A stretch of 64,000 bases of DNA from Neptunicoccus sediminis (GTDB taxonomy: Bacteria > Pseudomonadota > Alphaproteobacteria > Rhodobacterales > Rhodobacteraceae): positions 1 through 64,000 of the forward strand of contig NZ_MDVX01000012.1 in the NCBI RefSeq assembly GCF_001719615.1. The letters are read 5' to 3'. Below the pieces are notes generated by a model. That model ran no database searches. It was not told where the DNA came from and worked only from the letters and a program-made list of their open reading frames with translations. Below are positions 1 to 64,000 of this stretch, one piece after another. The position numbers and the translations under genes are program-made. Position 1 is the stretch's first letter, and every line of letters starts with the position of its first letter.

Positions 1-40
1 CCGACAATAACTTCATGACGCATATCTCGCTCCGCATTAA

Positions 41-475
41 ACAACGTCCATAACGACGACAATAACGACAGAACTTAACATCCTATCTGATCACCAAGAA
101 GGCGGTACCAATGAGGCGGTTACGAACTATGTGGTGACGCCGACACGCCTGTCCGAAGATGCAGAGTTTTCGGTGCCTGTGATGATCACCGGCCCTTGGC
201 AGAACCTGAAATTCCGCCCCGATCTGGACAAGCTTCTGAACCTGTTGCTGGACGGCAAGCTGAAGGACAATGCCGATGTGCAGCGGGCGCAGGAAAAGCT
301 GAAAGAGGTCAAGGAAAAGCTGAAAGATCCCGAAGAAGCGTTGAAGGCAAAGCTGCGCAAAGAGTTGGAACAGCGCAACGCTGAGGAAGACGAAGCGGCG
401 AAGTCACTGGAAGAACAGGCGCGGGACAAGCTGGAAGACGAGGTGGGCAGAGCCCTGCGCAAATTGTTTGACTAA
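41..475 (+). pseudogene. AsmA-family protein, C-terminal fragment (5' part missing)
   Basis: The last ~115 residues match the C-terminal end of AsmA-like envelope proteins: a VTPTRLSED...VPVMITGPW..KFRPDL stretch, then a Lys/Glu-rich coiled-coil tail ending in a basic helix. AsmA proteins are normally several hundred residues and have an N-terminal membrane anchor. Here the frame is closed by TAA at 38-40, and the other two forward frames also stop before 54, so the gene is not simply cut by the window edge. Family-like sequence begins only at about 125. A GTG at 131 could start a short protein, but no good ribosome site is visible. I read it as a 5'-truncated remnant; an assembly error at the left edge is the main alternative. 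Confidence 0.55.
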
Positions 476-510
476 GCCGGGGGCGTGGTGCGCAAGTCTT
501 TGTGCCTGCC

Positions 511-608
511 GATGACCCTGCAATTATGAAGCGTCATATATGAAGCTTCATATATGACGCGTGATATATGACGCGTCTTGTAAGACGCTTCATATATGCA
601 GGGTGATC
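511..608. repeat. 98-bp palindromic dispersed repeat, copy 1
   Basis: The element has imperfect terminal inverted repeats of about 25 bp (22 of 25 matching by eye; ends 511-535 and 584-608). Inside is a perfect 30-bp palindrome (531-560, centred on AAGCTT) and a second hairpin (573-588). It sits between the converging ends of the AsmA remnant and the crotonase gene. A second copy of identical length lies at 60662-60759; ungapped alignment by eye gives about 77 of 98 identical bases. No ORF is inside, so it is MITE-like or REP-like. It could fold on both strands and separate convergent transcripts. Confidence 0.8.
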
Positions 609-645
609 AAAGCTGTGCATCATCGCCTGATCCGCGTTGCCGGTC

Positions 646-1440
646 TTACTTATAGACCGGCGCACGCTTTTGCATTTGCGCCATCACGGTTTCCATCTGG
701 TTTGGAAAGCCGATGATTTTCGACTGCAACTCGCCCTCCAGCGCCAGACCCTCGCGCCCTGCGGACCAGACCTGATCCACCAGCGCCTTGCTGCCCTGTA
801 CCGCCTCGGGGGAGCGCGCCGCCAGTTCTGCCGCCAAGGTCCGCGCACTCTTCACTGGGTCATCTGCCAGCCAAGTGGCCAGCCCCAGCGACAGTGCCTC
901 CTCTGCCCCGAGCACACGGCCCGTCATGATCAGTTCTTTCGCCTGATCCGCCCGCATCAACTGGGGCAGGGATTGGGTGATCCCCATATCCGGAACAAGG
1001 CCCCATTTCGCTTCCATGATCGACATCTTTGCATCTGGCGCCATGAACCGGAAATCCGCTGCCAGTGCCAGTTGGATGCCGCCACCGAATGCGACCCCTT
1101 CTACGGCTGCGATTACCGGCACTTTCAGTTCCTGCCAGACCACGGTCGGGCGCTGGAACCGGTTGCCGCGCCCGTGTTCCGGCGGGGTGGCCAGCATCTT
1201 GCGGATTTCGTCGATATTGGCGGAAAACTCCATTAGGGCGCTGGTGTCGATACCGGCGCAAAAACAGCCACCCGCCCCATAAAGCACCACCGCCCGCACA
1301 TCCGCGTTGCCTTGTAATTCTTCCCCCGCAGCGGCGAGTTCGTCGAAAAACTGTGTGTCCAATGCGTTTTTCTTTTCGGGGCGGTTCAGCATGACCTCGG
1401 CCACGTGATCCTTGATGGTGATGTCCAGACGCTCGTACAT
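646..1440 (-). CDS. Enoyl-CoA hydratase/isomerase (crotonase) family protein
   Basis: This 264-residue crotonase-fold protein acts on acyl-CoA thioesters, presumably in fatty-acid or aromatic-acid breakdown. The oxyanion-hole segments CFCAGID (59-65) and FGGG (118-121) are present. Glu143 sits at the second catalytic acid position (rat hydratase Glu164), but the first acid position (Glu144 equivalent) is Gln123. Asp151, eight residues after Glu143, matches the spacing of the third acid of dienoyl-CoA isomerases. The exact reaction is therefore open: hydratase chemistry is doubtful and isomerase-type chemistry possible. The ATG at 1440 follows a good AGGAGA ribosome site. No beta-oxidation partner genes adjoin it. 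Confidence 0.85.
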   Translation of the reverse strand: MYERLDITIKDHVAEVMLNRPEKKNALDTQFFDELAAAGEELQGNADVRAVVLYGAGGCFCAGIDTSALMEFSANIDEIRKMLATPPEHGRGNRFQRPTVVWQELKVPVIAAVEGVAFGGGIQLALAADFRFMAPDAKMSIMEAKWGLVPDMGITQSLPQLMRADQAKELIMTGRVLGAEEALSLGLATWLADDPVKSARTLAAELAARSPEAVQGSKALVDQVWSAGREGLALEGELQSKIIGFPNQMETVMAQMQKRAPVYK

Positions 1441-1624
1441 GGTGGGTCTCCTGTGGGATTTTGCACAGTTTGCGCCAAATCCGTCGCCCAGAGAAGCCCT
1501 GCCGACCGTGACGTGGCGTAGGGCGTGACCCGGTGCCGCAAACCTGCAAGCTGCGTCGCTTTTTGCCCTGACGCGGCGGTAGCTTCGGGCTAGAACCGGG
1601 GGCAGAATAGCAGGAGCGGACAGG

Positions 1625-3634
1625 ATGGCACTTCTTCTCGGGGTTGATACAGGTGGAACCTATACAGACGCGGTTCTGATCCGGGGCGAGGACGAGGTGA
1701 TCGCCACTGCCAAATCCCTGACCACCCGCCACGACCTTTCCGAAGGGGTGGGCAAGGCGGTGCAGGCGGTTCTTGATGCGGCCGCTGTGGCACCGGACCA
1801 GATTGCGCTGTCGTCCCTGTCCACCACGCTGGCCACCAACGCACTGGTCGAAGGACAGGGCGCACGGGTCGCGCTGGTGTTTATCGGATTTGACGAAAAG
1901 GACATCGCCCGTCAGGGGCTGGAGGACGCGCTGCGCGGTGATCCGGTCATCCGCATCAACGGCGGGCACAGTCATTCTGGCAGCGAAGCCGCACCGTTTG
2001 ACCAAACCACATTGGAACAGGTGCTGGACGGGTTGGACGGGGCTGTCACCGGATTTGCCATTGCCAGCCAGTTTGCCACCCGAAACCCCGCCCATGAGAT
2101 CGCTGCGCGGGACCTGATCCGCGCCCGCACCGGATTGCCTGTGACCTGTTCTCACGAACTTTCGGCCAAGCTCGGCGGGCCGAAGCGGGCAATGACGGCT
2201 GTGCTGAATGCACGATTGATCGGGATGATCGACCACCTGATTGGCGCAACGCAGGACTATCTGCACCGGATCGGGGTGACGGCTCCGATGATGGTGGTGC
2301 GCGGCGACGGGGCGCTGATCTCGGCGGATATGGCGCGGGAGCGGCCGATTGAAACCATCTTGTCCGGTCCGGCAGCCAGCATCGTCGGGGCCCGCTGGCT
2401 GACTGGGGAATCCGATGCGTTGGTCAGTGATATTGGCGGCACCACCACGGATGTCGCAGTTCTGCGGGACCGGCAGCCGATGATCGATCCTCACGGCGCA
2501 CGGGTGGGCGGATTGCGCACGATGGTCGAAGCCGTGGCCATGCGCACCACAGGGCTTGGCGGGGACAGCGAGGTGCATTTGCAGCGGGACGGGCTGGCGG
2601 GTGGCTTGCGGCTTGGCCCGCGCCGCGTTTTGCCTTTGTCGCTGGCGGCGATGCAATATCCCGATGTGGTGCCCGCCGCGCTGGAGCGTCAGTGCACCAA
2701 GGATCGTGTTGGCGAATATGACGGGCGCTTCGTCGTGCCGGTGCGCCTGTCGGGGCAGGTGCCTGCGGGGTTGGACGCGCGGGAAACCCGCCTGTTGGAA
2801 CGGATCGCCGCACAGGCGTGGGAGATGGGCAGTCTTCTGTCAAACCGGCTGGACGGATCGGCGCTGGACCGGCTGGTGGCGCGGGGGCTGGTGATGATCG
2901 CCGCGATTACCCCTTCGGATGCGGCCCATGTGACCGGCGTTCTGGACAGTTGGAACAAAGAGGCCGCCGCTCTCGGGCTGGAGCTGTTTTCCCGCCAGCG
3001 CAACGGGGCCGGGCAGCGGATCGCACCGGAGGGGGCAATGCTCGCCCCGCGGATCATAGACCAATTGACCCAACAGACCTGCGATGTCTTGCTGGAAACC
3101 GCCTTTGCCGAAGAAGACACGGATTTCGGACTGCCAGAGGACCAGTTGGCCCGCCATGTGCTGACACGGCTTGGCACGCAGCAGCACCGCGGTTTGGTGT
3201 CGTTGAATGTGGGTCTGAACCTGCCGGTGATCGGGCTTGGCGCCTCGGCGCACAGCTATTATGGCGCTGTTGGAGAACGGCTTTCGACACCTGTGATCCT
3301 GCCCGAACACGCCGGAGTTGCCAATGCAATTGGCGCAGTGGTGGGGCAGGTTTCCATGCGCAAATCCGGCCTGATCACCAGTATCGGAGAACGCCGCTAC
3401 CGCGTGCATTTCATTGAAGGCCCGCAGGATTTCAACGATCTCGACCGTGCCCTGAAAGCGCTGGAAACCCGACTTGGCGAAGACGCAATGGCGGCGGCGC
3501 GAGAGTCCGGTGCGCAAGGAATCCGCCTGCATCTGCAAAGAGACCTGCGCAACGCCGAGGTCGAGGGGCGGGATGTGTTTGTGGAGGCAGAACTTACCGC
3601 CACCGCATCAGGCCGCCCCCGTATCGCCCGCTAG
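1625..3634 (+). CDS. Hydantoinase/oxoprolinase family protein, HyuA type
   Basis: This 669-residue protein resembles the A subunit of ATP-dependent hydantoinases, oxoprolinases and acetone carboxylase-like enzymes. The N-terminus has the actin-fold phosphate motif DTGGTYTDAVL (8-18). A second nucleotide-binding loop, SDIGGTTTDVAVL, lies near residue 270. The length is normal for HyuA. HyuA usually works with a HyuB partner encoded next to it, but none is here, so the substrate cannot be inferred. The ATG at 1625 is preceded by AGGAGCGGACAGG. Its TAG stop overlaps the stop codon of the opposing antiporter gene in a CTAG tetranucleotide, so the two convergent genes have no terminator between them. 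Confidence 0.85.
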   Translation: MALLLGVDTGGTYTDAVLIRGEDEVIATAKSLTTRHDLSEGVGKAVQAVLDAAAVAPDQIALSSLSTTLATNALVEGQGARVALVFIGFDEKDIARQGLEDALRGDPVIRINGGHSHSGSEAAPFDQTTLEQVLDGLDGAVTGFAIASQFATRNPAHEIAARDLIRARTGLPVTCSHELSAKLGGPKRAMTAVLNARLIGMIDHLIGATQDYLHRIGVTAPMMVVRGDGALISADMARERPIETILSGPAASIVGARWLTGESDALVSDIGGTTTDVAVLRDRQPMIDPHGARVGGLRTMVEAVAMRTTGLGGDSEVHLQRDGLAGGLRLGPRRVLPLSLAAMQYPDVVPAALERQCTKDRVGEYDGRFVVPVRLSGQVPAGLDARETRLLERIAAQAWEMGSLLSNRLDGSALDRLVARGLVMIAAITPSDAAHVTGVLDSWNKEAAALGLELFSRQRNGAGQRIAPEGAMLAPRIIDQLTQQTCDVLLETAFAEEDTDFGLPEDQLARHVLTRLGTQQHRGLVSLNVGLNLPVIGLGASAHSYYGAVGERLSTPVILPEHAGVANAIGAVVGQVSMRKSGLITSIGERRYRVHFIEGPQDFNDLDRALKALETRLGEDAMAAARESGAQGIRLHLQRDLRNAEVEGRDVFVEAELTATASGRPRIAR

Positions 3635-5544
3635 GGATCGGGCTTTTCTGTACGGACGATTAGATCCGCAGACTCATTGGTGGGCGGAAAGTCGATTTCT
3701 TCGTCGTTTTCCACGATCTTGGTCAGATTGGACAGAAAACTGGTGTAGAGATCGGAGTTCACCTCCCGCGCGCGGGCAACGTATTTGTCGTTCTTTTCAT
3801 TTGGAAGATTCGGATCCCAAAGCCCGGCCAGTTCAGCCAGCGCGTGGCGGTCTGCTTCAAAGAACTGGTCGTGGGCGCGCTCGGCCTCATACTCCGGCCA
3901 GCCCATGCCTTGCAGCATCTTCTTGCCCGCCCGCATCGCGCTGTCAAAGGTTTCGCGGATGATTTCGTCCGCTCCGGCGCGGTACAGGTGATAGACGTGA
4001 TCCCGATCATAGGCGCGGGCGATTATGTAGAGATCCGGCCGCTCCTTGCGGGCGTGATCCACCAGCTTCACCGCAGCGTCCTTGTCATCCACTGCAACCA
4101 CCAGAATTTTCGCGGTCATCAATCCGGCCGCATGCATCATGTCGGGGCGGGTCGGATCACCGAAATACCCTTTCACCCCAAAGCGCCGCATGGCGTCGAT
4201 CTGGTCGATCTGATGGTCGATCACAACCGTCTTGATCCCTGTTGCCAGCGCAAGCCGGTTTACAATCTGCCCGAAACGACCGATGCCAGCGATGATGACA
4301 GTGCCTTCTTCGTCGATGGTGTCTTCTTCGCGGGTGTTCGGTGTTTCAACCAGTTTGCGCGAAACACGGTCGTAAAGGATGAACAACAAAGGTGTCAGCA
4401 GCATGGAAAGGGCGATGATCAGAAGCAACTGTTGGGACAGTGCAAAGGGGATCACGCTGGTTTGCACGGTGGTCGAGAGCATGACAAAGCCGAACTCCCC
4501 CGCTTGGGCCAGTGACAGGATGAACAGCCACTGGTCCCGCCCCTTCAGTTTGAACAGCACGCTTAAGCCCGCAAGCACCAGCCCCTTGATCAGCATCACG
4601 CTAAGCGTCATGCCAAGTATCCATGCCAGATGCTCCCACAGCACGGCAAAGTTGATCCCTGCACCTACGGTAATAAAGAACAGTCCCAGCAAAAGCCCCT
4701 TGAACGGCTGGATGTCGGTTTCCAGCTCGTGCCGGTATTCAGAGTTCGCCAGAACCACCCCGGCCAGAAAAGTTCCAAGCGCCGGAGACAGGCCAACCAG
4801 CGTCATCAACAGGGCAATCCCCACCACCAGCAACAACGCCACGGCGGTGAAAATCTCTGGCAGGCGGGCCTTGGCGATGAAGTGAAAAATCGGGCGGGTG
4901 CAATAAATCCCGAACAGGATCACCGCGCCAACCGCCCCGAGCGTGACCAGCGTCACCCCCCAACCCGGAAGTCCCGCGATCAGGGACATATCGGAATGAT
5001 CATCCCCGCCGTGGTTAAAGTTGCTGAAATCGCCCACAGCCAGCAGCGGAATCAGCGCCAGCATCGGGATCACGGCAATATCCTGTGTCAGCAGCACCGA
5101 AAACGCCGAACGCCCGCCGTGAGTTTGCATAAGACGCTTTTCGTTAAGCGTCTGCACCACGATCGCGGTCGAGGACAGGGCGAAAATCAGGCCGATTGCA
5201 ACAGAGATATTCCACGGCTGGCCAAAGGTGATAAACGCGGCACTGACCGCAAGTGTGGTTAACACCACCTGCAAGCCGCCCAGCCCGATCAGCCGGTGGC
5301 GCATCTCCCAGAGCGCCTTTGGCTCCAGTTCCAGCCCGACGATGAACAGCATCATCACCACGCCGAATTCGGCAAAATGTTGCAGGTCTTTGGTTTCGTT
5401 TCCCACCAGTCCGAAAACCGGCCCGATCAATACACCGGCCACCAGATAGCCGAGAATAGAGCCGAGACCGGCCCGTTTTGCCACCGGCACAGCGATGACA
5501 GCAGCGGCCAGATAGATCGAGGCCTGAAGGAGAAAACTTTCCAT
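3631..5544 (-). CDS. CPA2-family monovalent cation:proton antiporter, KefC/KefB-like
   Basis: The 637-residue inner-membrane protein has an N-terminal antiporter domain of roughly 12 helices (residues ~1-380, starting MESFLLQASIYLAAAV) followed by a soluble RCK/TrkA-N domain. That domain carries the dinucleotide-binding loop GIGRFGQ near residue 425 and an acidic-ended beta strand after it. This architecture fits K+/H+ or Na+/H+ exchange gated by nucleotides or redox ligands. The frame stays open upstream to 5691, but the ATG at 5544 has the best ribosome site (AGGAATTTT) and begins the conserved first helix. No KefF/KefG ancillary subunit is adjacent. Confidence 0.88.
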   Translation of the reverse strand: MESFLLQASIYLAAAVIAVPVAKRAGLGSILGYLVAGVLIGPVFGLVGNETKDLQHFAEFGVVMMLFIVGLELEPKALWEMRHRLIGLGGLQVVLTTLAVSAAFITFGQPWNISVAIGLIFALSSTAIVVQTLNEKRLMQTHGGRSAFSVLLTQDIAVIPMLALIPLLAVGDFSNFNHGGDDHSDMSLIAGLPGWGVTLVTLGAVGAVILFGIYCTRPIFHFIAKARLPEIFTAVALLLVVGIALLMTLVGLSPALGTFLAGVVLANSEYRHELETDIQPFKGLLLGLFFITVGAGINFAVLWEHLAWILGMTLSVMLIKGLVLAGLSVLFKLKGRDQWLFILSLAQAGEFGFVMLSTTVQTSVIPFALSQQLLLIIALSMLLTPLLFILYDRVSRKLVETPNTREEDTIDEEGTVIIAGIGRFGQIVNRLALATGIKTVVIDHQIDQIDAMRRFGVKGYFGDPTRPDMMHAAGLMTAKILVVAVDDKDAAVKLVDHARKERPDLYIIARAYDRDHVYHLYRAGADEIIRETFDSAMRAGKKMLQGMGWPEYEAERAHDQFFEADRHALAELAGLWDPNLPNEKNDKYVARAREVNSDLYTSFLSNLTKIVENDEEIDFPPTNESADLIVRTEKPDP

Positions 5545-5726
5545 AAAATTCCTGTGGTTTAGAGCAACTTGTCTAGGGTATGCGGATTGCCCCGCCTGAC
5601 AAGTAGTAATACCGGAGTTTCTTTGCGATCCGCCGTTATTTATCAAAAATACCTGCCATTCACCGGCAGATGTCAGCCGGTTGTCGAACAAACGTCTTGG
5701 GTTTGTGACAAAGTTTCTTTATCAAA

Positions 5727-5745
5727 CCTGAAAGTTACTTTCAGG
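5727..5745. promoter_or_regulatory. Perfect inverted repeat, candidate operator of the DegT-family gene
   Basis: CCTGAAAG-TTA-CTTTCAGG is an exact 8-bp inverted repeat with a 3-base spacer. It ends 12 bases before the chosen start codon of the aminotransferase gene. The symmetry and size fit a dimeric repressor site, and its position would let a bound protein block initiation. An mRNA hairpin covering the ribosome site is an alternative. No regulator gene is next to it. Confidence 0.45.
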
Positions 5746-5757
5746 AAATCGGAACCT

Positions 5758-6948
5758 ATGACCCTTCCCAATATGCATGACGCCGAACCCATTCCCGCTT
5801 CTGCCAAAGCCGAGATCGAACGGATTTTGCAAACCGGCGACCTGTTCCGCTATACCGCTGCGCAGGACGCGCCGGTGACGCTGCTGGAGCAGGAGTTTGC
5901 GGCCGAGATGGGGGTGAAATATGCTCTGGCGGTGTCAAGCTGTTCGGCTGCCTTGTTTCTCAGCCTCAAGGCGCTGGGCCTGCCACGGGATGCGCGGGTT
6001 CTCATTCCGGGATTTACCTTTGCTGCGGTGCCTTCTGCCGTGATCCACGCGGATTGTGTGCCGGTTCTGTGCGAGGTCGCTCAGAACTACCGTATTGATC
6101 TGGCGGATTTCGAGGCGCGTCTCGACGAAAATATCGCGGCGGTCATTGTCAGCCATATGCGGGGTCACACATCGGATATGGATGCGATCATGTCCCTGTG
6201 TGAGGCACGGGATATTCCGGTGGTCGAGGATGCCGCCCATTCTCTAGGAACCACGTGGAAGGGACGCAAGATCGGCACGATCGGGCGCGTGGGCTGTTTT
6301 TCTTTCCAAAGCTACAAGCTGATCAACGCAGGAGAGGGCGGCATTCTTGTCACCGATGACGCAGAACTGGTGGCCCGTGCGGTGATCATGTCCGGTGCGT
6401 ATGAACACAACTGGAAGAAGCACGGCCATCTGACCAACCAATTCGCCCGCTGGCAGAACAAACTACCACTGTATAATCTGCGGCTGTCAAATCTGTCCGC
6501 CGCGATTATCCGGCCCCAGATTGGCGAAATCCCGCGCCGTGTGGCAGACGGGCGGCGCAATTATGACCGGCTGGCCGCGGCACTGAACCAGACCCTCTGG
6601 TTAAAGGTGCCAGACGCGCTGGACGGAGAGGAACGCGCCCCTGACAGCATCCAGTTCAACCTGTGCGGTGTGAGCGATGCGCAGGCGCAGGCCTTTGTGA
6701 CAGACGCCGCGCAGCTTGGCGTAACTGTGCAATTGTTCGGCATGTCAAAAGACAACGCGCGGGCCTTTTGGAACTGGGAATTTCTGCCAGAACAGCGCGA
6801 ACTGCCTGCGACCCGCGCCATGTTGATGCGGGCCTGTGATGTGCGTCTGCCCGCCCGCCTGAGCGAGACAGAAGTGGACGCCGTTGCACAAGCGTTGATG
6901 CAGGCGGCTGAAAACAGCTTTGCCGAGGTCCGTGCTTTTGGCACCTGA
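5758..6948 (+). CDS. DegT/DnrJ/EryC1/StrS family PLP aminotransferase
   Basis: This 396-residue fold-type I PLP enzyme belongs to the family that transaminates nucleotide-linked keto sugars or related cyclic ketones. Visible signatures are the cofactor-phosphate segment SSCSAALFLSL, the PLP-ring aspartate in VVEDAAHSLG, and the Schiff-base lysine in SFQSYKLINAGEGG. The open frame reaches back to 5569, but the conserved protein begins at the ATG at 5758 (MTLPNMHDAEP), with AGGAAATCGG upstream. No sugar nucleotide or polysaccharide genes are nearby, so the substrate is unknown. A perfect inverted repeat lies just upstream of the start. Confidence 0.85.
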   Translation: MTLPNMHDAEPIPASAKAEIERILQTGDLFRYTAAQDAPVTLLEQEFAAEMGVKYALAVSSCSAALFLSLKALGLPRDARVLIPGFTFAAVPSAVIHADCVPVLCEVAQNYRIDLADFEARLDENIAAVIVSHMRGHTSDMDAIMSLCEARDIPVVEDAAHSLGTTWKGRKIGTIGRVGCFSFQSYKLINAGEGGILVTDDAELVARAVIMSGAYEHNWKKHGHLTNQFARWQNKLPLYNLRLSNLSAAIIRPQIGEIPRRVADGRRNYDRLAAALNQTLWLKVPDALDGEERAPDSIQFNLCGVSDAQAQAFVTDAAQLGVTVQLFGMSKDNARAFWNWEFLPEQRELPATRAMLMRACDVRLPARLSETEVDAVAQALMQAAENSFAEVRAFGT

Positions 6949-6963
6949 CACCCCGTAACAGGG

Positions 6964-6992
6964 GCGCAGGCGGGTCGGTTTCCCGCTTGCGC
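6964..6992. terminator. Stem-loop after the DegT-family gene
   Basis: An 11-bp GC-rich stem with one mismatch and a 7-base loop begins 16 bases after the aminotransferase stop. No clear T-run follows, so it may attenuate transcription or stabilise the mRNA rather than fully terminate it. Confidence 0.5.
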
Positions 6993-7022
6993 TTATGCAC
7001 GCGCGGAGTCAGAAACGCGCCT

Positions 7023-8189
7023 ATGACCGGCGCACAAAAAACCGTAATGACAGTTATCCTCTTGTGGTTCGCAGGATTGGGTGCCGCCGCGCAATTCGCC
7101 AAGTTCTCGCTGATTTTTGCTGATCTTTCAGCACATTACGCCGATAGCGGCGCAGGGCCGTTGCTGGGGTTTCTGGTGTCCGGCATCAGCTTGCTCGGGA
7201 TTGTCTTTGGCCTGACAGCGGGCGTGGTTGTGGCCCGTTTCGGGGTGCGGCGCCTGTTGATTGCGGGGATGCTGCTCGGGGCGGTGGCCTCTTTGGTACA
7301 GGCCGCTCTGCCGCCTTTGGGGTGGATGCTGGCGGTTCGGATGATAGAGGGTCTGTCCCATCTGGTTGTGGTGGTGGCCGCGCCAACCCTGATTTCCCAG
7401 ATCACCCTGCCGCGCTTTCAACCGCTCGCCATGAGCCTCTGGAGCACGTTTTTCGGTGTGGCCTATGCGCTGACAGCGTGGCTGGGAACGCCGCTGGTGG
7501 CGGCCTTTGGTCTGCCGAGCCTGTTTTACGTTCACGCCCTGTGGATGTTCGCAATGGCCGCAGCCCTGTGGGCGGTGCTGCCACAGGATCAAGCCGGGGC
7601 GCCGGTAACATCCCTTGGACTGCTCCGCCAGCATATCGAAATTTACACCGATCCGGCCCGCGCTGCACCCGGCCTTGCGTGGCTTTGTTATACGCTGACC
7701 TTTGTGGCGATCCTGACGGTGATCCCGCCCTTCCTGCCGGATGACAGCCGTGCAGCCGTGCTTGGGATCATGCCGCTGGCGGGGATCCTTGTGTCGATGA
7801 CCTTGGGTGTGATCCTGCAACGCTGGTTCTCGCCGGTCTCTGTTGTGGTGCTGGGCTTTGCTTGTGCGGGTCTGGCAACGCTCGGCTTTGCGCTCTCGGC
7901 GGGGGCGCCGCTGTTTGCCGTGTTGATCTTTGCTGCGCTCGGTTTTGTGCAGGGGGCCAATTTCTCGGCCATCCCCGATTTGAACCCCACCGCTGAGGCC
8001 CGCGCCCATGCGCAGGGGGCGGTGGCGCAGATGGGCAATCTGGGCAATACACTTGGAACACCGGTGGTGCTGGTTATGATCGGGCTGTTAGGCTTTTCCG
8101 GTCTGATCCTGTTCGCGCTGCTGGCCTATGGGGCGGGGATTGCCGTGCATTTGGGGCTGGCGCGCAAACGGGCGGCCCGTCCGGTTTGA
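7023..8189 (+). CDS. MFS transporter
   Basis: The 388-residue, very hydrophobic protein has about 12 predicted membrane helices. The MFS loop 2-3 signature appears as GVVVARFGVRRLL near residue 70. It resembles the CynX/NimT-like anion or small-molecule carriers in general layout, but the substrate cannot be told. An in-frame TTG at 6987 would add 12 residues inside the preceding stem-loop region; the ATG at 7023 is preferred although the ribosome site is weak. It follows the aminotransferase on the same strand and ends 12 bases before the convergent Lrp-type gene. Confidence 0.82.
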   Translation: MTGAQKTVMTVILLWFAGLGAAAQFAKFSLIFADLSAHYADSGAGPLLGFLVSGISLLGIVFGLTAGVVVARFGVRRLLIAGMLLGAVASLVQAALPPLGWMLAVRMIEGLSHLVVVVAAPTLISQITLPRFQPLAMSLWSTFFGVAYALTAWLGTPLVAAFGLPSLFYVHALWMFAMAAALWAVLPQDQAGAPVTSLGLLRQHIEIYTDPARAAPGLAWLCYTLTFVAILTVIPPFLPDDSRAAVLGIMPLAGILVSMTLGVILQRWFSPVSVVVLGFACAGLATLGFALSAGAPLFAVLIFAALGFVQGANFSAIPDLNPTAEARAHAQGAVAQMGNLGNTLGTPVVLVMIGLLGFSGLILFALLAYGAGIAVHLGLARKRAARPV

Positions 8190-8201
8190 ACCGGCGCAGG
8201 A

Positions 8202-8684
8202 TCAGCGGGTCTTTCGCACCGCTGCCGCAGTGACCGGCAGACCGGCATCCTGTTTAAGCTGTTCCATCACGATCTTGGTCTGCACACGGGCGACGGCCTC
8301 GTGGGGGAGGAACACATCACGGACCAGCGCATTTAACGCCGCCAGCGAGGGGCAATAGACCCGCAGCATGTAATCCGCCTCACCAGTAAGGGTCCAGAGG
8401 CTGACAACCTCGGGGCGGTCTTGCGCTAGTTTCTGAAACATCTGTGCGTTTGCAGGGGTGTGGCCGGACATAGAGACCTGCACGAACGCCTGCACCGACA
8501 ACCCCAGCGCCGCTGCATCAAGCCGTGCGTGATAGCCGGTGATATACCCCTCCGACTCCAGCCGCTGACGCCGCCGGCCGATCTGGCTGGCGGACATATT
8601 CAGCCGTTCAGAGAGTTCCTGCGCGGTGGCAGTGGCATTGTCCTGCAATGCACGCAGCAGGCGTTCATCGACGGAATCGAGCAT
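8202..8684 (-). CDS. Lrp/AsnC family transcriptional regulator
   Basis: A 160-residue regulator with an N-terminal winged helix-turn-helix (DERLLRALQDNATATAQELSERLNMSASQIGRRRQRLE, written here with its key segment at residues 6-43) and a C-terminal RAM/ligand domain (~70-150). Such proteins assemble as dimers to octamers and sense amino acids. It is divergent from hppD across 154 bases, so control of tyrosine catabolism in response to tyrosine or a related amino acid is the natural inference. The ATG is at 8684. A perfect TTGACA -35 hexamer for this gene lies at 8741-8746 on the minus strand. Confidence 0.9.
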   Translation of the reverse strand: MLDSVDERLLRALQDNATATAQELSERLNMSASQIGRRRQRLESEGYITGYHARLDAAALGLSVQAFVQVSMSGHTPANAQMFQKLAQDRPEVVSLWTLTGEADYMLRVYCPSLAALNALVRDVFLPHEAVARVQTKIVMEQLKQDAGLPVTAAAVRKTR

Positions 8685-8717
8685 GATGTTATTTCCATGT
8701 GCAGAAATCGTGCATCA

Positions 8718-8746
8718 AGGTTACCATATACGCGGTTTATTGTCAA
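8718..8746 (-). promoter_or_regulatory. Candidate sigma-70 promoter of the Lrp-type gene
   Basis: On the minus strand TTGACA (8746-8741) is followed after 17 bases by TAACCT (8723-8718). The -35 is perfect and the -10 is weak. It is correctly placed upstream of the start at 8684. Confidence 0.45.
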
Positions 8747-8795
8747 TTATCGCGCCCGATGGGGGGTGTTTTGCGCACCAATTGCATTCCCTATG

Positions 8796-8820
8796 ACGTA
8801 ACATGCTGGAAACACGTAAC
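8796..8820. promoter_or_regulatory. Direct repeat ACGTAAC upstream of hppD
   Basis: ACGTAAC occurs at 8796-8802 and 8814-8820, 18 bases apart (start to start), just before the hppD ribosome site at about 8827-8832. It could be a regulator binding site on one face of the helix, with the divergent Lrp-type protein the obvious candidate. Support is only positional. Confidence 0.3.
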
Positions 8821-8838
8821 ACCAACCGGAGGTTTCCA

Positions 8839-9939
8839 ATGGGCCCGTTTCCACATGATGCACCAAAATCTACAATTTCCGAGATAAACCCCGCAGGCAC
8901 CGACGGCTTTGAGTTTGTCGAGTTCGCCCACAGTGACCCGGAAGAGCTGCGCAAGCTGTTCACGAAAATGGGCTACGAACACACTGCGACCCACAAGACC
9001 AAAGTGATTGAACTGTGGCAGCAGGGCGATATTACCTATGTTTTGAACGCCGAACCCGGCTCTTTCGGGATGCGGTTTGTGGATGATCACGGTCCTTGCG
9101 CCCCGTCTATGGCGTGGCGCGTTGTTGATGCGCAGCATGCCCATGACCATGCAGTGAAGCTGGGTGCGGAATCCTATACCGGCGATGACAAATGTCTCGA
9201 CGTGCCTGCTGTGATCGGCATTGGCGGTTCGCTGCTGTATTTCGTGGACACCTACGGCGAGGGCGAAAATGCCTATGCCGAAGAATATGACTTCCACATT
9301 ACCGACAAGCCCGAAGGCGTCGGGTTCTATTACCTTGACCACCTGACCCACAACGTGATCCGCGGCAACATGGACACATGGTATAAATTCTACCGCGACA
9401 CGTTCAACTTCCGCGAAATCCGCTTCTTTGATATTGCCGGCAAGGTGACGGGGCTGACGTCCCGTGCGCTGACCTCGCCCTGTGGCCGTATCCGTATTCC
9501 GATCAACGAAAGTGCGGATGATAAATCCCAGATCGAAGAATACCTGCGCGAATACAAGGGCGAAGGCATCCAGCACATCGCGGTTGCCGCCAAGGATATT
9601 TACAGCGCAACGGATGAGATCAGCGAACGCGGACTGGAGTTCATGCCACCGCCACCGCCGATGTATTACAAGATGTCCCACAAGCGCGTGCAAGGCCATG
9701 AAGAGCCGATCGAGCGGATGGAAAAGCACGGTATCCTGATTGACGGCGAAGGTGTTGTAGACGGCGGCGAGACCCGCATCCTGCTGCAAATCTTCTCCAA
9801 GACGGTGATCGGGCCGATCTTCTTTGAATTTATCCAGCGCAAGGGCGACGACGGCTTTGGCGAAGGCAACTTCAAGGCGCTGTTTGAAAGCATCGAGGCC
9901 GACCAGATCGAGCGTGGCGTGATCGAGGCCGCCGAGTAA
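8839..9939 (+). CDS. hppD: 4-hydroxyphenylpyruvate dioxygenase
   Basis: This 366-residue non-haem Fe(II) dioxygenase converts 4-hydroxyphenylpyruvate to homogentisate in tyrosine and phenylalanine breakdown. Two vicinal-oxygen-chelate domains are present. The metal triad is visible as His168 (YYLDHLTHNV), His246 (GEGIQHIAVA) and Glu330 (IFFEFIQRKG). The frame is open from 8803, but the ATG at 8839 has a strong CGGAGG site and gives the usual protein length. It is followed after 7 bases by a Rieske protein gene, forming a likely two-gene operon. Homogentisate dioxygenase and later steps are not in this window. Confidence 0.96.
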   Translation: MGPFPHDAPKSTISEINPAGTDGFEFVEFAHSDPEELRKLFTKMGYEHTATHKTKVIELWQQGDITYVLNAEPGSFGMRFVDDHGPCAPSMAWRVVDAQHAHDHAVKLGAESYTGDDKCLDVPAVIGIGGSLLYFVDTYGEGENAYAEEYDFHITDKPEGVGFYYLDHLTHNVIRGNMDTWYKFYRDTFNFREIRFFDIAGKVTGLTSRALTSPCGRIRIPINESADDKSQIEEYLREYKGEGIQHIAVAAKDIYSATDEISERGLEFMPPPPPMYYKMSHKRVQGHEEPIERMEKHGILIDGEGVVDGGETRILLQIFSKTVIGPIFFEFIQRKGDDGFGEGNFKALFESIEADQIERGVIEAAE

Positions 9940-9946
9940 GCGTTTC

Positions 9947-10300
9947 ATGACACTGGACTGGACAGATTTTCCGGACGCGCCCGAACGCGGCACCATCCTC
10001 TGCGACGACACCGCGCTGGGGCAGGGGGTGACGGCGCTCGCGCTTGGGGAGTTTCCGGTCCTTGTCGTGAAGGACGGCGGGGGCACGCGGGCATTTGTGA
10101 ACGCCTGCCCCCACCAGTTCCTGCCGCTTGACAGTCGCGGCGATGTGCTGGGCGCGGATGGAACGCGGTTGATTTGTACCAATCACGATGCGGTGTTTGA
10201 TGCGCAGACAGGGCAGGGCGTGGCCGGCTTCGGCCTGAATTGTGCCCTGTCGCCAGTGCCGATTGCGCTGTCAAACGGTCAATGGGTCATTGCAGGCTAG
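9947..10300 (+). CDS. Rieske (2Fe-2S) domain protein
   Basis: A 117-residue soluble protein that is essentially one Rieske domain. The cluster ligands are Cys54, His56, Cys77 and His80 (C-x-H-x20-C-x2-H). No signal peptide or membrane segment is visible, so it is a cytoplasmic ferredoxin-like electron carrier. It starts 7 bases after hppD and is probably co-transcribed. HPPD itself needs no external electron donor, so the reason for the pairing is unclear; possible roles are iron-site repair or service to another oxygenase. Confidence 0.88.
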   Translation: MTLDWTDFPDAPERGTILCDDTALGQGVTALALGEFPVLVVKDGGGTRAFVNACPHQFLPLDSRGDVLGADGTRLICTNHDAVFDAQTGQGVAGFGLNCALSPVPIALSNGQWVIAG

Positions 10301-10363
10301 GGTTCGCACCGCGACCGGTTCTGCTGGGGAACCCGCGATTTTTGCACCTTATCAATAGATTGC

Positions 10364-10373
10364 GGGGGGGGGG
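10364..10373. repeat. Run of ten G
   Basis: A homopolymer of ten G lies in the intergenic region, 107 bases before the H-type lectin start. Such runs are prone to slippage in the cell and to sequencing error. No reading frame crosses it. Confidence 0.9.
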
Positions 10374-10480
10374 CCACGACCCCGAATTTCATAAAATCGT
10401 TATCAAATTCCGGAGAAATCCTGCTGGCCTTTTTGTCCTGAACGCCTATCATTGCAAAAAACACGCAGAAGGCGGGAAAT

Positions 10481-10879
10481 ATGGACGGGACAGGCACACT
10501 GGCGCAGAAATTTTCTCAGCAAACCACATCGCCGTTGGTGGGGATGCAGATCATCACCGCAACGGGTGAGATTTTCAATCATGTGGACGAAAACGAACCG
10601 ATGTGGGCCGGAGAGGGCGACCGCTCCGTCAGGCTTCAGGTGGCGTTTGCCGCGCCGTTCCAGCGCCCGCCCCATGTGACAATCGGAATTTCGGGCATTG
10701 ATGCGTCACGGGCGCAGAACCTGCGGTTCAACATCACCGCCGAGGATGTCACCCGTGAGGGTTTCGTGCTGAGCTTTGTGACATGGGACGACACAAAAAT
10801 CGCCCGCGCCTCTGCCAGTTGGTCTGCAATCGGGGCGGCTGTTCCGGTCAGCGCCCTGCGCCGCAGCGCAGGGGTATAA
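10481..10879 (+). CDS. H-type lectin domain protein
   Basis: This 132-residue protein has an H-type lectin domain in its C-terminal two thirds (~48-122). It shows the characteristic run of beta strands around FQRPPHVTIGISGID and the closing segment TWDDTKIARASASW. H-type lectins, first known from snail agglutinin, bind N-acetylgalactosamine-like sugars as trimers; bacterial members are mostly uncharacterised. No signal peptide is visible, so how it would meet an external glycan is unclear. The start ATG has AGAAGGCGGGA upstream. It appears monocistronic and convergent to the small secreted protein gene that follows. Confidence 0.78.
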   Translation: MDGTGTLAQKFSQQTTSPLVGMQIITATGEIFNHVDENEPMWAGEGDRSVRLQVAFAAPFQRPPHVTIGISGIDASRAQNLRFNITAEDVTREGFVLSFVTWDDTKIARASASWSAIGAAVPVSALRRSAGV

Positions 10880-10917
10880 TGCAGGCAGGCCCGCCGGACC
10901 GCGCCTGAATACAGATA

Positions 10918-11223
10918 TCAGCCACAGGTTTTATGGGCCAGTGCGCCAAAGGCTTTGTACCGTTTCCAGAAACGTTCCTTGCGCTTGTCGTCGGACTGGC
11001 GGGTTTCCTGTGCGAGATCAGGGTCTTTGAAGAACTTCGCAGCAAGCCGCTGATCAGAGCTGGTCAGTTGCACATTGGCGACTTTCTGGATGCAGGCGCA
11101 CAGGCTGGCCGAGGCGCGTCGCTCGGATGATTTACAGGCCCGCTCGATCTTGTTGAACGCTCGGGCAGGCGCGGCTGCGGTCAGCAGGGAAACGGCCAGT
11201 GTTGCTGCGATTGTCTTTTTCAT
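10918..11223 (-). CDS. Small secreted hypothetical protein
   Basis: A 101-residue protein with a clear Sec signal peptide: MKK, a hydrophobic core and an APARA-like cleavage site near residue 22. The mature part is basic and has four cysteines (ERAC, LCAC, TCG), which could form two disulfides in the periplasm. The frame extends back to 11307, but the ATG at 11223 has a GAGGACGTT ribosome site and starts the signal peptide exactly. I do not recognise a named family beyond conserved alphaproteobacterial hypotheticals. Confidence 0.75.
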   Translation of the reverse strand: MKKTIAATLAVSLLTAAAPARAFNKIERACKSSERRASASLCACIQKVANVQLTSSDQRLAAKFFKDPDLAQETRQSDDKRKERFWKRYKAFGALAHKTCG

Positions 11224-11435
11224 AACGTCCTCATATGTTGCCTCGGTCCGGCGTCTTGACGCGCCAATTTTGCCAAGCTTTCTGCCACAAAACGGGCGAA
11301 GACGCAATCAACACGCAAGGCGGATCGGGGTAGGGGCACCAAAGCCGCGCCACTGGGCCGCAATTGTTGCGAAAACCCCCTGCGCAGGCTCAATCCCCAT
11401 TGACCAAATGCTGCTTTCCATCCATATCCAGAGCC

Positions 11436-13235
11436 ATGACAGACCTATCCAAAATCCGCAATTTTTCCATTGTAGCCCACATCGACCACGGCAAATCAAC
11501 GCTGGCGGACCGGCTGATCCAATCCACCGGCACAGTGGCCGATCGGGACATGAAAGAGCAAATGCTCGACGCGATGGATATCGAGCGGGAACGGGGTATC
11601 ACCATCAAGGCGAACTCTGTGCGGATCGAATATCGCGCCAAGGATGGGGAAGATTACGTCCTCAACCTGATCGACACCCCCGGTCACGTGGATTTTGCCT
11701 ATGAAGTCTCCCGCTCCATGCGTGCGGTTGAAGGCTCTTTGCTGGTGGTGGACAGCACCCAAGGCGTTGAGGCACAGACACTGGCCAACGTCTATCAGGC
11801 GATTGATGCGGATCATGACATTGTGCCGGTTCTCAACAAGATCGACCTGCCCGCGTCAGAGCCGGAGCGGGTGTGCGAACAGATCGAAGATGTGATCGGC
11901 ATTGACGCAACGGATGCGATTATGGTTTCGGCCAAAACCGGTATCGGCATCCCCGATGTGCTGGAAGCCATCGTCACCCGTTTGCCCGCCCCGACAGGCA
12001 ATGCAGATGCGCCGCTGAAGGCGATGCTGGTGGACAGCTGGTATGATGCCTATCTCGGCGTTGTGGTTCTGGTGCGGGTGATCGACGGTTATCTGCGCAA
12101 GGGCGACCGCATCCGCATGATGGCAACCAATGCCGTTTATCCGGTGGACCGTGTCGGCGTGTTCCGCCCGCAGATGGACAATATTGACGTGCTCGGCCCC
12201 GGTGAAATGGGCTTTATGACCGCATCCATCAAACAGGTGCGCGATACCAAAGTGGGCGACACGATCACCACCGAGAAGAAAGGCTGTGACACGCCGCTGC
12301 CCGGTTTTGCGCCCAGCCAGCCTGTGGTGTTCTGTGGCCTGTTCCCCGTGGATAACGCCCAATTTGAAGACCTGCGCGAAGCGATTTCCAAACTTTCGCT
12401 GAACGATGCGTCCTTCAGCACGGAAATGGAAACTTCTGCCGCGCTTGGTTTCGGGTTCCGCTGCGGCTTCCTTGGCCTGTTGCACCTAGAGGTGATCCGC
12501 GACCGACTGGAGCGGGAATACGATATTGAACTGATCACCACAGCACCAAGCGTGATCTACCATATCCACATGCGCGACGGCACCATGCAGGAGCTGCACA
12601 ACCCCGCCGATATGCCCGATCTGACCCATGTGGACCACATTGAGGAACCACGCATCAAGGCGACGATCCTTGTGCCGGATGAATACCTCGGGGATGTGCT
12701 GAAGCTGTGTCAGGACCGCCGCGGTATCCAGCTGGATCTGACCTATGCGGGCACCCGCGCGATGGTTGTTTACGATTTGCCGCTGAACGAGGTGGTGTTT
12801 GACTTTTACGACCGTCTGAAATCCGTCACCAAAGGCTACGCCAGCTTTGACTACCAGATGGAAGACTACCGCGAAGACAAGCTGGTCAAGATGCAGATCC
12901 TTGTCAACGAAGAGCCGGTTGATGCGCTGTCTACCATGGTACATGCCGACCGCGCCGAAGCCCGTGGCCGCGCGATGGTTGAAAAGCTGAAGGATCTGAT
13001 CCCCCAGCACATGTTCAAAATTCCGATTCAGGCGGCGATCGGCGGGCGGATCATTGCCCGCGAAACCCTGTCGGCCCTGCGCAAGGACGTGACCGCGAAA
13101 TGTTACGGCGGCGACGTCAGCCGGAAACGCAAGCTGCTGGACAAGCAGAAAGCGGGCAAAAAGAAGATGCGCCAGTTCGGAAAGGTGGACATCCCGCAGG
13201 AAGCCTTCATCAGCGCGTTGAAGATGGACAGCTAG
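11436..13235 (+). CDS. lepA: Elongation factor 4 (LepA)
   Basis: The 599-residue translational GTPase has the exact family length. The P-loop AHIDHGKS lies near residue 16, the DTPGH switch II near residue 78, and the specificity motif NKID near 132. The LepA-specific C-terminal domain follows, ending in [18 protein letters not shown]. It acts on ribosomes, proposed to back-translocate or aid initiation under stress. The frame opens earlier (11364), but [15 protein letters not shown] at 11436 is the family start. It is a single gene, closed by a clear intrinsic terminator. Confidence 0.97.
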
Positions 13236-13266
13236 GGGCCGTTTCCCCCTGATATGATACAATCAC

Positions 13267-13300
13267 ACGCCGGTTGCGATATTTCGGAACCGGCGTTTTT
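13267..13300 (+). terminator. Intrinsic terminator after lepA
   Basis: A 9-bp stem (ACGCCGGTT/AACCGGCGT) is followed by a run of five T. It lies 31 bases after the lepA stop. Confidence 0.85.
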
Positions 13301-13312
13301 CGTTATCGCCCC

Positions 13313-13897
13313 TTAAAACCCGATTTGCCAAATGGCGATGGGGACGATCAGCAGGGCGACAAGCGACACGATAAGCAGGGCGCCATCGCGGGTTAGCAAA
13401 CCTGCGGCGAACAGGGCGATCACGATCGAAGCGATAGAGCCGGAGCCGGGAATGAACTCCAGAAACGGCATGCAAAGTGTTAACGCCAGTATTAACAGCA
13501 GCGGCAGGCTTAGCCATGCGCGATTGAACAGAAAGGTCAGGCGGGCTTTGAGAAAACGCTCCACAAACCGGACCGGCTTGCGCAACCATCTGATCGCCTT
13601 ACGCAGCTTTTCGGTCGAGATGGTTCGCCGTGTAATGAATTTTGGCAGCCAGACGGCTTTGCGTCCTGCCAGCATTTGAACCACAATAAAGAAAATCACC
13701 GTTCCGACAAACGCAGTCATGCCGGGAATGGCGCTGACCGGCGAAGAGGACACCAGCGAAAAGATCAGCATAAGGGACGCGAAGGAGCGTCGCCCCAGAC
13801 TGTCAATCACTTCGGAGACAGCAGTGGTTTCGCCCGTGGCCGAGTTTTCAAGTTCGTCCAGGACTTCGCTGAGCGCGTGGGTTCTGACCTGTGTCAT
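13313..13897 (-). CDS. ExoD-family membrane protein
   Basis: The 194-residue protein matches the ExoD family. It has a short cytoplasmic N-terminus (VLDELENSATGETTAVSEV) then hydrophobic helices, including the conserved LMLIFSLVSSSPVSAIPGMTAF segment near residues 42-64 and two or three C-terminal helices. ExoD was named from Sinorhizobium mutants with altered exopolysaccharide and poor alkali tolerance; the biochemical role is unknown. No polysaccharide genes are nearby. It is convergent with lepA and shares the downstream terminator region. Confidence 0.85.
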   Translation of the reverse strand: MTQVRTHALSEVLDELENSATGETTAVSEVIDSLGRRSFASLMLIFSLVSSSPVSAIPGMTAFVGTVIFFIVVQMLAGRKAVWLPKFITRRTISTEKLRKAIRWLRKPVRFVERFLKARLTFLFNRAWLSLPLLLILALTLCMPFLEFIPGSGSIASIVIALFAAGLLTRDGALLIVSLVALLIVPIAIWQIGF

Positions 13898-14082
13898 TTT
13901 ATCCGTAATTCAATTATTTCTGCCGCCCCCCGCACGGCTAACCAGCCAGCGGGCGTTTGGTTCCCGTTTATTATGTCAGCAGTACGGAAAAGGTAAGGGG
14001 GCACCGGATACCGGCGCCCCCTGATTGTCCGTTTACAAGCAACTTCCTTGCGTCAGTTCAGCAAGTGTCAGCCTAAGGAAAA

Positions 14083-15021
14083 TCAGATAAAGTTGTCGTC
14101 ATCCATCATTTCAGCGCGGGTCACGTTTTCGACCAGCACTTTGATGTCATCATAGCGCAGCAGAACATCCTCGCCCTTTTTGATGAAGGTGATGTCATCT
14201 ACATCCGCACCGGCGAGGTTAATTTCGTCCTGACCGACTTTGAAATCCTTGATGGTGTCCTTGCCATCACCAGATTTGAAGATGAAGTCATCTGCGCCGC
14301 GGTTGCCCCAAAGTTTGTCATTGCCCGGACCGCCGATGATCTTATCCTTGCCGCCGCCACCTTTGAGAACATCCGCGCCGCCGCCGCCTTTGAGCGTGTC
14401 ATTGCCCGAACCGCCCTCCAGCTTGTCCCGCCCTTTGCCACCGTCGAGTTTGTCTTTGCCTGCCCCGCCGCGCAATTTGTCGTTGCCGCCACCGCCAAGC
14501 AGATAATCCTTGCCGCCAAGTCCGACCAATTTGTCATTGCCACCTGCACCGGAGAGGAAATCGTCAAAGGCCGTGCCGGTGAAATCATCCGCGCCGCCAT
14601 CCCCGTCCAGACGTATGCCGCTGTCCACGGGTCCACCGGAGAGGGCCGTTATCAGATCGGTCTCGTCAGCGTAACCGGCAAGCGCTTCGCGCACGAAATC
14701 AAAGCCTTCAGAGATTAGCGAGGTGTCGCCGCTGATGAAATCCTCTAACACGCCCAATGCGGCGTCGATCTCTGCACCGCTGAGTCCGGCCGTTGCCAGA
14801 TTGGTGCGGATCGTGGGAAGCAGGCTGTTCAGGAAAGACCAGTCAAATGCTGCCAGCGCGGTTTCCACGGTGTCCAGCAGGTCAAGATAGGCGCCCACAG
14901 TCATCTTGCTGATCGCGGTCCAGTCAAACCCGCCTGTCAGGTCAGGCCTGCCGGTAAAAGCAACAAGACTGCTGATGTAGTTGGCCCAGCTTTCAAGGTC
15001 TTTCGTGTCAGTGAGAAACAT
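14083..15021 (-). CDS. RTX-type calcium-binding repeat protein, probably type I secreted
   Basis: A 312-residue acidic protein with three parts. An N-terminal helical region (~1-120) has no recognised domain. A central block of about nine glycine/aspartate nonapeptide repeats (~157-243, pattern GGxGxDxLx) would form a calcium-filled beta roll. The ~60-residue C-terminus, ending in an acidic and hydrophobic tail (DDDNFI), is typical of type I secretion signals. No Sec signal is present. The repeats are unusually lysine-rich (GGNDKL, GKDKL). No ABC/TolC exporter adjoins it, so export must use a system elsewhere. Confidence 0.85.
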   Translation of the reverse strand: MFLTDTKDLESWANYISSLVAFTGRPDLTGGFDWTAISKMTVGAYLDLLDTVETALAAFDWSFLNSLLPTIRTNLATAGLSGAEIDAALGVLEDFISGDTSLISEGFDFVREALAGYADETDLITALSGGPVDSGIRLDGDGGADDFTGTAFDDFLSGAGGNDKLVGLGGKDYLLGGGGNDKLRGGAGKDKLDGGKGRDKLEGGSGNDTLKGGGGADVLKGGGGKDKIIGGPGNDKLWGNRGADDFIFKSGDGKDTIKDFKVGQDEINLAGADVDDITFIKKGEDVLLRYDDIKVLVENVTRAEMMDDDNFI

Positions 15022-15222
15022 TCCAATTCGTCCCTTTTAAATGTGGTGTTCAATGGGCGGTATCATTGGCAGTGCCAGATGAATTCGCAAGATATTTTTA
15101 TCTATTATTTGCAGTTTCAGCCTGATCTGATGCGGATCAGGGGCCGGCGTGGTGTGATTGTCCTGTCCCTCTTGCGCGGGCTTTGATATGGCGGCGCTAT
15201 CCTTGTCAGAAAGTACCCGTCG

Positions 15223-15735
15223 ATGTCTTGTGCCTTATGTCAATCCGCAGATGCTGTCGCGCCTTTTGAGGTGCCCCGTGATGGCATAGCCCATAGCGTT
15301 GATCTCTGCGAAATCTGCACTGCGCAACAAAGCGGTACGCCGGTTGCAACCCACTGGCGCTGTCTGTCGTCTGCCATGTGGTCCGAAGATCCCGCGACAC
15401 AGGTTCTTGCCTATCGGATGCTCTGTCGTCTGGAGGGGGAGGGCTGGGCGCGTGACCTGAAAGACATGCTCTACCTTGATGAAGATACATTGGCCTGGGC
15501 CGAAGCCGGAATCGCGCGGGAAACCGGCCACCGTGACAGCAACGGCGTTCCGCTTGCTACGGGGGATAATGTGGTGCTGATCAAGGATCTGCCGGTCAAA
15601 GGTGCAGGGTTCACGGCAAAACGGGGCACGGCGGTGCGGGGGATTTCAATCGTGCCCGACAACCCTGCCCATATTGAGGGCCGCGTGGAAGGCCAGCGGA
15701 TCGTGATCCTGACCGAGTTTGTGAAGAAGAAGTAA
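15223..15735 (+). CDS. PhnA-domain zinc-ribbon protein
   Basis: This 170-residue protein has an N-terminal zinc-finger-like segment with two CxxC pairs (C3/C6 in SCALC and C29/C32 in LCEIC) and a C-terminal PhnA SH3-like domain from about residue 105 (DSNGVPLATGDNVVLIKDL...RGISI...VEGQRIVILTEFVKK). PhnA proteins were named for linkage to phosphonate genes, but the family is widespread and has no agreed role. The middle part is a helical linker longer than in E. coli PhnA. It is a single gene; the ATG at 15223 starts the conserved protein. Confidence 0.82.
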   Translation: MSCALCQSADAVAPFEVPRDGIAHSVDLCEICTAQQSGTPVATHWRCLSSAMWSEDPATQVLAYRMLCRLEGEGWARDLKDMLYLDEDTLAWAEAGIARETGHRDSNGVPLATGDNVVLIKDLPVKGAGFTAKRGTAVRGISIVPDNPAHIEGRVEGQRIVILTEFVKKK

Positions 15736-15963
15736 CGTTGCTGCTACCGGCGCAATGGTAAGGCGTGCGCGCCCGTGGGTGATGCGCGTACCGCCTGCGG
15801 CCATGCAATTTTCATCACAATGTGCGGAACAATTTCCCCAGTCGCACGTTAACCACGTGAGAATTTCGTGAAACGGCGGTTTTGACCGGATCGCCATTAG
15901 CGACTCATTGATCGGCGCAAAAGCCGACTGTACTGTGAACCTATCCTTTGGGGGGATATTTTA

Positions 15964-16335
15964 ATGAGTGTAAATGTAATTGAAACGGCGGAAGCCGAAA
16001 TTGAATCTCTGGTCACTGATACCTATCGCATTCACCGAGGGACGCTACGGGACAAACTGCGCCGCGTCGGGCGCCGGTTGCCCCGTAGTGTGGTCGAGGA
16101 TGTTGCCTATCTGGAAGATGCCCGCCGCCGCACCGCGCATCCGCGCCGTCGTGGTCTGGTTGACGCCAAACGGGTTGATACAATTGTAAGCAACCAGCGC
16201 CGGACCTTGGGACGGGTTGATGTGGCACGGGACAAATCCCGTGAACGGATCAACTGGCTGGGTATGCTTGTGTTGAACCTGATGCTGTTCGGCGTGGTCT
16301 ATTATGCCCTGCTGAAATGGCTGGGTGCGATCTAA
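15964..16335 (+). CDS. Hypothetical basic protein with C-terminal membrane helix
   Basis: The 123-residue protein is strongly basic in its first ~95 residues (many Arg in RTAHPRRRG, RRVGRRLPRS), then has one hydrophobic helix (~99-119) at the C-terminus. This is a tail-anchored arrangement with the basic part in the cytoplasm. It starts after a GGGGGGAT ribosome site. I do not recognise a named domain. Binding of the basic part to nucleic acid or acidic lipid head groups is only a guess. Confidence 0.7.
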   Translation: MSVNVIETAEAEIESLVTDTYRIHRGTLRDKLRRVGRRLPRSVVEDVAYLEDARRRTAHPRRRGLVDAKRVDTIVSNQRRTLGRVDVARDKSRERINWLGMLVLNLMLFGVVYYALLKWLGAI

Positions 16336-16364
16336 ACCGTAGTTCAGGTGCGTATCCAAACAGA

Positions 16365-16396
16365 CAGCCCCCACCACCGATAGGTGATGGGGGCTG
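16365..16396. terminator. Hairpin between convergent genes
   Basis: A 14-bp stem with one mismatched pair and a 4-base loop (GATA) separates the tail-anchored hypothetical gene from the pirin gene. There is no strong T-run on either side, so efficiency is uncertain. Confidence 0.65.
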
Positions 16397-16420
16397 CCAG
16401 CGGCTGGCGTGTTAACGTCG

Positions 16421-17332
16421 TTAATGCGCAGGGCGAATGAACGTGCCGTTTCGCAGTTCCTTGAACGCCTGTTGCAGTTCTGCTTGCGTGTTCATCACCA
16501 CAGGCCCGTGCCATGCGACAGGTTCCTCAATCGGCCTGCCTGAAATCAGCAAAAAGCGGATGCCTTCCTCTCCGGCCTGAACGGTGATGCTGTCACCGGT
16601 GTCAAAGCGCACCAGCGTGCGGTTGCCGGACATATCGCGGATGTTGACCTCCTCGCCCATGACCTCTTTTTCCAGCAGAACGCCGGTCGGATCGGATGCG
16701 CCGGCAAAAGCGCCTGCGCCCTCAAAGACATAGGCAAACGCGCGGCGGTAGGTGTCCACCGGAAGGGTTTTCTTCACACCGGGTGGCACGTAGACGTCCA
16801 GATATTGCGGATCGGCGGCGATACCGTCAACAGGGCCGGTCTGACCCCAGAAATCACCGACGATGACTTTGACACGGGTGCCGTCGTCTTCCTCGATCAC
16901 CGGAATTTCCTTCGCCTCTACATCCTGATAACGCGGATCGGTCATTTTCAGATCGCGCGGTAGGTTGGCCCACAACTGGAACCCGTGCATCTGACCTGCG
17001 GCGTTCCCTTTGGGCATCTCCTGATGCAAGATACCACGACCCGAAGTCATCCATTGCACATCGCCCGCTTTCAGGCGGCCTTGATTGCCCAGGCTGTCCG
17101 CATGGTCCACTTCGCCTGACAGAACGTAAGTGATGGTTTCGATTCCCCGATGTGGATGCCACGGAAACCCGTTGGCATAATGGGCCGGATCCTCGTTGCG
17201 GAAATCGTCAAGCAACAGAAACGGGTCCAGCTCTGTCGGGTCGGCAAAGCCAAAAGCGCGGTGCAGGTGGACGCCGGCCCCTTCGAGGGTGGGTTGGGCC
17301 TGGCTGGTCGATTTTACGGGACGGATAGACAT
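16421..17332 (-). CDS. Pirin family protein (bicupin)
   Basis: The 303-residue bicupin has the pirin metal-site motif in the N-terminal cupin: WHPHRGIETITYVLSGEVDH (histidines near residues 58-60) and a later HQEM about 45 residues on. Bacterial pirins bind Fe or similar metals; some show quercetin 2,3-dioxygenase activity and some act as redox co-regulators. The frame extends to 17383, but the ATG at 17332 follows AAGGAGACATCCT and gives the family start (MSIRPVKS). It is a single gene, divergent from the dehydrogenase gene that follows. Confidence 0.92.
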   Translation of the reverse strand: MSIRPVKSTSQAQPTLEGAGVHLHRAFGFADPTELDPFLLLDDFRNEDPAHYANGFPWHPHRGIETITYVLSGEVDHADSLGNQGRLKAGDVQWMTSGRGILHQEMPKGNAAGQMHGFQLWANLPRDLKMTDPRYQDVEAKEIPVIEEDDGTRVKVIVGDFWGQTGPVDGIAADPQYLDVYVPPGVKKTLPVDTYRRAFAYVFEGAGAFAGASDPTGVLLEKEVMGEEVNIRDMSGNRTLVRFDTGDSITVQAGEEGIRFLLISGRPIEEPVAWHGPVVMNTQAELQQAFKELRNGTFIRPAH

Positions 17333-17563
17333 AGGATGTCTCCTTTTCAAACTGTGTTGCCCCCAATTTAGGGAGCGCCGCACCGTTCGCCAAGACGGGC
17401 GATAGCAAAGCAGTGTTCGCTGGTTGCGAACAATGTTGGAATATTTGCGCGGCTCAACCAGATACAGACCTGTTTACGGCGCTATGTGTCGGGAAACTAC
17501 AATTTCGACCGTCACATACTGCGCTTTATGGGGGGGTGATGTTGGAACAGGGCAGGGCGGCAG

Positions 17564-18523
17564 ATGAAAATCGGATTTATCGGACTTGGAAATGTGGGGC
17601 ACAAGCTGGCAGGTAGCTTGTTGCGCAACGGGGTGGCGCTGACGGTATTGGACCTCAACCCCGATCTGGTGGCTGCGATGGCGGCGAAAGGGGCCGGTTC
17701 AGTCGGCTCCGCAGCCGAGATGATGCAGAATTGTGACGTGGTGATCACCTGCCTGCCGTCCCCTGCGGCCTGTAATCAGGTTCTGACAGAGATGCTGCCC
17801 TATGTGCGACAGGGCAAGATCTGGCTGGAAATGTCCACCACCGATCAGGCCGAGGTGGAGCGTCTGGGGGCTTTGGTGATTGAAGCGGGAGGCGGGGCTG
17901 TGGATTGTCCGGTGTCCGGTGGCTGCCACCGCGCGGATACGGGGAACATCGCGATTTTTGCGGGCTGTGACCGGCAGACCTTTGAAACCGTTTTGCCGGT
18001 GCTGACCCTCATGGGGCGGCGCATTTTGCATACGGGTCCGCTTGGGACTGCGTCGATGCTGAAGGTGCTGACCAACTATCTGGCGACCGTGCATCTGGTG
18101 GCCAATGCCGAGGCGCTGGTGACAGCCAAAGCTGCCGGAATGGATCTGAACACCACCTTTGAAGCCATCCGCATCAGTTCGGGCAATTCCTTCTCCCATG
18201 AAACCGAAAGTCAGGTGATCCTGAACGGCTCGCGCGATATTTCCTTTACGATGGACCTTGTGAAAAAGGACATCGGCCTGTTCCAGCAGATCGCAGAGCG
18301 CAACAAGGTGCCGCTGGAAATCTCGCCCCTGCTGTGCGGGATTTTTGACGACGGGATCGCCCGCTACGGAATGCGCGAATTGTCCCCCAACATCATCAAA
18401 CGTCTGGAGGAGGCCACAGGACTTGATATTCTCGCCCCCGGTTTCCCGCCGGAAATGACCGACGACGAGCCGGAAGAGCGGGGCTATGAGGTTATTCCCA
18501 AAGGGCGCAGTGGCACGGTCTGA
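17564..18523 (+). CDS. NAD(P)-dependent beta-hydroxyacid dehydrogenase
   Basis: The 319-residue member of the 3-hydroxyisobutyrate/tartronate-semialdehyde dehydrogenase family oxidises or reduces short hydroxyacids. Signatures are the Rossmann loop GFIGLGNVG (4-12), the substrate motif DCPVSGG near residue 110, and the catalytic lysine in MLKVLTNYL near 165. An extra C-terminal acidic tail follows the usual helical domain. The start at 17564 follows GGGCAGGGCGGCAG. The next gene encodes an unrelated membrane protein 47 bases on. The physiological substrate is unknown. Confidence 0.87.
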   Translation: MKIGFIGLGNVGHKLAGSLLRNGVALTVLDLNPDLVAAMAAKGAGSVGSAAEMMQNCDVVITCLPSPAACNQVLTEMLPYVRQGKIWLEMSTTDQAEVERLGALVIEAGGGAVDCPVSGGCHRADTGNIAIFAGCDRQTFETVLPVLTLMGRRILHTGPLGTASMLKVLTNYLATVHLVANAEALVTAKAAGMDLNTTFEAIRISSGNSFSHETESQVILNGSRDISFTMDLVKKDIGLFQQIAERNKVPLEISPLLCGIFDDGIARYGMRELSPNIIKRLEEATGLDILAPGFPPEMTDDEPEERGYEVIPKGRSGTV

Positions 18524-18570
18524 CTGAACTTCACGCTGGCAAGTGGGATGGCTTCGTCGTAAAACGGGGT

Positions 18571-19065
18571 ATGGATACAGAAGATGTCATTGCAACGCTG
18601 AAACCCTCTATGGGGCGGCGCTGGTTCGGGGCGCTCTCGCTCGGGGTGCTCGGGCTGGTGTTGATACTGGCGGTGTTTTACAACCCGCCGGAAATCTTTG
18701 CGCTGCGGATCATCATGCCGCTGGTGGGGGCGTTGTTTATCTGGCAGGCGCAATGGAACCTGCGGGTCACATCAAGCGCTCTGTACCTGACGCGGCAGGG
18801 GCTGTTTGACGATGCGGGCAACCAGATTTGCGCACTTTACAACATGCGCGAAGTGGACCGCGGCGTCTTTGCCTTCAAACCTTCCAACGGATTTCTGGTG
18901 CGTCTGGTTGAACCGGAGCCCAAAGGCTGGGCACCGGGCCTGTACTGGCGTCTGGGTAAGCGTTTGGGGATCGGCGGCGCAACCAACCCTGCGCAAAACA
19001 AGGCAATGGCCGAGGCGATCGAAATGCTGATTATGGAACGGGTGTTGGGGCCGGAACTGGCCTGA
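18571..19065 (+). CDS. Hypothetical membrane protein (PH-like layout)
   Basis: A 164-residue protein with two close hydrophobic helices (~22-39 and 43-60), then a soluble C-terminal part. The phrase LRVTSSALYLTRQGLFDDAGNQICALYNMREVDRG and its basic surroundings resemble membrane-anchored PH-like (bPH) proteins, a weak resemblance based on layout only. It may be co-transcribed with the upstream dehydrogenase gene and ends just before a strong bidirectional terminator. No function is assigned. Confidence 0.65.
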   Translation: MDTEDVIATLKPSMGRRWFGALSLGVLGLVLILAVFYNPPEIFALRIIMPLVGALFIWQAQWNLRVTSSALYLTRQGLFDDAGNQICALYNMREVDRGVFAFKPSNGFLVRLVEPEPKGWAPGLYWRLGKRLGIGGATNPAQNKAMAEAIEMLIMERVLGPELA

Positions 19066-19083
19066 CCTGACGTTCCAGACAGG

Positions 19084-19122
19084 AAAAAGGGGCTGCGCCA
19101 GATCAGGCACAGCCCCTTTTTT
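19084..19122. terminator. Bidirectional intrinsic terminator
   Basis: A near-perfect 15-bp stem is flanked by an A-run on the left and a T-run on the right. It can stop both the hypothetical gene on the plus strand and the convergent glutamate dehydrogenase gene on the minus strand. Confidence 0.85.
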
Positions 19123-19138
19123 ATTGGTTCATGCGGTC

Positions 19139-20554
19139 TTACAACCCTTTGGCGCGGTAGCTGCTGGCAACTTTGCCGATGGACACCAGATAGGCGGCGG
19201 TGCGCAGGTCGCTTACATCGGAACGCGCGTGCCAGACCTCGCGCATGGACTGATAAGCCCCGCGCATGGTGTCCTCCAGACCGGAGCGCACCAGTTCCAA
19301 TTCCCCCGCACCATTCAGATAACGCTGTTTGAAGGTTTCCGAGAGCTGGTGTCCGGTGACGGATTCCAGTTCGTTGATAAGCAGGCGATGACGTTCTTCT
19401 TCCTGACGGCGCTGCATCCGCCCGAACCGGATATGGCTGAGGTTTTTGACCCATTCAAAGTAGGACACAGTCACACCACCTGCGTTGGCATACATGTCCG
19501 GAATGATGATACAGCCCTTGTCTCGCAGGATTTTATCCGCTCCCGAGGTCACGGGACCGTTGGCGGCCTCAATAATTAGCGGAACCTTGATCCGTTTGGC
19601 GTTGGACAGGTTAATCACCCCTTCCATCGCAGCAGGGATCAGGATGTCGGCGTCCTTCTCCATGATCGGCGCGCCCGGCTCATGCCAGTCCCCGCCCGAG
19701 AAATCCTTGGTCGATCCGGTGGCTAAAAGATGCTGTTTCAACTTTTCGATGTCGATGCCGTCATCATTGGTGATACAGCCGTCGAACTCCAGCACGCCGG
19801 TAATCTTGGCGCCGTCTTCTTCGGACAGGAATTTGGCCGCGTGATAGCCCACGTTCCCCAAGCCCTGCACAAGAATCCGCTTGCCGTCGAGTGTTCCTTC
19901 CAGTCCGGCGGCCTTCACGTCCTCCGGATGGCGGAAGAATTCCTGCAAGGCGTATTGCACGCCGCGCCCTGTTGCCTCGGTACGGCCCTGAATGCCGCCG
20001 CCGCTGATCGGTTTGCCGGTCACACAGGCGCGAGAGTTGATGTCGGTGGTGTTCATGCGGGCATATTGGTCTGCAATCCACGCCATTTCCCGTTCGCCGG
20101 TCCCCATATCAGGGGCGGGCACGTTCTGGGAGGGGTGGATCAGGTCGCGCTTGGCCAGTTCATAGGCAAAGCGGCGGGTAATGCGCTCCAGCTCATCCTC
20201 GTCCCATTCTTTCGGATCAATACACAACCCGCCCTTGGACCCGCCAAAAGGCGCATCGACCAGCGCACATTTATAAGTCATCAGCGCGGCGAGCGCCTCG
20301 ACCTCGTCCTGATTGACAGACATGGCATAGCGGATGCCCCCCTTCACAGGTTCCATATGTTCGGAATGGACGGAACGGTATCCGGTGAAGGTCTGAATAT
20401 CACCGCGCAGGCGGACACCGAAACGCACGGTGTAGGTCGCATTGCAAACCTTGATTTTTTCCACCAGTCCCGGCGGCAAATCCATTAACCGCACTGCGCG
20501 GTTGAACATGATATTGGTGGATTCGCGGAAACTCGGCTCGGCTTTGCGTGTCAT
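19139..20554 (-). CDS. gdhA: Glu/Leu/Phe/Val dehydrogenase (glutamate dehydrogenase type)
   Basis: The 471-residue enzyme interconverts an L-amino acid and its 2-oxo acid with NAD(P), most likely glutamate and 2-oxoglutarate. It shows the substrate-binding PVKGGIRY, the catalytic-lysine region KCALVDAPFGGSKGG, and the Rossmann motif GLGNVGYHAAKF. The C-terminus is longer than in the ~420-residue enzymes (extra helical region with MQRRQEEERHR). It is a single gene with an unusual inverted repeat upstream. Whether it works mainly in assimilation or catabolism cannot be read here. Confidence 0.9.
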   Translation of the reverse strand: MTRKAEPSFRESTNIMFNRAVRLMDLPPGLVEKIKVCNATYTVRFGVRLRGDIQTFTGYRSVHSEHMEPVKGGIRYAMSVNQDEVEALAALMTYKCALVDAPFGGSKGGLCIDPKEWDEDELERITRRFAYELAKRDLIHPSQNVPAPDMGTGEREMAWIADQYARMNTTDINSRACVTGKPISGGGIQGRTEATGRGVQYALQEFFRHPEDVKAAGLEGTLDGKRILVQGLGNVGYHAAKFLSEEDGAKITGVLEFDGCITNDDGIDIEKLKQHLLATGSTKDFSGGDWHEPGAPIMEKDADILIPAAMEGVINLSNAKRIKVPLIIEAANGPVTSGADKILRDKGCIIIPDMYANAGGVTVSYFEWVKNLSHIRFGRMQRRQEEERHRLLINELESVTGHQLSETFKQRYLNGAGELELVRSGLEDTMRGAYQSMREVWHARSDVSDLRTAAYLVSIGKVASSYRAKGL

Positions 20555-20587
20555 GTACGCCTCTGTAAATAATTGCGACAGTTTCGG

Positions 20588-20616
20588 TGTAACCCGTTTT
20601 ATGACGCTGGGTTACA
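20588..20616. promoter_or_regulatory. Long-spaced inverted repeat upstream of glutamate dehydrogenase
   Basis: TGTAACCC and GGGTTACA form a perfect 8-bp inverted repeat with a 13-base spacer, centred about 48 bases upstream of the start codon at 20554. A further TGTAAC lies at 20635-20640. It could be a dimer operator with wide half-site spacing, or a stem-loop in the leader RNA. Confidence 0.4.
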
Positions 20617-20730
20617 AGGGCCATAAGGGCAGAATGTAACACAAAGGGCAACAGCAATTTGCCGAATTTTTAGGCAATTTCAGAATGCCTTTGTATACCG
20701 TTCGCCCGCTTGCCTTAAGCCTTGGGAATA

Positions 20731-20761
20731 AACGAAAAAGAGGCGGGAAAACCCGCCTCTT
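20731..20761 (-). terminator. Intrinsic terminator of typA
   Basis: A perfect 10-bp stem (20738-20747 with 20752-20761) and a 4-base loop are followed on the minus strand by a T-run. It lies about 30 bases beyond the typA stop. Confidence 0.88.
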
Positions 20762-20789
20762 GAATGCATTCGATCTGTGTCCGTCCGGA

Positions 20790-22613
20790 TCAGTTATCGC
20801 CGGATTTCGCAGCGCGTTTCCGCTCGTGCGGGTCAAGATGAACCTTGCGCAGACGGATCGCGTTCGGGGTCACTTCGACGAGTTCATCGGTGTCGATATA
20901 GGCGATAGCCTGTTCCAGCGAGAGCGTGACAGGTGTTGTCAGGCGAACCGCCTCGTCAGTGCCCGAAGCCCGTACGTTGGTCAGTTTCTTGCCCTTCAGC
21001 GGGTTCACTTCCAGATCGTTTTCGCGGGAATGCTCACCGATGATCATGCCGGTGTAAACAGGTTCCTGCGCACCGATAAACATCTTGCCGCGATCTTCGA
21101 GGTTCCACAACGCATAAGCAACAGAGGTGCCGTTCTCCATAGAGATCAGAACACCCGCACGACGGCCCGGAATTGGCCCTTTGTGGGGCGCCCATTCGTG
21201 GAACACTCGGTTCAGAACGCCTGTGCCGCGGGTGTCTGTCAGAAATTCGCCGTGATACCCGATCAGACCACGGGACGGAACATGGGCGATGATACGGGTT
21301 TTGCCGGCACCGGCCTGTTTCATCTCGGCCAGATCACCCTTGCGGGCGCCGGTCAGCTTTTCGATCACAACACCGGAGTATTCGTCATCCACGTCGATGG
21401 TGACTTCTTCAATCGGCTCACAGCGGACGCCGTCAACCTCTTGGAACAGAACCTTCGGACGGGAGATCGACAGTTCAAAACCCTCGCGGCGCATGTTCTC
21501 GATCAGAACGCCCATCTGCAATTCGCCACGACCTGCCACATCAAAGGCTTCGCCGCCCGGTGTGTCGGTCACGCGGATCGCAACGTTTGTTTCAGCCTCT
21601 TTCATCAGGCGGTCGCGGATCACACGGGATTGCACTTTCTTGCCATCACGACCGGCCAGAGGGCTGTCGTTGATGCCAAAAGTTACAGAAATCGTCGGCG
21701 GGTCGATCGGCTGTGCCGCAATCGGTTCCGTGACCGAAGGGTTGCACAATGTATCAGCCACAGTTGCATTCGTCATACCGGCGATGGTCACGATGTCACC
21801 GGCTTCGGCAACGTCGATGGGTTGTTGCGCCAGACCGCGGAAGGCGAGGATTTTTGTTGCGCGGAAGTTTTCAACCAGTTCCCCGTCACGGCTCAGCGCT
21901 TTCAGGCTCTCGCCGGTTTTCAGTGTGCCGCTTTCGACGCGACCGGTCAGGATGCGGCCGATGAACGGATCGGCGCCCAGTGTCACGGCCAGCATTTTGA
22001 ACGGCTCGTCTTTTTTGGCGAGCTGTTTTGGCGCAGGGACGTGTTTGACGATCAGATCGAACAGCGCCGACAGATCCTGACGGGGGCCGTCCAGTTCCAT
22101 ATCGGCCCAGCCGGAGCGACCGGAGGCATACATGGACGGGAAATCGAGCTGATCGTCATCCGCGCCCAGATTGGCGAAAAGGTCGAAACATTCGTCCAGC
22201 GCGCGATCCGGTTCCGCGTCAGGTTTGTCTACTTTGTTCAGCACCACAATCGGACGCAGGCCCAAGGCCAGTGCCTTGGAGGTCACGAATTTTGTTTGGG
22301 GCATCGGGCCTTCGGCCGCGTCCACCAGCAGAACAACACCGTCTACCATAGAGAGGATACGCTCCACCTCGCCGCCGAAATCGGCGTGGCCGGGGGTGTC
22401 AACGATGTTGATCCGCGTGTCGTTCCATTCCACCGAAGTGGCTTTCGCCAGAATTGTAATGCCGCGTTCGCGTTCCAGATCGTTGCTGTCCATCGCCCGT
22501 TCGGCAACAGCCTGGTTCGCGCGAAAGGCGCCGGACTGTTTGAGCAGCTCGTCAACCAGTGTGGTTTTGCCATGGTCAACGTGTGCGATGATGGCGATAT
22601 TTCTGAGTTCCAT
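20790..22613 (-). CDS. typA: Translational GTPase TypA/BipA
   Basis: The 607-residue ribosome-associated GTPase has normal length. The P-loop [10 protein letters not shown] (10-19), [12 protein letters not shown] switch II and NKVD specificity motif are visible, followed by EF-G-like domains III and V and the TypA-specific C-terminal domain. It aids large-subunit assembly and growth under stress or cold. It is a single gene, divergent from kynA, and closed by a strong terminator. The frame on the opposite strand is also open over this whole gene, but that is a codon-bias shadow. Confidence 0.97.
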
Positions 22614-22844
22614 AAAGAAGTGCCTGTGTCGGAAAATAAGGGGTTTGGCGCGGCCTTACAGGGTTTGTGGGGACTTGGCTAGGTTTAACTTGCGTTTTTG
22701 CGCCGCAACACTGCGCCTGCGCGGATAAAGCGGCAGGCTCTGGTCTGTCGCTGCAGGCCGTCGAAAGCGGCGGAACCGCGCTTCTTGTTGCAAAGCAGGG
22801 CGGAGCAGATACAAACGTTTTTAGACAAATTGTAAGGTTTTACT

Positions 22845-23681
22845 ATGGCCAATAATGCGAAAAACCCCGCCGAGGACGCGACACTCTCGTTCAAGGACAA
22901 GATGTCCTACACGGATTATCTGGGGCTTGATGCGATTCTGACGGCGCAGCACCCCCTGTCTGATGCCCATGACGAAATGCTGTTCATCGTGCAGCATCAA
23001 GCCTCAGAGGTTTGGTTGCGGCTGGCTATTTACGAACTGAACGCGGCGCGGGATCTGATTGCGCGGAATGAAATACGGCCTGCGTTCAAGATGCTGACAC
23101 GGGTGGCGCGGATATTCGAGCAGCTTAATTCTGCCTGGGATGTGTTGCGCACCATGACCCCGTCCGAATACACCCAGTTCCGCGATGCGCTCGGCCATTC
23201 CTCGGGGTTCCAGTCCCATCAATACCGGCTGGTCGAATTTCTTGTGGGCAATCGCAACCACACCATGTTGAAACCCCACGAACACCGCAACGACCTGCAT
23301 CAGGCATTGGTGGAGGAACTGGGCAAACCGAGCCTGTACGACGTGGTTTTACGCCATCTGGCAGAGCAGGGGTTCCCTGTGCCTCAGGAGGTTCTGACGC
23401 GGGATGTTTCTGTGAAGCTGCCCCATAACGACGGGGTGCAAGCGGTTTGGAAACAGGTCTATCAAAACCCGCAGGATCACTGGCTGGCTTATGAACTGGC
23501 GGAGAAACTGGTGGATTTCGAAGACTACTTCCGCCGCTGGCGCTTTAACCATGTCACAACCGTAGAGCGGATCATCGGTAACAAGAAAGGGACAGGCGGC
23601 ACCGGAGGCGTGAGCTATCTGCAAAGCATGCTGAAGGTGGAGTTATTCCCCGAACTCTGGTCAGTGCGCACAGTGCTCTAA
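22845..23681 (+). CDS. kynA: Tryptophan 2,3-dioxygenase
   Basis: This 278-residue cytosolic haem enzyme opens the indole ring of tryptophan to give N-formylkynurenine, the first step of the kynurenine route. Diagnostic segments are SGFQSHQYRLVEFLVGN in the substrate site and the proximal haem histidine in RRWRFNHVTTVERIIG. The length is typical. Kynurenine formamidase and kynureninase genes are not adjacent, so the rest of the pathway must be elsewhere. The ATG at 22845 is preceded by TAAGGT. No clear terminator follows. Confidence 0.95.
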   Translation: MANNAKNPAEDATLSFKDKMSYTDYLGLDAILTAQHPLSDAHDEMLFIVQHQASEVWLRLAIYELNAARDLIARNEIRPAFKMLTRVARIFEQLNSAWDVLRTMTPSEYTQFRDALGHSSGFQSHQYRLVEFLVGNRNHTMLKPHEHRNDLHQALVEELGKPSLYDVVLRHLAEQGFPVPQEVLTRDVSVKLPHNDGVQAVWKQVYQNPQDHWLAYELAEKLVDFEDYFRRWRFNHVTTVERIIGNKKGTGGTGGVSYLQSMLKVELFPELWSVRTVL

Positions 23682-23806
23682 ACCCTGCGATGCGATAATT
23701 GCCTTAGTTTCGCCTTAATTTGCCCAACTAATACCGTAGTGAGCGGATACCGAGGGAGATGTTCGGGATTGGGACGAGCTTTCCCGGGCAAGTTTGAGAG
23801 GCAAAA

Positions 23807-24034
23807 ATGAAGAACCGCTACGAAACCTGCGTCCGCTCTGTCGGTGCGCAAATCAGAAACCGTGCCCGTCAGTGGGGGCAGTCCGAAGATGGCGCTGTCA
23901 CTGTGGACTGGGTTGTTCTGACGGCAACCATGACCGTGATCGGCGGTGTGATTGTCGCCCTGACCGTGGACGGGACCACCGATGTGGGCAACCAGATTGG
24001 GACCGTGCTGTCAGAGAAAACCGTTTCGGAGTAA
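23807..24034 (+). CDS. Small prepilin-like (Flp-type) peptide
   Basis: The 75-residue protein has a basic leader of about 29 residues ending in EDG, then AVTVDWVVLTATMTVIGGVIVALTV, a hydrophobic stretch starting right after the glycine. This is the layout of class III/Flp prepilins processed by a TadV-like peptidase, except that the +5 residue is Asp instead of Glu. No tad/cpa genes are nearby. A pseudopilin or orphan pilin of a Tad system elsewhere is the likely role; a simple small membrane peptide is the alternative. Confidence 0.6.
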   Translation: MKNRYETCVRSVGAQIRNRARQWGQSEDGAVTVDWVVLTATMTVIGGVIVALTVDGTTDVGNQIGTVLSEKTVSE

Positions 24035-24141
24035 GAGTTCCGGACAGGGCGTTACGGTTATGGTGACATATTGAATAATCGCATTTGATAGTGGTCTTTT
24101 GCGATAATTCGTCATGCCCGTTTTTTTCCCTGTCAGCTTTT

Positions 24142-25077
24142 CTACCGATAATATCGCGATTGCCGTTGCTCCGGCGGGGGAGCCACAGCACCGGCCTGCC
24201 CGGCAGCCTCGGCCAGCAACCAATCCCGAAACGCGCGGATCAGAGGGTCGTTCCGTCGGGTCTTTTCGGTTGCGATGGCGTATATGGTAAACGGCAACGT
24301 TGTCGGTTCGAACAACCGAACAAGCGATCCGTTCGCAACCGTCGACTCGACAACCGCCTCATAGGCGAGCGATATGCCCAAACCGGCCTCCGCTGCGGTG
24401 GCCGCGTATTCGCAGTTAGGGTAGATGGGATCACCTTTGGGCAATTCAGCTACCACACCTGCGGCGCGAAACCACTCTGACCATTGGTCGTCTACTTCGT
24501 CTCTGAACAGTGTTTGACGGAGTAGCTCCCGAGGGTGGGAGATAGCTGTCCGCTTCAGTAGTTCCGGTGACGCAACCGGATAGCGGGCGGAACGCAGGAA
24601 GGGCACAACATCCAAGCCAGACTCTGCCTGATCACGCCATTTGATCACCACGTCTGCATCATTCGTGGTAAAATCCGTCGAGGGCGCCGCCTCGGCAATG
24701 TGAAGACGGATCAAGTCTGCGTGGGCGAAACCCGCTAAACGAGGCAAAAGCCAGCGGGCGGCAAAACCCGGCGTGGACAGCACCCGCAAATTTGAGCCCG
24801 TCTTATAGCCGAGCGCCTGTCGCGTGCTGTCATCCAAATGGTCAAGCAATTGCGACAGGTGACCGGCGTAGCTGCGCCCCGTGGCTGTCAGACTGATCCG
24901 GTTGCTTTGTCGGCGGAACAAGGCGGTTGCGAGGTAGTCTTCCAATGCACGAATCTGATGGGAGATCGCAGAGGGAGACAAGCAGAGCTCCTCCGCAGCG
25001 GCCTTAAAGCTAAGGTGCCTAGCCGCCGCTTCAAAGGCTTTCACAGCAGAGAACGGAGGGAGCCGACGCCGCTTCAC
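24142..25077 (-). CDS. LysR family transcriptional regulator (GcvA-like)
   Basis: A 311-residue regulator with an N-terminal winged helix-turn-helix (LPPFSAVKAFEAAARHLSFKAAAEELCLSPSAISHQIR region, residues ~6-40) and a C-terminal LysR effector domain (~90-290). The opening phrase is typical of GcvA-like members. The frame is open upstream to 25278, but the GTG at 25077 has AGGAGAAATCACTC before it and begins the DNA-binding domain. It is divergent from the broken metalloprotease-like gene 101 bases away and may once have controlled it. Confidence 0.88.
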   Translation of the reverse strand: MKRRRLPPFSAVKAFEAAARHLSFKAAAEELCLSPSAISHQIRALEDYLATALFRRQSNRISLTATGRSYAGHLSQLLDHLDDSTRQALGYKTGSNLRVLSTPGFAARWLLPRLAGFAHADLIRLHIAEAAPSTDFTTNDADVVIKWRDQAESGLDVVPFLRSARYPVASPELLKRTAISHPRELLRQTLFRDEVDDQWSEWFRAAGVVAELPKGDPIYPNCEYAATAAEAGLGISLAYEAVVESTVANGSLVRLFEPTTLPFTIYAIATEKTRRNDPLIRAFRDWLLAEAAGQAGAVAPPPEQRQSRYYR

Positions 25078-25178
25078 GAGTGATTTCTCCTCATCAGGTG
25101 ATGAAATACCACCTTTTGCAGACAAACATACCTGTTGGGTATCCTTATTGCAAATCAACGCGGCTGAAGGAGGTTCCC

Positions 25179-25679
25179 ATGCTTTCCCTATTATGCAATG
25201 CGGCTGTTTTAGCTGCGCCCATGATCGCTTACCTTGTGACAGATGGCAAAGCCGAAACCCTATCGGTTCCGAATGCACTGGTTGAAAACCTTCACCGCTG
25301 GATAGATCAAAACACCGGATTTACGCCTCTGGCGACGCCTGCAACAATTATCTTTGTCAAAGCTCAGAAACTGGCCAAGACGGACGACATGGCCTCGATC
25401 ATCGGCAGTACGCAGCGCGGTTTTTAAGACCCACAAACCGCCACAATTACGCTTGTCCGACCTTGGGATGCAAAGAACCCGCAGGATGTTGCAGTGCTGC
25501 TGCATGAACTTGTGCATCACCGGCAAAACAATATGCACTATTATTGCGAAGCGGCCAAGGAGTTCGCAGCCTATAAAACGCAGAGAGCATGGTTGGAAGA
25601 ACGTGGTCTCAGCCTGAATGTGAACTGGATCGGTGTCGTGTTGGCATCGAGTTGCACGCCCAAAGATATTCATCCTTGA
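25179..25679 (+). pseudogene. Broken DUF6647-like protein with HExxH motif
   Basis: A single frame from a strong start (ATG at 25179 after GAAGGAGGTTCCC) encodes a hydrophobic signal-like N-terminus and ~82 residues before a TAA at 25425-25427. The same frame continues without further stop to 25679 and contains VAVLLHELVHHRQN, a zinc-protease-like HExxH motif, then Cys/Tyr features of DUF6647-type proteins. Reading through gives a ~166-residue protein. A single change of a tyrosine codon to TAA would explain it. It is either an in-frame nonsense pseudogene or a sequencing error; programmed readthrough is less likely. Confidence 0.7.
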
Positions 25680-25704
25680 TTGGGTCAGAACAGCATAGGG
25701 GCGG

Positions 25705-25724
25705 AGCCTCCGGCGGGGATATTT
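25705..25724 (+). repeat. Short dispersed intergenic motif, copy 1
   Basis: The 20-base string AGCCTCCGGCGGGGATATTT here recurs exactly on the minus strand at 39220-39239. Both copies are intergenic. I recall GC-rich intergenic motifs of this kind from Rhodobacteraceae genomes, but the function is unknown. Confidence 0.6.
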
Positions 25725-25852
25725 GTTGAAAATGGAGCTGGAACAGTCTGTTGCTTTTTTGCTGGCGGCGGATTTTTTGTTGTTGGCTTGACTTTACCGG
25801 CACTGGCGCTGATGTCACTCTGGCATCAAAGAGCATCACAGGCAGGGCAATC

Positions 25853-27031
25853 GTGACAGAATACACACCGGATCCACAACTGCGCGCGGCGTTTCTGGGC
25901 GGCATGTCCCATGCGGCCTGTACGGTGAATATCGTAACCACAGACGGTGTTGCAGGGCGCGGCGGTGTGACGGTTTCGGCCATGACATCGGTGTCGGCGG
26001 ATTCCCCCAAACCGACCTTGCTGGTTTGTGTCCACCACGAGGCAAGTGCTGCACCGTTGATCCTTGAGAACGGCAATTTTTGTGTGAACCTGCTGCGGGA
26101 CGACCAGTCGTTTATTTCCGATACGTTTGCGGGGCGGTTCAAAGAGGAATTTGCAGATAAATTCGACTGCGCTGAGTGGGCGCCAATGGCCACAGGTGCG
26201 CCCCGTGTGGTGGACCCGCTGGTGGCTTTTGATTGTACATTGGTCAGCGCCGAGCGGATCGGCACCCATCACGTATTTGTCGGTGAAGTGCAGGATATTT
26301 TCACCGCGAACCGTGGGACGCCGCTGATTTATGCCAACCGTGCCTACGGGCGCACGGTGCGAATTGATCCGGTGACGACCTTTGCAACCTCCCAGTCCGA
26401 CACGGCCCTGCGGGTCGGGTGTTTTCACACCATAGGCCCCTTTGTTGTGCCCCGTATCATTGGCGAATTCACCAAGGACGACAGCACCGATTTGCGTCTG
26501 ATGGACGGGGATCACCGCCGCCTGATTGAAGGCTTGCGGGCCGGTGAGGTCGATCTGGCGTTGATGTTCGATCTTGACCTGCCGGACGATATTGAGACCG
26601 TGCCGCTTGCCAGTTTGGCACCCTATATTCTGCTGGCCGAAGATCATCCGCTGGCGGCAGAACCGAACCTGACGCTTGAGACACTGACCAAACATCCGAT
26701 GGTACTGCTGGATTCCGAGCCTTCAGCAGAATATGCCCTGTCGATTTTCGCCGCACAGCATCTGGCGCCGCAGGTCAAATACCACTGCCCGTCCTATGAG
26801 ATGGTGCGCGCAATGGTGGGGGAGGGGCTTGGCTATTCGTTGCTGGCCAGCAAACCGGCCAGCAATCTGAGCTATGACGGTCATTCACTGGTGACGCGCC
26901 CCTTGCCAGCGGACACCCGTCACTGTCCCACCGTTCTGGCCTACCGGCGGGACGCGGAGCTGCCCCCTGCGGCGCAACCGTTTATGGAACTTTGCAAGGA
27001 TCTGTTCACGTCACCGATCGAGCGGGTTTAA
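25853..27031 (+). CDS. Flavin reductase domain fused to LysR effector-binding domain
   Basis: The 392-residue protein joins two domains. Residues ~8-165 are a flavin reductase-like FMN-binding domain (FLGGMSHAACTVNIVTTDG, then VTVSAMTSVSADSPKPTLLVCVH, FCVNLLRDDQ and VGEVQDI). Residues ~178-385 are a LysR substrate-binding domain (ALRVGCFHTIGPFVVPRI, LRAGEVDLAL, MVRAMVGEGLGYSLL) without any helix-turn-helix. It probably supplies reduced flavin to a monooxygenase, with activity tuned by a small ligand. I chose the GTG at 25853 (GGCAGGGCAATC upstream); the frame opens earlier at 25751. No oxygenase partner is adjacent. Its TAA stop overlaps the stop of argE. Confidence 0.82.
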   Translation: MTEYTPDPQLRAAFLGGMSHAACTVNIVTTDGVAGRGGVTVSAMTSVSADSPKPTLLVCVHHEASAAPLILENGNFCVNLLRDDQSFISDTFAGRFKEEFADKFDCAEWAPMATGAPRVVDPLVAFDCTLVSAERIGTHHVFVGEVQDIFTANRGTPLIYANRAYGRTVRIDPVTTFATSQSDTALRVGCFHTIGPFVVPRIIGEFTKDDSTDLRLMDGDHRRLIEGLRAGEVDLALMFDLDLPDDIETVPLASLAPYILLAEDHPLAAEPNLTLETLTKHPMVLLDSEPSAEYALSIFAAQHLAPQVKYHCPSYEMVRAMVGEGLGYSLLASKPASNLSYDGHSLVTRPLPADTRHCPTVLAYRRDAELPPAAQPFMELCKDLFTSPIERV

Positions 27032-28197
27032 TCCTTTAGCGGCAGTCCTTCGACCAGCCGCTCTGTCAGGGCGGCAAGCATCCGGTCGCATTTTTCAAGC
27101 TGGTCGGCGCTGACAAACTCATCGGGTTTATGGCCCTGCGCCATGCTGCCCGGCCCGCAAACCACCGTAGGAATACCAACGCGGCTGGAGAACAGCCCGC
27201 CCTCGGTGCCAAAGGCCACTTTCATTGTGTCATTCGCGCCGAGAAGGGATTTCACAAAGGCCACTACCGCGCCGTCTTCGGGCGTTGCCAGACCGGGATA
27301 GGTGTTGGCGGTCATCTCGATGTTGATGGCGGCTTCGGGGGCAATGACGCGGGCGCGGTTGGCGATTTCCTCGGCGCGGTCCTTAATTTCCTGCATCAGC
27401 GCTTCGGGATCGTTTTCGGCCAGATTGCGAATTTCAAAGGTGACTTCACAGCGGTTGGGCACGATGTTCAGGGCCACACCTGCGTTGATCAGCCCCACAT
27501 GCAGCGTGGTATAGGGCACGTCATAGTCAAAATCCTGCGCACCAGTCGCTGCAAGCCGTTCCTGAATACGGCGGATTTCGCCAATCAGATCCGTGGCGAG
27601 GTAGATCGCATTCACCGCTTGCGGGGCAAGCGCGGAATGACCCTCGCGCCCGATGCAGGTGGCTTTGGCGGCGGTCTTGCCTTTGTGACCCACAGCGACC
27701 TGCATAGAGGTCGGCTCCCCTACGATACACATGGCCGGTTTGAACGGCGCGGTTTCCAGCATGTCGATCAGGCTGCGTACACCAATGCAGCCGATTTCCT
27801 CGTCATAGGAAAAGGCCAGATGCAAAGGGGTTTGCAGGTCCAATGTGCTGGCGCCAAGAGCCGCAGAAAGCGCACTGGCCACGAAACCTTTCATGTCACA
27901 GGTGCCGCGCCCGTAATATAGCCCGTCCTCAAAAGTCAGCTCAAAGGGCGGTTTGCTCCAGTTCTGGCCAGCCACGGGCACCACATCTGTATGACCGGAC
28001 AGCAGCACGCCGGGACGGTCGGTCGGGCCGATGGTGGCGAAAAGATTGGCCTTCTTGCCGCTGTCATCGGGCAGCAGCGTGACCTCTGCGCCCGCATCCC
28101 GCAACAGGCCCGCGCACCATTCGATCAGGTCCATGTTCGGATTGGCCGAGGTTGTGTCAAAAGCGATCAGTTTCTTGAGAATCTCTGCGGTTTGCAT
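27028..28197 (-). CDS. argE: Acetylornithine deacetylase (M20 family)
   Basis: The 389-residue M20 zinc hydrolase removes the acetyl group of N-acetylornithine in arginine synthesis. Metal-site segments are visible: LSGHTDVVP (His ligand near residue 70), GRGTCDMKG (bridging Asp), FSYDEEIGC (catalytic and ligand Glu), GEPTS and the C-terminal QGHKPDEF (His ligand). Length and motifs match the ArgE type found in alphaproteobacteria. It starts at ATG 28197 and is single. An amidohydrolase of another acylated amino acid is the alternative. Its stop codon overlaps that of the convergent flavin reductase fusion gene. Confidence 0.9.
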   Translation of the reverse strand: MQTAEILKKLIAFDTTSANPNMDLIEWCAGLLRDAGAEVTLLPDDSGKKANLFATIGPTDRPGVLLSGHTDVVPVAGQNWSKPPFELTFEDGLYYGRGTCDMKGFVASALSAALGASTLDLQTPLHLAFSYDEEIGCIGVRSLIDMLETAPFKPAMCIVGEPTSMQVAVGHKGKTAAKATCIGREGHSALAPQAVNAIYLATDLIGEIRRIQERLAATGAQDFDYDVPYTTLHVGLINAGVALNIVPNRCEVTFEIRNLAENDPEALMQEIKDRAEEIANRARVIAPEAAINIEMTANTYPGLATPEDGAVVAFVKSLLGANDTMKVAFGTEGGLFSSRVGIPTVVCGPGSMAQGHKPDEFVSADQLEKCDRMLAALTERLVEGLPLKD

Positions 28198-28338
28198 CGG
28201 GTTTTCCTGCTTGGGATGTGTCGCGCTGTTCCTAACCCAAGCGGGCCGATAATGGAAATACCCTTCGCGCCGGAGTGGTGTTTTGTCAGGGGATATGGTT
28301 TCTGGCGGTTATTGCGATTTAAGAGGGAGGCAAGGACG

Positions 28339-29106
28339 ATGGCAGCGCCAGTGAACAGACTGAAGGAAAACCTCGCGGCGGGGCAGTTGCAGACGGGCTG
28401 CTGGCTCGGGCTTGTGGCGCCCTATGTCAGCGAGATTGCGGGCACGGCGGGATTTGACTGGGTGCTGATTGACGGGGAACACGCCCCAAACGGGATCGGC
28501 CAGATTTCCAGCCAGATCGGGGCGTTGCAGGGATCGGATTCAGCCATTGCCGTGCGGGTGCCTGTGGGTGAGGACTGGATCATTAAACAGGTGCTGGACG
28601 CAGGGGCGCAGACCGTGATGGTGCCAATGGTTGAGACCGGCGCACAGGCGCAGGCAATGGTGCGTGCAACGCGCTATGCGCCCGATGGGGTGCGCGGTGT
28701 CGGGGCTTCGGTGGGGCGGGCGTCCCACTGGACCGGCATTGCCGATTATTCGACCACGGCCAATGCGCAAATCTGTCTGATTGTACAGGTAGAGGCGCAG
28801 CGCGGGATCGACAATCTTGACGATATTCTTGCGGTTGAGGGTGTGGACGCGGTCTTCATCGGGCCTGCGGATCTGGCGGCGGATATGGGCTATCTCGGGC
28901 AGCTGGACGCGCCCGAAGTGATGGCCGCGATGGAGGATGCGGTGCTGCGCATCCGCGCTGCGGGAAAATCCGCTGGCATCATGTGCACCGATCCCGAATT
29001 TGCGCGGCAGGCGATTGGTTGGGGCGTGAATTTTGCAGCCGTGGCGGTGGATGCGATCACACTGTCGAACGGTTTGCGCGCTGCTGCGCGCGCCTTCAAG
29101 GACTAG
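28339..29106 (+). CDS. HpcH/HpaI-type aldolase
   Basis: The 255-residue class II pyruvate aldolase cleaves 4-hydroxy-2-oxo acids such as 4-hydroxy-2-oxoheptanedioate. Key segments are DGEHAPN near residue 46, MVPMVET, the metal-binding Glu in VQVEAQRGIDN, and FIGPADLAADMG with its metal-binding Asp. The frame extends far upstream, but the ATG at 28339 after GGGAGGCAAGGACG is the family start. No homoprotocatechuate genes adjoin it, so the true substrate is open. It is the only gene between argE and the 2Fe-2S membrane protein. Confidence 0.9.
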   Translation: MAAPVNRLKENLAAGQLQTGCWLGLVAPYVSEIAGTAGFDWVLIDGEHAPNGIGQISSQIGALQGSDSAIAVRVPVGEDWIIKQVLDAGAQTVMVPMVETGAQAQAMVRATRYAPDGVRGVGASVGRASHWTGIADYSTTANAQICLIVQVEAQRGIDNLDDILAVEGVDAVFIGPADLAADMGYLGQLDAPEVMAAMEDAVLRIRAAGKSAGIMCTDPEFARQAIGWGVNFAAVAVDAITLSNGLRAAARAFKD

Positions 29107-29226
29107 GGCGGCAGGGGCAGGAAAACCTTGTTTCTTGTGCCTGTTTGGGGTTGGATCGAGGCAGAGTAATTTCAATCTGCCGCGCCCGCCCGAGCAGGGG
29201 GCGGCTTTAAATATGGATTTCGCCCG

Positions 29227-30387
29227 ATGCCTGACGCGCCGCCGGACCCTGTTCAACTGGCCGGACTGCGCCGTGGTTTGATGATTGGCAGCGGGCTGGT
29301 GATGTTTGCCTTTCTGACCTGCCATCTGACCAATCTTGCGCTGGGGCTGCATTCGGTTGCATTGATGGACAGTTGGCGCTGGGCGCTGAGCGGGCTTTGG
29401 ACGGGACCTGTGATGCGGGTCGTGCTGGGCACGGCGCTGGTGTTGCATTTTTCGATGGCGCTGGTGACGATTTACTGTCGCAATACTCTGCGACTGCCGT
29501 CTTATGATATGGCCCAGCTTGTGGCCGGAGTGCTGATCGTGCCGCTGCTGGCGCCCCATGTATTCGGAATCATGGCCTATCACCCGTTGGGCCTTGTCCC
29601 GACCTATGATCTGGTTTTGCGGTATTTCTGGACCCTGTCGCCCTTTGACGGGTTGCGACAGGTCGTGATGCTGGTGGTGGCGTGGCTGCACGGAACGATC
29701 GGGGTTTATACGTGGCTGCGGTCACGCGACGGATCGGCGCGCAGCTTGCGGGTTTTCTATCCCTTTGTTGTCATCGTGCCCGTGCTTGCGCTGCTTGGCT
29801 ATGTTGAGGCCGGACGGCAGATTATTCCTGTTGCAGAAGGGGGCGGCGGTTATGTGATGGCACAAGACCCCAATGCGGCTGGCATACAGGTCGCACCGCA
29901 AGAGGCCGCGCAGATCGTTGCACAGGCCAAGCGGAACGGCATCCTGACCGGAGAGGTGGCTCTGGTGTTGGTGGCGCTGGCCTTTGCGGCGCGGGCGTTG
30001 CGGATTGCGGCACAAAAACAGGGTCAGGTGCAGGTGACATATCTGGGGCGGCGCAAGGCTAGCTTTGCCGCGCAATCCGGTCTGACCCTGCTAGAGATGG
30101 CGCGACTGAATGACGTGCCCCATGCCAATGTCTGTCGCGGGCGGGGGCGCTGTGGCACCTGCCGTGTGCGGGTGTTGCAAGGGGCGCAACAGCTACCTCC
30201 TCCGGACGCGCGGGAGCAAAAGGTGCTCGACCACTGGAACGCCGCCCCGAACGAGCGGCTGGCTTGTCAGCTTTTGCCCGATCACGGGTTTCTGGAGGTA
30301 GAGCGCGTGGTGCAGCCCGATTACTCCGATCTGGATTATTCCGCAGCCCGCACGAAATCCACCCTGCCGCAAGGTAACACCCCATGA
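29227..30387 (+). CDS. Membrane histidine-rich anchor fused to 2Fe-2S ferredoxin domain
   Basis: This 386-residue protein has about six membrane helices in residues 17-255. Histidines lie in or next to the helices (His33, His42, His74, His111, His119, His155), a layout like the dihaem anchor of succinate dehydrogenase. A C-terminal ferredoxin domain follows (~268-360) with Cys303, Cys309, Cys312 and Cys347 (C-x5-C-x2-C-x34-C). The same anchor-plus-ferredoxin arrangement is known at the N-terminus of CyaC-type adenylyl cyclases of alphaproteobacteria, where a cyclase domain follows; here that domain is absent. The gene overlaps the downstream MscS gene by ATGA, so the two are translationally coupled. 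A membrane redox sensor is the inference. Confidence 0.78.
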   Translation: MPDAPPDPVQLAGLRRGLMIGSGLVMFAFLTCHLTNLALGLHSVALMDSWRWALSGLWTGPVMRVVLGTALVLHFSMALVTIYCRNTLRLPSYDMAQLVAGVLIVPLLAPHVFGIMAYHPLGLVPTYDLVLRYFWTLSPFDGLRQVVMLVVAWLHGTIGVYTWLRSRDGSARSLRVFYPFVVIVPVLALLGYVEAGRQIIPVAEGGGGYVMAQDPNAAGIQVAPQEAAQIVAQAKRNGILTGEVALVLVALAFAARALRIAAQKQGQVQVTYLGRRKASFAAQSGLTLLEMARLNDVPHANVCRGRGRCGTCRVRVLQGAQQLPPPDAREQKVLDHWNAAPNERLACQLLPDHGFLEVERVVQPDYSDLDYSAARTKSTLPQGNTP

Positions 30388-32762
30388 GCGGGCTGCCAGT
30401 GGTGCTGCGTGTCCTGCTGTTCGGTGTTGCGATAAGCTTGGGCCTGCTAGCGCCACCTGCATTGGCGCAAATGTTGCCCGCAACGCAAGGGGACGCGCAA
30501 ACACCCGCGGCGCCGGCGCAAGCCTCTCCCAATGACATACGAGAGTTGATGCGTCTGCTGGCCGATCCGCAGATACAGGACTGGCTGCAAGAGGCGGCAA
30601 ACCCCGCAGAGGGAGCGGCGGCACAGGCCGCCAGGACAAGCCTGCGCCAGAAGATAGAAGCACGGCTTGCGGCCTTCGGGGATCGCGTGCAGGCGCTCGG
30701 GCTTGCATGGCAGATCGTGCCGCGCATTCCCGAAGTGCTTGCGTCGCAATGGGAACGGCAACTGTCCCACGCCCAGAAGGTGCGCTCGCTGACCTATATC
30801 CTGACCTTTCTTGTGATTGGTTTCGGACTGGAATGGCTTTACCGCCGTTATATGAATTTGGTGCTGCTGCGGATTGAACTGGCCCCGAAAGAAGCACCGC
30901 TGCAAAAGCTGGCAGGGGCTGTGTCGCGTGCGGCGATCATTTCGGGCGGTTTGCTGGTCTTTGCCATTGGCAGTATCGGCGCGTTTGAGATGTTCGACTG
31001 GCATCCGCTGGTGCAATCCGTGGTGCTGGATTTTCTGACACTGGTGCTGGTGGTGCGGGTTGCGCTGACCCTGTCGCTGTTCTTTCAGGCACCTTTCGCA
31101 CCGGAGTTGCGTCTGGTGCCCTATGGCACGCCGGTTGCAAAACATCTGCACCGTTTGCTTTGGGTGTTGTCGGTGACGGTGGGGCTGGCGGTGGTGCTGA
31201 GCCTTGTGCTGGCGCGGATGTCTGCGTTTCAGGACGATGCGGCGGATTTGCAGGCGGTGGTACTCGCCCAGAGCGTGGCACTGGCCGGACTGGTGTTGCT
31301 GGCGGCTTGGGGCTGTATCTGGGTCGGGTTCCGCCGTGTGCCCCGACTGACGGCAGCGGCCTGCGACCCTGCTGTGACCCGTTTCTGGCGCAATTACGCG
31401 ATTGTCTGGGTTGGCGCTGTCTTCGGCTGCTGGCTGGTCGGGGCGTTTGCACTGATGTGGAGCGTGGTGATTGTCGGGTTTGTAGTGCCGGCGCTAAAGC
31501 TGCTGGCAGCGTGGATTGACCATTTCTTTGACCAGTCCACCGCCGCCCTTTATGAAGAGCACAAGACCGAAGCAGCGGCGGAACTGGCCGCTTTTGAAGC
31601 TGCCGAGGCTGCGCGACAGGCAGAGGCACCAGAGGCAGCAGCAGGGGCAGAGGACGCGACGGAAACAACGGACCCCGCACCGCCCGTGGCCCCGCCCGAC
31701 ATGCCGGAATTTCACGATCCCTATATTTCGACGCGGCCTATCGTGAAACGGGCCGCCCGTTTCGTGCTTTTGATTGCAGCGGTTTTCGCATTGGCGTCTG
31801 CATGGGGCATTAATATCTTTGCACTCTCGCAGGATCGCAGCGTGGCGGGGCGTGCGCTTGAGGTATTGGTGGACAGTTTTGTGGCCTTGCTCTTTGCCGA
31901 TCTGGTCTGGACTTGGGCCAAGACCCTGATCGACAAGCGGATCGCGGATTACGAGCCTCCGGTAGACGGGCAGGCCCCCGGACCGGAGGCGCGGATGATT
32001 ACGTTGCTGCCTTTGCTCCGCACGATCCTGCTGGTGACATTGCTGACGATGGTCAGCCTGAGCGTGCTGACCGCGCTGGGCGTGAACATTGCGCCGATCC
32101 TTGCGGGGGCGGGGATCCTTGGCATCGCCATCGGTTTTGGCACGCAGTCGCTGGTGCGCGATATTGTGGCGGGAATTTTCTTTCTTATCGACGATGCCTT
32201 CCGTCTGGGGGAATATATCGAGGTGGGGGATCTGGTAGGAACCGTAGAGAGCATCTCGATCCGGTCCATGCGCATCCGCCACCATCGCGGCAAGGTTCAT
32301 ACCGTGCCTTATGGCGAACTGAAGTCCCTGACCAACCATTCCCGCGACTGGGTGATCATGAAGCTGGAATTCCGCGTGCCCTTTGACACCGACCTGATGC
32401 TGGTGAAAAAGCTGATTAAGAAGGTGGGCGCAGAACTGAAGGCAAACGAACACTACGGGCCAAGCATCCTGTCCACGCTGAAATCCCAAGGCGTGCGTCG
32501 CATGGAGGAGTTCAACATGGTGGTGGGCGTCAAATTCATGACCAAACCGGGCGAACAATGGCTGGTGCGCCGTGATGCCTATCAGAAGGTGCGCGACATA
32601 TTCGAGGCCAATGGCATCCGCATGGCAGAGCGTAACGTGAAGGTCGAGATCGCAGGGGGCGAACATCTTGATCCCGAGGCGCAAAAGGCTGTGGCTGGCG
32701 CCGCGCAGGATGCCATCGAGAAACCCTCGGCTCCGCCAAAACCCGTTCCCGACGAACCGTAA
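30384..32762 (+). CDS. Large MscS-family mechanosensitive channel
   Basis: The 792-residue channel has a Sec signal peptide (cleavage near LAPPALAQ, residue 29), a periplasmic helical segment (~50-125), several extra membrane helices (~135-390), an Ala/Glu-rich cytoplasmic loop (~400-450), more helices, and then the MscS core. The pore helix is the glycine/alanine-rich ILAGAGILGIAIGFGTQSLVRDIVAG near residue 570, followed by the beta and C-terminal cage domains. It releases solutes on hypo-osmotic shock in small family members; large ones have varied roles. Translational coupling to the 2Fe-2S membrane protein is unusual and suggests linked function. Confidence 0.9.
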   Translation: MSGLPVVLRVLLFGVAISLGLLAPPALAQMLPATQGDAQTPAAPAQASPNDIRELMRLLADPQIQDWLQEAANPAEGAAAQAARTSLRQKIEARLAAFGDRVQALGLAWQIVPRIPEVLASQWERQLSHAQKVRSLTYILTFLVIGFGLEWLYRRYMNLVLLRIELAPKEAPLQKLAGAVSRAAIISGGLLVFAIGSIGAFEMFDWHPLVQSVVLDFLTLVLVVRVALTLSLFFQAPFAPELRLVPYGTPVAKHLHRLLWVLSVTVGLAVVLSLVLARMSAFQDDAADLQAVVLAQSVALAGLVLLAAWGCIWVGFRRVPRLTAAACDPAVTRFWRNYAIVWVGAVFGCWLVGAFALMWSVVIVGFVVPALKLLAAWIDHFFDQSTAALYEEHKTEAAAELAAFEAAEAARQAEAPEAAAGAEDATETTDPAPPVAPPDMPEFHDPYISTRPIVKRAARFVLLIAAVFALASAWGINIFALSQDRSVAGRALEVLVDSFVALLFADLVWTWAKTLIDKRIADYEPPVDGQAPGPEARMITLLPLLRTILLVTLLTMVSLSVLTALGVNIAPILAGAGILGIAIGFGTQSLVRDIVAGIFFLIDDAFRLGEYIEVGDLVGTVESISIRSMRIRHHRGKVHTVPYGELKSLTNHSRDWVIMKLEFRVPFDTDLMLVKKLIKKVGAELKANEHYGPSILSTLKSQGVRRMEEFNMVVGVKFMTKPGEQWLVRRDAYQKVRDIFEANGIRMAERNVKVEIAGGEHLDPEAQKAVAGAAQDAIEKPSAPPKPVPDEP

Positions 32763-32902
32763 CCCCGCGCGCAGCGACCCTATGGGGGATTTTTGCCGAT
32801 ACGGTAAATTCAACGGAATTTTCATGTGGTCTTTGCGCCCGATGCGCTAGATTGAAAAAGAAAAACGAGCAGAAAAATCCAACCGGAAACGTAGGGGGCA
32901 GC

Positions 32903-33715
32903 GTGCGGTATCTTATATTGTGTTTAATGGTCATTGGACTGGTCAGTTGCGGGAACAACCGACAGCAACAGGTGCCAAAGACAACCAAGGTTCAACCGCC
33001 ACCCGAAATGGTATCCGGTAATCCCAAATTTGCCGACAGCGATCCGGTGGAGTGGACCGGATCAAAGCCGTGGCACTATCCGGTGCACGGGGTGGATGTC
33101 TCGCGTTATCAGATCGGGTTGGACTGGGACCAGTTGCGGGCCAACCACATATCCTTTGGCTTTATCAAGGCGACGGAAGGGGGCGATCACACTGATCCCC
33201 AGTTCTACCACCACTGGCGCGAGGCGGCCCGCGTGGGCATTCCCCGCGGCGCATATCATTTCTATTATTTCTGCCGCACACCCGAAGAACAGGCCCGCTG
33301 GTTTATCCAGCATGTGCCCAAAGATCCCGGTGCCTTGCCGCCGGTTCTCGATATCGAATGGAACCACCAGTCGCGCACCTGCCGTTTGCGTCCTGACGGG
33401 GAAACCGTGCGCGATGACATGCGGACCTTCCTTCGGATCATTGAAGCCCATTACGGCAAGCGTCCGGTGATCTACACCACGCCGGATTTCTACAAGGAAA
33501 ACGATCTGGGGCGGTTGAACGGCTATCCTTACTGGCTGCGGTCGGTCGCGGATCACCCCTCCAAAGTCTATCCGGGAGAACGCTGGGTTTTCTGGCAGTA
33601 CAGCGGTACAGGCCGTGTTCCCGGATCGCCCGGCGACATTGATCTGAACGTGTTTGACGGGACGCCTGCGCTCTGGCGGATGTGGTTGGCGCAGAACGGG
33701 ATCGCCCTGCGCTAG
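32903..33715 (+). CDS. Lipoprotein glycoside hydrolase family 25 (lysozyme-like)
   Basis: A 270-residue lipoprotein with a short signal peptide and lipobox GLVSC (lipidated Cys16), then a GH25 muramidase domain from about residue 60. Catalytic-site strands are visible: HGVDVSRYQ with the conserved Asp, FGFIKATEGG, and VLDIEWN with the D-x-E pair. It would cut the N-acetylmuramic acid bond of peptidoglycan. I prefer the GTG at 32903 (TAGGGGGCAGC upstream), which makes an ideal lipoprotein signal; a TTG at 32852 would add 17 polar residues and has no ribosome site. Confidence 0.85.
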   Translation: MRYLILCLMVIGLVSCGNNRQQQVPKTTKVQPPPEMVSGNPKFADSDPVEWTGSKPWHYPVHGVDVSRYQIGLDWDQLRANHISFGFIKATEGGDHTDPQFYHHWREAARVGIPRGAYHFYYFCRTPEEQARWFIQHVPKDPGALPPVLDIEWNHQSRTCRLRPDGETVRDDMRTFLRIIEAHYGKRPVIYTTPDFYKENDLGRLNGYPYWLRSVADHPSKVYPGERWVFWQYSGTGRVPGSPGDIDLNVFDGTPALWRMWLAQNGIALR

Positions 33716-33731
33716 TCCACGGTGTCACACC

Positions 33732-34337
33732 TTAATAAGACAGCGCCTTTTGCACGGCCGGACGCTGTTTCATCGACTCGTAATGGGTCGCAACACGGGG
33801 CAGGGTGGTGATGTCCACCCCGTCCCCTTTCAACCAACTGGCGGTTTTAAACAGATAGCCGTCCGCCAGTGTGTATTGTTCCCCCATCACCCAAGGCCCT
33901 TGCAGGTAATGGTCCTCGATCAGCGCGAAACTCTCAAACATCGTGGTTTTCACATGGGCGGCCATATCCTCTAGGCTGGACGGCTGTGTTGCCCAGCGGT
34001 GGCCCCGTTTGCGGTGGGCATGGTTCACGTGCACGGTGGAGGCGAGATAGCTGTTAAACTCCTGCCATTTGGCAAAAGCAAATGGATCGCGCGGCGCAAG
34101 ATCACGCTCTGGCACCAAAGCCGCGATATAGGCGAGAATGGCAGGTGTCTCGGTCAGAATACCCGCATCGCTCACCAGCGCAGGCACGCGGCCCTTGGGG
34201 TTGGTTTTCAGGTAGTCCGCGGAGCGCTGCTGCGTCGTTTCGAAATCCACCAGAGTCGCGGTGAAGGGCAGCTCGGCTTCATGCAGGGCAATCAGGCTGG
34301 CGAGAGCAACAGTGCCGGGGGCATAGAACAGTTCCAT
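33732..34337 (-). CDS. Glutathione S-transferase family protein
   Basis: The 201-residue protein has an N-terminal thioredoxin-like domain (~1-77) starting MELFYAPGTVALASLIALHEAELPF, with the glutathione-binding GRVPAL and the TETPAILAYIA segment carrying the Glu-Thr/Ser that binds the gamma-glutamyl group. A helical C-terminal domain follows (~85-195). Sub-family and substrate cannot be set. The frame extends upstream to 34604, but the ATG at 34337 with GAAGGATACCCG is the family start. It is convergent with the lysozyme gene. Confidence 0.88.
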   Translation of the reverse strand: MELFYAPGTVALASLIALHEAELPFTATLVDFETTQQRSADYLKTNPKGRVPALVSDAGILTETPAILAYIAALVPERDLAPRDPFAFAKWQEFNSYLASTVHVNHAHRKRGHRWATQPSSLEDMAAHVKTTMFESFALIEDHYLQGPWVMGEQYTLADGYLFKTASWLKGDGVDITTLPRVATHYESMKQRPAVQKALSY

Positions 34338-34505
34338 CGGGTATCCTTCAGTCATTTTCCGGCACCATGCGTCGGTTTTCGCGCAAAAACCAGAGCGGCA
34401 GAGAATTAATATCAAAGGTTTGTATATCCGGATTATAAGCATAGATATCAGACAGGCACAGGGTGCACGAACGCGCGCTGTGCAGGGTAAGGATACGGGT
34501 CTTTC

Positions 34506-35867
34506 ATGGAACAGAGCTTTGCTACCAAGTCGGCGTTTCGCTTTGGCTACGGGTTTTCGCCAACGGATCGGGATGTCGCGGGCGTTGACGACCTGCTGGC
34601 GCAACTACGCGGCCCTGATCTCGGCGTGGCACAGTTTGCCGGACCGATGCTGGAAGAACGGCTGGCGATCCAACGGGCCTACCAGCAATTGCGCAACACG
34701 ATGAAAAAAGGCGATGACTCCGTCAAACCAGAACTGAAAAAGGCCACCCGCCTGCGCAACCGGATGCGCGGTGATGACACCCGCCACTTGTTCCAGCGCG
34801 CGATGATGGACGGACAGGGCTTTCGCGAGAGGATCGCCTTCTTCTGGATGGACCACTTTACAGTGATCCCCAAGGGGCGTGCGGGCAATGCGCTTTGGGG
34901 GAATTACATCGAAGAAGGATTGCGCCCCCATATCACCGCCAGTTTCGGGGATCTGCTGGTGTCCGCTGTAACCCATCCTTCGATGCTGATTTATCTTGAT
35001 CAGGTGCGCTCTACCGGACCGAACTCCGCAGTGGGCAAACGCAAGAAACAGGGGTTGAATGAAAACCTCGCCCGTGAGGTGCTGGAACTGCACACAATGG
35101 GCGTTGGCGGCGCCTATACCCAAAGCGATGTGCGCCAGTTGGCCGAACTGCTGACGGGGCTCGACTTTGACAAGAACGGTGCGAAATTCAACAAACGCAA
35201 GGCAGAGCCGGGGGCGGAAACCGTGCTTGGCAAAACCTATGGCGGCGATCCGGCGCAGCGTAGTCACATCGAGGCCTTCTTGCGCGATGTGGCCCGCCAT
35301 CCCGACACAGCCCGCCATATTGCCCGCAAGCTGGCGGTGCATTTTGTCTCTGACACGCCGGAACAATCGCTGATCGACCATATCGAACAGGCTTTCTTGC
35401 AAACCGACGGAGATCTGCCCAGCGTTTACGGTGCCATGCTCGACCATCCGTCCGCATGGGCCCCCTTGGGCCAGAAAACCAAGCAACCGTTTGATTTCAT
35501 GGTGTCAAGCTATCGGGCGCTTGGCGTCACACCGCAGGATTACAACAAACCCTCTAATGGGCAGATCAACAAACGGCTGATGCTGCCGATGCAGTTTATG
35601 GGTCAACCCCTGCGAAAAGCCCCCGGTCCCAACGGCTGGCCGGAAGAGGCCGAAGCCTGGATCACCCCGCAAGGGCTGGCAGGGCGGCTGCAATGGTCTT
35701 TGTCCACCACCACCCGCTGGGGGCAGGATCTGGACCCGCGCGAATTTATCAACACCGCCCTGCGCGAACTGCCCGGTGGCACGCTCAAATTTGCCGTAGC
35801 CGGCGCGGAACGGCGCGTTGAGGGGCTGACGCTTGTGCTCGCCTCGCCCGAATTTAACAGGAGATAG
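34506..35867 (+). CDS. DUF1800 family protein
   Basis: The 453-residue protein matches DUF1800: FSPTDRD...DDLLAQL at the start, RIAFFWMDHFTV near residue 115, NLAREVLELHTMGVGGAYTQSDVRQLAELLTG near 190-220, and HPDTARHIARKLAVHFV near 260. The family has no proven activity and is nearly always paired with a DUF1501 protein, as here, four bases downstream. No signal peptide is visible, so it may travel with its Tat-exported partner or stay cytoplasmic. The start ATG is at 34506 with a weak AAGGATACGGG site. Confidence 0.9.
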   Translation: MEQSFATKSAFRFGYGFSPTDRDVAGVDDLLAQLRGPDLGVAQFAGPMLEERLAIQRAYQQLRNTMKKGDDSVKPELKKATRLRNRMRGDDTRHLFQRAMMDGQGFRERIAFFWMDHFTVIPKGRAGNALWGNYIEEGLRPHITASFGDLLVSAVTHPSMLIYLDQVRSTGPNSAVGKRKKQGLNENLAREVLELHTMGVGGAYTQSDVRQLAELLTGLDFDKNGAKFNKRKAEPGAETVLGKTYGGDPAQRSHIEAFLRDVARHPDTARHIARKLAVHFVSDTPEQSLIDHIEQAFLQTDGDLPSVYGAMLDHPSAWAPLGQKTKQPFDFMVSSYRALGVTPQDYNKPSNGQINKRLMLPMQFMGQPLRKAPGPNGWPEEAEAWITPQGLAGRLQWSLSTTTRWGQDLDPREFINTALRELPGGTLKFAVAGAERRVEGLTLVLASPEFNRR

Positions 35868-35871
35868 GCCG

Positions 35872-37098
35872 ATGGACGCTTCAAGACGCAAGTTTCTGGC
35901 ACAAACCCTCGCCCTTGGGTGTTCGGCTGCGGCCAGCCCGCTGGTTACGCCTGTGACCTTCGCTTCGATTCCGTCTGACAACCGACTGGTAGTCATCGTG
36001 CTGCGCGGGGCGATGGACGGGCTCGACATCTGTGCGCCCCTTGGCGATCCCCTGTTCACACAGTACCGCCCCGGCCTGACCAAGCGAGAGTTCCGCGATC
36101 TGGACGGGTATTTCGCGCTGAATGAAAACCTTGCCGATCTGATGCCGCTTTGGAAAGCGGGGGAACTGGGCTTTGTGCAGGCCGTGTCAACGCCTTACCG
36201 CGACAAGCGCAGCCATTTTGACGGGCAGGACCTGCTAGAGGCGGGACTGGCGGAAACAGGCGGCAATGTGCGGGAAAGTGGCTGGATCAACCGGATGCTC
36301 TCGCTTATTCCGGGCGCGGAACAGGACAGCGCCTTTTCTGTCGGGCGCGAAAGCATGCTGATCCTGCGGGGCGATTTTCCGGTAACAAGCTGGGCACCGG
36401 AAAGCCGTGTGGATATGTCCCCCCACGGGCAGCTGTTGCTTGATGCCATCTATGCCAAAGACCCGTTGTTCGCACAGGCCGGACAGACGGCGCTGACACT
36501 GGCGGCACAATTGTCGATGGCGCAGATGGAAGGCGATGCAGAGGACGAGGACGGCGAGATGATGGCCGAAATGCTCAAGAGCATGAAATCCTCACAGGCG
36601 GCACAACAGGCCAGCGGTCTCGCGGCCTTCGCAGCAGAACGTCTGAAAGAGGACACCCGTTTTGCAACGTTTTCCATCGGTGGCTGGGATACCCATTTGC
36701 GGCAGGATCGTTCGATCCGCAATGCGTCCAAGGAGTTACAGGCCGCATTGCTGACCCTGCATGAACAGCTCGGTCCGGTTTGGGACAAAACCTGCGTGCT
36801 GTGCCTGACTGAGTTTGGCCGCACCGTGCGGGAAAACGGCTCAGGCGGGACCGATCACGGCACAGGCGGAGCGATGATTATGGCGGGTGGCGCGATCAAG
36901 GGACGCAAGGTCTACGGCGACTGGCCGGGGCTGGAGGATGCCGCCCTGTACGAGCAGCGCGACCTGATGCCCACCGCCGACCTGCGCCGCTACGCCGGAT
37001 GGGCTGCCCATGACCTGTTCGGCCTCTCTGTGGCGCAAATCGAAAGCACTGTCTTCCCCGGCGTGGACATGTTCCAGAACCCCGGCTTCCTGCGCTAA
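35872..37098 (+). CDS. DUF1501 family Tat-exported protein
   Basis: The 408-residue protein starts with a twin-arginine signal (SRRKFLAQTLALG, cleavage near VTFA at about residue 29). The mature part has the alkaline-phosphatase-like DUF1501 fold features: LVVIVLRGAMDGLD, KRSHFDGQD, FSIGGWDTH near residue 265, LCLTEFGRTV, and GGTDHGTGGAMIMAGG. Those Asp/His/Glu positions suggest a metal site. Members are sulfatase- or phosphatase-like proteins of unknown substrate. An AGGAGATAGGCCG site precedes the ATG four bases after the DUF1800 stop, so the two genes form one transcription unit. Confidence 0.92.
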   Translation: MDASRRKFLAQTLALGCSAAASPLVTPVTFASIPSDNRLVVIVLRGAMDGLDICAPLGDPLFTQYRPGLTKREFRDLDGYFALNENLADLMPLWKAGELGFVQAVSTPYRDKRSHFDGQDLLEAGLAETGGNVRESGWINRMLSLIPGAEQDSAFSVGRESMLILRGDFPVTSWAPESRVDMSPHGQLLLDAIYAKDPLFAQAGQTALTLAAQLSMAQMEGDAEDEDGEMMAEMLKSMKSSQAAQQASGLAAFAAERLKEDTRFATFSIGGWDTHLRQDRSIRNASKELQAALLTLHEQLGPVWDKTCVLCLTEFGRTVRENGSGGTDHGTGGAMIMAGGAIKGRKVYGDWPGLEDAALYEQRDLMPTADLRRYAGWAAHDLFGLSVAQIESTVFPGVDMFQNPGFLR

Positions 37099-37184
37099 CC
37101 AGCAAAATCACCGGCCCATATGGACATTTCCGCAGGCGTGTTTATGTGAATTGTCAGGATTTACTTGGGAAAAGGTGACGGGGC

Positions 37185-37904
37185 ATGGGCAAACCTGTGG
37201 GTTTTGAGGTCAAAGACTGGGTCGCGCCGCCCCGTCCGCAGGATGCACCGATGGAAGGGCGCTATGCCCGTCTGGAACGTATCAACGCCGAAGCCCATAG
37301 CGGTGATCTGTTCAAAGCCAATTCCGAAGACGCTTCGGACGGGATCTGGGATTATTTGCCCTATGGTCCGTATCACGCGCAGGCCACCTATCACAAATGG
37401 CTGCGCGACATGGCGCAACAGGATGATCCCTGTTTTTTTGCCATTAAGAATAAGGAACTGGGCCGTTTCTGCGGTGTAGCCTCTTACCTGCGCATTGACC
37501 CGACGGCCGGTTCGATCGAGGTTGGCCACATCAATTTTGCCCCCGCCCTGCAACGGACCCGTGCTGCGACCGAAGCGATGTATCTGATGATGAAATGGGC
37601 CTTTGAAGCGGGGTATCGCCGCTATGAATGGAAATGCGATGCGCTGAACAGCGGTTCCCGCCGCGCCGCCCAGCGTCTGGGGCTGTCCTACGAAGGTGTG
37701 TTCCGTCAGGCCACCATGTATAAGGGCCGCAACCGCGACACCGCATGGTTCGCAGCCATTGACAAGGAATGGCCCGCACTGGAAGCGGCGTTTCAGGCAT
37801 GGCTCGACCCGTCCAATTTTACCGCAGAGGGGCGGCAGATCGACTCGCTCGGCAATCTTACCGCCCTTGTGCGTGTCGCCTCCGATCCAACACTGGAGCC
37901 TTAA
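37185..37904 (+). CDS. GNAT family N-acetyltransferase (RimJ/RimL-like)
   Basis: The 239-residue protein has a GNAT fold over residues ~22-195, of the RimJ/RimL-like type with the sequence YARLERIN at the first strand and acetyl-CoA-binding strand/loop near IEVGHINFAPALQRTRAATEAMYLMMKWAF. The C-terminal strand NSGSRRAAQRLGLSYEG is characteristic. It would transfer acetyl to an amine, either a protein N-terminus or a small molecule. The ATG at 37185 follows AAAAGGTGACGGGGC. The nitroreductase-like gene starts one base after its stop, so it heads a three-gene operon. Confidence 0.9.
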   Translation: MGKPVGFEVKDWVAPPRPQDAPMEGRYARLERINAEAHSGDLFKANSEDASDGIWDYLPYGPYHAQATYHKWLRDMAQQDDPCFFAIKNKELGRFCGVASYLRIDPTAGSIEVGHINFAPALQRTRAATEAMYLMMKWAFEAGYRRYEWKCDALNSGSRRAAQRLGLSYEGVFRQATMYKGRNRDTAWFAAIDKEWPALEAAFQAWLDPSNFTAEGRQIDSLGNLTALVRVASDPTLEP

Positions 37905-37905
37905 T

Positions 37906-38484
37906 ATGCCTAAGAAAAATGTACAGGCGTTGCAGTTCATGCTGTCGCGCCGCTCGACCTCTCATAAAACCCTGACCCATCCGGTACCCGACCGCGATGA
38001 GGTGGAAACCATCCTTACCGCAGGCGCCCGCGTGCCCGATCACAAAATGCTGGAGCCTTTCCGCTTTGTGGTGTTGCAGGATGCCGCCCTGAGCCGTCTT
38101 GGAGCAGCAGTGCAGGGGTATGGTGAAACCACAGGCATCCCTCAGGACAAGATCGACAAGGCCGTGTTCAACTTTGCCAATGCGCCTTTTGGCATTGCGG
38201 TGGTGGCGAGCCTGAAGCCGAATGAAGCGATCCCCGAAGTGGAGCAAACCCTTGCCGTCGGCGCCTGCTGTCTCAGCGTGCTGAACGCAGCACTTGCCAG
38301 CGGTTGGGGCGCGAACTGGATCACCGGCTGGGCAGCGTTCGATCACCCGTTCCTTCAGGCCAACATGGGGTTGGACACCGGAGAATACGTCGCCGGATTT
38401 ATCTTCATCGGAACACCGAAATCCGAACCAAGCGACCGCAAACGCCCGGATCTCGATGCGATCACAACTTGGGTAGAGACATGA
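37906..38484 (+). CDS. Nitroreductase family protein
   Basis: A 192-residue FMN-dependent reductase of the short nitroreductase family. It shows the FMN-binding RRSTSHKTL near residue 14, ARVPDHKMLEPFRFVVLQD near 42, and a GWGANWITGW segment near 130. Such enzymes reduce nitro compounds, quinones or enones with NAD(P)H, usually as dimers. The ATG at 37906 is one base after the stop of the acetyltransferase gene, with TGGAGCC upstream. It overlaps the next gene by four bases (ATGA), so all three are co-transcribed. Confidence 0.9.
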   Translation: MPKKNVQALQFMLSRRSTSHKTLTHPVPDRDEVETILTAGARVPDHKMLEPFRFVVLQDAALSRLGAAVQGYGETTGIPQDKIDKAVFNFANAPFGIAVVASLKPNEAIPEVEQTLAVGACCLSVLNAALASGWGANWITGWAAFDHPFLQANMGLDTGEYVAGFIFIGTPKSEPSDRKRPDLDAITTWVET

Positions 38485-39173
38485 TTTTCGACGATTTCGC
38501 CAAGGCGCTGGGGCAGATCGGGGACCCGAAATTTCGCAGCGTCCTGCTGCGCGGCATCGGTCTGACGGTTTTGCTGCTGGCCGGTGTGACAACGGGTGTG
38601 CAATTCCTGTTGCCAGAGAGCGTCAGCCTGCCGTGGTTTGGTGAAATCGGCTGGCTGTCTACCTTGCTGTCCGGCTTTGTGCTGGTGGCAATGATCGGCC
38701 TGTCGGTCATCCTGATGGTGCCGGTCGCCTCTTTGTTCACCGGCTTCTTTCTCGATCAGGTGATGGATGCCGTGGAGGCTAAACATTTTCCCGCACTGGA
38801 ACCCGCCAGTTCCGTCTCTTTTACGGAAACTTTGATGGATGCGCTCGGCTTTTTCGGCTTGCTGGTGGTTGTGAACCTGCTGGCGCTGGTCATTTACCTG
38901 CTGTCCACGCTGGCCGCTCCGCTGGTGTTCTGGGCGGTGAACGGCGTGATGCTGGGGCGGGAGTATTTCCAGATGGTCGCCATGCGACGGCTCGGGCGGG
39001 CAGGGGCCAAACAACTGCGGGCGCGCCATCGCGGGCAGATCTGGCTGGCCGGAGCGCTGATGGCCATTCCCCTGACCGTGCCGATTGTCAATCTGGTCAT
39101 TCCGGTTCTGGGGGTCGCCACCTTTACCCATCTGTTCCACAGGGTCAATAAAACCGGCAAACCGGTGCTCTGA
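38481..39173 (+). CDS. EI24/CysZ-like membrane protein
   Basis: The 230-residue protein has four to six hydrophobic segments and the EI24 (PF07264-type) family layout: an N-terminal amphipathic stretch (MIFDDFAKALGQIGDPKFRSVLLRGIGL), paired helices near 25-45 and 60-90, a cytoplasmic part, and GREYFQMVAMRRLG near 160. CysZ members in gammaproteobacteria import sulfate; alphaproteobacterial relatives are uncharacterised. Translation is coupled to the nitroreductase gene through an ATGA overlap. A bidirectional terminator follows. Confidence 0.82.
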   Translation: MIFDDFAKALGQIGDPKFRSVLLRGIGLTVLLLAGVTTGVQFLLPESVSLPWFGEIGWLSTLLSGFVLVAMIGLSVILMVPVASLFTGFFLDQVMDAVEAKHFPALEPASSVSFTETLMDALGFFGLLVVVNLLALVIYLLSTLAAPLVFWAVNGVMLGREYFQMVAMRRLGRAGAKQLRARHRGQIWLAGALMAIPLTVPIVNLVIPVLGVATFTHLFHRVNKTGKPVL

Positions 39174-39178
39174 AACGC

Positions 39179-39212
39179 AAAAAGCCGGACCTTGAACAGT
39201 CCGGCTTTCTTC
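39179..39212. terminator. Bidirectional intrinsic terminator
   Basis: A 10-bp stem (39181-39190 with 39199-39208) has an A-run on the left and a T-rich tail on the right. It separates the EI24-like gene from the convergent DUF2158 gene. Confidence 0.82.
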
Positions 39213-39219
39213 TGGCGTA

Positions 39220-39239
39220 AAATATCCCCGCCGGAGGCT
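39220..39239 (-). repeat. Short dispersed intergenic motif, copy 2
   Basis: This is an exact 20-base match, on the minus strand, of the motif at 25705-25724. It lies between a terminator and the stop of the DUF2158 gene. Confidence 0.6.
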
Positions 39240-39278
39240 GTAAAACTTTTACAGCGCCCCGACAGAGGATCTAAGGTC

Positions 39279-39608
39279 TTAGTCCTTGCGGAAGTGGGAT
39301 TTTTCACGGGGTTTGCCGTGCCAGCCGGTTTTCCCGCGATCAGCACCCCGATCACCACCGCGGTCGCCGCCACGATCCCCACCACGATCACCACCGCGGC
39401 CACCCTTGTCGAAGGGACGTTTGCCGCCACGGTCGTCGCCCTCGCGGGTTTCCCATTTTTTCAGCAGGATGTTGTCAAAGGTATCGCGATGGATCACACC
39501 TTCGTTACACCAGACGAGTGAGACGGCATCCCCGTCCACAGCTTCCACCGCCATACGGGGGGAGCCGGAAATAAGTGCGGCCAAATCGCCGGGTTTCAGA
39601 GTAGGCAT
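39279..39608 (-). CDS. DUF2158 (YodC-like) protein with Arg/Gly-rich tail
   Basis: The 109-residue protein has a small SH3-like DUF2158 domain in residues ~1-52 (LKPGDLAALISGSPRMAVEAVDG, then VSLVWCNEG...RDTFDNILLKKW) and a low-complexity basic tail. The tail holds about five GGDR or GADR units (residues 71-92) and ends in a basic segment. Such RGG-like tails often bind RNA. The tail DNA is a tandem 12-bp repeat (39333-39398). The start ATG has AAGGAGCGATCTGTT. The function of DUF2158 is unknown. Confidence 0.8.
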   Translation of the reverse strand: MPTLKPGDLAALISGSPRMAVEAVDGDAVSLVWCNEGVIHRDTFDNILLKKWETREGDDRGGKRPFDKGGRGGDRGGDRGGDRGGDRGADRGKTGWHGKPREKSHFRKD

Positions 39609-39678
39609 AACAGATCGCTCCTTGGATCAGCAAAGTTCAAGACGCCGCTGTAGTGGGAAACCGGCGTCTTGGAAAGGG

Positions 39679-40605
39679 TTATTCGTCCAGATGGGCATCA
39701 ATTTCCAGCCAGACCTGCTTTAATACATGGGGTTCTTCCATCAGAACTTCATGTTGTGCGCCTTCCAGTTCCACCAGTTGGCCGTTGGGCCATTTGCCCA
39801 TGACCTTGCGGATCGCGTCTTTGGATACGATGGATTCCTTGCTGCCCAGAAAACACAGACAGTCATGGGGGGGCGGTGCGGCTGCGATCAGGGCGCGGGT
39901 TTCCCGTTTGGCGCGGTTCAGCCAGTGAACGGACGGTCCCCCGAGACCCATTTCGGGATGCTGCGCGATGTGACTTTGCATGACTTTGTAGCTGGCTTCG
40001 TCATTGGTCAGGGCGTTGCCCTCAAACGGTTGCTCCTGCACGTAATTCGTCGGCCCGCCTGTGGGCACAAAGCGCTGTCCCAATCCAATGCCCGGCCCGA
40101 AGGTGGAAACGATCCACGCCGGCACCCGCATGTGGGAGGCAACATAAATGTCCCACATTGGCGCACTGAAGATCGCCTTTTCGACAGGCAGTCCGTCCAG
40201 CAGGGCACGCAGGCCGATGGCCCCGCCCATAGAGTGGGCAATCATCGCATAAGGATCGGGCAGGCCCGTATCGCGCACCGTGGCGAGAACTTCGGCCACA
40301 TCAAGCTGGTAGTCGCTGAATTCCTTCACCCAACCCATAGGCGGGTGCACGGGGTGGCGGTCCGACAGGCCCTGACCGCGCCAGTCCACCACAGCCACAC
40401 TATAGCCGCGATCCAGCAGGCGGTCCGTCACATCGCCATATTTTTCGATAAATTCCGTGCGGCCCGGAAACACCAGAACCGTTTTGTCGCCGCTGCCCTG
40501 CCAGACCGCGACGCGGATGCGGGTTCCGTCCGCGCAGCTTCGCCAATAGGCTTTGCCGCCTTCGGGCATGCGCTCCAGATCGGTGTGCAGCTCTGCGGTG
40601 TCCAT
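39679..40605 (-). CDS. Alpha/beta hydrolase, lysophospholipase-like
   Basis: The 308-residue serine hydrolase resembles lysophospholipase L2/monoglyceride lipase. The alpha/beta fold core starts near TVLVFPGRTEFIEKYGD, with GQGLSDR, the nucleophile elbow AHSMGG near residue 125, and the C-terminal His in EGAQHEVLME. It probably cleaves acyl esters of membrane lipids or small esters. Two ATGs are possible: 40605 (MDTAEL) has a GAGGAT site and is chosen; 40632 would add nine residues without a ribosome site. It lies 70 bases upstream of the DUF2158 gene's ATG position on the same strand. Confidence 0.87.
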   Translation of the reverse strand: MDTAELHTDLERMPEGGKAYWRSCADGTRIRVAVWQGSGDKTVLVFPGRTEFIEKYGDVTDRLLDRGYSVAVVDWRGQGLSDRHPVHPPMGWVKEFSDYQLDVAEVLATVRDTGLPDPYAMIAHSMGGAIGLRALLDGLPVEKAIFSAPMWDIYVASHMRVPAWIVSTFGPGIGLGQRFVPTGGPTNYVQEQPFEGNALTNDEASYKVMQSHIAQHPEMGLGGPSVHWLNRAKRETRALIAAAPPPHDCLCFLGSKESIVSKDAIRKVMGKWPNGQLVELEGAQHEVLMEEPHVLKQVWLEIDAHLDE

Positions 40606-40687
40606 AGGTGCAATATCCTCGTCATGGGGCAATTCGGCGTACCGGTCGGCTGGAAAGGGTCGCCACAGGGATGGCGACCCTACCGGA

Positions 40688-40978
40688 TCACGCCAGCAAA
40701 GCGCCCAGTTTCATGGCAACGCCCATGTCTCCATCCACCGCCAGTTTGCCGGTCATGAAAGCAGAGGTCGGGTTCACATCACCGTCCATCATGCCGACGA
40801 AGGTTTCAGCGTCAGCGGTCAGGGTGCAGTCTGTTTCTTCATCTCCGGCCCGTGCGCCATTTGAGTCCACAACCAGCGAGCCTTCGCCGGTGATTTCCAC
40901 TTTGACCGATCCGTCAAAGCCGTCATCGCCAAGTTTCGCGTTCAGCGCTTCGACCGCCTGGTTGATTACATCGCTCAT
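40688..40978 (-). CDS. SCP2 sterol-binding domain protein
   Basis: The 96-residue protein is a single SCP2 domain: FDGSVKVEITGEGSLVVDSNG, the strand CTLTADAETFVGMMDGDVNPTSAFMTGKLAVDGDMGVAMKLG. The family binds hydrophobic ligands such as sterols or acyl-CoAs in a small hydrophobic cavity and often acts as a lipid carrier in bacteria. It starts at ATG 40978 with AAAGGATC upstream. It lies upstream of the hydrolase gene on the same strand (82 bases apart), which could make a small lipid-handling operon. Confidence 0.9.
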   Translation of the reverse strand: MSDVINQAVEALNAKLGDDGFDGSVKVEITGEGSLVVDSNGARAGDEETDCTLTADAETFVGMMDGDVNPTSAFMTGKLAVDGDMGVAMKLGALLA

Positions 40979-41052
40979 GTTTGATCCTTTCGGGTTCCAA
41001 TTTTCAGGTTTTGACCTAGATTAATCTGCAGAACCAAACATGGTGACTTTTT

Positions 41053-41619
41053 ATGAAAACTGCAAACCGTGCCGTGGCGTTAATCTATGCGATCCCAATT
41101 GCCTTTGGACTGCAATTTGCCGCAACTTTAACGATAGCGCAAACCGAAACTTTAGACGGTTTGTTTCAACAGCTAAAGACCGCCGAGCCAGAGGAAGTGC
41201 CTGCCATTGAGAGGCAGATCTTTCAGGCGTGGTCGAAATCAGGCTCCGCCGCGATGGACCTGCTGCTGGAGCGGGGCCGGTCAGAGCTCCGGGAGGGCAA
41301 TTTTGATGCGGCGATCATGCATTTCTCGGCGCTGATTGACCATGCGCCCGATTTCGCAGAGGGCTGGAATGCGCGGGCCACGGCGTGGTTTGCCAAAGAC
41401 CGCTACGGCCTGTCGATTGTGGACATCCGCCAGACCCTGTTGCTTGAACCCCGCCATTTTCGCGCCCTGACCGGACTCGCGCTGATCTTAGAGCGGCTGG
41501 AACGTCCCGAAGATGCTTTGCAGGTTTACCAGCAGGTTGAAGAGATCCACCCCCACCGCCCCGAAGTGAAGCTGGCCATCGAGCGGCTGAGCGCCGAGTT
41601 GGAAGGGGTGCCGCTGTAG
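41053..41619 (+). CDS. Secreted tetratricopeptide-repeat protein
   Basis: The 188-residue protein has a signal peptide (MKTANRAVALIYAIPIAFGLQFAATLTIAQ, cleavage near residue 30) and then two to three TPR units between ~75 and ~185 (DLLLERGRSELREGNFDAAIMHFSALID, WNARATAWFAKDRYGLSIVDI, LTGLALILERLERPEDALQVYQQV). It is probably a periplasmic scaffold. I do not recognise a specific role. A short intergenic interval (125 bases) separates it from the helicase gene. Confidence 0.85.
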   Translation: MKTANRAVALIYAIPIAFGLQFAATLTIAQTETLDGLFQQLKTAEPEEVPAIERQIFQAWSKSGSAAMDLLLERGRSELREGNFDAAIMHFSALIDHAPDFAEGWNARATAWFAKDRYGLSIVDIRQTLLLEPRHFRALTGLALILERLERPEDALQVYQQVEEIHPHRPEVKLAIERLSAELEGVPL

Positions 41620-41633
41620 CCCGCAATGCCATC

Positions 41634-41656
41634 TGAGTATTTTTGGAACATTGAAG
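41634..41656. repeat. Possible degenerate intergenic motif
   Basis: TGAGTATTTTTGGAACATTGAAG just before the helicase gene resembles AT-rich tails of intergenic motifs I recall from roseobacter genomes. It is a single copy here and therefore weak. Confidence 0.2.
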
Positions 41657-41744
41657 CCGGTTTGGGCTCGCTATTGCTCTGTGGTTGAGGCGGGAGCGTG
41701 TTTCGGTGTAGAGGTGCCTCTCGAGAAGCTGGAAGCCGTTTATC

Positions 41745-44603
41745 ATGACCAATTTGCCTGCGCGCGTTTGTGCGGTTCTGGGGCCCACCAACACCGGAAA
41801 GACCCATTACGCGATCGAGCGTATGCTGGCGCATCGAACGGGTGTAATCGGCCTGCCTTTGCGTCTGCTGGCGCGAGAGGTTTACGACAAGATCGTCGCG
41901 CTGCGCGGTCCGTCTGTGGTGGCGCTGGTGACAGGGGAAGAGCGGATCGTGCCGCCCCGTGCCGCCTATTGGGTCTGCACGGTCGAGGCAATGCCGCAGG
42001 GGATCGGTCCAGATTTCGTTGCAATTGACGAAGTGCAACTGTGTGCCGATCCGGAACGGGGGCATGTGTTTACCGACCGCCTGCTGCATATGCGGGGCGG
42101 TCGCGAGACGTTGTTTCTGGGGGCGGAAACCATGCGCGGTGTGATCGCGCAACTGGTGCCCAAAGCGGAGTTCATGCGTCGTGAGCGGTTTTCCCAGCTG
42201 AGCTACACAGGTCCGAAAAAGACAAGCCGGATGCCCGAACGCTCTGCAATCGTCGGGTTTTCGGTTGACAATGTCTATGCCATTGCCGAACTGCTGCGCC
42301 GCCAGAAAGGGGGGGCGGCTGTGGTGATGGGGGCGCTTTCGCCACGGACGCGGAATGCACAGGTAGAGATGTACCAGAATGGTGACGTTGAATATCTGGT
42401 GGCCACAGATGCTATTGGCATGGGGCTTAATCTGGATGTGAACCATGTGGCGTTTTCCAGCCTGACCAAATTTGACGGGCGCAAGATGCGTCACCTGATG
42501 CCAAACGAGTTAAGCCAGATCGCGGGACGGGCAGGGCGTCACACGAACAACGGGACGTTTGGTGTTACAGGGGAGGCGCCGCCGCTGGACCCCGAGGTGG
42601 TTGAAGCGATTGAAAGCCACCGCTTTACCCCGATCAAAAAGCTGCAATGGCGCAACAACCGGCTGGAGTTCGGTACGCTTGACGCCTTGTTGAACTCGCT
42701 ATCTGCCCCGTCGGGCGAAATGCAACTGGCCCGCACGCGGGACGCGGACGATCACCGCACCCTGCAGGCATTGAGTCAGATACCGGAGGTGGCGGCACGC
42801 GCGCGTACCCCTGCGGCTGTGCGCCTGTTGTGGGATGTCTGCCAGATACCGGACTTCCGGCAGGTCTCTTTCAACGAGCACAACGCCATCGTGCAGCGGA
42901 TTTTCGAGTTCCTGCATCAGGACGGGCAGATTAGCCAGGGGTGGTTGCAGGACCGCGTTGCTCGGATCGACAAACCCGCCGGAGACATTGATGCCCTGTC
43001 CAAAAGACTGGCATATATCCGCACATGGACCTATGTAGCCCAACGAAAGGGCTGGGTTCAGGATGAAAACTATTGGCGCGGCGAAACCCGTGCAGTAGAA
43101 GATCGCCTATCAGATGCGCTGCATGGCGCGTTAACACAGAGATTTGTCGACCGGCGCACCAGCGTTTTGATGCGGCGGTTGAAGCAGAAGGAGAGCCTTG
43201 TGGCTGAAGTGAACGACAAGGGTGAAGTGACCGTAGAGGGGCAGTTTGCCGGTAAATTGACAGGTTTCAGGTTCCAACTGGACCCCAAAGCAACCGGTGA
43301 AGAGGCAAAGACACTGCGCTCTGCGGCATTGCAGGCATTGCAGCCACAATTCAAGCTGATGTCAGACCGGTTTTACAATGCGCCGGACACAGAGTTCGAC
43401 TTTACCGAGCAAGGCGGCCTGATGTGGGGCGAATACGCGGTGGGCAAACTGGTTGCCGGCGGCGATGCGCTGTCCCCGATTGTCGAACCCTTTGTAGATG
43501 AAGAAGCCGGTGCGGAAGTTGCAGAAAAGCTGCGCCGCCGGTTGAGCCACTTTATCAACCGCAAGATCGAGGCGGTTTTCGAGCCGCTGATCGCATTGAA
43601 GAACGATGAGACCGTCACAGGGCTGGCCCGCGGGGTTGCCTTCCGTCTGGTGGAATCGCTCGGGGTTATCCCCCGTTCGGTGATTGCGGACGATGTGAAG
43701 GCACTGGATCAGGACGCACGGGGCCTGCTGCGCAAACACGGTATCCGTTTTGGCCAGTTTACCATCTTTCAGCACCTGATGCTGAAACCCGCGCCGACCC
43801 GTCTGCGTCTGGTGTTGTGGTCCTTGCAGGAAGGCCTGTCCGAATTTCCGGAGGCACCGCCCCCCGGTCTGGTGACAATTCCGGCCGTTCCGGATGCGCC
43901 GAAGGGCTATTATCCCCGTGCGGGCTATCGTCTTGCGGGCGAACGGGCGATTCGCATTGATATGCTGGAGCGTCTGGCGGATATGCTGCGGGCTGTGGAC
44001 ACCCGTGGCGGGTTTGAGGCGACAGCGGATATGTTGTCGATCACCGGCATGACGCTGGAACAATTCGCGGATCTTATGGGTGGTCTCGGCTACGCAGGAG
44101 AGCGGGGCGAGCGGGCCAAGGTGAAAGCTGTCGAGCCGGCGCAAAAAGCTGCTGCACCTGCGGAGGCAGCACAAGAGGCCGCTGCACCTGCGGAGGCAGC
44201 GCCGGAAACTGCACCTGCGGATGTGGCAGAGTCCACAGCGACAGAGGTTGCCCCCGAAGCAGCGGCCGAGGTCGCGCCTGCCGCGTCGGGCGAAACGGCT
44301 GAGGCTGAGCCTGAAACCAGCACTGACGCCAGCGCGGACGCTAGTGCAGAGGCAGAAGCCGCAGAGATGGAGGTGTTCTACACCTTCCGCTGGGTGCCCA
44401 AAAAACGCCCCGCCGATCAGGGCCGTGCGCGTAACGCCGGGCCCAAAGGCAAAGGGCAGGGCAAGGGTCAGCCCCGTGGTAATGCTAAGAAGCCGGAGCA
44501 TAAAGGCAAGCCACGCAGCGGCAAACCGGCCCCGAACAGGGACAAACCGATTGACCCTGACAACCCGTTTGCAGCCCTGATGGCGCTTAAGAACAAATCC
44601 TGA
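41745..44603 (+). CDS. SUV3-like DExH/D RNA helicase
   Basis: The 952-residue helicase has Walker A GPTNTGKT (13-20), DEVQ box (95-98), SAT-like and motif VI QIAGRAGRH (258-266), as in mitochondrial SUV3 helicases. A long alphaproteobacterial extension follows: a helical domain, an AspRS/S1-like region, then an Ala/Glu/Pro-rich linker (~805-880) with repeated DNA and a basic Lys/Gly-rich tail. SUV3 works with RNA exonucleases in mitochondrial RNA turnover; the bacterial protein is poorly studied. It is followed after 10 bases by an S4 RNA-binding gene, supporting an RNA role. The ATG at 41745 is the family start. Confidence 0.9.
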   Translation: MTNLPARVCAVLGPTNTGKTHYAIERMLAHRTGVIGLPLRLLAREVYDKIVALRGPSVVALVTGEERIVPPRAAYWVCTVEAMPQGIGPDFVAIDEVQLCADPERGHVFTDRLLHMRGGRETLFLGAETMRGVIAQLVPKAEFMRRERFSQLSYTGPKKTSRMPERSAIVGFSVDNVYAIAELLRRQKGGAAVVMGALSPRTRNAQVEMYQNGDVEYLVATDAIGMGLNLDVNHVAFSSLTKFDGRKMRHLMPNELSQIAGRAGRHTNNGTFGVTGEAPPLDPEVVEAIESHRFTPIKKLQWRNNRLEFGTLDALLNSLSAPSGEMQLARTRDADDHRTLQALSQIPEVAARARTPAAVRLLWDVCQIPDFRQVSFNEHNAIVQRIFEFLHQDGQISQGWLQDRVARIDKPAGDIDALSKRLAYIRTWTYVAQRKGWVQDENYWRGETRAVEDRLSDALHGALTQRFVDRRTSVLMRRLKQKESLVAEVNDKGEVTVEGQFAGKLTGFRFQLDPKATGEEAKTLRSAALQALQPQFKLMSDRFYNAPDTEFDFTEQGGLMWGEYAVGKLVAGGDALSPIVEPFVDEEAGAEVAEKLRRRLSHFINRKIEAVFEPLIALKNDETVTGLARGVAFRLVESLGVIPRSVIADDVKALDQDARGLLRKHGIRFGQFTIFQHLMLKPAPTRLRLVLWSLQEGLSEFPEAPPPGLVTIPAVPDAPKGYYPRAGYRLAGERAIRIDMLERLADMLRAVDTRGGFEATADMLSITGMTLEQFADLMGGLGYAGERGERAKVKAVEPAQKAAAPAEAAQEAAAPAEAAPETAPADVAESTATEVAPEAAAEVAPAASGETAEAEPETSTDASADASAEAEAAEMEVFYTFRWVPKKRPADQGRARNAGPKGKGQGKGQPRGNAKKPEHKGKPRSGKPAPNRDKPIDPDNPFAALMALKNKS
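44151..44200 (+). repeat. Tandem repeat inside helicase linker
   Basis: A 20-base string (GCTGCACCTGCGGAGGCAGC) occurs at 44151-44170 and 44181-44200, 30 bases apart. It encodes AAAPAEA-type repeats of the Ala-rich linker and could slip in length between strains. Confidence 0.7.
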
Positions 44604-44613
44604 GCAGGCAGAG

Positions 44614-45000
44614 TTGAATACGGCCCGCCCGACAATACGGATCGACAAATGGCTGTGGTTTGCGCGGTTTTTCAAATCGCGCAGCCTGAGCGCCAAACTG
44701 GTTGCGGGCGGTCATATGCGGGTGAACTCTGAACGGGTTTCCAAGGGCAGTTTCGGCGTGGGGGCCGGAGATGTGCTGACCTTTCCTCAGGGGGATTATG
44801 TGCGGGTGATAGAGGTCGTGGCGCTCGGGGAGCGGCGCGGCCCCGCACCGGAGGCGCAGTCGCTTTATAGTGATCTGTCGCCACCCCAAAAACAGGACCG
44901 ACCCTACCATCCACCGAATCCCGAAGCCGACCGCAGCGGCCGTCCCAACCGGCAGGAACGGGCCGCGATGGAGCGGTTCAAGGACAAGAGTGCGGATTAG
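44614..45000 (+). CDS. S4-domain RNA-binding protein (Hsp15-like)
   Basis: The 128-residue protein has an S4 RNA-binding domain at ~8-60 (RIDKWLWFARFFKSRSLSAKLVAGGHMRVNSERV), like Hsp15 of E. coli, which rescues stalled 50S subunits carrying nascent chain. A basic, proline-rich tail follows. The start is a TTG at 44614 (AGGCAGAG site), since no ATG or GTG lies earlier in frame. It lies 10 bases after the helicase stop and is likely co-transcribed with it. Confidence 0.87.
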   Translation: MNTARPTIRIDKWLWFARFFKSRSLSAKLVAGGHMRVNSERVSKGSFGVGAGDVLTFPQGDYVRVIEVVALGERRGPAPEAQSLYSDLSPPQKQDRPYHPPNPEADRSGRPNRQERAAMERFKDKSAD

Positions 45001-45121
45001 GGCGGCAACTCCGGTGCGTTTGACCTGCGAAACTGTGATTTGGCAGGACAAAATTCGCTCTGGCCGCGACTGTAAAACAAGCCTATAACGCGAATAACAC
45101 CTAGAGTTTGAGAGTATACTA

Positions 45122-45460
45122 ATGACTTATGTGGTTATCGAGAACTGCATCGCCTGCAAACACACCGATTGCGTGGAAGTCTGCCCCGTAGATTGCTTCT
45201 ACGAGGGTGAAAACATGCTGGTCATTCATCCCGATGAATGTATCGACTGCGGTGTATGCGAGCCGGAATGCCCTGTAGATGCGATCCGTCCGGACACCGA
45301 GCCGGATATGGAAAAATGGGTCGAGTTCAACCGCGAGTATTCGGAAAAATGGCCGGTGCTGATCACCAAGATCGACGCATTGCCCAACGCCGAGGAGCGC
45401 GACGGGGAAGAGGGCAAGATGGAGAAATACTTCTCGCCCAACCCTGGCAAAGGCGAATAA
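45122..45460 (+). CDS. fdxA: Ferredoxin FdxA (7Fe type)
   Basis: The 112-residue protein has nine cysteines in the seven-iron ferredoxin arrangement: Cys9, Cys12, Cys17, Cys21, Cys25, then Cys40, Cys43, Cys46 and Cys50. They bind one 3Fe-4S and one 4Fe-4S cluster. A C-terminal extension ([22 protein letters not shown]) is typical of FdxA. It carries electrons at low potential in the cytoplasm; the partners are unknown. A GAGAG site precedes the ATG. It is a single gene with its own terminator. Confidence 0.95.
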
Positions 45461-45483
45461 TCCACCGCAATATCTGCAATTTT

Positions 45484-45511
45484 ACCGGCCTCTAGGAAAG
45501 GGGCCGGTTTT
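45484..45511 (+). terminator. Intrinsic terminator after fdxA
   Basis: A 7-bp GC-rich stem (ACCGGCC/GGCCGGT) with an 11-base loop is followed by TTTT, 23 bases after the fdxA stop. Confidence 0.8.
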
Positions 45512-45702
45512 GTGGTATGATGATGATTGGAAATAGGCCCGACTATCGGCGGAGGCTGCTCGCTCCCGTTTTTTTGCCACTCTGGAAACTCGGTGCTTTG
45601 GCGATCCCGTTCAGCCAAGGTAGCGGTTTTCGCTGTTTCAAAAACTGGCCCCCGCGGATCGGGGTGCTTTGATAGGGCTGCTATAAAAGGACCATGGACT
45701 CT

Positions 45703-46221
45703 ATGGCTAAGAAAAAGAATTTGGACTTCAATCCGGACGATTTTGTCGTCTATCCCTCCCACGGTGTTGGCAAGATCGTCAATATCGAAGAACAGGAAAT
45801 CGCCGGCATCCATATGGAACTGTTCGTGATTGCCTTTGAAAAAGACAAAATGACCCTGCGGGTTCCGACCGCCAAGGCAACCGCTGTTGGTATGCGCGGC
45901 CTGTCCAGCCCCGAGGTTGTGGCCAAGGCCATGACCACGCTGAAGGGGCGTGCCCGTGTGAAGCGTGCCATGTGGTCCCGCCGCGCGCAGGAATACGAGC
46001 AAAAGATCAACTCCGGTGATCTGATCTCTATCGCGGAAGTGGTGCGCGACCTGCACCGCAGCGACGACCAGCGCGAGCAGTCCTATTCAGAGCGTCAGCT
46101 TTACGAAGCCGCGCTGGAGCGGTTGACCCGTGAAGTGGCCGCGGTTGACGGTGACGACGAAATGAAGGCGCAGACCCGCATTGACGAGGTTCTGTCCAGC
46201 CGTGCGGCTGCTGCTGCATAA
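45703..46221 (+). CDS. CarD family transcriptional regulator
   Basis: The 172-residue protein has the CarD/RNA polymerase-interacting domain at ~8-62 (FVVYPSHGVGKIVNIEEQEIAGIHMELFVIAFEKDKMTLRVP) and a helical C-terminal domain that in CarD proteins contacts the upstream fork of the promoter bubble. It modulates open-complex stability, for example at rRNA promoters. Two in-frame ATGs are possible (45694, 45703); the second gives the conserved MAKKKN start and a better AGGA spacing. An intrinsic terminator follows. It lies between fdxA and ftsW. Confidence 0.93.
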   Translation: MAKKKNLDFNPDDFVVYPSHGVGKIVNIEEQEIAGIHMELFVIAFEKDKMTLRVPTAKATAVGMRGLSSPEVVAKAMTTLKGRARVKRAMWSRRAQEYEQKINSGDLISIAEVVRDLHRSDDQREQSYSERQLYEAALERLTREVAAVDGDDEMKAQTRIDEVLSSRAAAAA

Positions 46222-46240
46222 GGTGTGATCCTGTCGGATC

Positions 46241-46274
46241 AAAGGGCCGTCGGTGGAAACACCGGCGGCCTTTT
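46241..46274 (+). terminator. Intrinsic terminator after the carD-like gene
   Basis: A ~15-bp stem with minor mismatches (46241-46255 and about 46260-46273) and a 4-base loop is followed by TTTTG. It separates the carD-like gene from ftsW. Confidence 0.75.
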
Positions 46275-46451
46275 GTTGTGCAAGCGGGCGGTGGGCACGG
46301 CCAGCGCCACAGGCTTTAACAGGTTTTCAAACAGCACCGAATCACCCCTAGCTTTTTGCGCGGATCGTGACTAAACTTGGCAGATGTCCCAGCCAGCCCG
46401 TTAAAGAGGCGGCGGGATCTGGCAGAGCATAGGCAAGGACAGGCGTTTACG

Positions 46452-47624
46452 ATGACGGAAATGGTGTTTGGCACTGTGGCTTCAAAGCCCGGTGAACCCG
46501 TGTTGCCCAAATGGTGGCGGACGGTGGATAAATGGGCGCTTTCTGCGATCATGATGCTGTTTCTTATCGGTATTCTGCTGGGGCTTGCGGCCTCGGTGCC
46601 GCTGGCCGAACGGAACGGGCTGACGCAGTTCTACTATGTCTACAAGCAGTTGTTCTTCGGCTCTATCGCCCTGATTACAATGATCCTTGTGTCAATGCTG
46701 TCGCCCAAACACGTCCGTCGCCTCGGGGTTTTCGGCTTTGTGTGCTGCCTGTTGGCGATCTGTGCCTTGCCGTTTATCGGTACGGATTTCGGCAAGGGGG
46801 CAACCCGCTGGATCTCGCTCGGTTTTGCCTCTGTGCAGCCGTCCGAGTTTCTTAAACCCGGCTTTGTGGTGTTTTCCGCATGGCTGATGGCCGCCAGCTT
46901 TGAGGTCGGTGGCCCGCCCGGTAAGCGTATGTCCTTTGCGGTGACGGTACTGATTGCCTTTCTGCTGGCGCTGCAGCCGGATTTCGGACAGGCCTGTCTG
47001 GTTCTTGCAAGCTGGACGCTGATGTATTTCGTGGCCGGTGCGCCGATGCTGTTGCTGGCTGGACTGGCTGGCGGAGTGGTCGGAGCCGGTTTCATCGCCT
47101 ATAATTCCTCTGAACACTTTGCCCGCCGGATCGACGGTTATCTCAACCCCGAAGTGGATCCGCGCACCCAGATCGGCTATGCCACCAATGCCATTCAGGA
47201 AGGCGGCTTTTTCGGGGTTGGCGTCGGTGAGGGCCGCGTGAAATGGTCCCTGCCGGATGCCCACACGGATTTCATCATCGCAGTGGCGGCAGAAGAATAT
47301 GGTCTGATCCTTGTTCTGGCGATCATTGCCCTGTTCATGATTATCACCGTGCGCTCTTTCCTGCGCCTGATCCACGAGCGGGACCCCTTCATCCGCTTTG
47401 CCGGAACCGGCCTTGCGGCGCTGTTTGGAATGCAAGCCCTGATCAACATGGGGGTTGCGGTCCGGCTGTTACCCGCCAAGGGAATGACCCTGCCTTTTGT
47501 CTCTTACGGCGGTTCCTCGCTGGTTGCGGCGGGAATTGGCCTCGGCTTCCTTTTGGCCTTTACACGCACCCGTCCCCAAGGGGATATCAGCGACGTTTTC
47601 GGGAATGAAAACCGTGGCGGATAA
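46452..47624 (+). CDS. ftsW: Cell-division protein FtsW (peptidoglycan glycosyltransferase)
   Basis: The 390-residue SEDS-family membrane protein polymerises lipid II at the septum with its partner FtsI. Ten or so membrane helices are visible. SEDS features include GATRWISLG near residue 115, [20 protein letters not shown] near 240-265, [14 protein letters not shown] near 275, and [11 protein letters not shown] near 350. The frame extends to 46377, but the ATG at 46452 gives the family N-terminus. It heads the division cluster and is separated from murG by 8 bases. murD, usually upstream, is absent here. Confidence 0.96.
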
Positions 47625-47632
47625 GGGGTATC

Positions 47633-48721
47633 ATGGCAGATAAATTACTGGTCATCGCAGCAGGCGGCACTGGCGGACATATGTTTCCGGCCCAAGCGCT
47701 TGCAGAAGAAATGCTGTCCCGCGGCTGGCGGGTGCGGCTGAGCACCGATCCAAGAGGCGCCCGCTACACAGGGGGCTTTCCCGACGCGGTAGAGGTCGAA
47801 GTCGTGAATTCCGGCACCTTTGCGCGGGGTGGTCTGAAGGCGAAACTGGGCGTGCCGCTGCGGATTGCGGGCGGTGCGCTGTCGGCGTGGCGGCGGATGC
47901 GGCAGGACCCTCCGGCGGTGGTGGCAGGCTTTGGCGGCTATCCGGCCCTGCCTGCGATGATTGCTGCGATCCTGACCAAAACGCCGCGACTGATCCACGA
48001 ACAGAACGGCGTGCTGGGGCGGGTCAATCAGGCCTTTGCCAAACGGGTGAACACGGTTGCTTGTGGCACCTGGCCGACCGAGCTGCCCGATGGGGTGGAC
48101 GGCGTCTTTACCGGCAATCCGGTGCGCAGTGCCGTTTTGGAGCGGGCCGGTGCAGGCTATATTGCACCGGGCGACTGGCCCATGTCCGTTCTGGCCATCG
48201 GTGGCAGTCAGGGCAGCCGCATCTTGTCCCAAACGGTTCCCGCAGCGATTGCATTGCTGCCCGAGGATCTGAAGCGCCGCGTGCGGATTTCCCAACAGGC
48301 CCGCGCCGAGGACCATGACGACACGGTTGCCGCTTATGCCGCAGCAGGCGTGGACGCCGATGTATCCCCGTTTTTTGACGATATTCCGGCGCGGATGTCC
48401 GAATGCCAATTGGTGATCAGCCGGTCCGGTGCGTCCAGTGTGGCGGATATTTCCATCATCGGGCGTCCCTCTATCCTGATCCCGCTGGCCATAGCAATTC
48501 GGGACGAGCAGAGCGCCAATGCCAGAGGACTGGCCAGCGCAGGGGCTGCGATCGTGATACCGGAATCCCAGCTTTCAGCCGAAGTTCTGGCACAGAACAT
48601 TGAAACCGTCCTGAGTGATGGTGAGGGCGCCTTGCATATGGCAAACGCCGCTTTGACACAGGGCAAACCGGATGCCGCCAGAGAACTTGGCGATCTGGTG
48701 GCCCAACTGGCAGGAGAATAG
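47633..48721 (+). CDS. murG: UDP-GlcNAc:lipid I N-acetylglucosaminyltransferase MurG
   Basis: The 362-residue peripheral membrane glycosyltransferase adds GlcNAc to lipid I to make lipid II. Motifs are the N-terminal G loop [27 protein letters not shown], the [11 protein letters not shown] acceptor region, GGSQGSRIL near residue 190, and [12 protein letters not shown] near 262 with the nucleotide site. An AAGGGGTATC site precedes the ATG. One base separates it from murC, so they are co-translated. Confidence 0.97.
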
Positions 48722-48722
48722 T

Positions 48723-50117
48723 ATGAACGCAGCAACCAAATTGCCAACCAAGCTGGGGCCGATCCATTTCGTCGGCATCGGCGGAATTGGCATGTCAGGC
48801 ATAGCCGAAGTTTTGATCAACCACGGCTACACGGTGCAAGGATCGGATTTACGACCCTCTAAAATCACCGATCGTCTGGCAGATATGGGGGCGCGGATCT
48901 GCTTTCCGCAGATGGCAGAAAATCTGGAAGATGCCGAAGTTGTTGTGATTTCAAGCGCCATCAAACCGGGCAATCCGGAACTGGACAGTGCGCGCGCCCG
49001 CGGCTTGCCGGTTGTACGCCGCGCGGAAATGCTGGCCGAGCTGATGCGTCTCAAATCCAACGTGGCCATTGCGGGCACACATGGCAAAACCACCACGACG
49101 ACGATGGTTGCGACCCTGCTTGATGCCGGTGGGCTTGATCCGACGGTGGTTAACGGCGGGATCATCCATGCCTATGGCTCCAACGCGCGGATGGGCGACG
49201 GAGAGTGGATGGTCGTGGAAGCGGATGAAAGTGACGGCACCTTTAACCGTCTGCCCGCAACGATTGCGGTTGTCACCAATATCGACCCCGAACATATGGA
49301 GCATTACGGCAGCTTTGAAAATCTGCGCGAGGCGTTCCATACATTTGTCTCAAACATCCCGTTTTACGGTGTGGCCATTTGCAACACCGACCATCCCGAG
49401 GTTCAGGCGCTGGTCGGGCGGCTCGGGGACCGGCGCGTTGTGACCTACGGGTTTAACAAACAGGCCGATGTGCGTGCCGATAACCTGCGGTACGAAAACG
49501 GGCAGGCCTATTTCGACGTGTATCTGCAATCCGAGGATTCCTATATCCAGAATGTGGTTCTGCCGATGCCCGGCGATCACAACGTTTCCAACGCGCTGGC
49601 GTCGATTGCGGTTGCCCGTCATCTGGGGCTGAAGCGGGCTGAAATCCGCGAGGCGCTGAAGAATTTCAAGGGCGTTAACCGCCGCTTTACCCGTGTGGGT
49701 GTGGTGAATGGTGTGACCGTGATCGACGATTACGCCCACCATCCTGTAGAGATCACCGCCGTTCTGTCGGCGGCGAAACAAGCCACTAAAGGACGGGTTG
49801 TGGCAGTGCATCAACCCCACCGCTATTCCCGTCTGAACGATCTGTTTGAGGATTTCTGTTCCTGTTTTAACGATGCGGATGTTGTCGGCATTTCCGATGT
49901 CTACGCCGCCGGAGAAGACCCGATTGCGGGGGCGGATCGGGACGGGTTGGTGGCAGGGCTGACCGCCCACGGCCATCGTAAGGCGGTTGCTGTACCGGAT
50001 GAGGCCGCTTTGCAGGCTTTTGTGGCGGAAAATTGCGAAGAGGGGGATCTTCTGGTCTGCCTCGGGGCAGGGACGATCAGCGCTTGGGCCAACAATCTGC
50101 CGAAAGCTTTGGGGTAG
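48723..50117 (+). CDS. murC: UDP-N-acetylmuramate--L-alanine ligase MurC
   Basis: The 464-residue cytosolic Mur ligase adds L-alanine to UDP-MurNAc with ATP. It shows the N-terminal Rossmann [15 protein letters not shown]-loop [14 protein letters not shown] near residue 115, and [10 protein letters not shown] and [11 protein letters not shown] near 165-190. The C-terminal domain carries [10 protein letters not shown] and HQPHRYSR. The frame opens at 48672, but GGCAGGAGAATAGT before the ATG at 48723 decides the start. Its TAG is overlapped by the GTG of the first DUF2484 gene. Confidence 0.97.
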
Positions 50118-50410
50118 TGTTCGGGGTCGGGCTGCATTCCGCGATTGTGTTTGCGGCCGCTTGGGTCGGGATTGGCACCGTTGTGGCCCTTTTGCCCGCC
50201 CGTTACATTCCACCCGGAGCCTTCTTGCTAATGCTGTTGCTGGTGCCGTTATTGCCCTATTTGTGGATTGCAGGAAATCCGTTTCTGGCGGTTCTGTTTC
50301 TGGCGGCGGTCGGGTCGCTGTTGCGTTGGCCGATTGTTTATCTGGGGCGCTATATCCGGTCCAAGTTCACCGGAGAGGATTTTCAGGGCCCGAAGTTTGA
50401 TTTCTATTAG
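50117..50410 (+). CDS. DUF2484 membrane protein, first copy
   Basis: A 97-residue integral membrane protein with two or three hydrophobic helices. It contains [37 protein letters not shown] and LRWPIVYLGRYI. It matches DUF2484, a family I know mainly from the mur operon of Rhodobacteraceae. The start is inferred as the GTG at 50117 inside the murC stop (TAGTG), giving an N-terminus (MFGVGLHSAIVFAA) that aligns with the second copy. The role is unknown; position suggests envelope or division assistance. Confidence 0.85.
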   Translation: MFGVGLHSAIVFAAAWVGIGTVVALLPARYIPPGAFLLMLLLVPLLPYLWIAGNPFLAVLFLAAVGSLLRWPIVYLGRYIRSKFTGEDFQGPKFDFY

Positions 50411-50427
50411 CGGGGTCAGGAAAGCGT

Positions 50428-50757
50428 GTGATTGAAATCGGGTTGAATTCGGCCATTGTCTTTGCTGCCTGCTGGGTCGGCATGGGAACCGTAGTCGCCC
50501 TGTGCCCCAGACCCTACCATCCCCCCGGTGCATTCCTGCTTCTGTTGCTTCTTGTTCCGTTGATCCCTTACTTGTGGATCGCCGGAAACCCTTTCATCGC
50601 CCTGATGTTTGTGGCAGGTGTCGGTTCGATCATGCGCTGGCCGCTTTACTATATCGGGCGGTTTACATGGGCGCGGATCACCGGACAGCCGTTCACCTGG
50701 CTGGAGGAACATAAACTTGAAGACGGCGAAAGAAACCCGAATGAGCCTGAATATTGA
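50428..50757 (+). CDS. DUF2484 membrane protein, second copy
   Basis: The 109-residue tandem paralogue of the preceding gene has the same layout ([61 protein letters not shown]), plus an acidic C-terminal tail of ~17 residues. It starts at a GTG with GTCAGGAAAGCGT upstream and overlaps murB by 17 bases, so it is firmly in the operon. The two copies keep most core residues, suggesting both are under selection. The function is unknown. Confidence 0.85.
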
Positions 50758-51682
50758 GACCCTGCCGCCGGTACGCGGTACGCTGACGCCAAACCGTCCG
50801 ATGGACACGCTAAGCTGGCTGAGGGTGGGTGGCCCTGCAGAGGTTCTTTTCCAACCGGCAGATCTGGCGGATTTGCAGGATTTTCTGGCCGCGCTTGATC
50901 CGTCTGTGCCGGTCTTTCCCATTGGGGTCTGTTCCAATCTGATCATCCGCGATGGTGGTCTGGACGGGGTGGTGGTGCGTTTTGGTCGTGGTTTCAATGG
51001 GATAGAGGTTCTGGAGGGCAACCGCATCCGTGCCGGTGTCGGTGCGCTTGACGCCCACGTCGCCCGCAAAGCCGCACAGGTGGGGATTGATCTGGCCTTT
51101 CTGCGCACGATACCGGGGGCAATCGGCGGGGCGGCAAAGATGAATGCGGGGTGCTATGGTACCTATCTGGCGGATGTATTTGTGCAGGCAGAGGCGCTGA
51201 CCCGCACAGGTGAAGTGGTGACGCTGACACCGGAGGATATGGGGTTTGCCTATCGTTCCACCACATTGCCCGAAGGGATGATCCTGACATCTGTTGTATT
51301 GCAGGGGCGTGCGGGTGAGCCGGAGGCGATTGAAGCGAAAATGGCAGAGGCGCTTGCCAAGCGCGAAGCGACCCAGCCCACCAAGGAGCGTTCCTGCGGG
51401 TCGACCTTTCGCAATCCCGCAGGTTATTCTTCCACAGGGCAGGCGGATGATACCCATGATCTGAAGGCGTGGAAGGTCATTGACGACGCGGGAATGCGCG
51501 GTGCCAGCATCGGCGGCGCCCAGATGAGCGAGATGCATTCCAATTTCCTGATCAACAAAGGTGGCGCTTCTGCCGCAGATTTGGAAAATTTAGGGGAATT
51601 GGTGCGAAAAAGGGTTTCCGAAAACAGTGGAATAACCCTAGTATGGGAAATCATGCGCGTCGGCAAACCGGCGGCACAATAA
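50741..51682 (+). CDS. murB: UDP-N-acetylenolpyruvoylglucosamine reductase MurB
   Basis: The 313-residue FAD enzyme reduces UDP-GlcNAc-enolpyruvate to UDP-MurNAc with NADPH. FAD-binding segments are [23 protein letters not shown] near residue 60, [17 protein letters not shown] near 125, and GSTFRNP with the catalytic Ser in SCGSTF near 230. The C-terminal [13 protein letters not shown] places the catalytic Glu region. The ATG at 50741 lies inside the previous gene's 3' end. An intergenic gap of 50 bases precedes ddl. Confidence 0.96.
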
Positions 51683-51732
51683 GCGGTAGCCCGTGAGAGC
51701 CGAAAAAGGCCGGGGCAAAAGACGAGGCGGTC

Positions 51733-52647
51733 ATGTCGAGCAGGGCATTTCACCGCGTAACAGTTCTAAAAGGCGGCCCTTCGGCTGAACGTGAGGTGTC
51801 TCTATCCTCCGGTCACGAGGTCGCAAAGGCGTTGCGCACGGAAGGTTATGAAGTCACTGAACTGGACGCGGGTCCGGATCTGATGGCGGATTTACGTGCA
51901 ACCAATCCTGATGTTGTGTTCAACGCGCTTCACGGGCGCTGGGGTGAGGACGGTTGCGTTCAGGGTGTGCTTGAATGGATGCGGATTCCCTATACCCATT
52001 CCGGCGTGTTTGCCTCTGCCCTTGCGATGGATAAGGAGAAATCCAAAGAGGTTTTCGCCGCCGCCGGACTGCCCGTTGCCGAGCACCGGCTTGTCTCCCG
52101 CGAGGACGTGAGCAAAGGCCACCCGATTGCGCCGCCTTATGTGGTTAAGCCGTTCAACGAAGGGTCTTCCGTCGGCGTTTACCTCGTGAACGAAGCGGCC
52201 AATGGTCCGGCGCAGATCAGCGATGACATGCCCGATGTGCTGATGGTGGAAAAATTTATTCCGGGCCGGGAGCTGACGACCGCGGTGATGGGGGATAAGG
52301 CGCTGACCGTGACCGACATCCTGACCGATGGTTGGTATGACTATGACGCCAAATACAAACCCGGCGGGTCCCGTCACGAGGTGCCGGCAAATGTCCCTGC
52401 CGAGATTTTTGACGCCTGTCTCGATTACGCCCTGCGCGCCCATGATGCCTTGGGCTGTCGCGGGCTGAGCCGGACGGATTTCCGCTGGGATGAGTCCCGT
52501 GGTCTGGACGGGTTGATCCTGCTGGAAACAAACACCCAACCCGGTATGACCCCCACATCCCTTGCGCCGGAGCAGGCTGCGGAATGCGGCATTTCCTTTG
52601 GGCAACTGGTGGCTTGGCTGGTGGAGGATGCATCATGTCAGCGATAG
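51733..52647 (+). CDS. ddl: D-alanine--D-alanine ligase
   Basis: The 304-residue ATP-grasp enzyme makes D-Ala-D-Ala for the peptidoglycan stem. It shows [17 protein letters not shown] near the N-terminus, [30 protein letters not shown] near residue 90, [11 protein letters not shown] near 140, and the metal-site region [20 protein letters not shown]. The start is at 51733 after GACGAGGCGGTC. It overlaps ftsQ by 13 bases, so the pair is translationally coupled. Confidence 0.96.
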
Positions 52648-53594
52648 ATATGCCGCGCCAGCGGTTGGTCTACCGTGATCCCGACACGCAACCCTCCTAT
52701 ACAGAGCGGACCGAACGCTCTGCGCACCAACCGGCCGCGCGTCCCGATCCAAGCCCGAGTCGGATCAAATACCGGCTGGAGCGGATCTGGCTGACACCGC
52801 TCTACCGCTCCCTGATCCGCACCGGCTTGCCGATTGCGATTGTGGTCGGACTGGTGGCAAATCATTTCTCCGATCCCAAAGTGCAGGCGCGGCTGGCCCA
52901 AAGCGTGACCAACGCCCGCACCATGATCGAAAACCGCCCCGAATTTGCTGTGAACCTGATGCAGGTCGAGGGGGGCAGCACCGTTGTCTCAAAACAGGTG
53001 CGCGAGGCTATTCCGATGGTGTTTCCCGTCAGTTCCCTGCAACTGGATCTGGCGGCGCTGAAGGAAAAGATCGAAGCAATTGATGCGGTGAAAAGCGCCG
53101 ATGTCTTTTTGCGCAGCGGCGTGCTGGATGTGCAAATTGTCGAGCGTGTCCCCGCATTGGTCTGGCGTGGTGCCGATCATCTGGAACTGGTGGATGCGGT
53201 GGGCGCGCGGGCTGGCGTGCTTGAAACCCGTGAAGGCTATCTTGGACTGCCGTTAATTCTGGGCAAAGGTGCGCAGGAATACGCGGGGCAGGCGCTGCGG
53301 CTTTTCGCGGCGGCCGGCCCACTATCGGATCGCATTCGCGGGCTGCGCCGTGTCGGAGAGCGCCGCTGGGATGTGATGCTGGACCGCGGGCAGATTATCC
53401 AGCTTCCGGTCAAACGTCCGGTCGCGGCCTTGGAGCGGGTTGTCGCGCTGCAACGGGCGCGTGACCTGCTTGGGCGGGATGTAACAGTTGTAGACATGAG
53501 AGACGGGCGCCGCCCGGTTCTGAGATTAACCGCAGCGGCCGTCGAAGAACTGCACCGGCTGCGGGCCATAGCCGATGGGGAAAGTGAAACCTGA
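52635..53594 (+). CDS. ftsQ: Cell-division protein FtsQ
   Basis: The 319-residue bitopic protein has a ~60-residue basic cytoplasmic N-terminus, one membrane helix (~68-86), and a periplasmic POTRA domain (~100-165) followed by the FtsQ beta domain. POTRA shows [25 protein letters not shown] and the strand [24 protein letters not shown]. It scaffolds the divisome, linking FtsA/FtsZ-associated partners to FtsL-FtsB. The start ATG at 52635 follows GGAGGATGCATC. Its stop overlaps the ftsA start (ATGA), consistent with tight coupling. Confidence 0.93.
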
Positions 53595-54928
53595 TGACAC
53601 AACTATACGAAACACAACGCGCTATGAGACAACGCCGCCGCGCGGCCCTGCAACGGGGCGTGGTGGCTATTCTGGATGTGGGGACGTCCAAAATCGCCTG
53701 CATGATCCTGCAATTCGACCCTTCGGTGCAGATGAATGCGCAAGAGGGTATGACCGCGATGGCCAACCACGGCGCGTTCCGTGTGATTGGCGTGGCCACC
53801 ACCCGTTCCCGCGGTGTGCGCTTTGGCGAAGTCAGCACGATGGAAGAGACCGAGCGGGCAATCCGCACGGCGGTGCAGGCGGCACAGAAGATGGCGAACA
53901 CCCGCGTTGATCATGTCATTGCCTGTATGTCCGGCGCAGAGCCGCGGTCCTACGGGGTGACAGGGGCGGTGCAACTGGAAAACGGCTCGGTGATGGATTA
54001 CGACATCGGGCGGGTGCTGGCGGAATGTGATGTGCCGGATTATGGCATGGGACGCGAGGCGATCCACGCCATGCCTGTGAACTTTGCGCTCGACCATCGC
54101 TCCGGCCTGTCAGACCCGCGCGGTCAGATCGGCAACCGTCTGTCTGTGGATATGCACCTGCTGACCATTGATACCGGCGCGATTGAGAACCTGCTGAAAT
54201 GTATCAAACGCTGTGATCTGGAACTGGCCGGTTTTGCATCCTCTTCCTATGTGGCCGGAGTCTCGGCGCTGGTAGAGGACGAACAGGAACTCGGCGGCGC
54301 CTGTATCGACTTTGGCGGTGGCGCGACCAGCGTATCGATTTTTCTTAAAAAGCATATGATTTTTGCGGATTCCGTGCGTATGGGCGGTGACCTTGTGACC
54401 TCTGACATCGGTCAGGGGCTACAGGTGGCGACCCCTACGGCAGAGCGGATCAAGACCTTCCACGGCGGCGTTGTCGCGACGGGGATGGATGACCGCGATA
54501 TGATCGAAATTGGCGGGGATACCGGCGATTTTGACCACGACCGCCGCCGGATCAGCCGGTCCGAGTTAATCGGCGTGATGCGGCCCCGTGTGGAAGAAAT
54601 TCTCGAAGAGGTGCGCGCTCGGCTGGATGCTGCCGGTTTTGACCATCTGCCGAGTCAACGTATTGTGTTGACCGGCGGAGGCAGTCAGATTCCGGGTCTC
54701 GAAGGACTGGCAAGCCGCATTCTCGGCCAGCAGGTGCGTCTGGGGAAACCGCTGCGGATTCAAGGGCTTCCGCAAGCTGCCACAGGGCCGGCTTTCGCGG
54801 CGAGTGTCGGGTTGGCGCTGCATGCAGCCCATCCTCAGGATGAATGCTGGGATTTTAACCTGCCAATGGCAGGGCAGGGCAGACAGCCCCTCAAACGCGC
54901 TATGCGGTGGTTCAAGGAGAACTGGTAA
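53594..54928 (+). CDS. ftsA: Cell-division protein FtsA
   Basis: The 444-residue actin-fold protein tethers FtsZ to the membrane. It has the phosphate-1 loop AILDVGTSKIACM near residue 25, a 1C domain with FSHA-like VDHVIACMSG, the second phosphate loop CIDFGGGATSVSIF near 240, and the adenine-site GGSQIPGL near 360. The final residues (QPLKRAMRWFKENW) form the amphipathic membrane-targeting helix. Translation is coupled to ftsQ through ATGA. It is separated from ftsZ by a 176-base region. Confidence 0.96.
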   Translation: MTQLYETQRAMRQRRRAALQRGVVAILDVGTSKIACMILQFDPSVQMNAQEGMTAMANHGAFRVIGVATTRSRGVRFGEVSTMEETERAIRTAVQAAQKMANTRVDHVIACMSGAEPRSYGVTGAVQLENGSVMDYDIGRVLAECDVPDYGMGREAIHAMPVNFALDHRSGLSDPRGQIGNRLSVDMHLLTIDTGAIENLLKCIKRCDLELAGFASSSYVAGVSALVEDEQELGGACIDFGGGATSVSIFLKKHMIFADSVRMGGDLVTSDIGQGLQVATPTAERIKTFHGGVVATGMDDRDMIEIGGDTGDFDHDRRRISRSELIGVMRPRVEEILEEVRARLDAAGFDHLPSQRIVLTGGGSQIPGLEGLASRILGQQVRLGKPLRIQGLPQAATGPAFAASVGLALHAAHPQDECWDFNLPMAGQGRQPLKRAMRWFKENW

Positions 54929-55104
54929 ACAAGCTATGGTTGATCCGGCAAAATCTTGCAGAATCCCCCATATCCGTTACAATATAGGCGGCAATTCCAA
55001 CGATTTTTCGTGACCTGAGCGAATCAGTCGTTTAGCATACCGAATCAGGGCGTAAACGACCGTTGGTCAGACGGCGAAACAAAAAAACTACAGGCGGATA
55101 GAAC
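54929..55104 (+). promoter_or_regulatory. ftsZ upstream region with GANTC sites
   Basis: This 176-base gap has no ORF. It carries three GANTC sites (54961, 55021, 55042), the CcrM methylation motif, more than expected by chance in this length. An 8-bp inverted repeat (GTCGTTTA at 55027-55034, TAAACGAC at 55053-55060) brackets the third site. The region probably holds a dedicated ftsZ promoter under cell-cycle control. Confidence 0.5.
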
Positions 55105-56799
55105 ATGACATTGAATTTGCGTATGCCAGAGATGGTAGATTTGAAACCACGGATCACAGTATTCGGTATTGGTGGGGCCGGTGGCAACGCGGTCAACAAC
55201 ATGATCGACAAAGCACTGGACGGTGTTGATTTCGTTGTCGCGAACACGGATGCACAGGCACTACAGTCCACCAAGGCGACGTGTAAAATCCAGCTGGGTG
55301 AGAAAATCACCGAGGGTCTGGGCGCCGGCGCCCGTCCCAGCGTGGGCGCGGCCGCTGCCGAGGAAAGCATCGAGCAGATCGTCGATCATCTGGTGGGCAG
55401 CCACATGTGCTTTATCACGGCCGGTATGGGCGGTGGCACCGGAACAGGTGGCGCACCCATCGTCGCACAAGCCGCCCGCGAGTTGGGCATCCTGACCGTT
55501 GGCGTTGTCACCAAACCGTTCCAGTTTGAAGGCACCCGCCGCATGCGTCAGGCCGAAGAAGGCGTTGAATGTCTGCAAAAGGTTGTGGATACGCTGATCA
55601 TCATTCCGAACCAGAACCTGTTCCGGATTGCGAATGAGCAAACCACCTTCACCGAAGCCTTCAGCCTTGCAGACGATGTTCTGTATCAGGGCGTGAAAGG
55701 TGTAACCGATCTGATGGTCCGTCCGGGTATCATCAACCTCGACTTTGCCGACATCCGTTCCGTGATGGACGAAATGGGCAAGGCGATGATGGGCACAGGT
55801 GAGGCTGTTGGCGAAGATCGCGCAATTCAGGCTGCCGAAAAAGCTATAGCGAACCCCCTGCTGGACGAGATTTCCTTGCAGGGTGCACGCGGCGTTCTGA
55901 TCAACATTACGGGTGGTAACGACCTGACACTGTTTGAACTTGACGAAGCTGCCAACCGCATCCGCGAAGAAGTGGACCCGGAAGCAAATATCATCGTCGG
56001 CTCCACAATGGACCCGAGCATGGAAGACGTCATGCGCGTCTCCGTGGTTGCCACAGGCATCGACGCGGCTGTTGGGGCAGGGGACATCCCCGTACCACGC
56101 CGCACCCTCAAAGAACCGCTGGCCCAAAGCGCAGCGGAAATCAACGTTGCCGTGCCCGCACCGACACCTGCTCCGGCCCCTGTTGCAGAGGCTCCGGCAG
56201 AACAGCCCGCAGTTGCACAGGACTCCGCAGCGGCACAAATGGCTGAACCGGAACAGGTTCAATCCCAGCCAGAGCCGGTTGCCGCACAAGCCACCACGCC
56301 AGAGCCAAGCCTGTTCGAGCAATTGCCACAGGACACCGCCCAGCACGAGGTCATCGAAGAGCCGACCACCGACGACGGACTGCCTGCACCGGCCTACCAG
56401 CCCCAGCAGACACAGGTTGAATCGGTCGAAGCGCCTGACAATTTCTTTGACCAACGCTCCGGTTTTGTGGCGCCGCAGGCCGCCAAGCCCGGTCAGGTCA
56501 GCCCTGAAACCATGCAGCGTCTGGAAGCTGCCGTAGCCAAAGCGCCCCGTGCGCAGGAAGCGGCCGCAGAGACTCCGAAATTCTTCAGCGGTGAAGCCCA
56601 TGAAGAAAAGCCCAAAGGGTTTCGTCTGAACAGTCTGATCTCTCGCATGACAGGTCACGGCGATGTGCAAGCCACCGCCCATCGTGAACAGCCGCAGGTC
56701 AGCTCTGCGGCGCCACAGTACGCGGAAGAAGAAGAGCACGTTGATCCGGAACAGGAACGCATTGAAATTCCAGCGTTTTTGCGCCGTCAGGCCAACTAG
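55105..56799 (+). CDS. ftsZ: Cell-division GTPase FtsZ
   Basis: The 564-residue tubulin homologue forms the Z-ring. The GTPase core (~12-320) shows [13 protein letters not shown] (21-33), the signature [10 protein letters not shown] (109-118), and FADIRSVM near residue 215. A long Pro/Ala/Gln/Glu-rich linker (~350-545), much longer than in E. coli, ends in the conserved C-terminal peptide with IPAFLRRQ, the docking site for FtsA and other anchors. It is preceded by GGCGGATAGAAC and followed by a strong terminator. Confidence 0.98.
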
Positions 56800-56823
56800 T
56801 CCGGCCCGTATAAGATCATTTCT

Positions 56824-56853
56824 AAAAAGGCACGTCAGCGATGTGCCTTTTTT
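56824..56853 (+). terminator. Intrinsic terminator after ftsZ
   Basis: A 10-bp stem (AAAAAGGCAC/GTGCCTTTTT) with a 9-base loop and T-run lies 24 bases after ftsZ. lpxC therefore needs its own promoter or readthrough. Confidence 0.88.
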
Positions 56854-56946
56854 GTTTCAGCACTGTCACATAGCGTCACAAAGCGTGAATTGAGCTTTTG
56901 CTGCGGGTTCCCTAGATAATTGGGTAAGCAAAGCCACAGGTGCATG

Positions 56947-57864
56947 ATGCAAAGAACTCTGAAAACCCCGATCGAGATTGTTGGAAAAGGACTCCATTCC
57001 GGCAAGCGTGCCGCATTGCGCGTGTCGCCTGCTCTCGCTGATTTCGGGGTCTGGATCCAACGGGTTGATGTTGCGGATCGCGACAACATGATCCCTGCGC
57101 GATACGATCACGTGAACGATACGCGGCTGTGCACCCGACTGGCCAATGACGCCGGTGTTGAAGTGTCCACCGTGGAACATCTGATGGCTGCTCTGGCCGG
57201 CACAGGGATTCACAACGCGATGATTGAAATTGACGGGCCGGAAATCCCGATCATGGACGGCAGCTCTGCGCCCTTCGTGGCGGCGATCCTGAAGGCCGGA
57301 CTGAAAGAGCTGGACGCCCCGTTGAAGGCGATCCGCATTCTGAAACCTGTCAGCATCAATGTTGACGGTTTCTCGGCCAGCCTGTCCCCGTCAGAAAAGA
57401 TCGAAATCGAATTTGCCATTGATTTTGACGAAGCTGCCATCGGTAAACAGTCAAAAACGTTGCAAATGTCCAATGGTGCCTTTGTGCGCGAACTGTCCAA
57501 CTGCCGGACCTTCTGTCTGCGCCGTGACGTGGATATGATGCAATCCGCGGGTCTTGCCCTTGGGGGCGGTCTGGAAAATGCCATTGTTGTGGACGGCGAT
57601 ACTGTGTTGAATCCGGAAGGGTTCCGCCGCGAGGATGAATGTGTGCGCCACAAGATGCTGGACGCTTTGGGCGATCTGGCGCTGGCCGGTCATCCAATCA
57701 TCGGGCGGTATCACGGGGAGAAAGCCGGCCACCGTGCAACGAACCTGCTGCTGCGCGAATTGTTTGCGCGGCCTGACGCATGGGAAATGGTTGAATGCAC
57801 CCCAAGCCAGTGGCACGACCTGCCAGGTGCCCATATCAAGCCGACCGACTTTGTGCTGGCCTGA
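56947..57864 (+). CDS. lpxC: UDP-3-O-acyl-N-acetylglucosamine deacetylase LpxC
   Basis: The 305-residue zinc deacetylase carries out the committed step of lipid A synthesis. Zinc ligands are His78 (STVEHLMAAL), His235 and Asp239 (ECVRHKMLDALGD); the general base glutamate is next to the first motif. Two adjacent ATGs occur (56944, 56947); the second is chosen for spacing to AGG and because MQRTLK matches the family start. Gram-negative outer-membrane synthesis is implied. It follows ftsZ as in other Rhodobacterales and is followed by bamD after about 130 bases. Confidence 0.96.
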   Translation: MQRTLKTPIEIVGKGLHSGKRAALRVSPALADFGVWIQRVDVADRDNMIPARYDHVNDTRLCTRLANDAGVEVSTVEHLMAALAGTGIHNAMIEIDGPEIPIMDGSSAPFVAAILKAGLKELDAPLKAIRILKPVSINVDGFSASLSPSEKIEIEFAIDFDEAAIGKQSKTLQMSNGAFVRELSNCRTFCLRRDVDMMQSAGLALGGGLENAIVVDGDTVLNPEGFRREDECVRHKMLDALGDLALAGHPIIGRYHGEKAGHRATNLLLRELFARPDAWEMVECTPSQWHDLPGAHIKPTDFVLA

Positions 57865-57993
57865 ACCTGTTACAAACAAAACACAAATCTTCGTGCAAAA
57901 CCGGACGAAAGCGTTTTTACTCGGTTGGTTTTGTGCTAGTTAACCCGTAAAATGCAGCCTATCGTCGGGCGAGCGGGACAGGGTGATGCGGGT

Positions 57994-58842
57994 ATGATGC
58001 ACTTAGGCAAGAAGGCAGTTTACGGAATACTGACAGCTTCGGTTGTTCTGGTTGCCGGCTGCGGACAGCGCGAGCAGGAGGTTTCGCTCGAAAACCAGCC
58101 GCCTGAATCCATTTACCAACAGGCCGAAGCGAAACTTTCGCAGCGCAAAGGCGCGGAAGAAGCCGCCAAACTCTTTACCGAGGTTGAGCGGCTTTACCCC
58201 TATTCGGACTGGGCGAAACGGTCCATCATCATGTCGGCCTTTGCCTATCATCAGGCCAAACTCTATGAGGAAAGCCGAGGCGCGGCCCAACGCTATCTGG
58301 ATTTTTATCCGCAAGACGAAGATGCCGCCTATGCGCAATACCTCATCGCGCTCAGCTTTTATGACCAGATCGACGACGTAAGCCGCGATCAGGGCATCAC
58401 CTTTCAGGCACTGCAAGCTCTGCGCAACACGGTGGAAAACTATCCCGACAGCGAATATGCCTCATCCGCCTTGTTGAAATTCGATCTGGCGCTGGATCAC
58501 CTCGCCGGTAAGGAAATGGACATCGGGCGGTTCTATATGAAAAAGGGCCACTTCGGGGCGGCGATCAACCGCTTCCGTGTTGTGGTTGAAGATTTCCAGA
58601 CCACCACCCACACCCCTGAAGCACTGCACCGTCTGGTAGAAGCCTATGTCTCGCTTGGGCTGGACAGTGACGCGCAGACCGCTGGTGCCATTCTTGGCCA
58701 CAACTTTCAGGGCACAGACTGGTACAAAGACACCCATGTTCTGCTGACCGGGCGGGGGATTTCCACGGATGACGCCAGCGCCGATAGTCAAGGCTGGCTG
58801 AGACAGATCTGGCGTCAGGTGGCACGGGGCGAATGGCTCTGA
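57994..58842 (+). CDS. bamD: Outer-membrane assembly lipoprotein BamD
   Basis: The 282-residue lipoprotein has lipobox VAGC (Cys23) and then a run of TPR helices (PPESIYQQAEAKLSQRKGAEEAAKLFTEVERLYPYSDWAKRS, residues ~37-78, and further repeats to ~220). It is the essential scaffold of the beta-barrel assembly machine with BamA. The frame opens at 57952; the tandem ATGs at 57994/57997 give the correct signal peptide length. It is followed by recN after 87 bases. Confidence 0.94.
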   Translation: MMHLGKKAVYGILTASVVLVAGCGQREQEVSLENQPPESIYQQAEAKLSQRKGAEEAAKLFTEVERLYPYSDWAKRSIIMSAFAYHQAKLYEESRGAAQRYLDFYPQDEDAAYAQYLIALSFYDQIDDVSRDQGITFQALQALRNTVENYPDSEYASSALLKFDLALDHLAGKEMDIGRFYMKKGHFGAAINRFRVVVEDFQTTTHTPEALHRLVEAYVSLGLDSDAQTAGAILGHNFQGTDWYKDTHVLLTGRGISTDDASADSQGWLRQIWRQVARGEWL

Positions 58843-58929
58843 GCGATGGCTGAGTTTTGCGAACCGGCCATTCGGGAAGGTCTCGGATATGGCTGCTTTA
58901 TCCATAGTCTGAACAGGACGTAACTCGCC

Positions 58930-60582
58930 ATGCTGCGCGGCCTTTCCATTCGTAACATGCTGTTGATCGACCGGCTGGACCTTGATTTCCAGTCAGGTCT
59001 GAACGTGCTTACCGGCGAGACCGGCGCGGGGAAATCCATTCTGCTGGACAGTCTCGGATTTGTGCTCGGTTGGCGCGGGCGGGCTGATCTCGTGCGCAGC
59101 GGGGCAGAGCAGGGCGAGGTTACGGCGGTCTTTGAAATCCCCACCGTACACCCGATCCACAGCGTACTGGCTGAACAGGAACTCTCGCTGGATGAGGGAG
59201 AGCTGATCCTGCGCCGCACAAACACCCCGAGCGGGCGCAAAACCGCCTTTGTGAATGATCGACGCGTGTCTGGTGAAACCCTGCGCAAACTGTCCGAGCT
59301 GCTGGTGGAATTACACGGCCAGCACGATGATCGCGGCCTGTTGAACCCCAGAGGCCACCGGATTTTGCTGGACGCATTTGCCGGCGTGGATCTGGCGCCA
59401 ATTCAGGGCGCGTGGAAGACGCTGCGCACGGCGCGGGACACGCTCCACAAGGCGCAAGAGGCGTTGCAACAAGCAAAAGCGGATGAAGAATATCTGCGCC
59501 ATGCAGTGGAGGAGCTGGACAAGCTCGATCCGGAGGCAGGCGAGGAAGAAACGCTCGACACCCGCCGCCGGTTGATGCAGGGCGCGGAACGGATCCGCGA
59601 AGACATTGCAAAGGCTGCGAATGCCCTTGGCGGGGATGCAGCCGAAGGGGCGATGACCGATGCCCTGCGCTGGCTGGAAGGGGCCTCGGACCACGCCGGA
59701 CCCCAGTTGGAACCGGCCATTGGTGCCTTGTCCCGTGCGCTGTCAGAACTGGCGGATGCCCAACGCGGGGTAGAGGATTGTCTCAACGCGCTGGATTTCA
59801 ACCCGCTGGAACTGGAGGCCACAGAGGAACGGCTGTTCGCGATCCGCGGACTGGCCCGCAAGCACAATGTGGTGCCCGATGCGCTGGCAGAATTCGCCGC
59901 CGATCTGCGGGCGCGACTGGCGGCTATCGACGGTGGCGCGGATCATATCGACGGGCTGGAACGGGCGGTGCGCGATGCACAGGGGCAGTATGACACGCTG
60001 GCGGCAAAGCTGGGCGAGACCCGCCGCAAAGCCGCCTTGAAGCTCGACAAGGCGATGCTGGCGGAACTGGCACCGCTAAAGATGGAGCGGGCGGTTTTCA
60101 CCACGCAAATTAACCAAGGCGACGCCGGACCGGAGGGGCGCGACGATGTTGCCTTTACGGTTGCGACGAACCCCGGTGCGCCCTCCGGCCCGATTGACAA
60201 GATTGCCTCGGGCGGGGAGCTGTCGCGCTTTTTGCTGGCCTTGAAGGTCTGCCTGACCAAGCGCAGCGAAGGTGTGACGCTGATTTTCGATGAGATCGAC
60301 AGAGGCGTTGGTGGCGCGACTGCGGATGCGGTCGGACGGCGTCTGGCCGCGCTGGCACAAAGCGCGCAAATTCTGGTGGTAACACACTCTCCGCAGGTGG
60401 CGGCACAGGGGGCGCATCAGTGGCAGGTGTCAAAATCGGTTAAGGCCGGCGAAACCCTTAGCACTGTTGCCAAATTGGACGTGGAAGAGCGCACGCGCGA
60501 GATCGCGCGGATGTTGGCGGGGGATGTGATCACGCCCGAAGCCGAAGCCGCTGCCAGAACCCTGCTAACCCGCCGGTCGTGA
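58930..60582 (+). CDS. recN: DNA repair protein RecN
   Basis: The 550-residue SMC-like ATPase acts in double-strand break repair. It has Walker A GETGAGKS (29-36), a coiled-coil hinge region (~150-370), the ABC signature IASGGELSRFLLALK near residue 430, and Walker B LIFDEIDRGVGG near 455. A LexA-regulated promoter is usual; I did not find a clear SOS box in the 87-base upstream gap. It is the last gene of the plus-strand block and is followed by the second palindromic repeat. Confidence 0.96.
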   Translation: MLRGLSIRNMLLIDRLDLDFQSGLNVLTGETGAGKSILLDSLGFVLGWRGRADLVRSGAEQGEVTAVFEIPTVHPIHSVLAEQELSLDEGELILRRTNTPSGRKTAFVNDRRVSGETLRKLSELLVELHGQHDDRGLLNPRGHRILLDAFAGVDLAPIQGAWKTLRTARDTLHKAQEALQQAKADEEYLRHAVEELDKLDPEAGEEETLDTRRRLMQGAERIREDIAKAANALGGDAAEGAMTDALRWLEGASDHAGPQLEPAIGALSRALSELADAQRGVEDCLNALDFNPLELEATEERLFAIRGLARKHNVVPDALAEFAADLRARLAAIDGGADHIDGLERAVRDAQGQYDTLAAKLGETRRKAALKLDKAMLAELAPLKMERAVFTTQINQGDAGPEGRDDVAFTVATNPGAPSGPIDKIASGGELSRFLLALKVCLTKRSEGVTLIFDEIDRGVGGATADAVGRRLAALAQSAQILVVTHSPQVAAQGAHQWQVSKSVKAGETLSTVAKLDVEERTREIARMLAGDVITPEAEAAARTLLTRRS

Positions 60583-60661
60583 CTTCCATTTTATGACGCG
60601 ATGAGTAAGGCAAGGCGAATGCTGCCGTGCTGGTGCTTTGTTTTTGGATGCCAAACCGGAT

Positions 60662-60759
60662 TAACATACTGCGTATATGAAGCTTCTTAAATGAAGCTTC
60701 ATACAACACGCTTCATATATGAAGCTTCATATAAGACGCTTCATATATGAAGGGTGATC
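60662..60759. repeat. 98-bp palindromic dispersed repeat, copy 2
   Basis: This second copy of the element at 511-608 has the same length and orientation, ending in the same GGGTGATC. The right end is best conserved (the segment from 60732 has one mismatch). The left end is degraded, so terminal inverted repeats are less clear, but internal GAAGCTTC palindromes remain. It again lies between converging gene ends, recN and ptsP. Confidence 0.8.
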
Positions 60760-60855
60760 GAACGGGGCGGCGCAGCTTTTCCGCCGCGCATGTTGCAATG
60801 CGCCCGAAAAACTTGTCCAAATATATGAATTGGCAGGGTGACAGATCGCCGTTCG

Positions 60856-63108
60856 TTAATCTTCCGCCTGATGATCCGCATACCACTTGCGCATCCGGTC
60901 GCGCACGGATTGATCCCCGGACAGGCAGGCCTCTTCAATCGCCTTTTTCGCCTCGGCCAGATTAACCGAGCGCAGACGGTCCTTAACCGGACCAATCGAA
61001 GCGGGACGCATGGACAAGGTCCGCAACCCAATTGCCGCAAAACACATAGCCTCAAGCGGGCGACCCGCATCCTCGCCGCAGAAACTGACCGGGGTATCAA
61101 ACTCAAAGCAGCGTTCGCAAATCTGCTTCAGAAAGGTCAGAAAACTGACATTCAACGTATCGTAACGCCGCCGCACCCTCTCGTTTTCGCGGTCCGCTGC
61201 AAAGAAAAACTGTTTCAGATCGTTGCCGCCGATAGAAATAAAGTCTGCCATTTCAAAGAACTGGTTTGGCGCAAAGGCAAGGCTCGGGGTTTCCAGCATC
61301 GCGCCGACCTTGATGTCGCTGGGGATCACATGGCCAAGGCGCAATTCGTTTTCGATCGTTTTCTCAAGGATGGCTTTTGCGTCTTTGAATTCGTCGAACT
61401 GGGCCACAAACGGGAACATAATGTTAACAGGGCGTCCCTTGGCAGCGCGCAGGATCGCTTCAAGCTGCATCCGCATGATGCCCGGTTTGTCCAGAGAGAT
61501 CCGGATCGCCCGCCAGCCGAGCGCGGGGTTCGGCTCGTCTTCGGGCTTCAGGAACGGCACAACCTTATCCGAGCCGATGTCGAGCGTGCGAAAGGTGATT
61601 GGCTTGCCTCTGGCTGCTTCAAACACCCGCCCGTATTGCTGGGCCAGATCGGTTCGCTTGGGCATCTCGTTGCGCACCAGAAACTGCAATTCGGTGCGAA
61701 ACAGCCCCACACCCTCCGCGCCAGAGCCTTGCAGACTGGGAAGATCGGCCAGCAGACCCGCGTTCATCAGCAGGTTGATGCGGGTGCCATCGGTTGACAC
61801 GGCGGGCTTGTCGCGGATCTCCGAGAACCGCTCCAGAGCCTTGTTCGCCATTGCGATTTTATCGTTGAAAGCAGTGGCGACATTGTCGTCCGGGCGCAGA
61901 TGCGCAATGCCCTGATCCCCGTCCACCAGAATGGTGTCGCCGTTCAGCGCCTCGCGGGTAATATCCTCGGCATGGATCACCATCGGGATTGCCCAGGCCC
62001 GCGCGATAATTGCAGCATGGGAACCAACAGACCCTTGTTCAAGCACAATCCCGCGTAATTTCTTGCCATATTCCAACAATTCAGCGGGACCGATGTTTCG
62101 GGCCACCAAAACAGGGCGATCCGGCAATTCATCCCCGACAGACCGTCCCTGTCCGGTGAGGATCCGCAATAGACGGTTGGACAGATCGTCCAGATCGTGC
62201 AGTCTTTCGCGCAGATAGGGATCGGGCACGCGCGCCATACGGGCGCGGGTGGCGGATTGCTCTTTTTCTACCGCGACTTCCGCTGCAAGGCCGCGGTCGA
62301 TGCTGGCCTCCAGACGCGCACGCCAGCCTTTGGAGTTTGCAAACATCCGGTAGGTTTCCATCACCTCCAGTTGCTCCACATCCGTATCACTGCGCGACGT
62401 ATTCAGCAGATCGTTCACCGAAATGCGCAGGCTGTCCATCGCCGCGTTCAGACGCTCTTTTTCGGCTTCCGGATCGTCGGCCACCGGATTTGTGATGACA
62501 ATCTTGGGATCATGAAGGACAACCGAACCTCGCGCGGCGCCCTCCTGCGCAGAGGCGCCCGTAAACATGATCGGGCGCTGGTGGGGCGGGGTCATTGCCT
62601 CGCCGTCCGCCACGAAAGCGCCAAGCTCTTTCATCTCGGCCAGCACCATCGCTACGACTTCAAGGGCGTAAACCTCGTCCTCGGTGTATTCCCGCTGCTC
62701 GCGGCTTTGCACCACCAGAACGCCCAGAACCTCACCAAGCCGCTGCACAGGTACGCCAAGGAAAGAGGAATATAATTCCTCCCCTGTTTCCGGCATATAG
62801 CGGAATCCCCGTTCGGCCGTTGCGTTCTGGGCATTGATCGGCTGGGCCTCTTTGGCGACACGACCCACCAGACCTTCGCCATAGCGCAGGCGGGTGACGT
62901 GGACGGATTCCTTTTTCAGTCCTTCCGTCGCGCAAAGTTCCAGTGTCTGGCGGTCCCGACGCAGGTAGACGGAGCAGACCTCTGTGCCCACGCCCTGCGC
63001 AACCAGTTGGGTGATGTGATCCAACCGTTGCTGTCCGTCACCATCCTCTGCGAGCGTATCGCGAAGTCTGGTGAGCAGTTGTCTGCTATCGAGCCGAGAA
63101 TCTACCAC
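60856..63108 (-). CDS. ptsP: Phosphoenolpyruvate--protein phosphotransferase PtsP (EI-Ntr)
   Basis: The 750-residue enzyme starts the nitrogen-type phosphotransfer chain (PtsP to NPr to EIIA-Ntr). An N-terminal GAF domain (~20-160, TEVCSVYLRRDRQTLELCATEG) senses ligands such as glutamine. The swivelling domain has the phospho-accepting His in GSVGSHAAIIARAW near residue 360. The C-terminal PEP-binding barrel ends with VSFCGEDAGRP carrying the catalytic Cys. It starts at GTG 63108 with AGGCGGTACG, 8 bases after lysC, so they are co-transcribed. Confidence 0.95.
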   Translation of the reverse strand: MVDSRLDSRQLLTRLRDTLAEDGDGQQRLDHITQLVAQGVGTEVCSVYLRRDRQTLELCATEGLKKESVHVTRLRYGEGLVGRVAKEAQPINAQNATAERGFRYMPETGEELYSSFLGVPVQRLGEVLGVLVVQSREQREYTEDEVYALEVVAMVLAEMKELGAFVADGEAMTPPHQRPIMFTGASAQEGAARGSVVLHDPKIVITNPVADDPEAEKERLNAAMDSLRISVNDLLNTSRSDTDVEQLEVMETYRMFANSKGWRARLEASIDRGLAAEVAVEKEQSATRARMARVPDPYLRERLHDLDDLSNRLLRILTGQGRSVGDELPDRPVLVARNIGPAELLEYGKKLRGIVLEQGSVGSHAAIIARAWAIPMVIHAEDITREALNGDTILVDGDQGIAHLRPDDNVATAFNDKIAMANKALERFSEIRDKPAVSTDGTRINLLMNAGLLADLPSLQGSGAEGVGLFRTELQFLVRNEMPKRTDLAQQYGRVFEAARGKPITFRTLDIGSDKVVPFLKPEDEPNPALGWRAIRISLDKPGIMRMQLEAILRAAKGRPVNIMFPFVAQFDEFKDAKAILEKTIENELRLGHVIPSDIKVGAMLETPSLAFAPNQFFEMADFISIGGNDLKQFFFAADRENERVRRRYDTLNVSFLTFLKQICERCFEFDTPVSFCGEDAGRPLEAMCFAAIGLRTLSMRPASIGPVKDRLRSVNLAEAKKAIEEACLSGDQSVRDRMRKWYADHQAED

Positions 63109-63116
63109 CGTACCGC

Positions 63117-64000
63117 CTATTCCACTGCGAGTTCGAACTCATCATGCAGTGCGCGGACGGCCAGTTCCATATATTTCCGGTCGACCAGCACAGATATTTT
63201 AATCTCGGAGGTTGTGATGACCCGAATGTTCACGCCTTCATCGGCCAGAATTTTGAACATTTTCTTGGCAACACCGGCTTGCGAGCGCATGCCGTTGCCC
63301 ACGATCGAGATTTTCGCGACATTTTTATCGGTGATCAGATCGCGGTAGTTCAACTCTCCTGCGTCCGCAGCGGCCTGCATGGCGGCTTCGGCAAGGGGAA
63401 CGTGATCTGTCGGGCAGGAAAAGGTCATGTCGGTGCGACCGTCTTCAGAGATGTTCTGCACGATCATATCTACGTTCACACCGGCATCCGCCAGCGGACC
63501 AAAGATTGCAGCGGCCACACCGGGACGGTCTGCGACAGAAACGAGGGTCATCTTGGCTTCGTCACGAGAGTAGGCCACGCCCTTAACAACGCGAATGTTT
63601 TCCATGATTTCTTCCTCTGAACATACAAGTGTGCCAACGTCGGCAGATATATCGTCTTCAAAACTGGACAGAACCCGCAGGCGCACGCGGTAGGAGCGGG
63701 CGAGTTCGACAGAACGGGTTTGCAGGACTTTCGCCCCAAGCGATGCAAGTTCCAGCATTTCCTCGTAAGAAATGCGGTGCAATTTGCGGGCGTCCGACAC
63801 GATGCGTGGGTCGGTGGTGTAGATCCCGTCCACATCTGTGTAGATGTCACAGCGTTCCGCGTCGAGCGCGGCTGCAAAGGCGACAGCCGTCGTGTCCGAA
63901 CCGCCCCGCCCAAGGGTGGCGATCCGTCCGTCATCCATCACGCCCTGAAATCCGGCGACCACAGCAACCTTACAGCCCGAAGCGAAGGACGCGTCGAGGT
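63117..64000 (-). CDS. lysC: Aspartate kinase (3' part; 5' end beyond window)
   Basis: About 294 C-terminal residues are present and the frame runs off the right edge. They include [36 protein letters not shown] of the kinase domain and then two ACT domains ([29 protein letters not shown] and the final [38 protein letters not shown]). It phosphorylates aspartate at the start of lysine, methionine and threonine synthesis and is feedback controlled through the ACT domains. It is followed by ptsP, a standard order in this group. Confidence 0.96.

Follow-up and report, generated by a model that had tools for sequence, protein, structure and literature searches.

Two adjacent genes in the 64,000-nt stretch of Neptunicoccus sediminis DNA analysed here (the window) raise the question of what a membrane redox protein, built like the front part of CyaC-type adenylyl cyclases and devoid of the cyclase itself, does directly before a channel gene. 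The first-pass annotation of the locus, which had both open reading frames and their ATGA overlap right (Table 1), proposed that the redox state reported by the first protein tunes the gating or the expression of the second, an MscS-type channel. The best explanation of the data presented below, to which we give about an even chance, is that the two genes specify a sensor-channel unit, that is, a redox-responsive channel complex; its main rivals are an electron-transfer enzyme accompanied by a channel and the co-expression of two proteins that do not touch.

Table 1. Features of the sensor and channel genes in window coordinates (aa, amino acids)
Feature	Position	Strand	Basis
Cyclase-free redox-sensor protein, 386 aa	29227..30387	+	ORF list, Pfam, hydropathy; kept in 27 genomes
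Sensor residues 11-200, first five membrane segments with putative di-haem ligands H33, H74, H111, H155	29257..29826	+	Hydropathy, invariance
Sensor residues 236-262, sixth membrane segment, runs into the 2Fe-2S domain	29932..30012	+	Hydropathy
Sensor residues 276-351, 2Fe-2S (Fer2) domain with C303, C309, C312, C347	30052..30279	+	Pfam, PDB ferredoxins, conservation
ATGA, channel start codon overlapping the sensor stop codon	30384..30387	+	ORF coordinates, comparison of 27 junctions
MscS-superfamily channel, 792 aa	30384..32762	+	ORF list, Pfam, NCBIfam, PDB
Signal-peptide-like N-terminus of the channel, residues 1-28	30384..30467	+	Hydropathy and first residues, judged by eye
Channel residues 384-450, charged Ala/Glu/Pro-rich loop ahead of the core helices, variable	31533..31733	+	Alignment
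Channel residues 547-747, MscS core: pore helices, beta domain, C-terminal domain	32022..32624	+	Pfam, PDB

The sensor protein has six membrane segments according to hydropathy averaged over an alignment of 23 sensors. The first five of them occupy residues at about 11-47, 59-85, 90-122, 134-166, and 170-200 (the underlying numbering started 19 residues earlier, in a longer open frame, and 19 has been subtracted here). Hydropathy and alignment place H33, H74, H111, and H155 one per segment in segments 1-4. Thus, the earlier description of this part as a histidine-rich six-helix anchor stands with respect to the six segments, and "histidine-rich" is put more exactly as four invariant histidines. 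We take these positions to be equivalent to the four residues that ligate haem in the di-haem anchors of fumarate reductases; in the Wolinella fumarate reductase, the ligands presumably lie on the first four helices, as in the sensor. The domain that follows is matched by Pfam Fer2 (E 3.7e-10), has its four cysteines exactly where they had been annotated, as the alignment confirms, and bears CGTC at residues 309-312 as a sequence characteristic of the subfamily.

Computed support for a possible kinship of the sensor with the anchors of succinate dehydrogenase and fumarate reductase is modest. The membrane part of the window sensor gave no Pfam Sdh_cyt match at E values up to 1; the same family matched the membrane parts of 17/58 relatives (best E 3.8e-05). 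A profile of the membrane part compared with PDB at E values up to 10 matched only 6lum_C, a succinate dehydrogenase subunit C (E 0.053), and 5xmj_C, a fumarate reductase chain (E 2.8), both weakly. In contrast to those anchors, the sensor is not dehydrogenase-bound, has a 2Fe-2S domain of its own, and adds a sixth helix. Pfam detected neither an output domain nor a DNA-binding domain in it, and the catalytic Guanylate_cyc domain, which is present in a fused relative, is absent from the window protein. In NCBIfam, neither the sensor nor the channel reaches the cut-off of any family.

CyaC of S. meliloti is described as having two haems b that are oxidised or reduced by ubiquinone and a 2Fe-2S cluster, its anchor being the module that senses and thereby serves an output (PMC10463352), and a class IIIb cluster of cyclases is described as ferredoxin-bearing and endowed with four histidines (PMC4821796). 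The window sensor has the order of parts in common with CyaC-type cyclases (six membrane segments, four histidines, 2Fe-2S domain), whereas the cyclase is lacking and the partner is an MscS channel encoded by a separate gene. Almost all full-length relatives found elsewhere are CyaC-like and continue after the shared module with the tail of a class III cyclase, and the shared part is 29-39% identical to 36 fused rows. In a sensor tree of 115 rows, which was built by a quick method and is unrooted, one branch (SH-aLRT 97) separates 23 cyclase-free from 92 fused sensors. Three further positions, D94, P179, and G310, occur in 23/23 cyclase-free sensors, whereas E, A/G, and S/T, respectively, prevail at these positions in the fused rows.

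The redox ligands are retained on both sides of this division. H74, H111, H155, C303, C309, C312, and C347 are kept in 27/27 cyclase-free sensors, and H33 in the 26/26 with data, one sequence being cut by a contig start, so the ligands proposed in the first-pass annotation are not lost in orthologues; all four histidines and four cysteines are also kept in 36/36 fused rows. Since the ligands are kept and D94, P179, and G310 are specific to the subfamily, the cyclase-free sensor is a maintained redox protein of a distinct subfamily. The claim of a CyaC-like anchor and 2Fe-2S domain without a cyclase is borne out, but the wording that the cyclase is "missing" implies a loss, and this does not follow from a single branch in an unrooted tree, where cyclase loss is not the sole direction. 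Another alternative regards the sensor as a broken or decaying CyaC that lies by accident before a channel gene. The presence of a CyaC front part without the cyclase and the existence of frameshifted cyclase loci (in genomes G403 and G669) are what such decay would produce; its occurrence in 27 genomes of two families with the subfamily residues in 23/23 is not, and for these 27 the invariant ligands and the separate side of the tree refute a decaying-cyclase origin, so that we give this reading almost no chance.

The conservation of the pair was followed in sampled genomes, with 1,932 genome look-ups in total, repeats included. The searches covered the genus (33 genomes), family (295), order (292), class (385), and phylum (398) of the window, as well as the family and order of genome G384 (39 and 43 genomes) and the genus of genome G1225 (19 genomes). 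The class search was done twice on largely the same genomes, the repeat yielding no additional cyclase-free sensor, and in the phylum search cyclase-free sensors were found only in G000 and G055. A total of 27 cyclase-free sensors could be judged, namely 10 from the genus, 15 from the rest of the family, and 2 (G384 and G1056) from a family that belongs to a different order; sensors cut at contig ends (G540, G1068, and G1075) were excluded. For all 27, an MscS gene is directly next on the same strand with a stop/start overlap, which is more than chance. Adjacency confined to one strain, which was checked as a possible refutation of the annotation, is therefore not what was found, the pair being present in some alphaproteobacteria from two families of different orders.

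Within the genus of the window, full-length forms of the sensor and of the orthologous channel (>50% identity) occur in the same 10/33 genomes, and none of the 33 has either one alone. The distribution is patchy, with the pair found in 13/292 order genomes and 9/19 genomes in the genus of G1225. Amylibacter cionae and a Rhodobacteraceae MAG are among the close relatives of the window, and their sensors are 81 and 78% identical to the window sensor, respectively. Three genomes (G1135, G1147, and G1255) each have a fused sensor in addition to, and separate from, the paired one, and since both are present there, the paired form is no stand-in for the fused form in these genomes. Several other candidates for the cyclase-free class were rejected: short sensor frames in G403 and G669, where the cyclase follows in another frame; G554 and G609, with in-frame cyclase residues and a contig edge; G688, with a cyclase motif in the tail and a contig end; and G1054 and the fragment on contig G1056:C380, where the cyclase is present.

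Control loci gave the opposite picture for the fused sensors and the unpaired channels. When 20 cyclase-fused loci were examined over 9 kb each, none gave an MscS match (21 channel queries, E up to 1e-4), and 15 of 16 unpaired MscS paralogues, drawn from both paired and unpaired genomes, had no sensor match in stretches of 6-8 kb. The exception is contig G1056:C380, which has a cyclase-fused sensor at its start; the distant unpaired MscS (match at 4445-4990) lies further downstream on that strand. The 93 loci classed as fused were assigned by frame length and alignment, most fused matches being assigned by open-frame length; cyclase-like tails were inspected by motif and eye for a subset of the fused matches only.

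The junction between the two genes reads ATGA in 20, GTGA in 5, and TTGATG in 2 of the 27 pairs (start codons inferred). The flanks show turnover. In the window, a gene for an HpcH/HpaI aldolase lies upstream of the pair and a gene for a glycosyl hydrolase 25 protein lies downstream (Pfam); these recur in only 6/23 pair loci and no other neighbour recurs in more, in a count that disregards antisense shadow frames lying within the channel gene. Neither a regulator gene nor any third gene is conserved beside the pair in the 23 loci. No promoter was recognised upstream of the pair, the single promoter-like site within 28900-33000 being located inside the channel gene, with 0.9 expected. Tuning of channel expression, one half of the originally proposed function, is the less likely half, because the sensor has no output or DNA-binding domain (Pfam) and the pair lacks a conserved regulator gene as a neighbour.

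The same junction and flank data bear on the possibility that the genes are co-expressed for a common condition, e.g., respiration under osmotic change, and that their products make no contact. Adjacency and overlap alone show co-translation only, and co-inheritance would account for the congruent trees described below. However, a stop/start overlap usually marks subunits or direct partners, and the pairing holds in 27/27 despite the turnover of the flanks, with the overlap in all pairs and no third gene kept, so that we consider this reading unlikely.

A further alternative makes the sensor an electron-transfer enzyme operating between quinone and a soluble protein that partners its 2Fe-2S domain, the channel then passing a substrate, a product, or an ion with no regulation of its gating. 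Quinone-linked di-haem anchors mostly serve enzymes, the haem and cluster ligands of the sensor are invariant, and its Fer2 profile resembles electron carriers, the matches including NqrF and ISC ferredoxin (NCBIfam, PDB). An enzyme of this kind would nonetheless comprise only a membrane part and a 2Fe-2S domain, with neither a catalytic domain (Pfam) nor a conserved third gene, and the nearest relatives of the sensor are cyclase sensors, not enzymes; this alternative, too, seems rather improbable.

The sensor and channel have a shared history. In the channel tree, 21 paired channels form a clade with support 100/100, and a wider group (98/96) adds the two distant paired channels together with one unpaired channel of G1056. 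This unpaired MscS groups with the two other-family channels (support 81/47), and because of long branches the placement of the distant paired channels is unsure. Among 22 pairs, the sensor and channel trees have 16/19 splits in common, the three conflicting splits having weak to moderate support (34/0 to 88/94). The mirror correlation of sensor and channel distances is 0.965 without G384, with 0/2000 permutations as high, and drops to 0.82 when G384 is included. The channels of the two other-family pairs are about 40-42% identical over the core, and the link across families rests on these two divergent pairs (G384 and G1056). Linked genes that are inherited together give congruent trees without interacting; as far as these trees go, the congruence shows joint inheritance of the sensor and channel, which by itself is no proof of contact.

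That the second gene encodes an MscS channel is confirmed by three MscS modules (PF21088, PF00924, and PF21082), all above the Pfam cut-off within residues 547-747. The nearest PDB cores are 9go3 and 7a46 (E about 2e-43, aligned over residues 454-755), and the best NCBIfam match is PRK11465, which we take to be YbiO (E 9.2e-53, residues 455-759). The score of this match, 179.6 bits, is below the curated cut-off of 596, and the channel is not a member of that equivalog. It has the three MscS Pfam modules in common with PRK11465-type channels, whereas its N-terminal half is unmatched by the models of PRK11465, 9go3, and 7a46, and the paired channels differ from the PRK11465 type by their own clade, their own residues, and the redox partner gene. 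Hydropathy indicates about ten or eleven hydrophobic segments, the number being uncertain.

Eleven channel positions, including R134, W151, W206, P208, P525, and R706, are identical in 23/23 paired channels and present in at most 4/16 unpaired ones; these paired-only positions are candidates for contact or for gating specific to the subfamily. The alignment contains no conserved cysteine in paired channels. The histidines H633 and H634 are conserved, yet common in unpaired paralogues (13/16 and 11/16, respectively), for which reason they were dropped as a redox site; given this and the cysteine result, no electron acceptor is visible in the channel. The acidic loop at residues 384-450 was dropped as a docking site, being largely absent from both other-family pairs (G384 and G1056) in the alignment.

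MscS-type channels are described as sensing tension with the paddle helices and conducting through the pore module (PMC12375004). The direction of signalling could be the reverse, with the channel sensing tension and altering the electron flow through the haem protein or its reactivity with quinone. The pairing data fit this direction equally well, and tension-sensing paddles would supply the input. It is countered by the role of the CyaC anchor, which does the sensing for an output (PMC10463352), and by the MscS pore core retained in the channel (Pfam), and we rate the reversed direction as quite improbable.

The bCNG channels, in which an MscS core is combined with a cyclic-nucleotide-binding domain, are among the closest known systems. 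Like the window channel they are members of the MscS family, and it is proposed that a stimulus different from tension governs their opening; such members with a ligand domain, among the references cited in PMC4560390, show that further inputs to the fold have been put forward. In bCNG the signal domain is fused and ligand-binding, whereas in the window system the signal protein is separate and would be of the redox type. In the open-access literature, subscription literature being mostly outside the scope of the search, no description of a sensor-MscS pair was found; both parts are of known kinds, and their conserved combination is undescribed as far as searched.

If the two genes form a sensor-channel unit, the sensor would sit in the inner membrane, with two b haems on the four histidines and the 2Fe-2S cluster on the cytosolic face, and would, like CyaC, exchange electrons with the quinone pool, the quinone setting the state of the haems and the cluster. 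The redox state of the sensor would then be passed to the MscS-type channel by protein contact, and the membrane tension needed for channel opening would be raised or lowered by the sensor; conceivably, a membrane partner beside the channel paddle could shift the threshold. We infer haem binding and the quinone response of the sensor from CyaC. Its signal would go most simply to the channel, because there is no cyclase, other output domain, or conserved third gene and the two proteins are translated in step, and we infer their contact from the lack of another output domain and from the strict coupling. The full proposal is of a redox-gated channel system, in which a quinone-poised di-haem/2Fe-2S protein would bind an MscS-type channel and set its threshold, and the respiratory state would thereby control the release of solutes or ions; we put it forward tentatively, as a possibility that falls somewhat short of even.

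If the redox-gated channel proves true, one sensor family would serve two outputs as alternatives, acting through cAMP when fused and through a channel when paired, and such a membrane redox sensor with two unrelated outputs would offer a handle on the signalling of the anchor. The pair would also constitute a direct bacterial link from the redox state of the respiratory chain to a membrane channel with no second messenger. The two-gene pair is small and can be moved into E. coli. For MscS-type channels, it would provide a metabolic input, and the role of their large, little-understood relatives would become testable.

Upstream of the sensor-MscS pair lies a fusion frame with two recognizable domains: residues 52-201 match a flavin-reductase-like domain (E 5.8e-32), and residues 217-418 a LysR substrate-binding domain (E 1.4e-38). 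The domain search of this frame found no DNA-binding part. In two sampled genomes, G295 and G305, a similar frame adjoins the pair. The DUF1800 and DUF1501 genes lie two kilobases 3' of the pair.

Features flanking the pair and related loci in sampled genomes
Feature	Location	Strand	Basis
Flavin-reductase-like/LysR substrate-binding fusion frame, 426 aa	window 25751-27031	+	domain matches
DUF1800 and DUF1501 genes, head-to-tail overlap	window 34506-37098	+	domain matches
Fused sensor matched as two pieces	G175:C1:3704296-3705249		sequence match
CyaC-like gene, sensor and cyclase parts in different frames	L126 (G403) 5845-7568		
CyaC-like gene, sensor and cyclase parts in different frames	L127 (G669) 5697-7477		
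Cyclase-fused sensor fragment and distant unpaired MscS	L249 (G1056:C380) 1-6000	same strand	

Among the cyclase-fused sensors, the match to that of G175 is broken around residues 198-245, which makes the linker ahead of the sixth helix unusual there. The frame splits in L126 and L127 reflect either sequencing error or decay. At L249, where the fused-sensor fragment sits at the contig start, a few kilobases separate it from the unpaired MscS gene, an arrangement that possibly represents a looser link between the sensor and MscS families.
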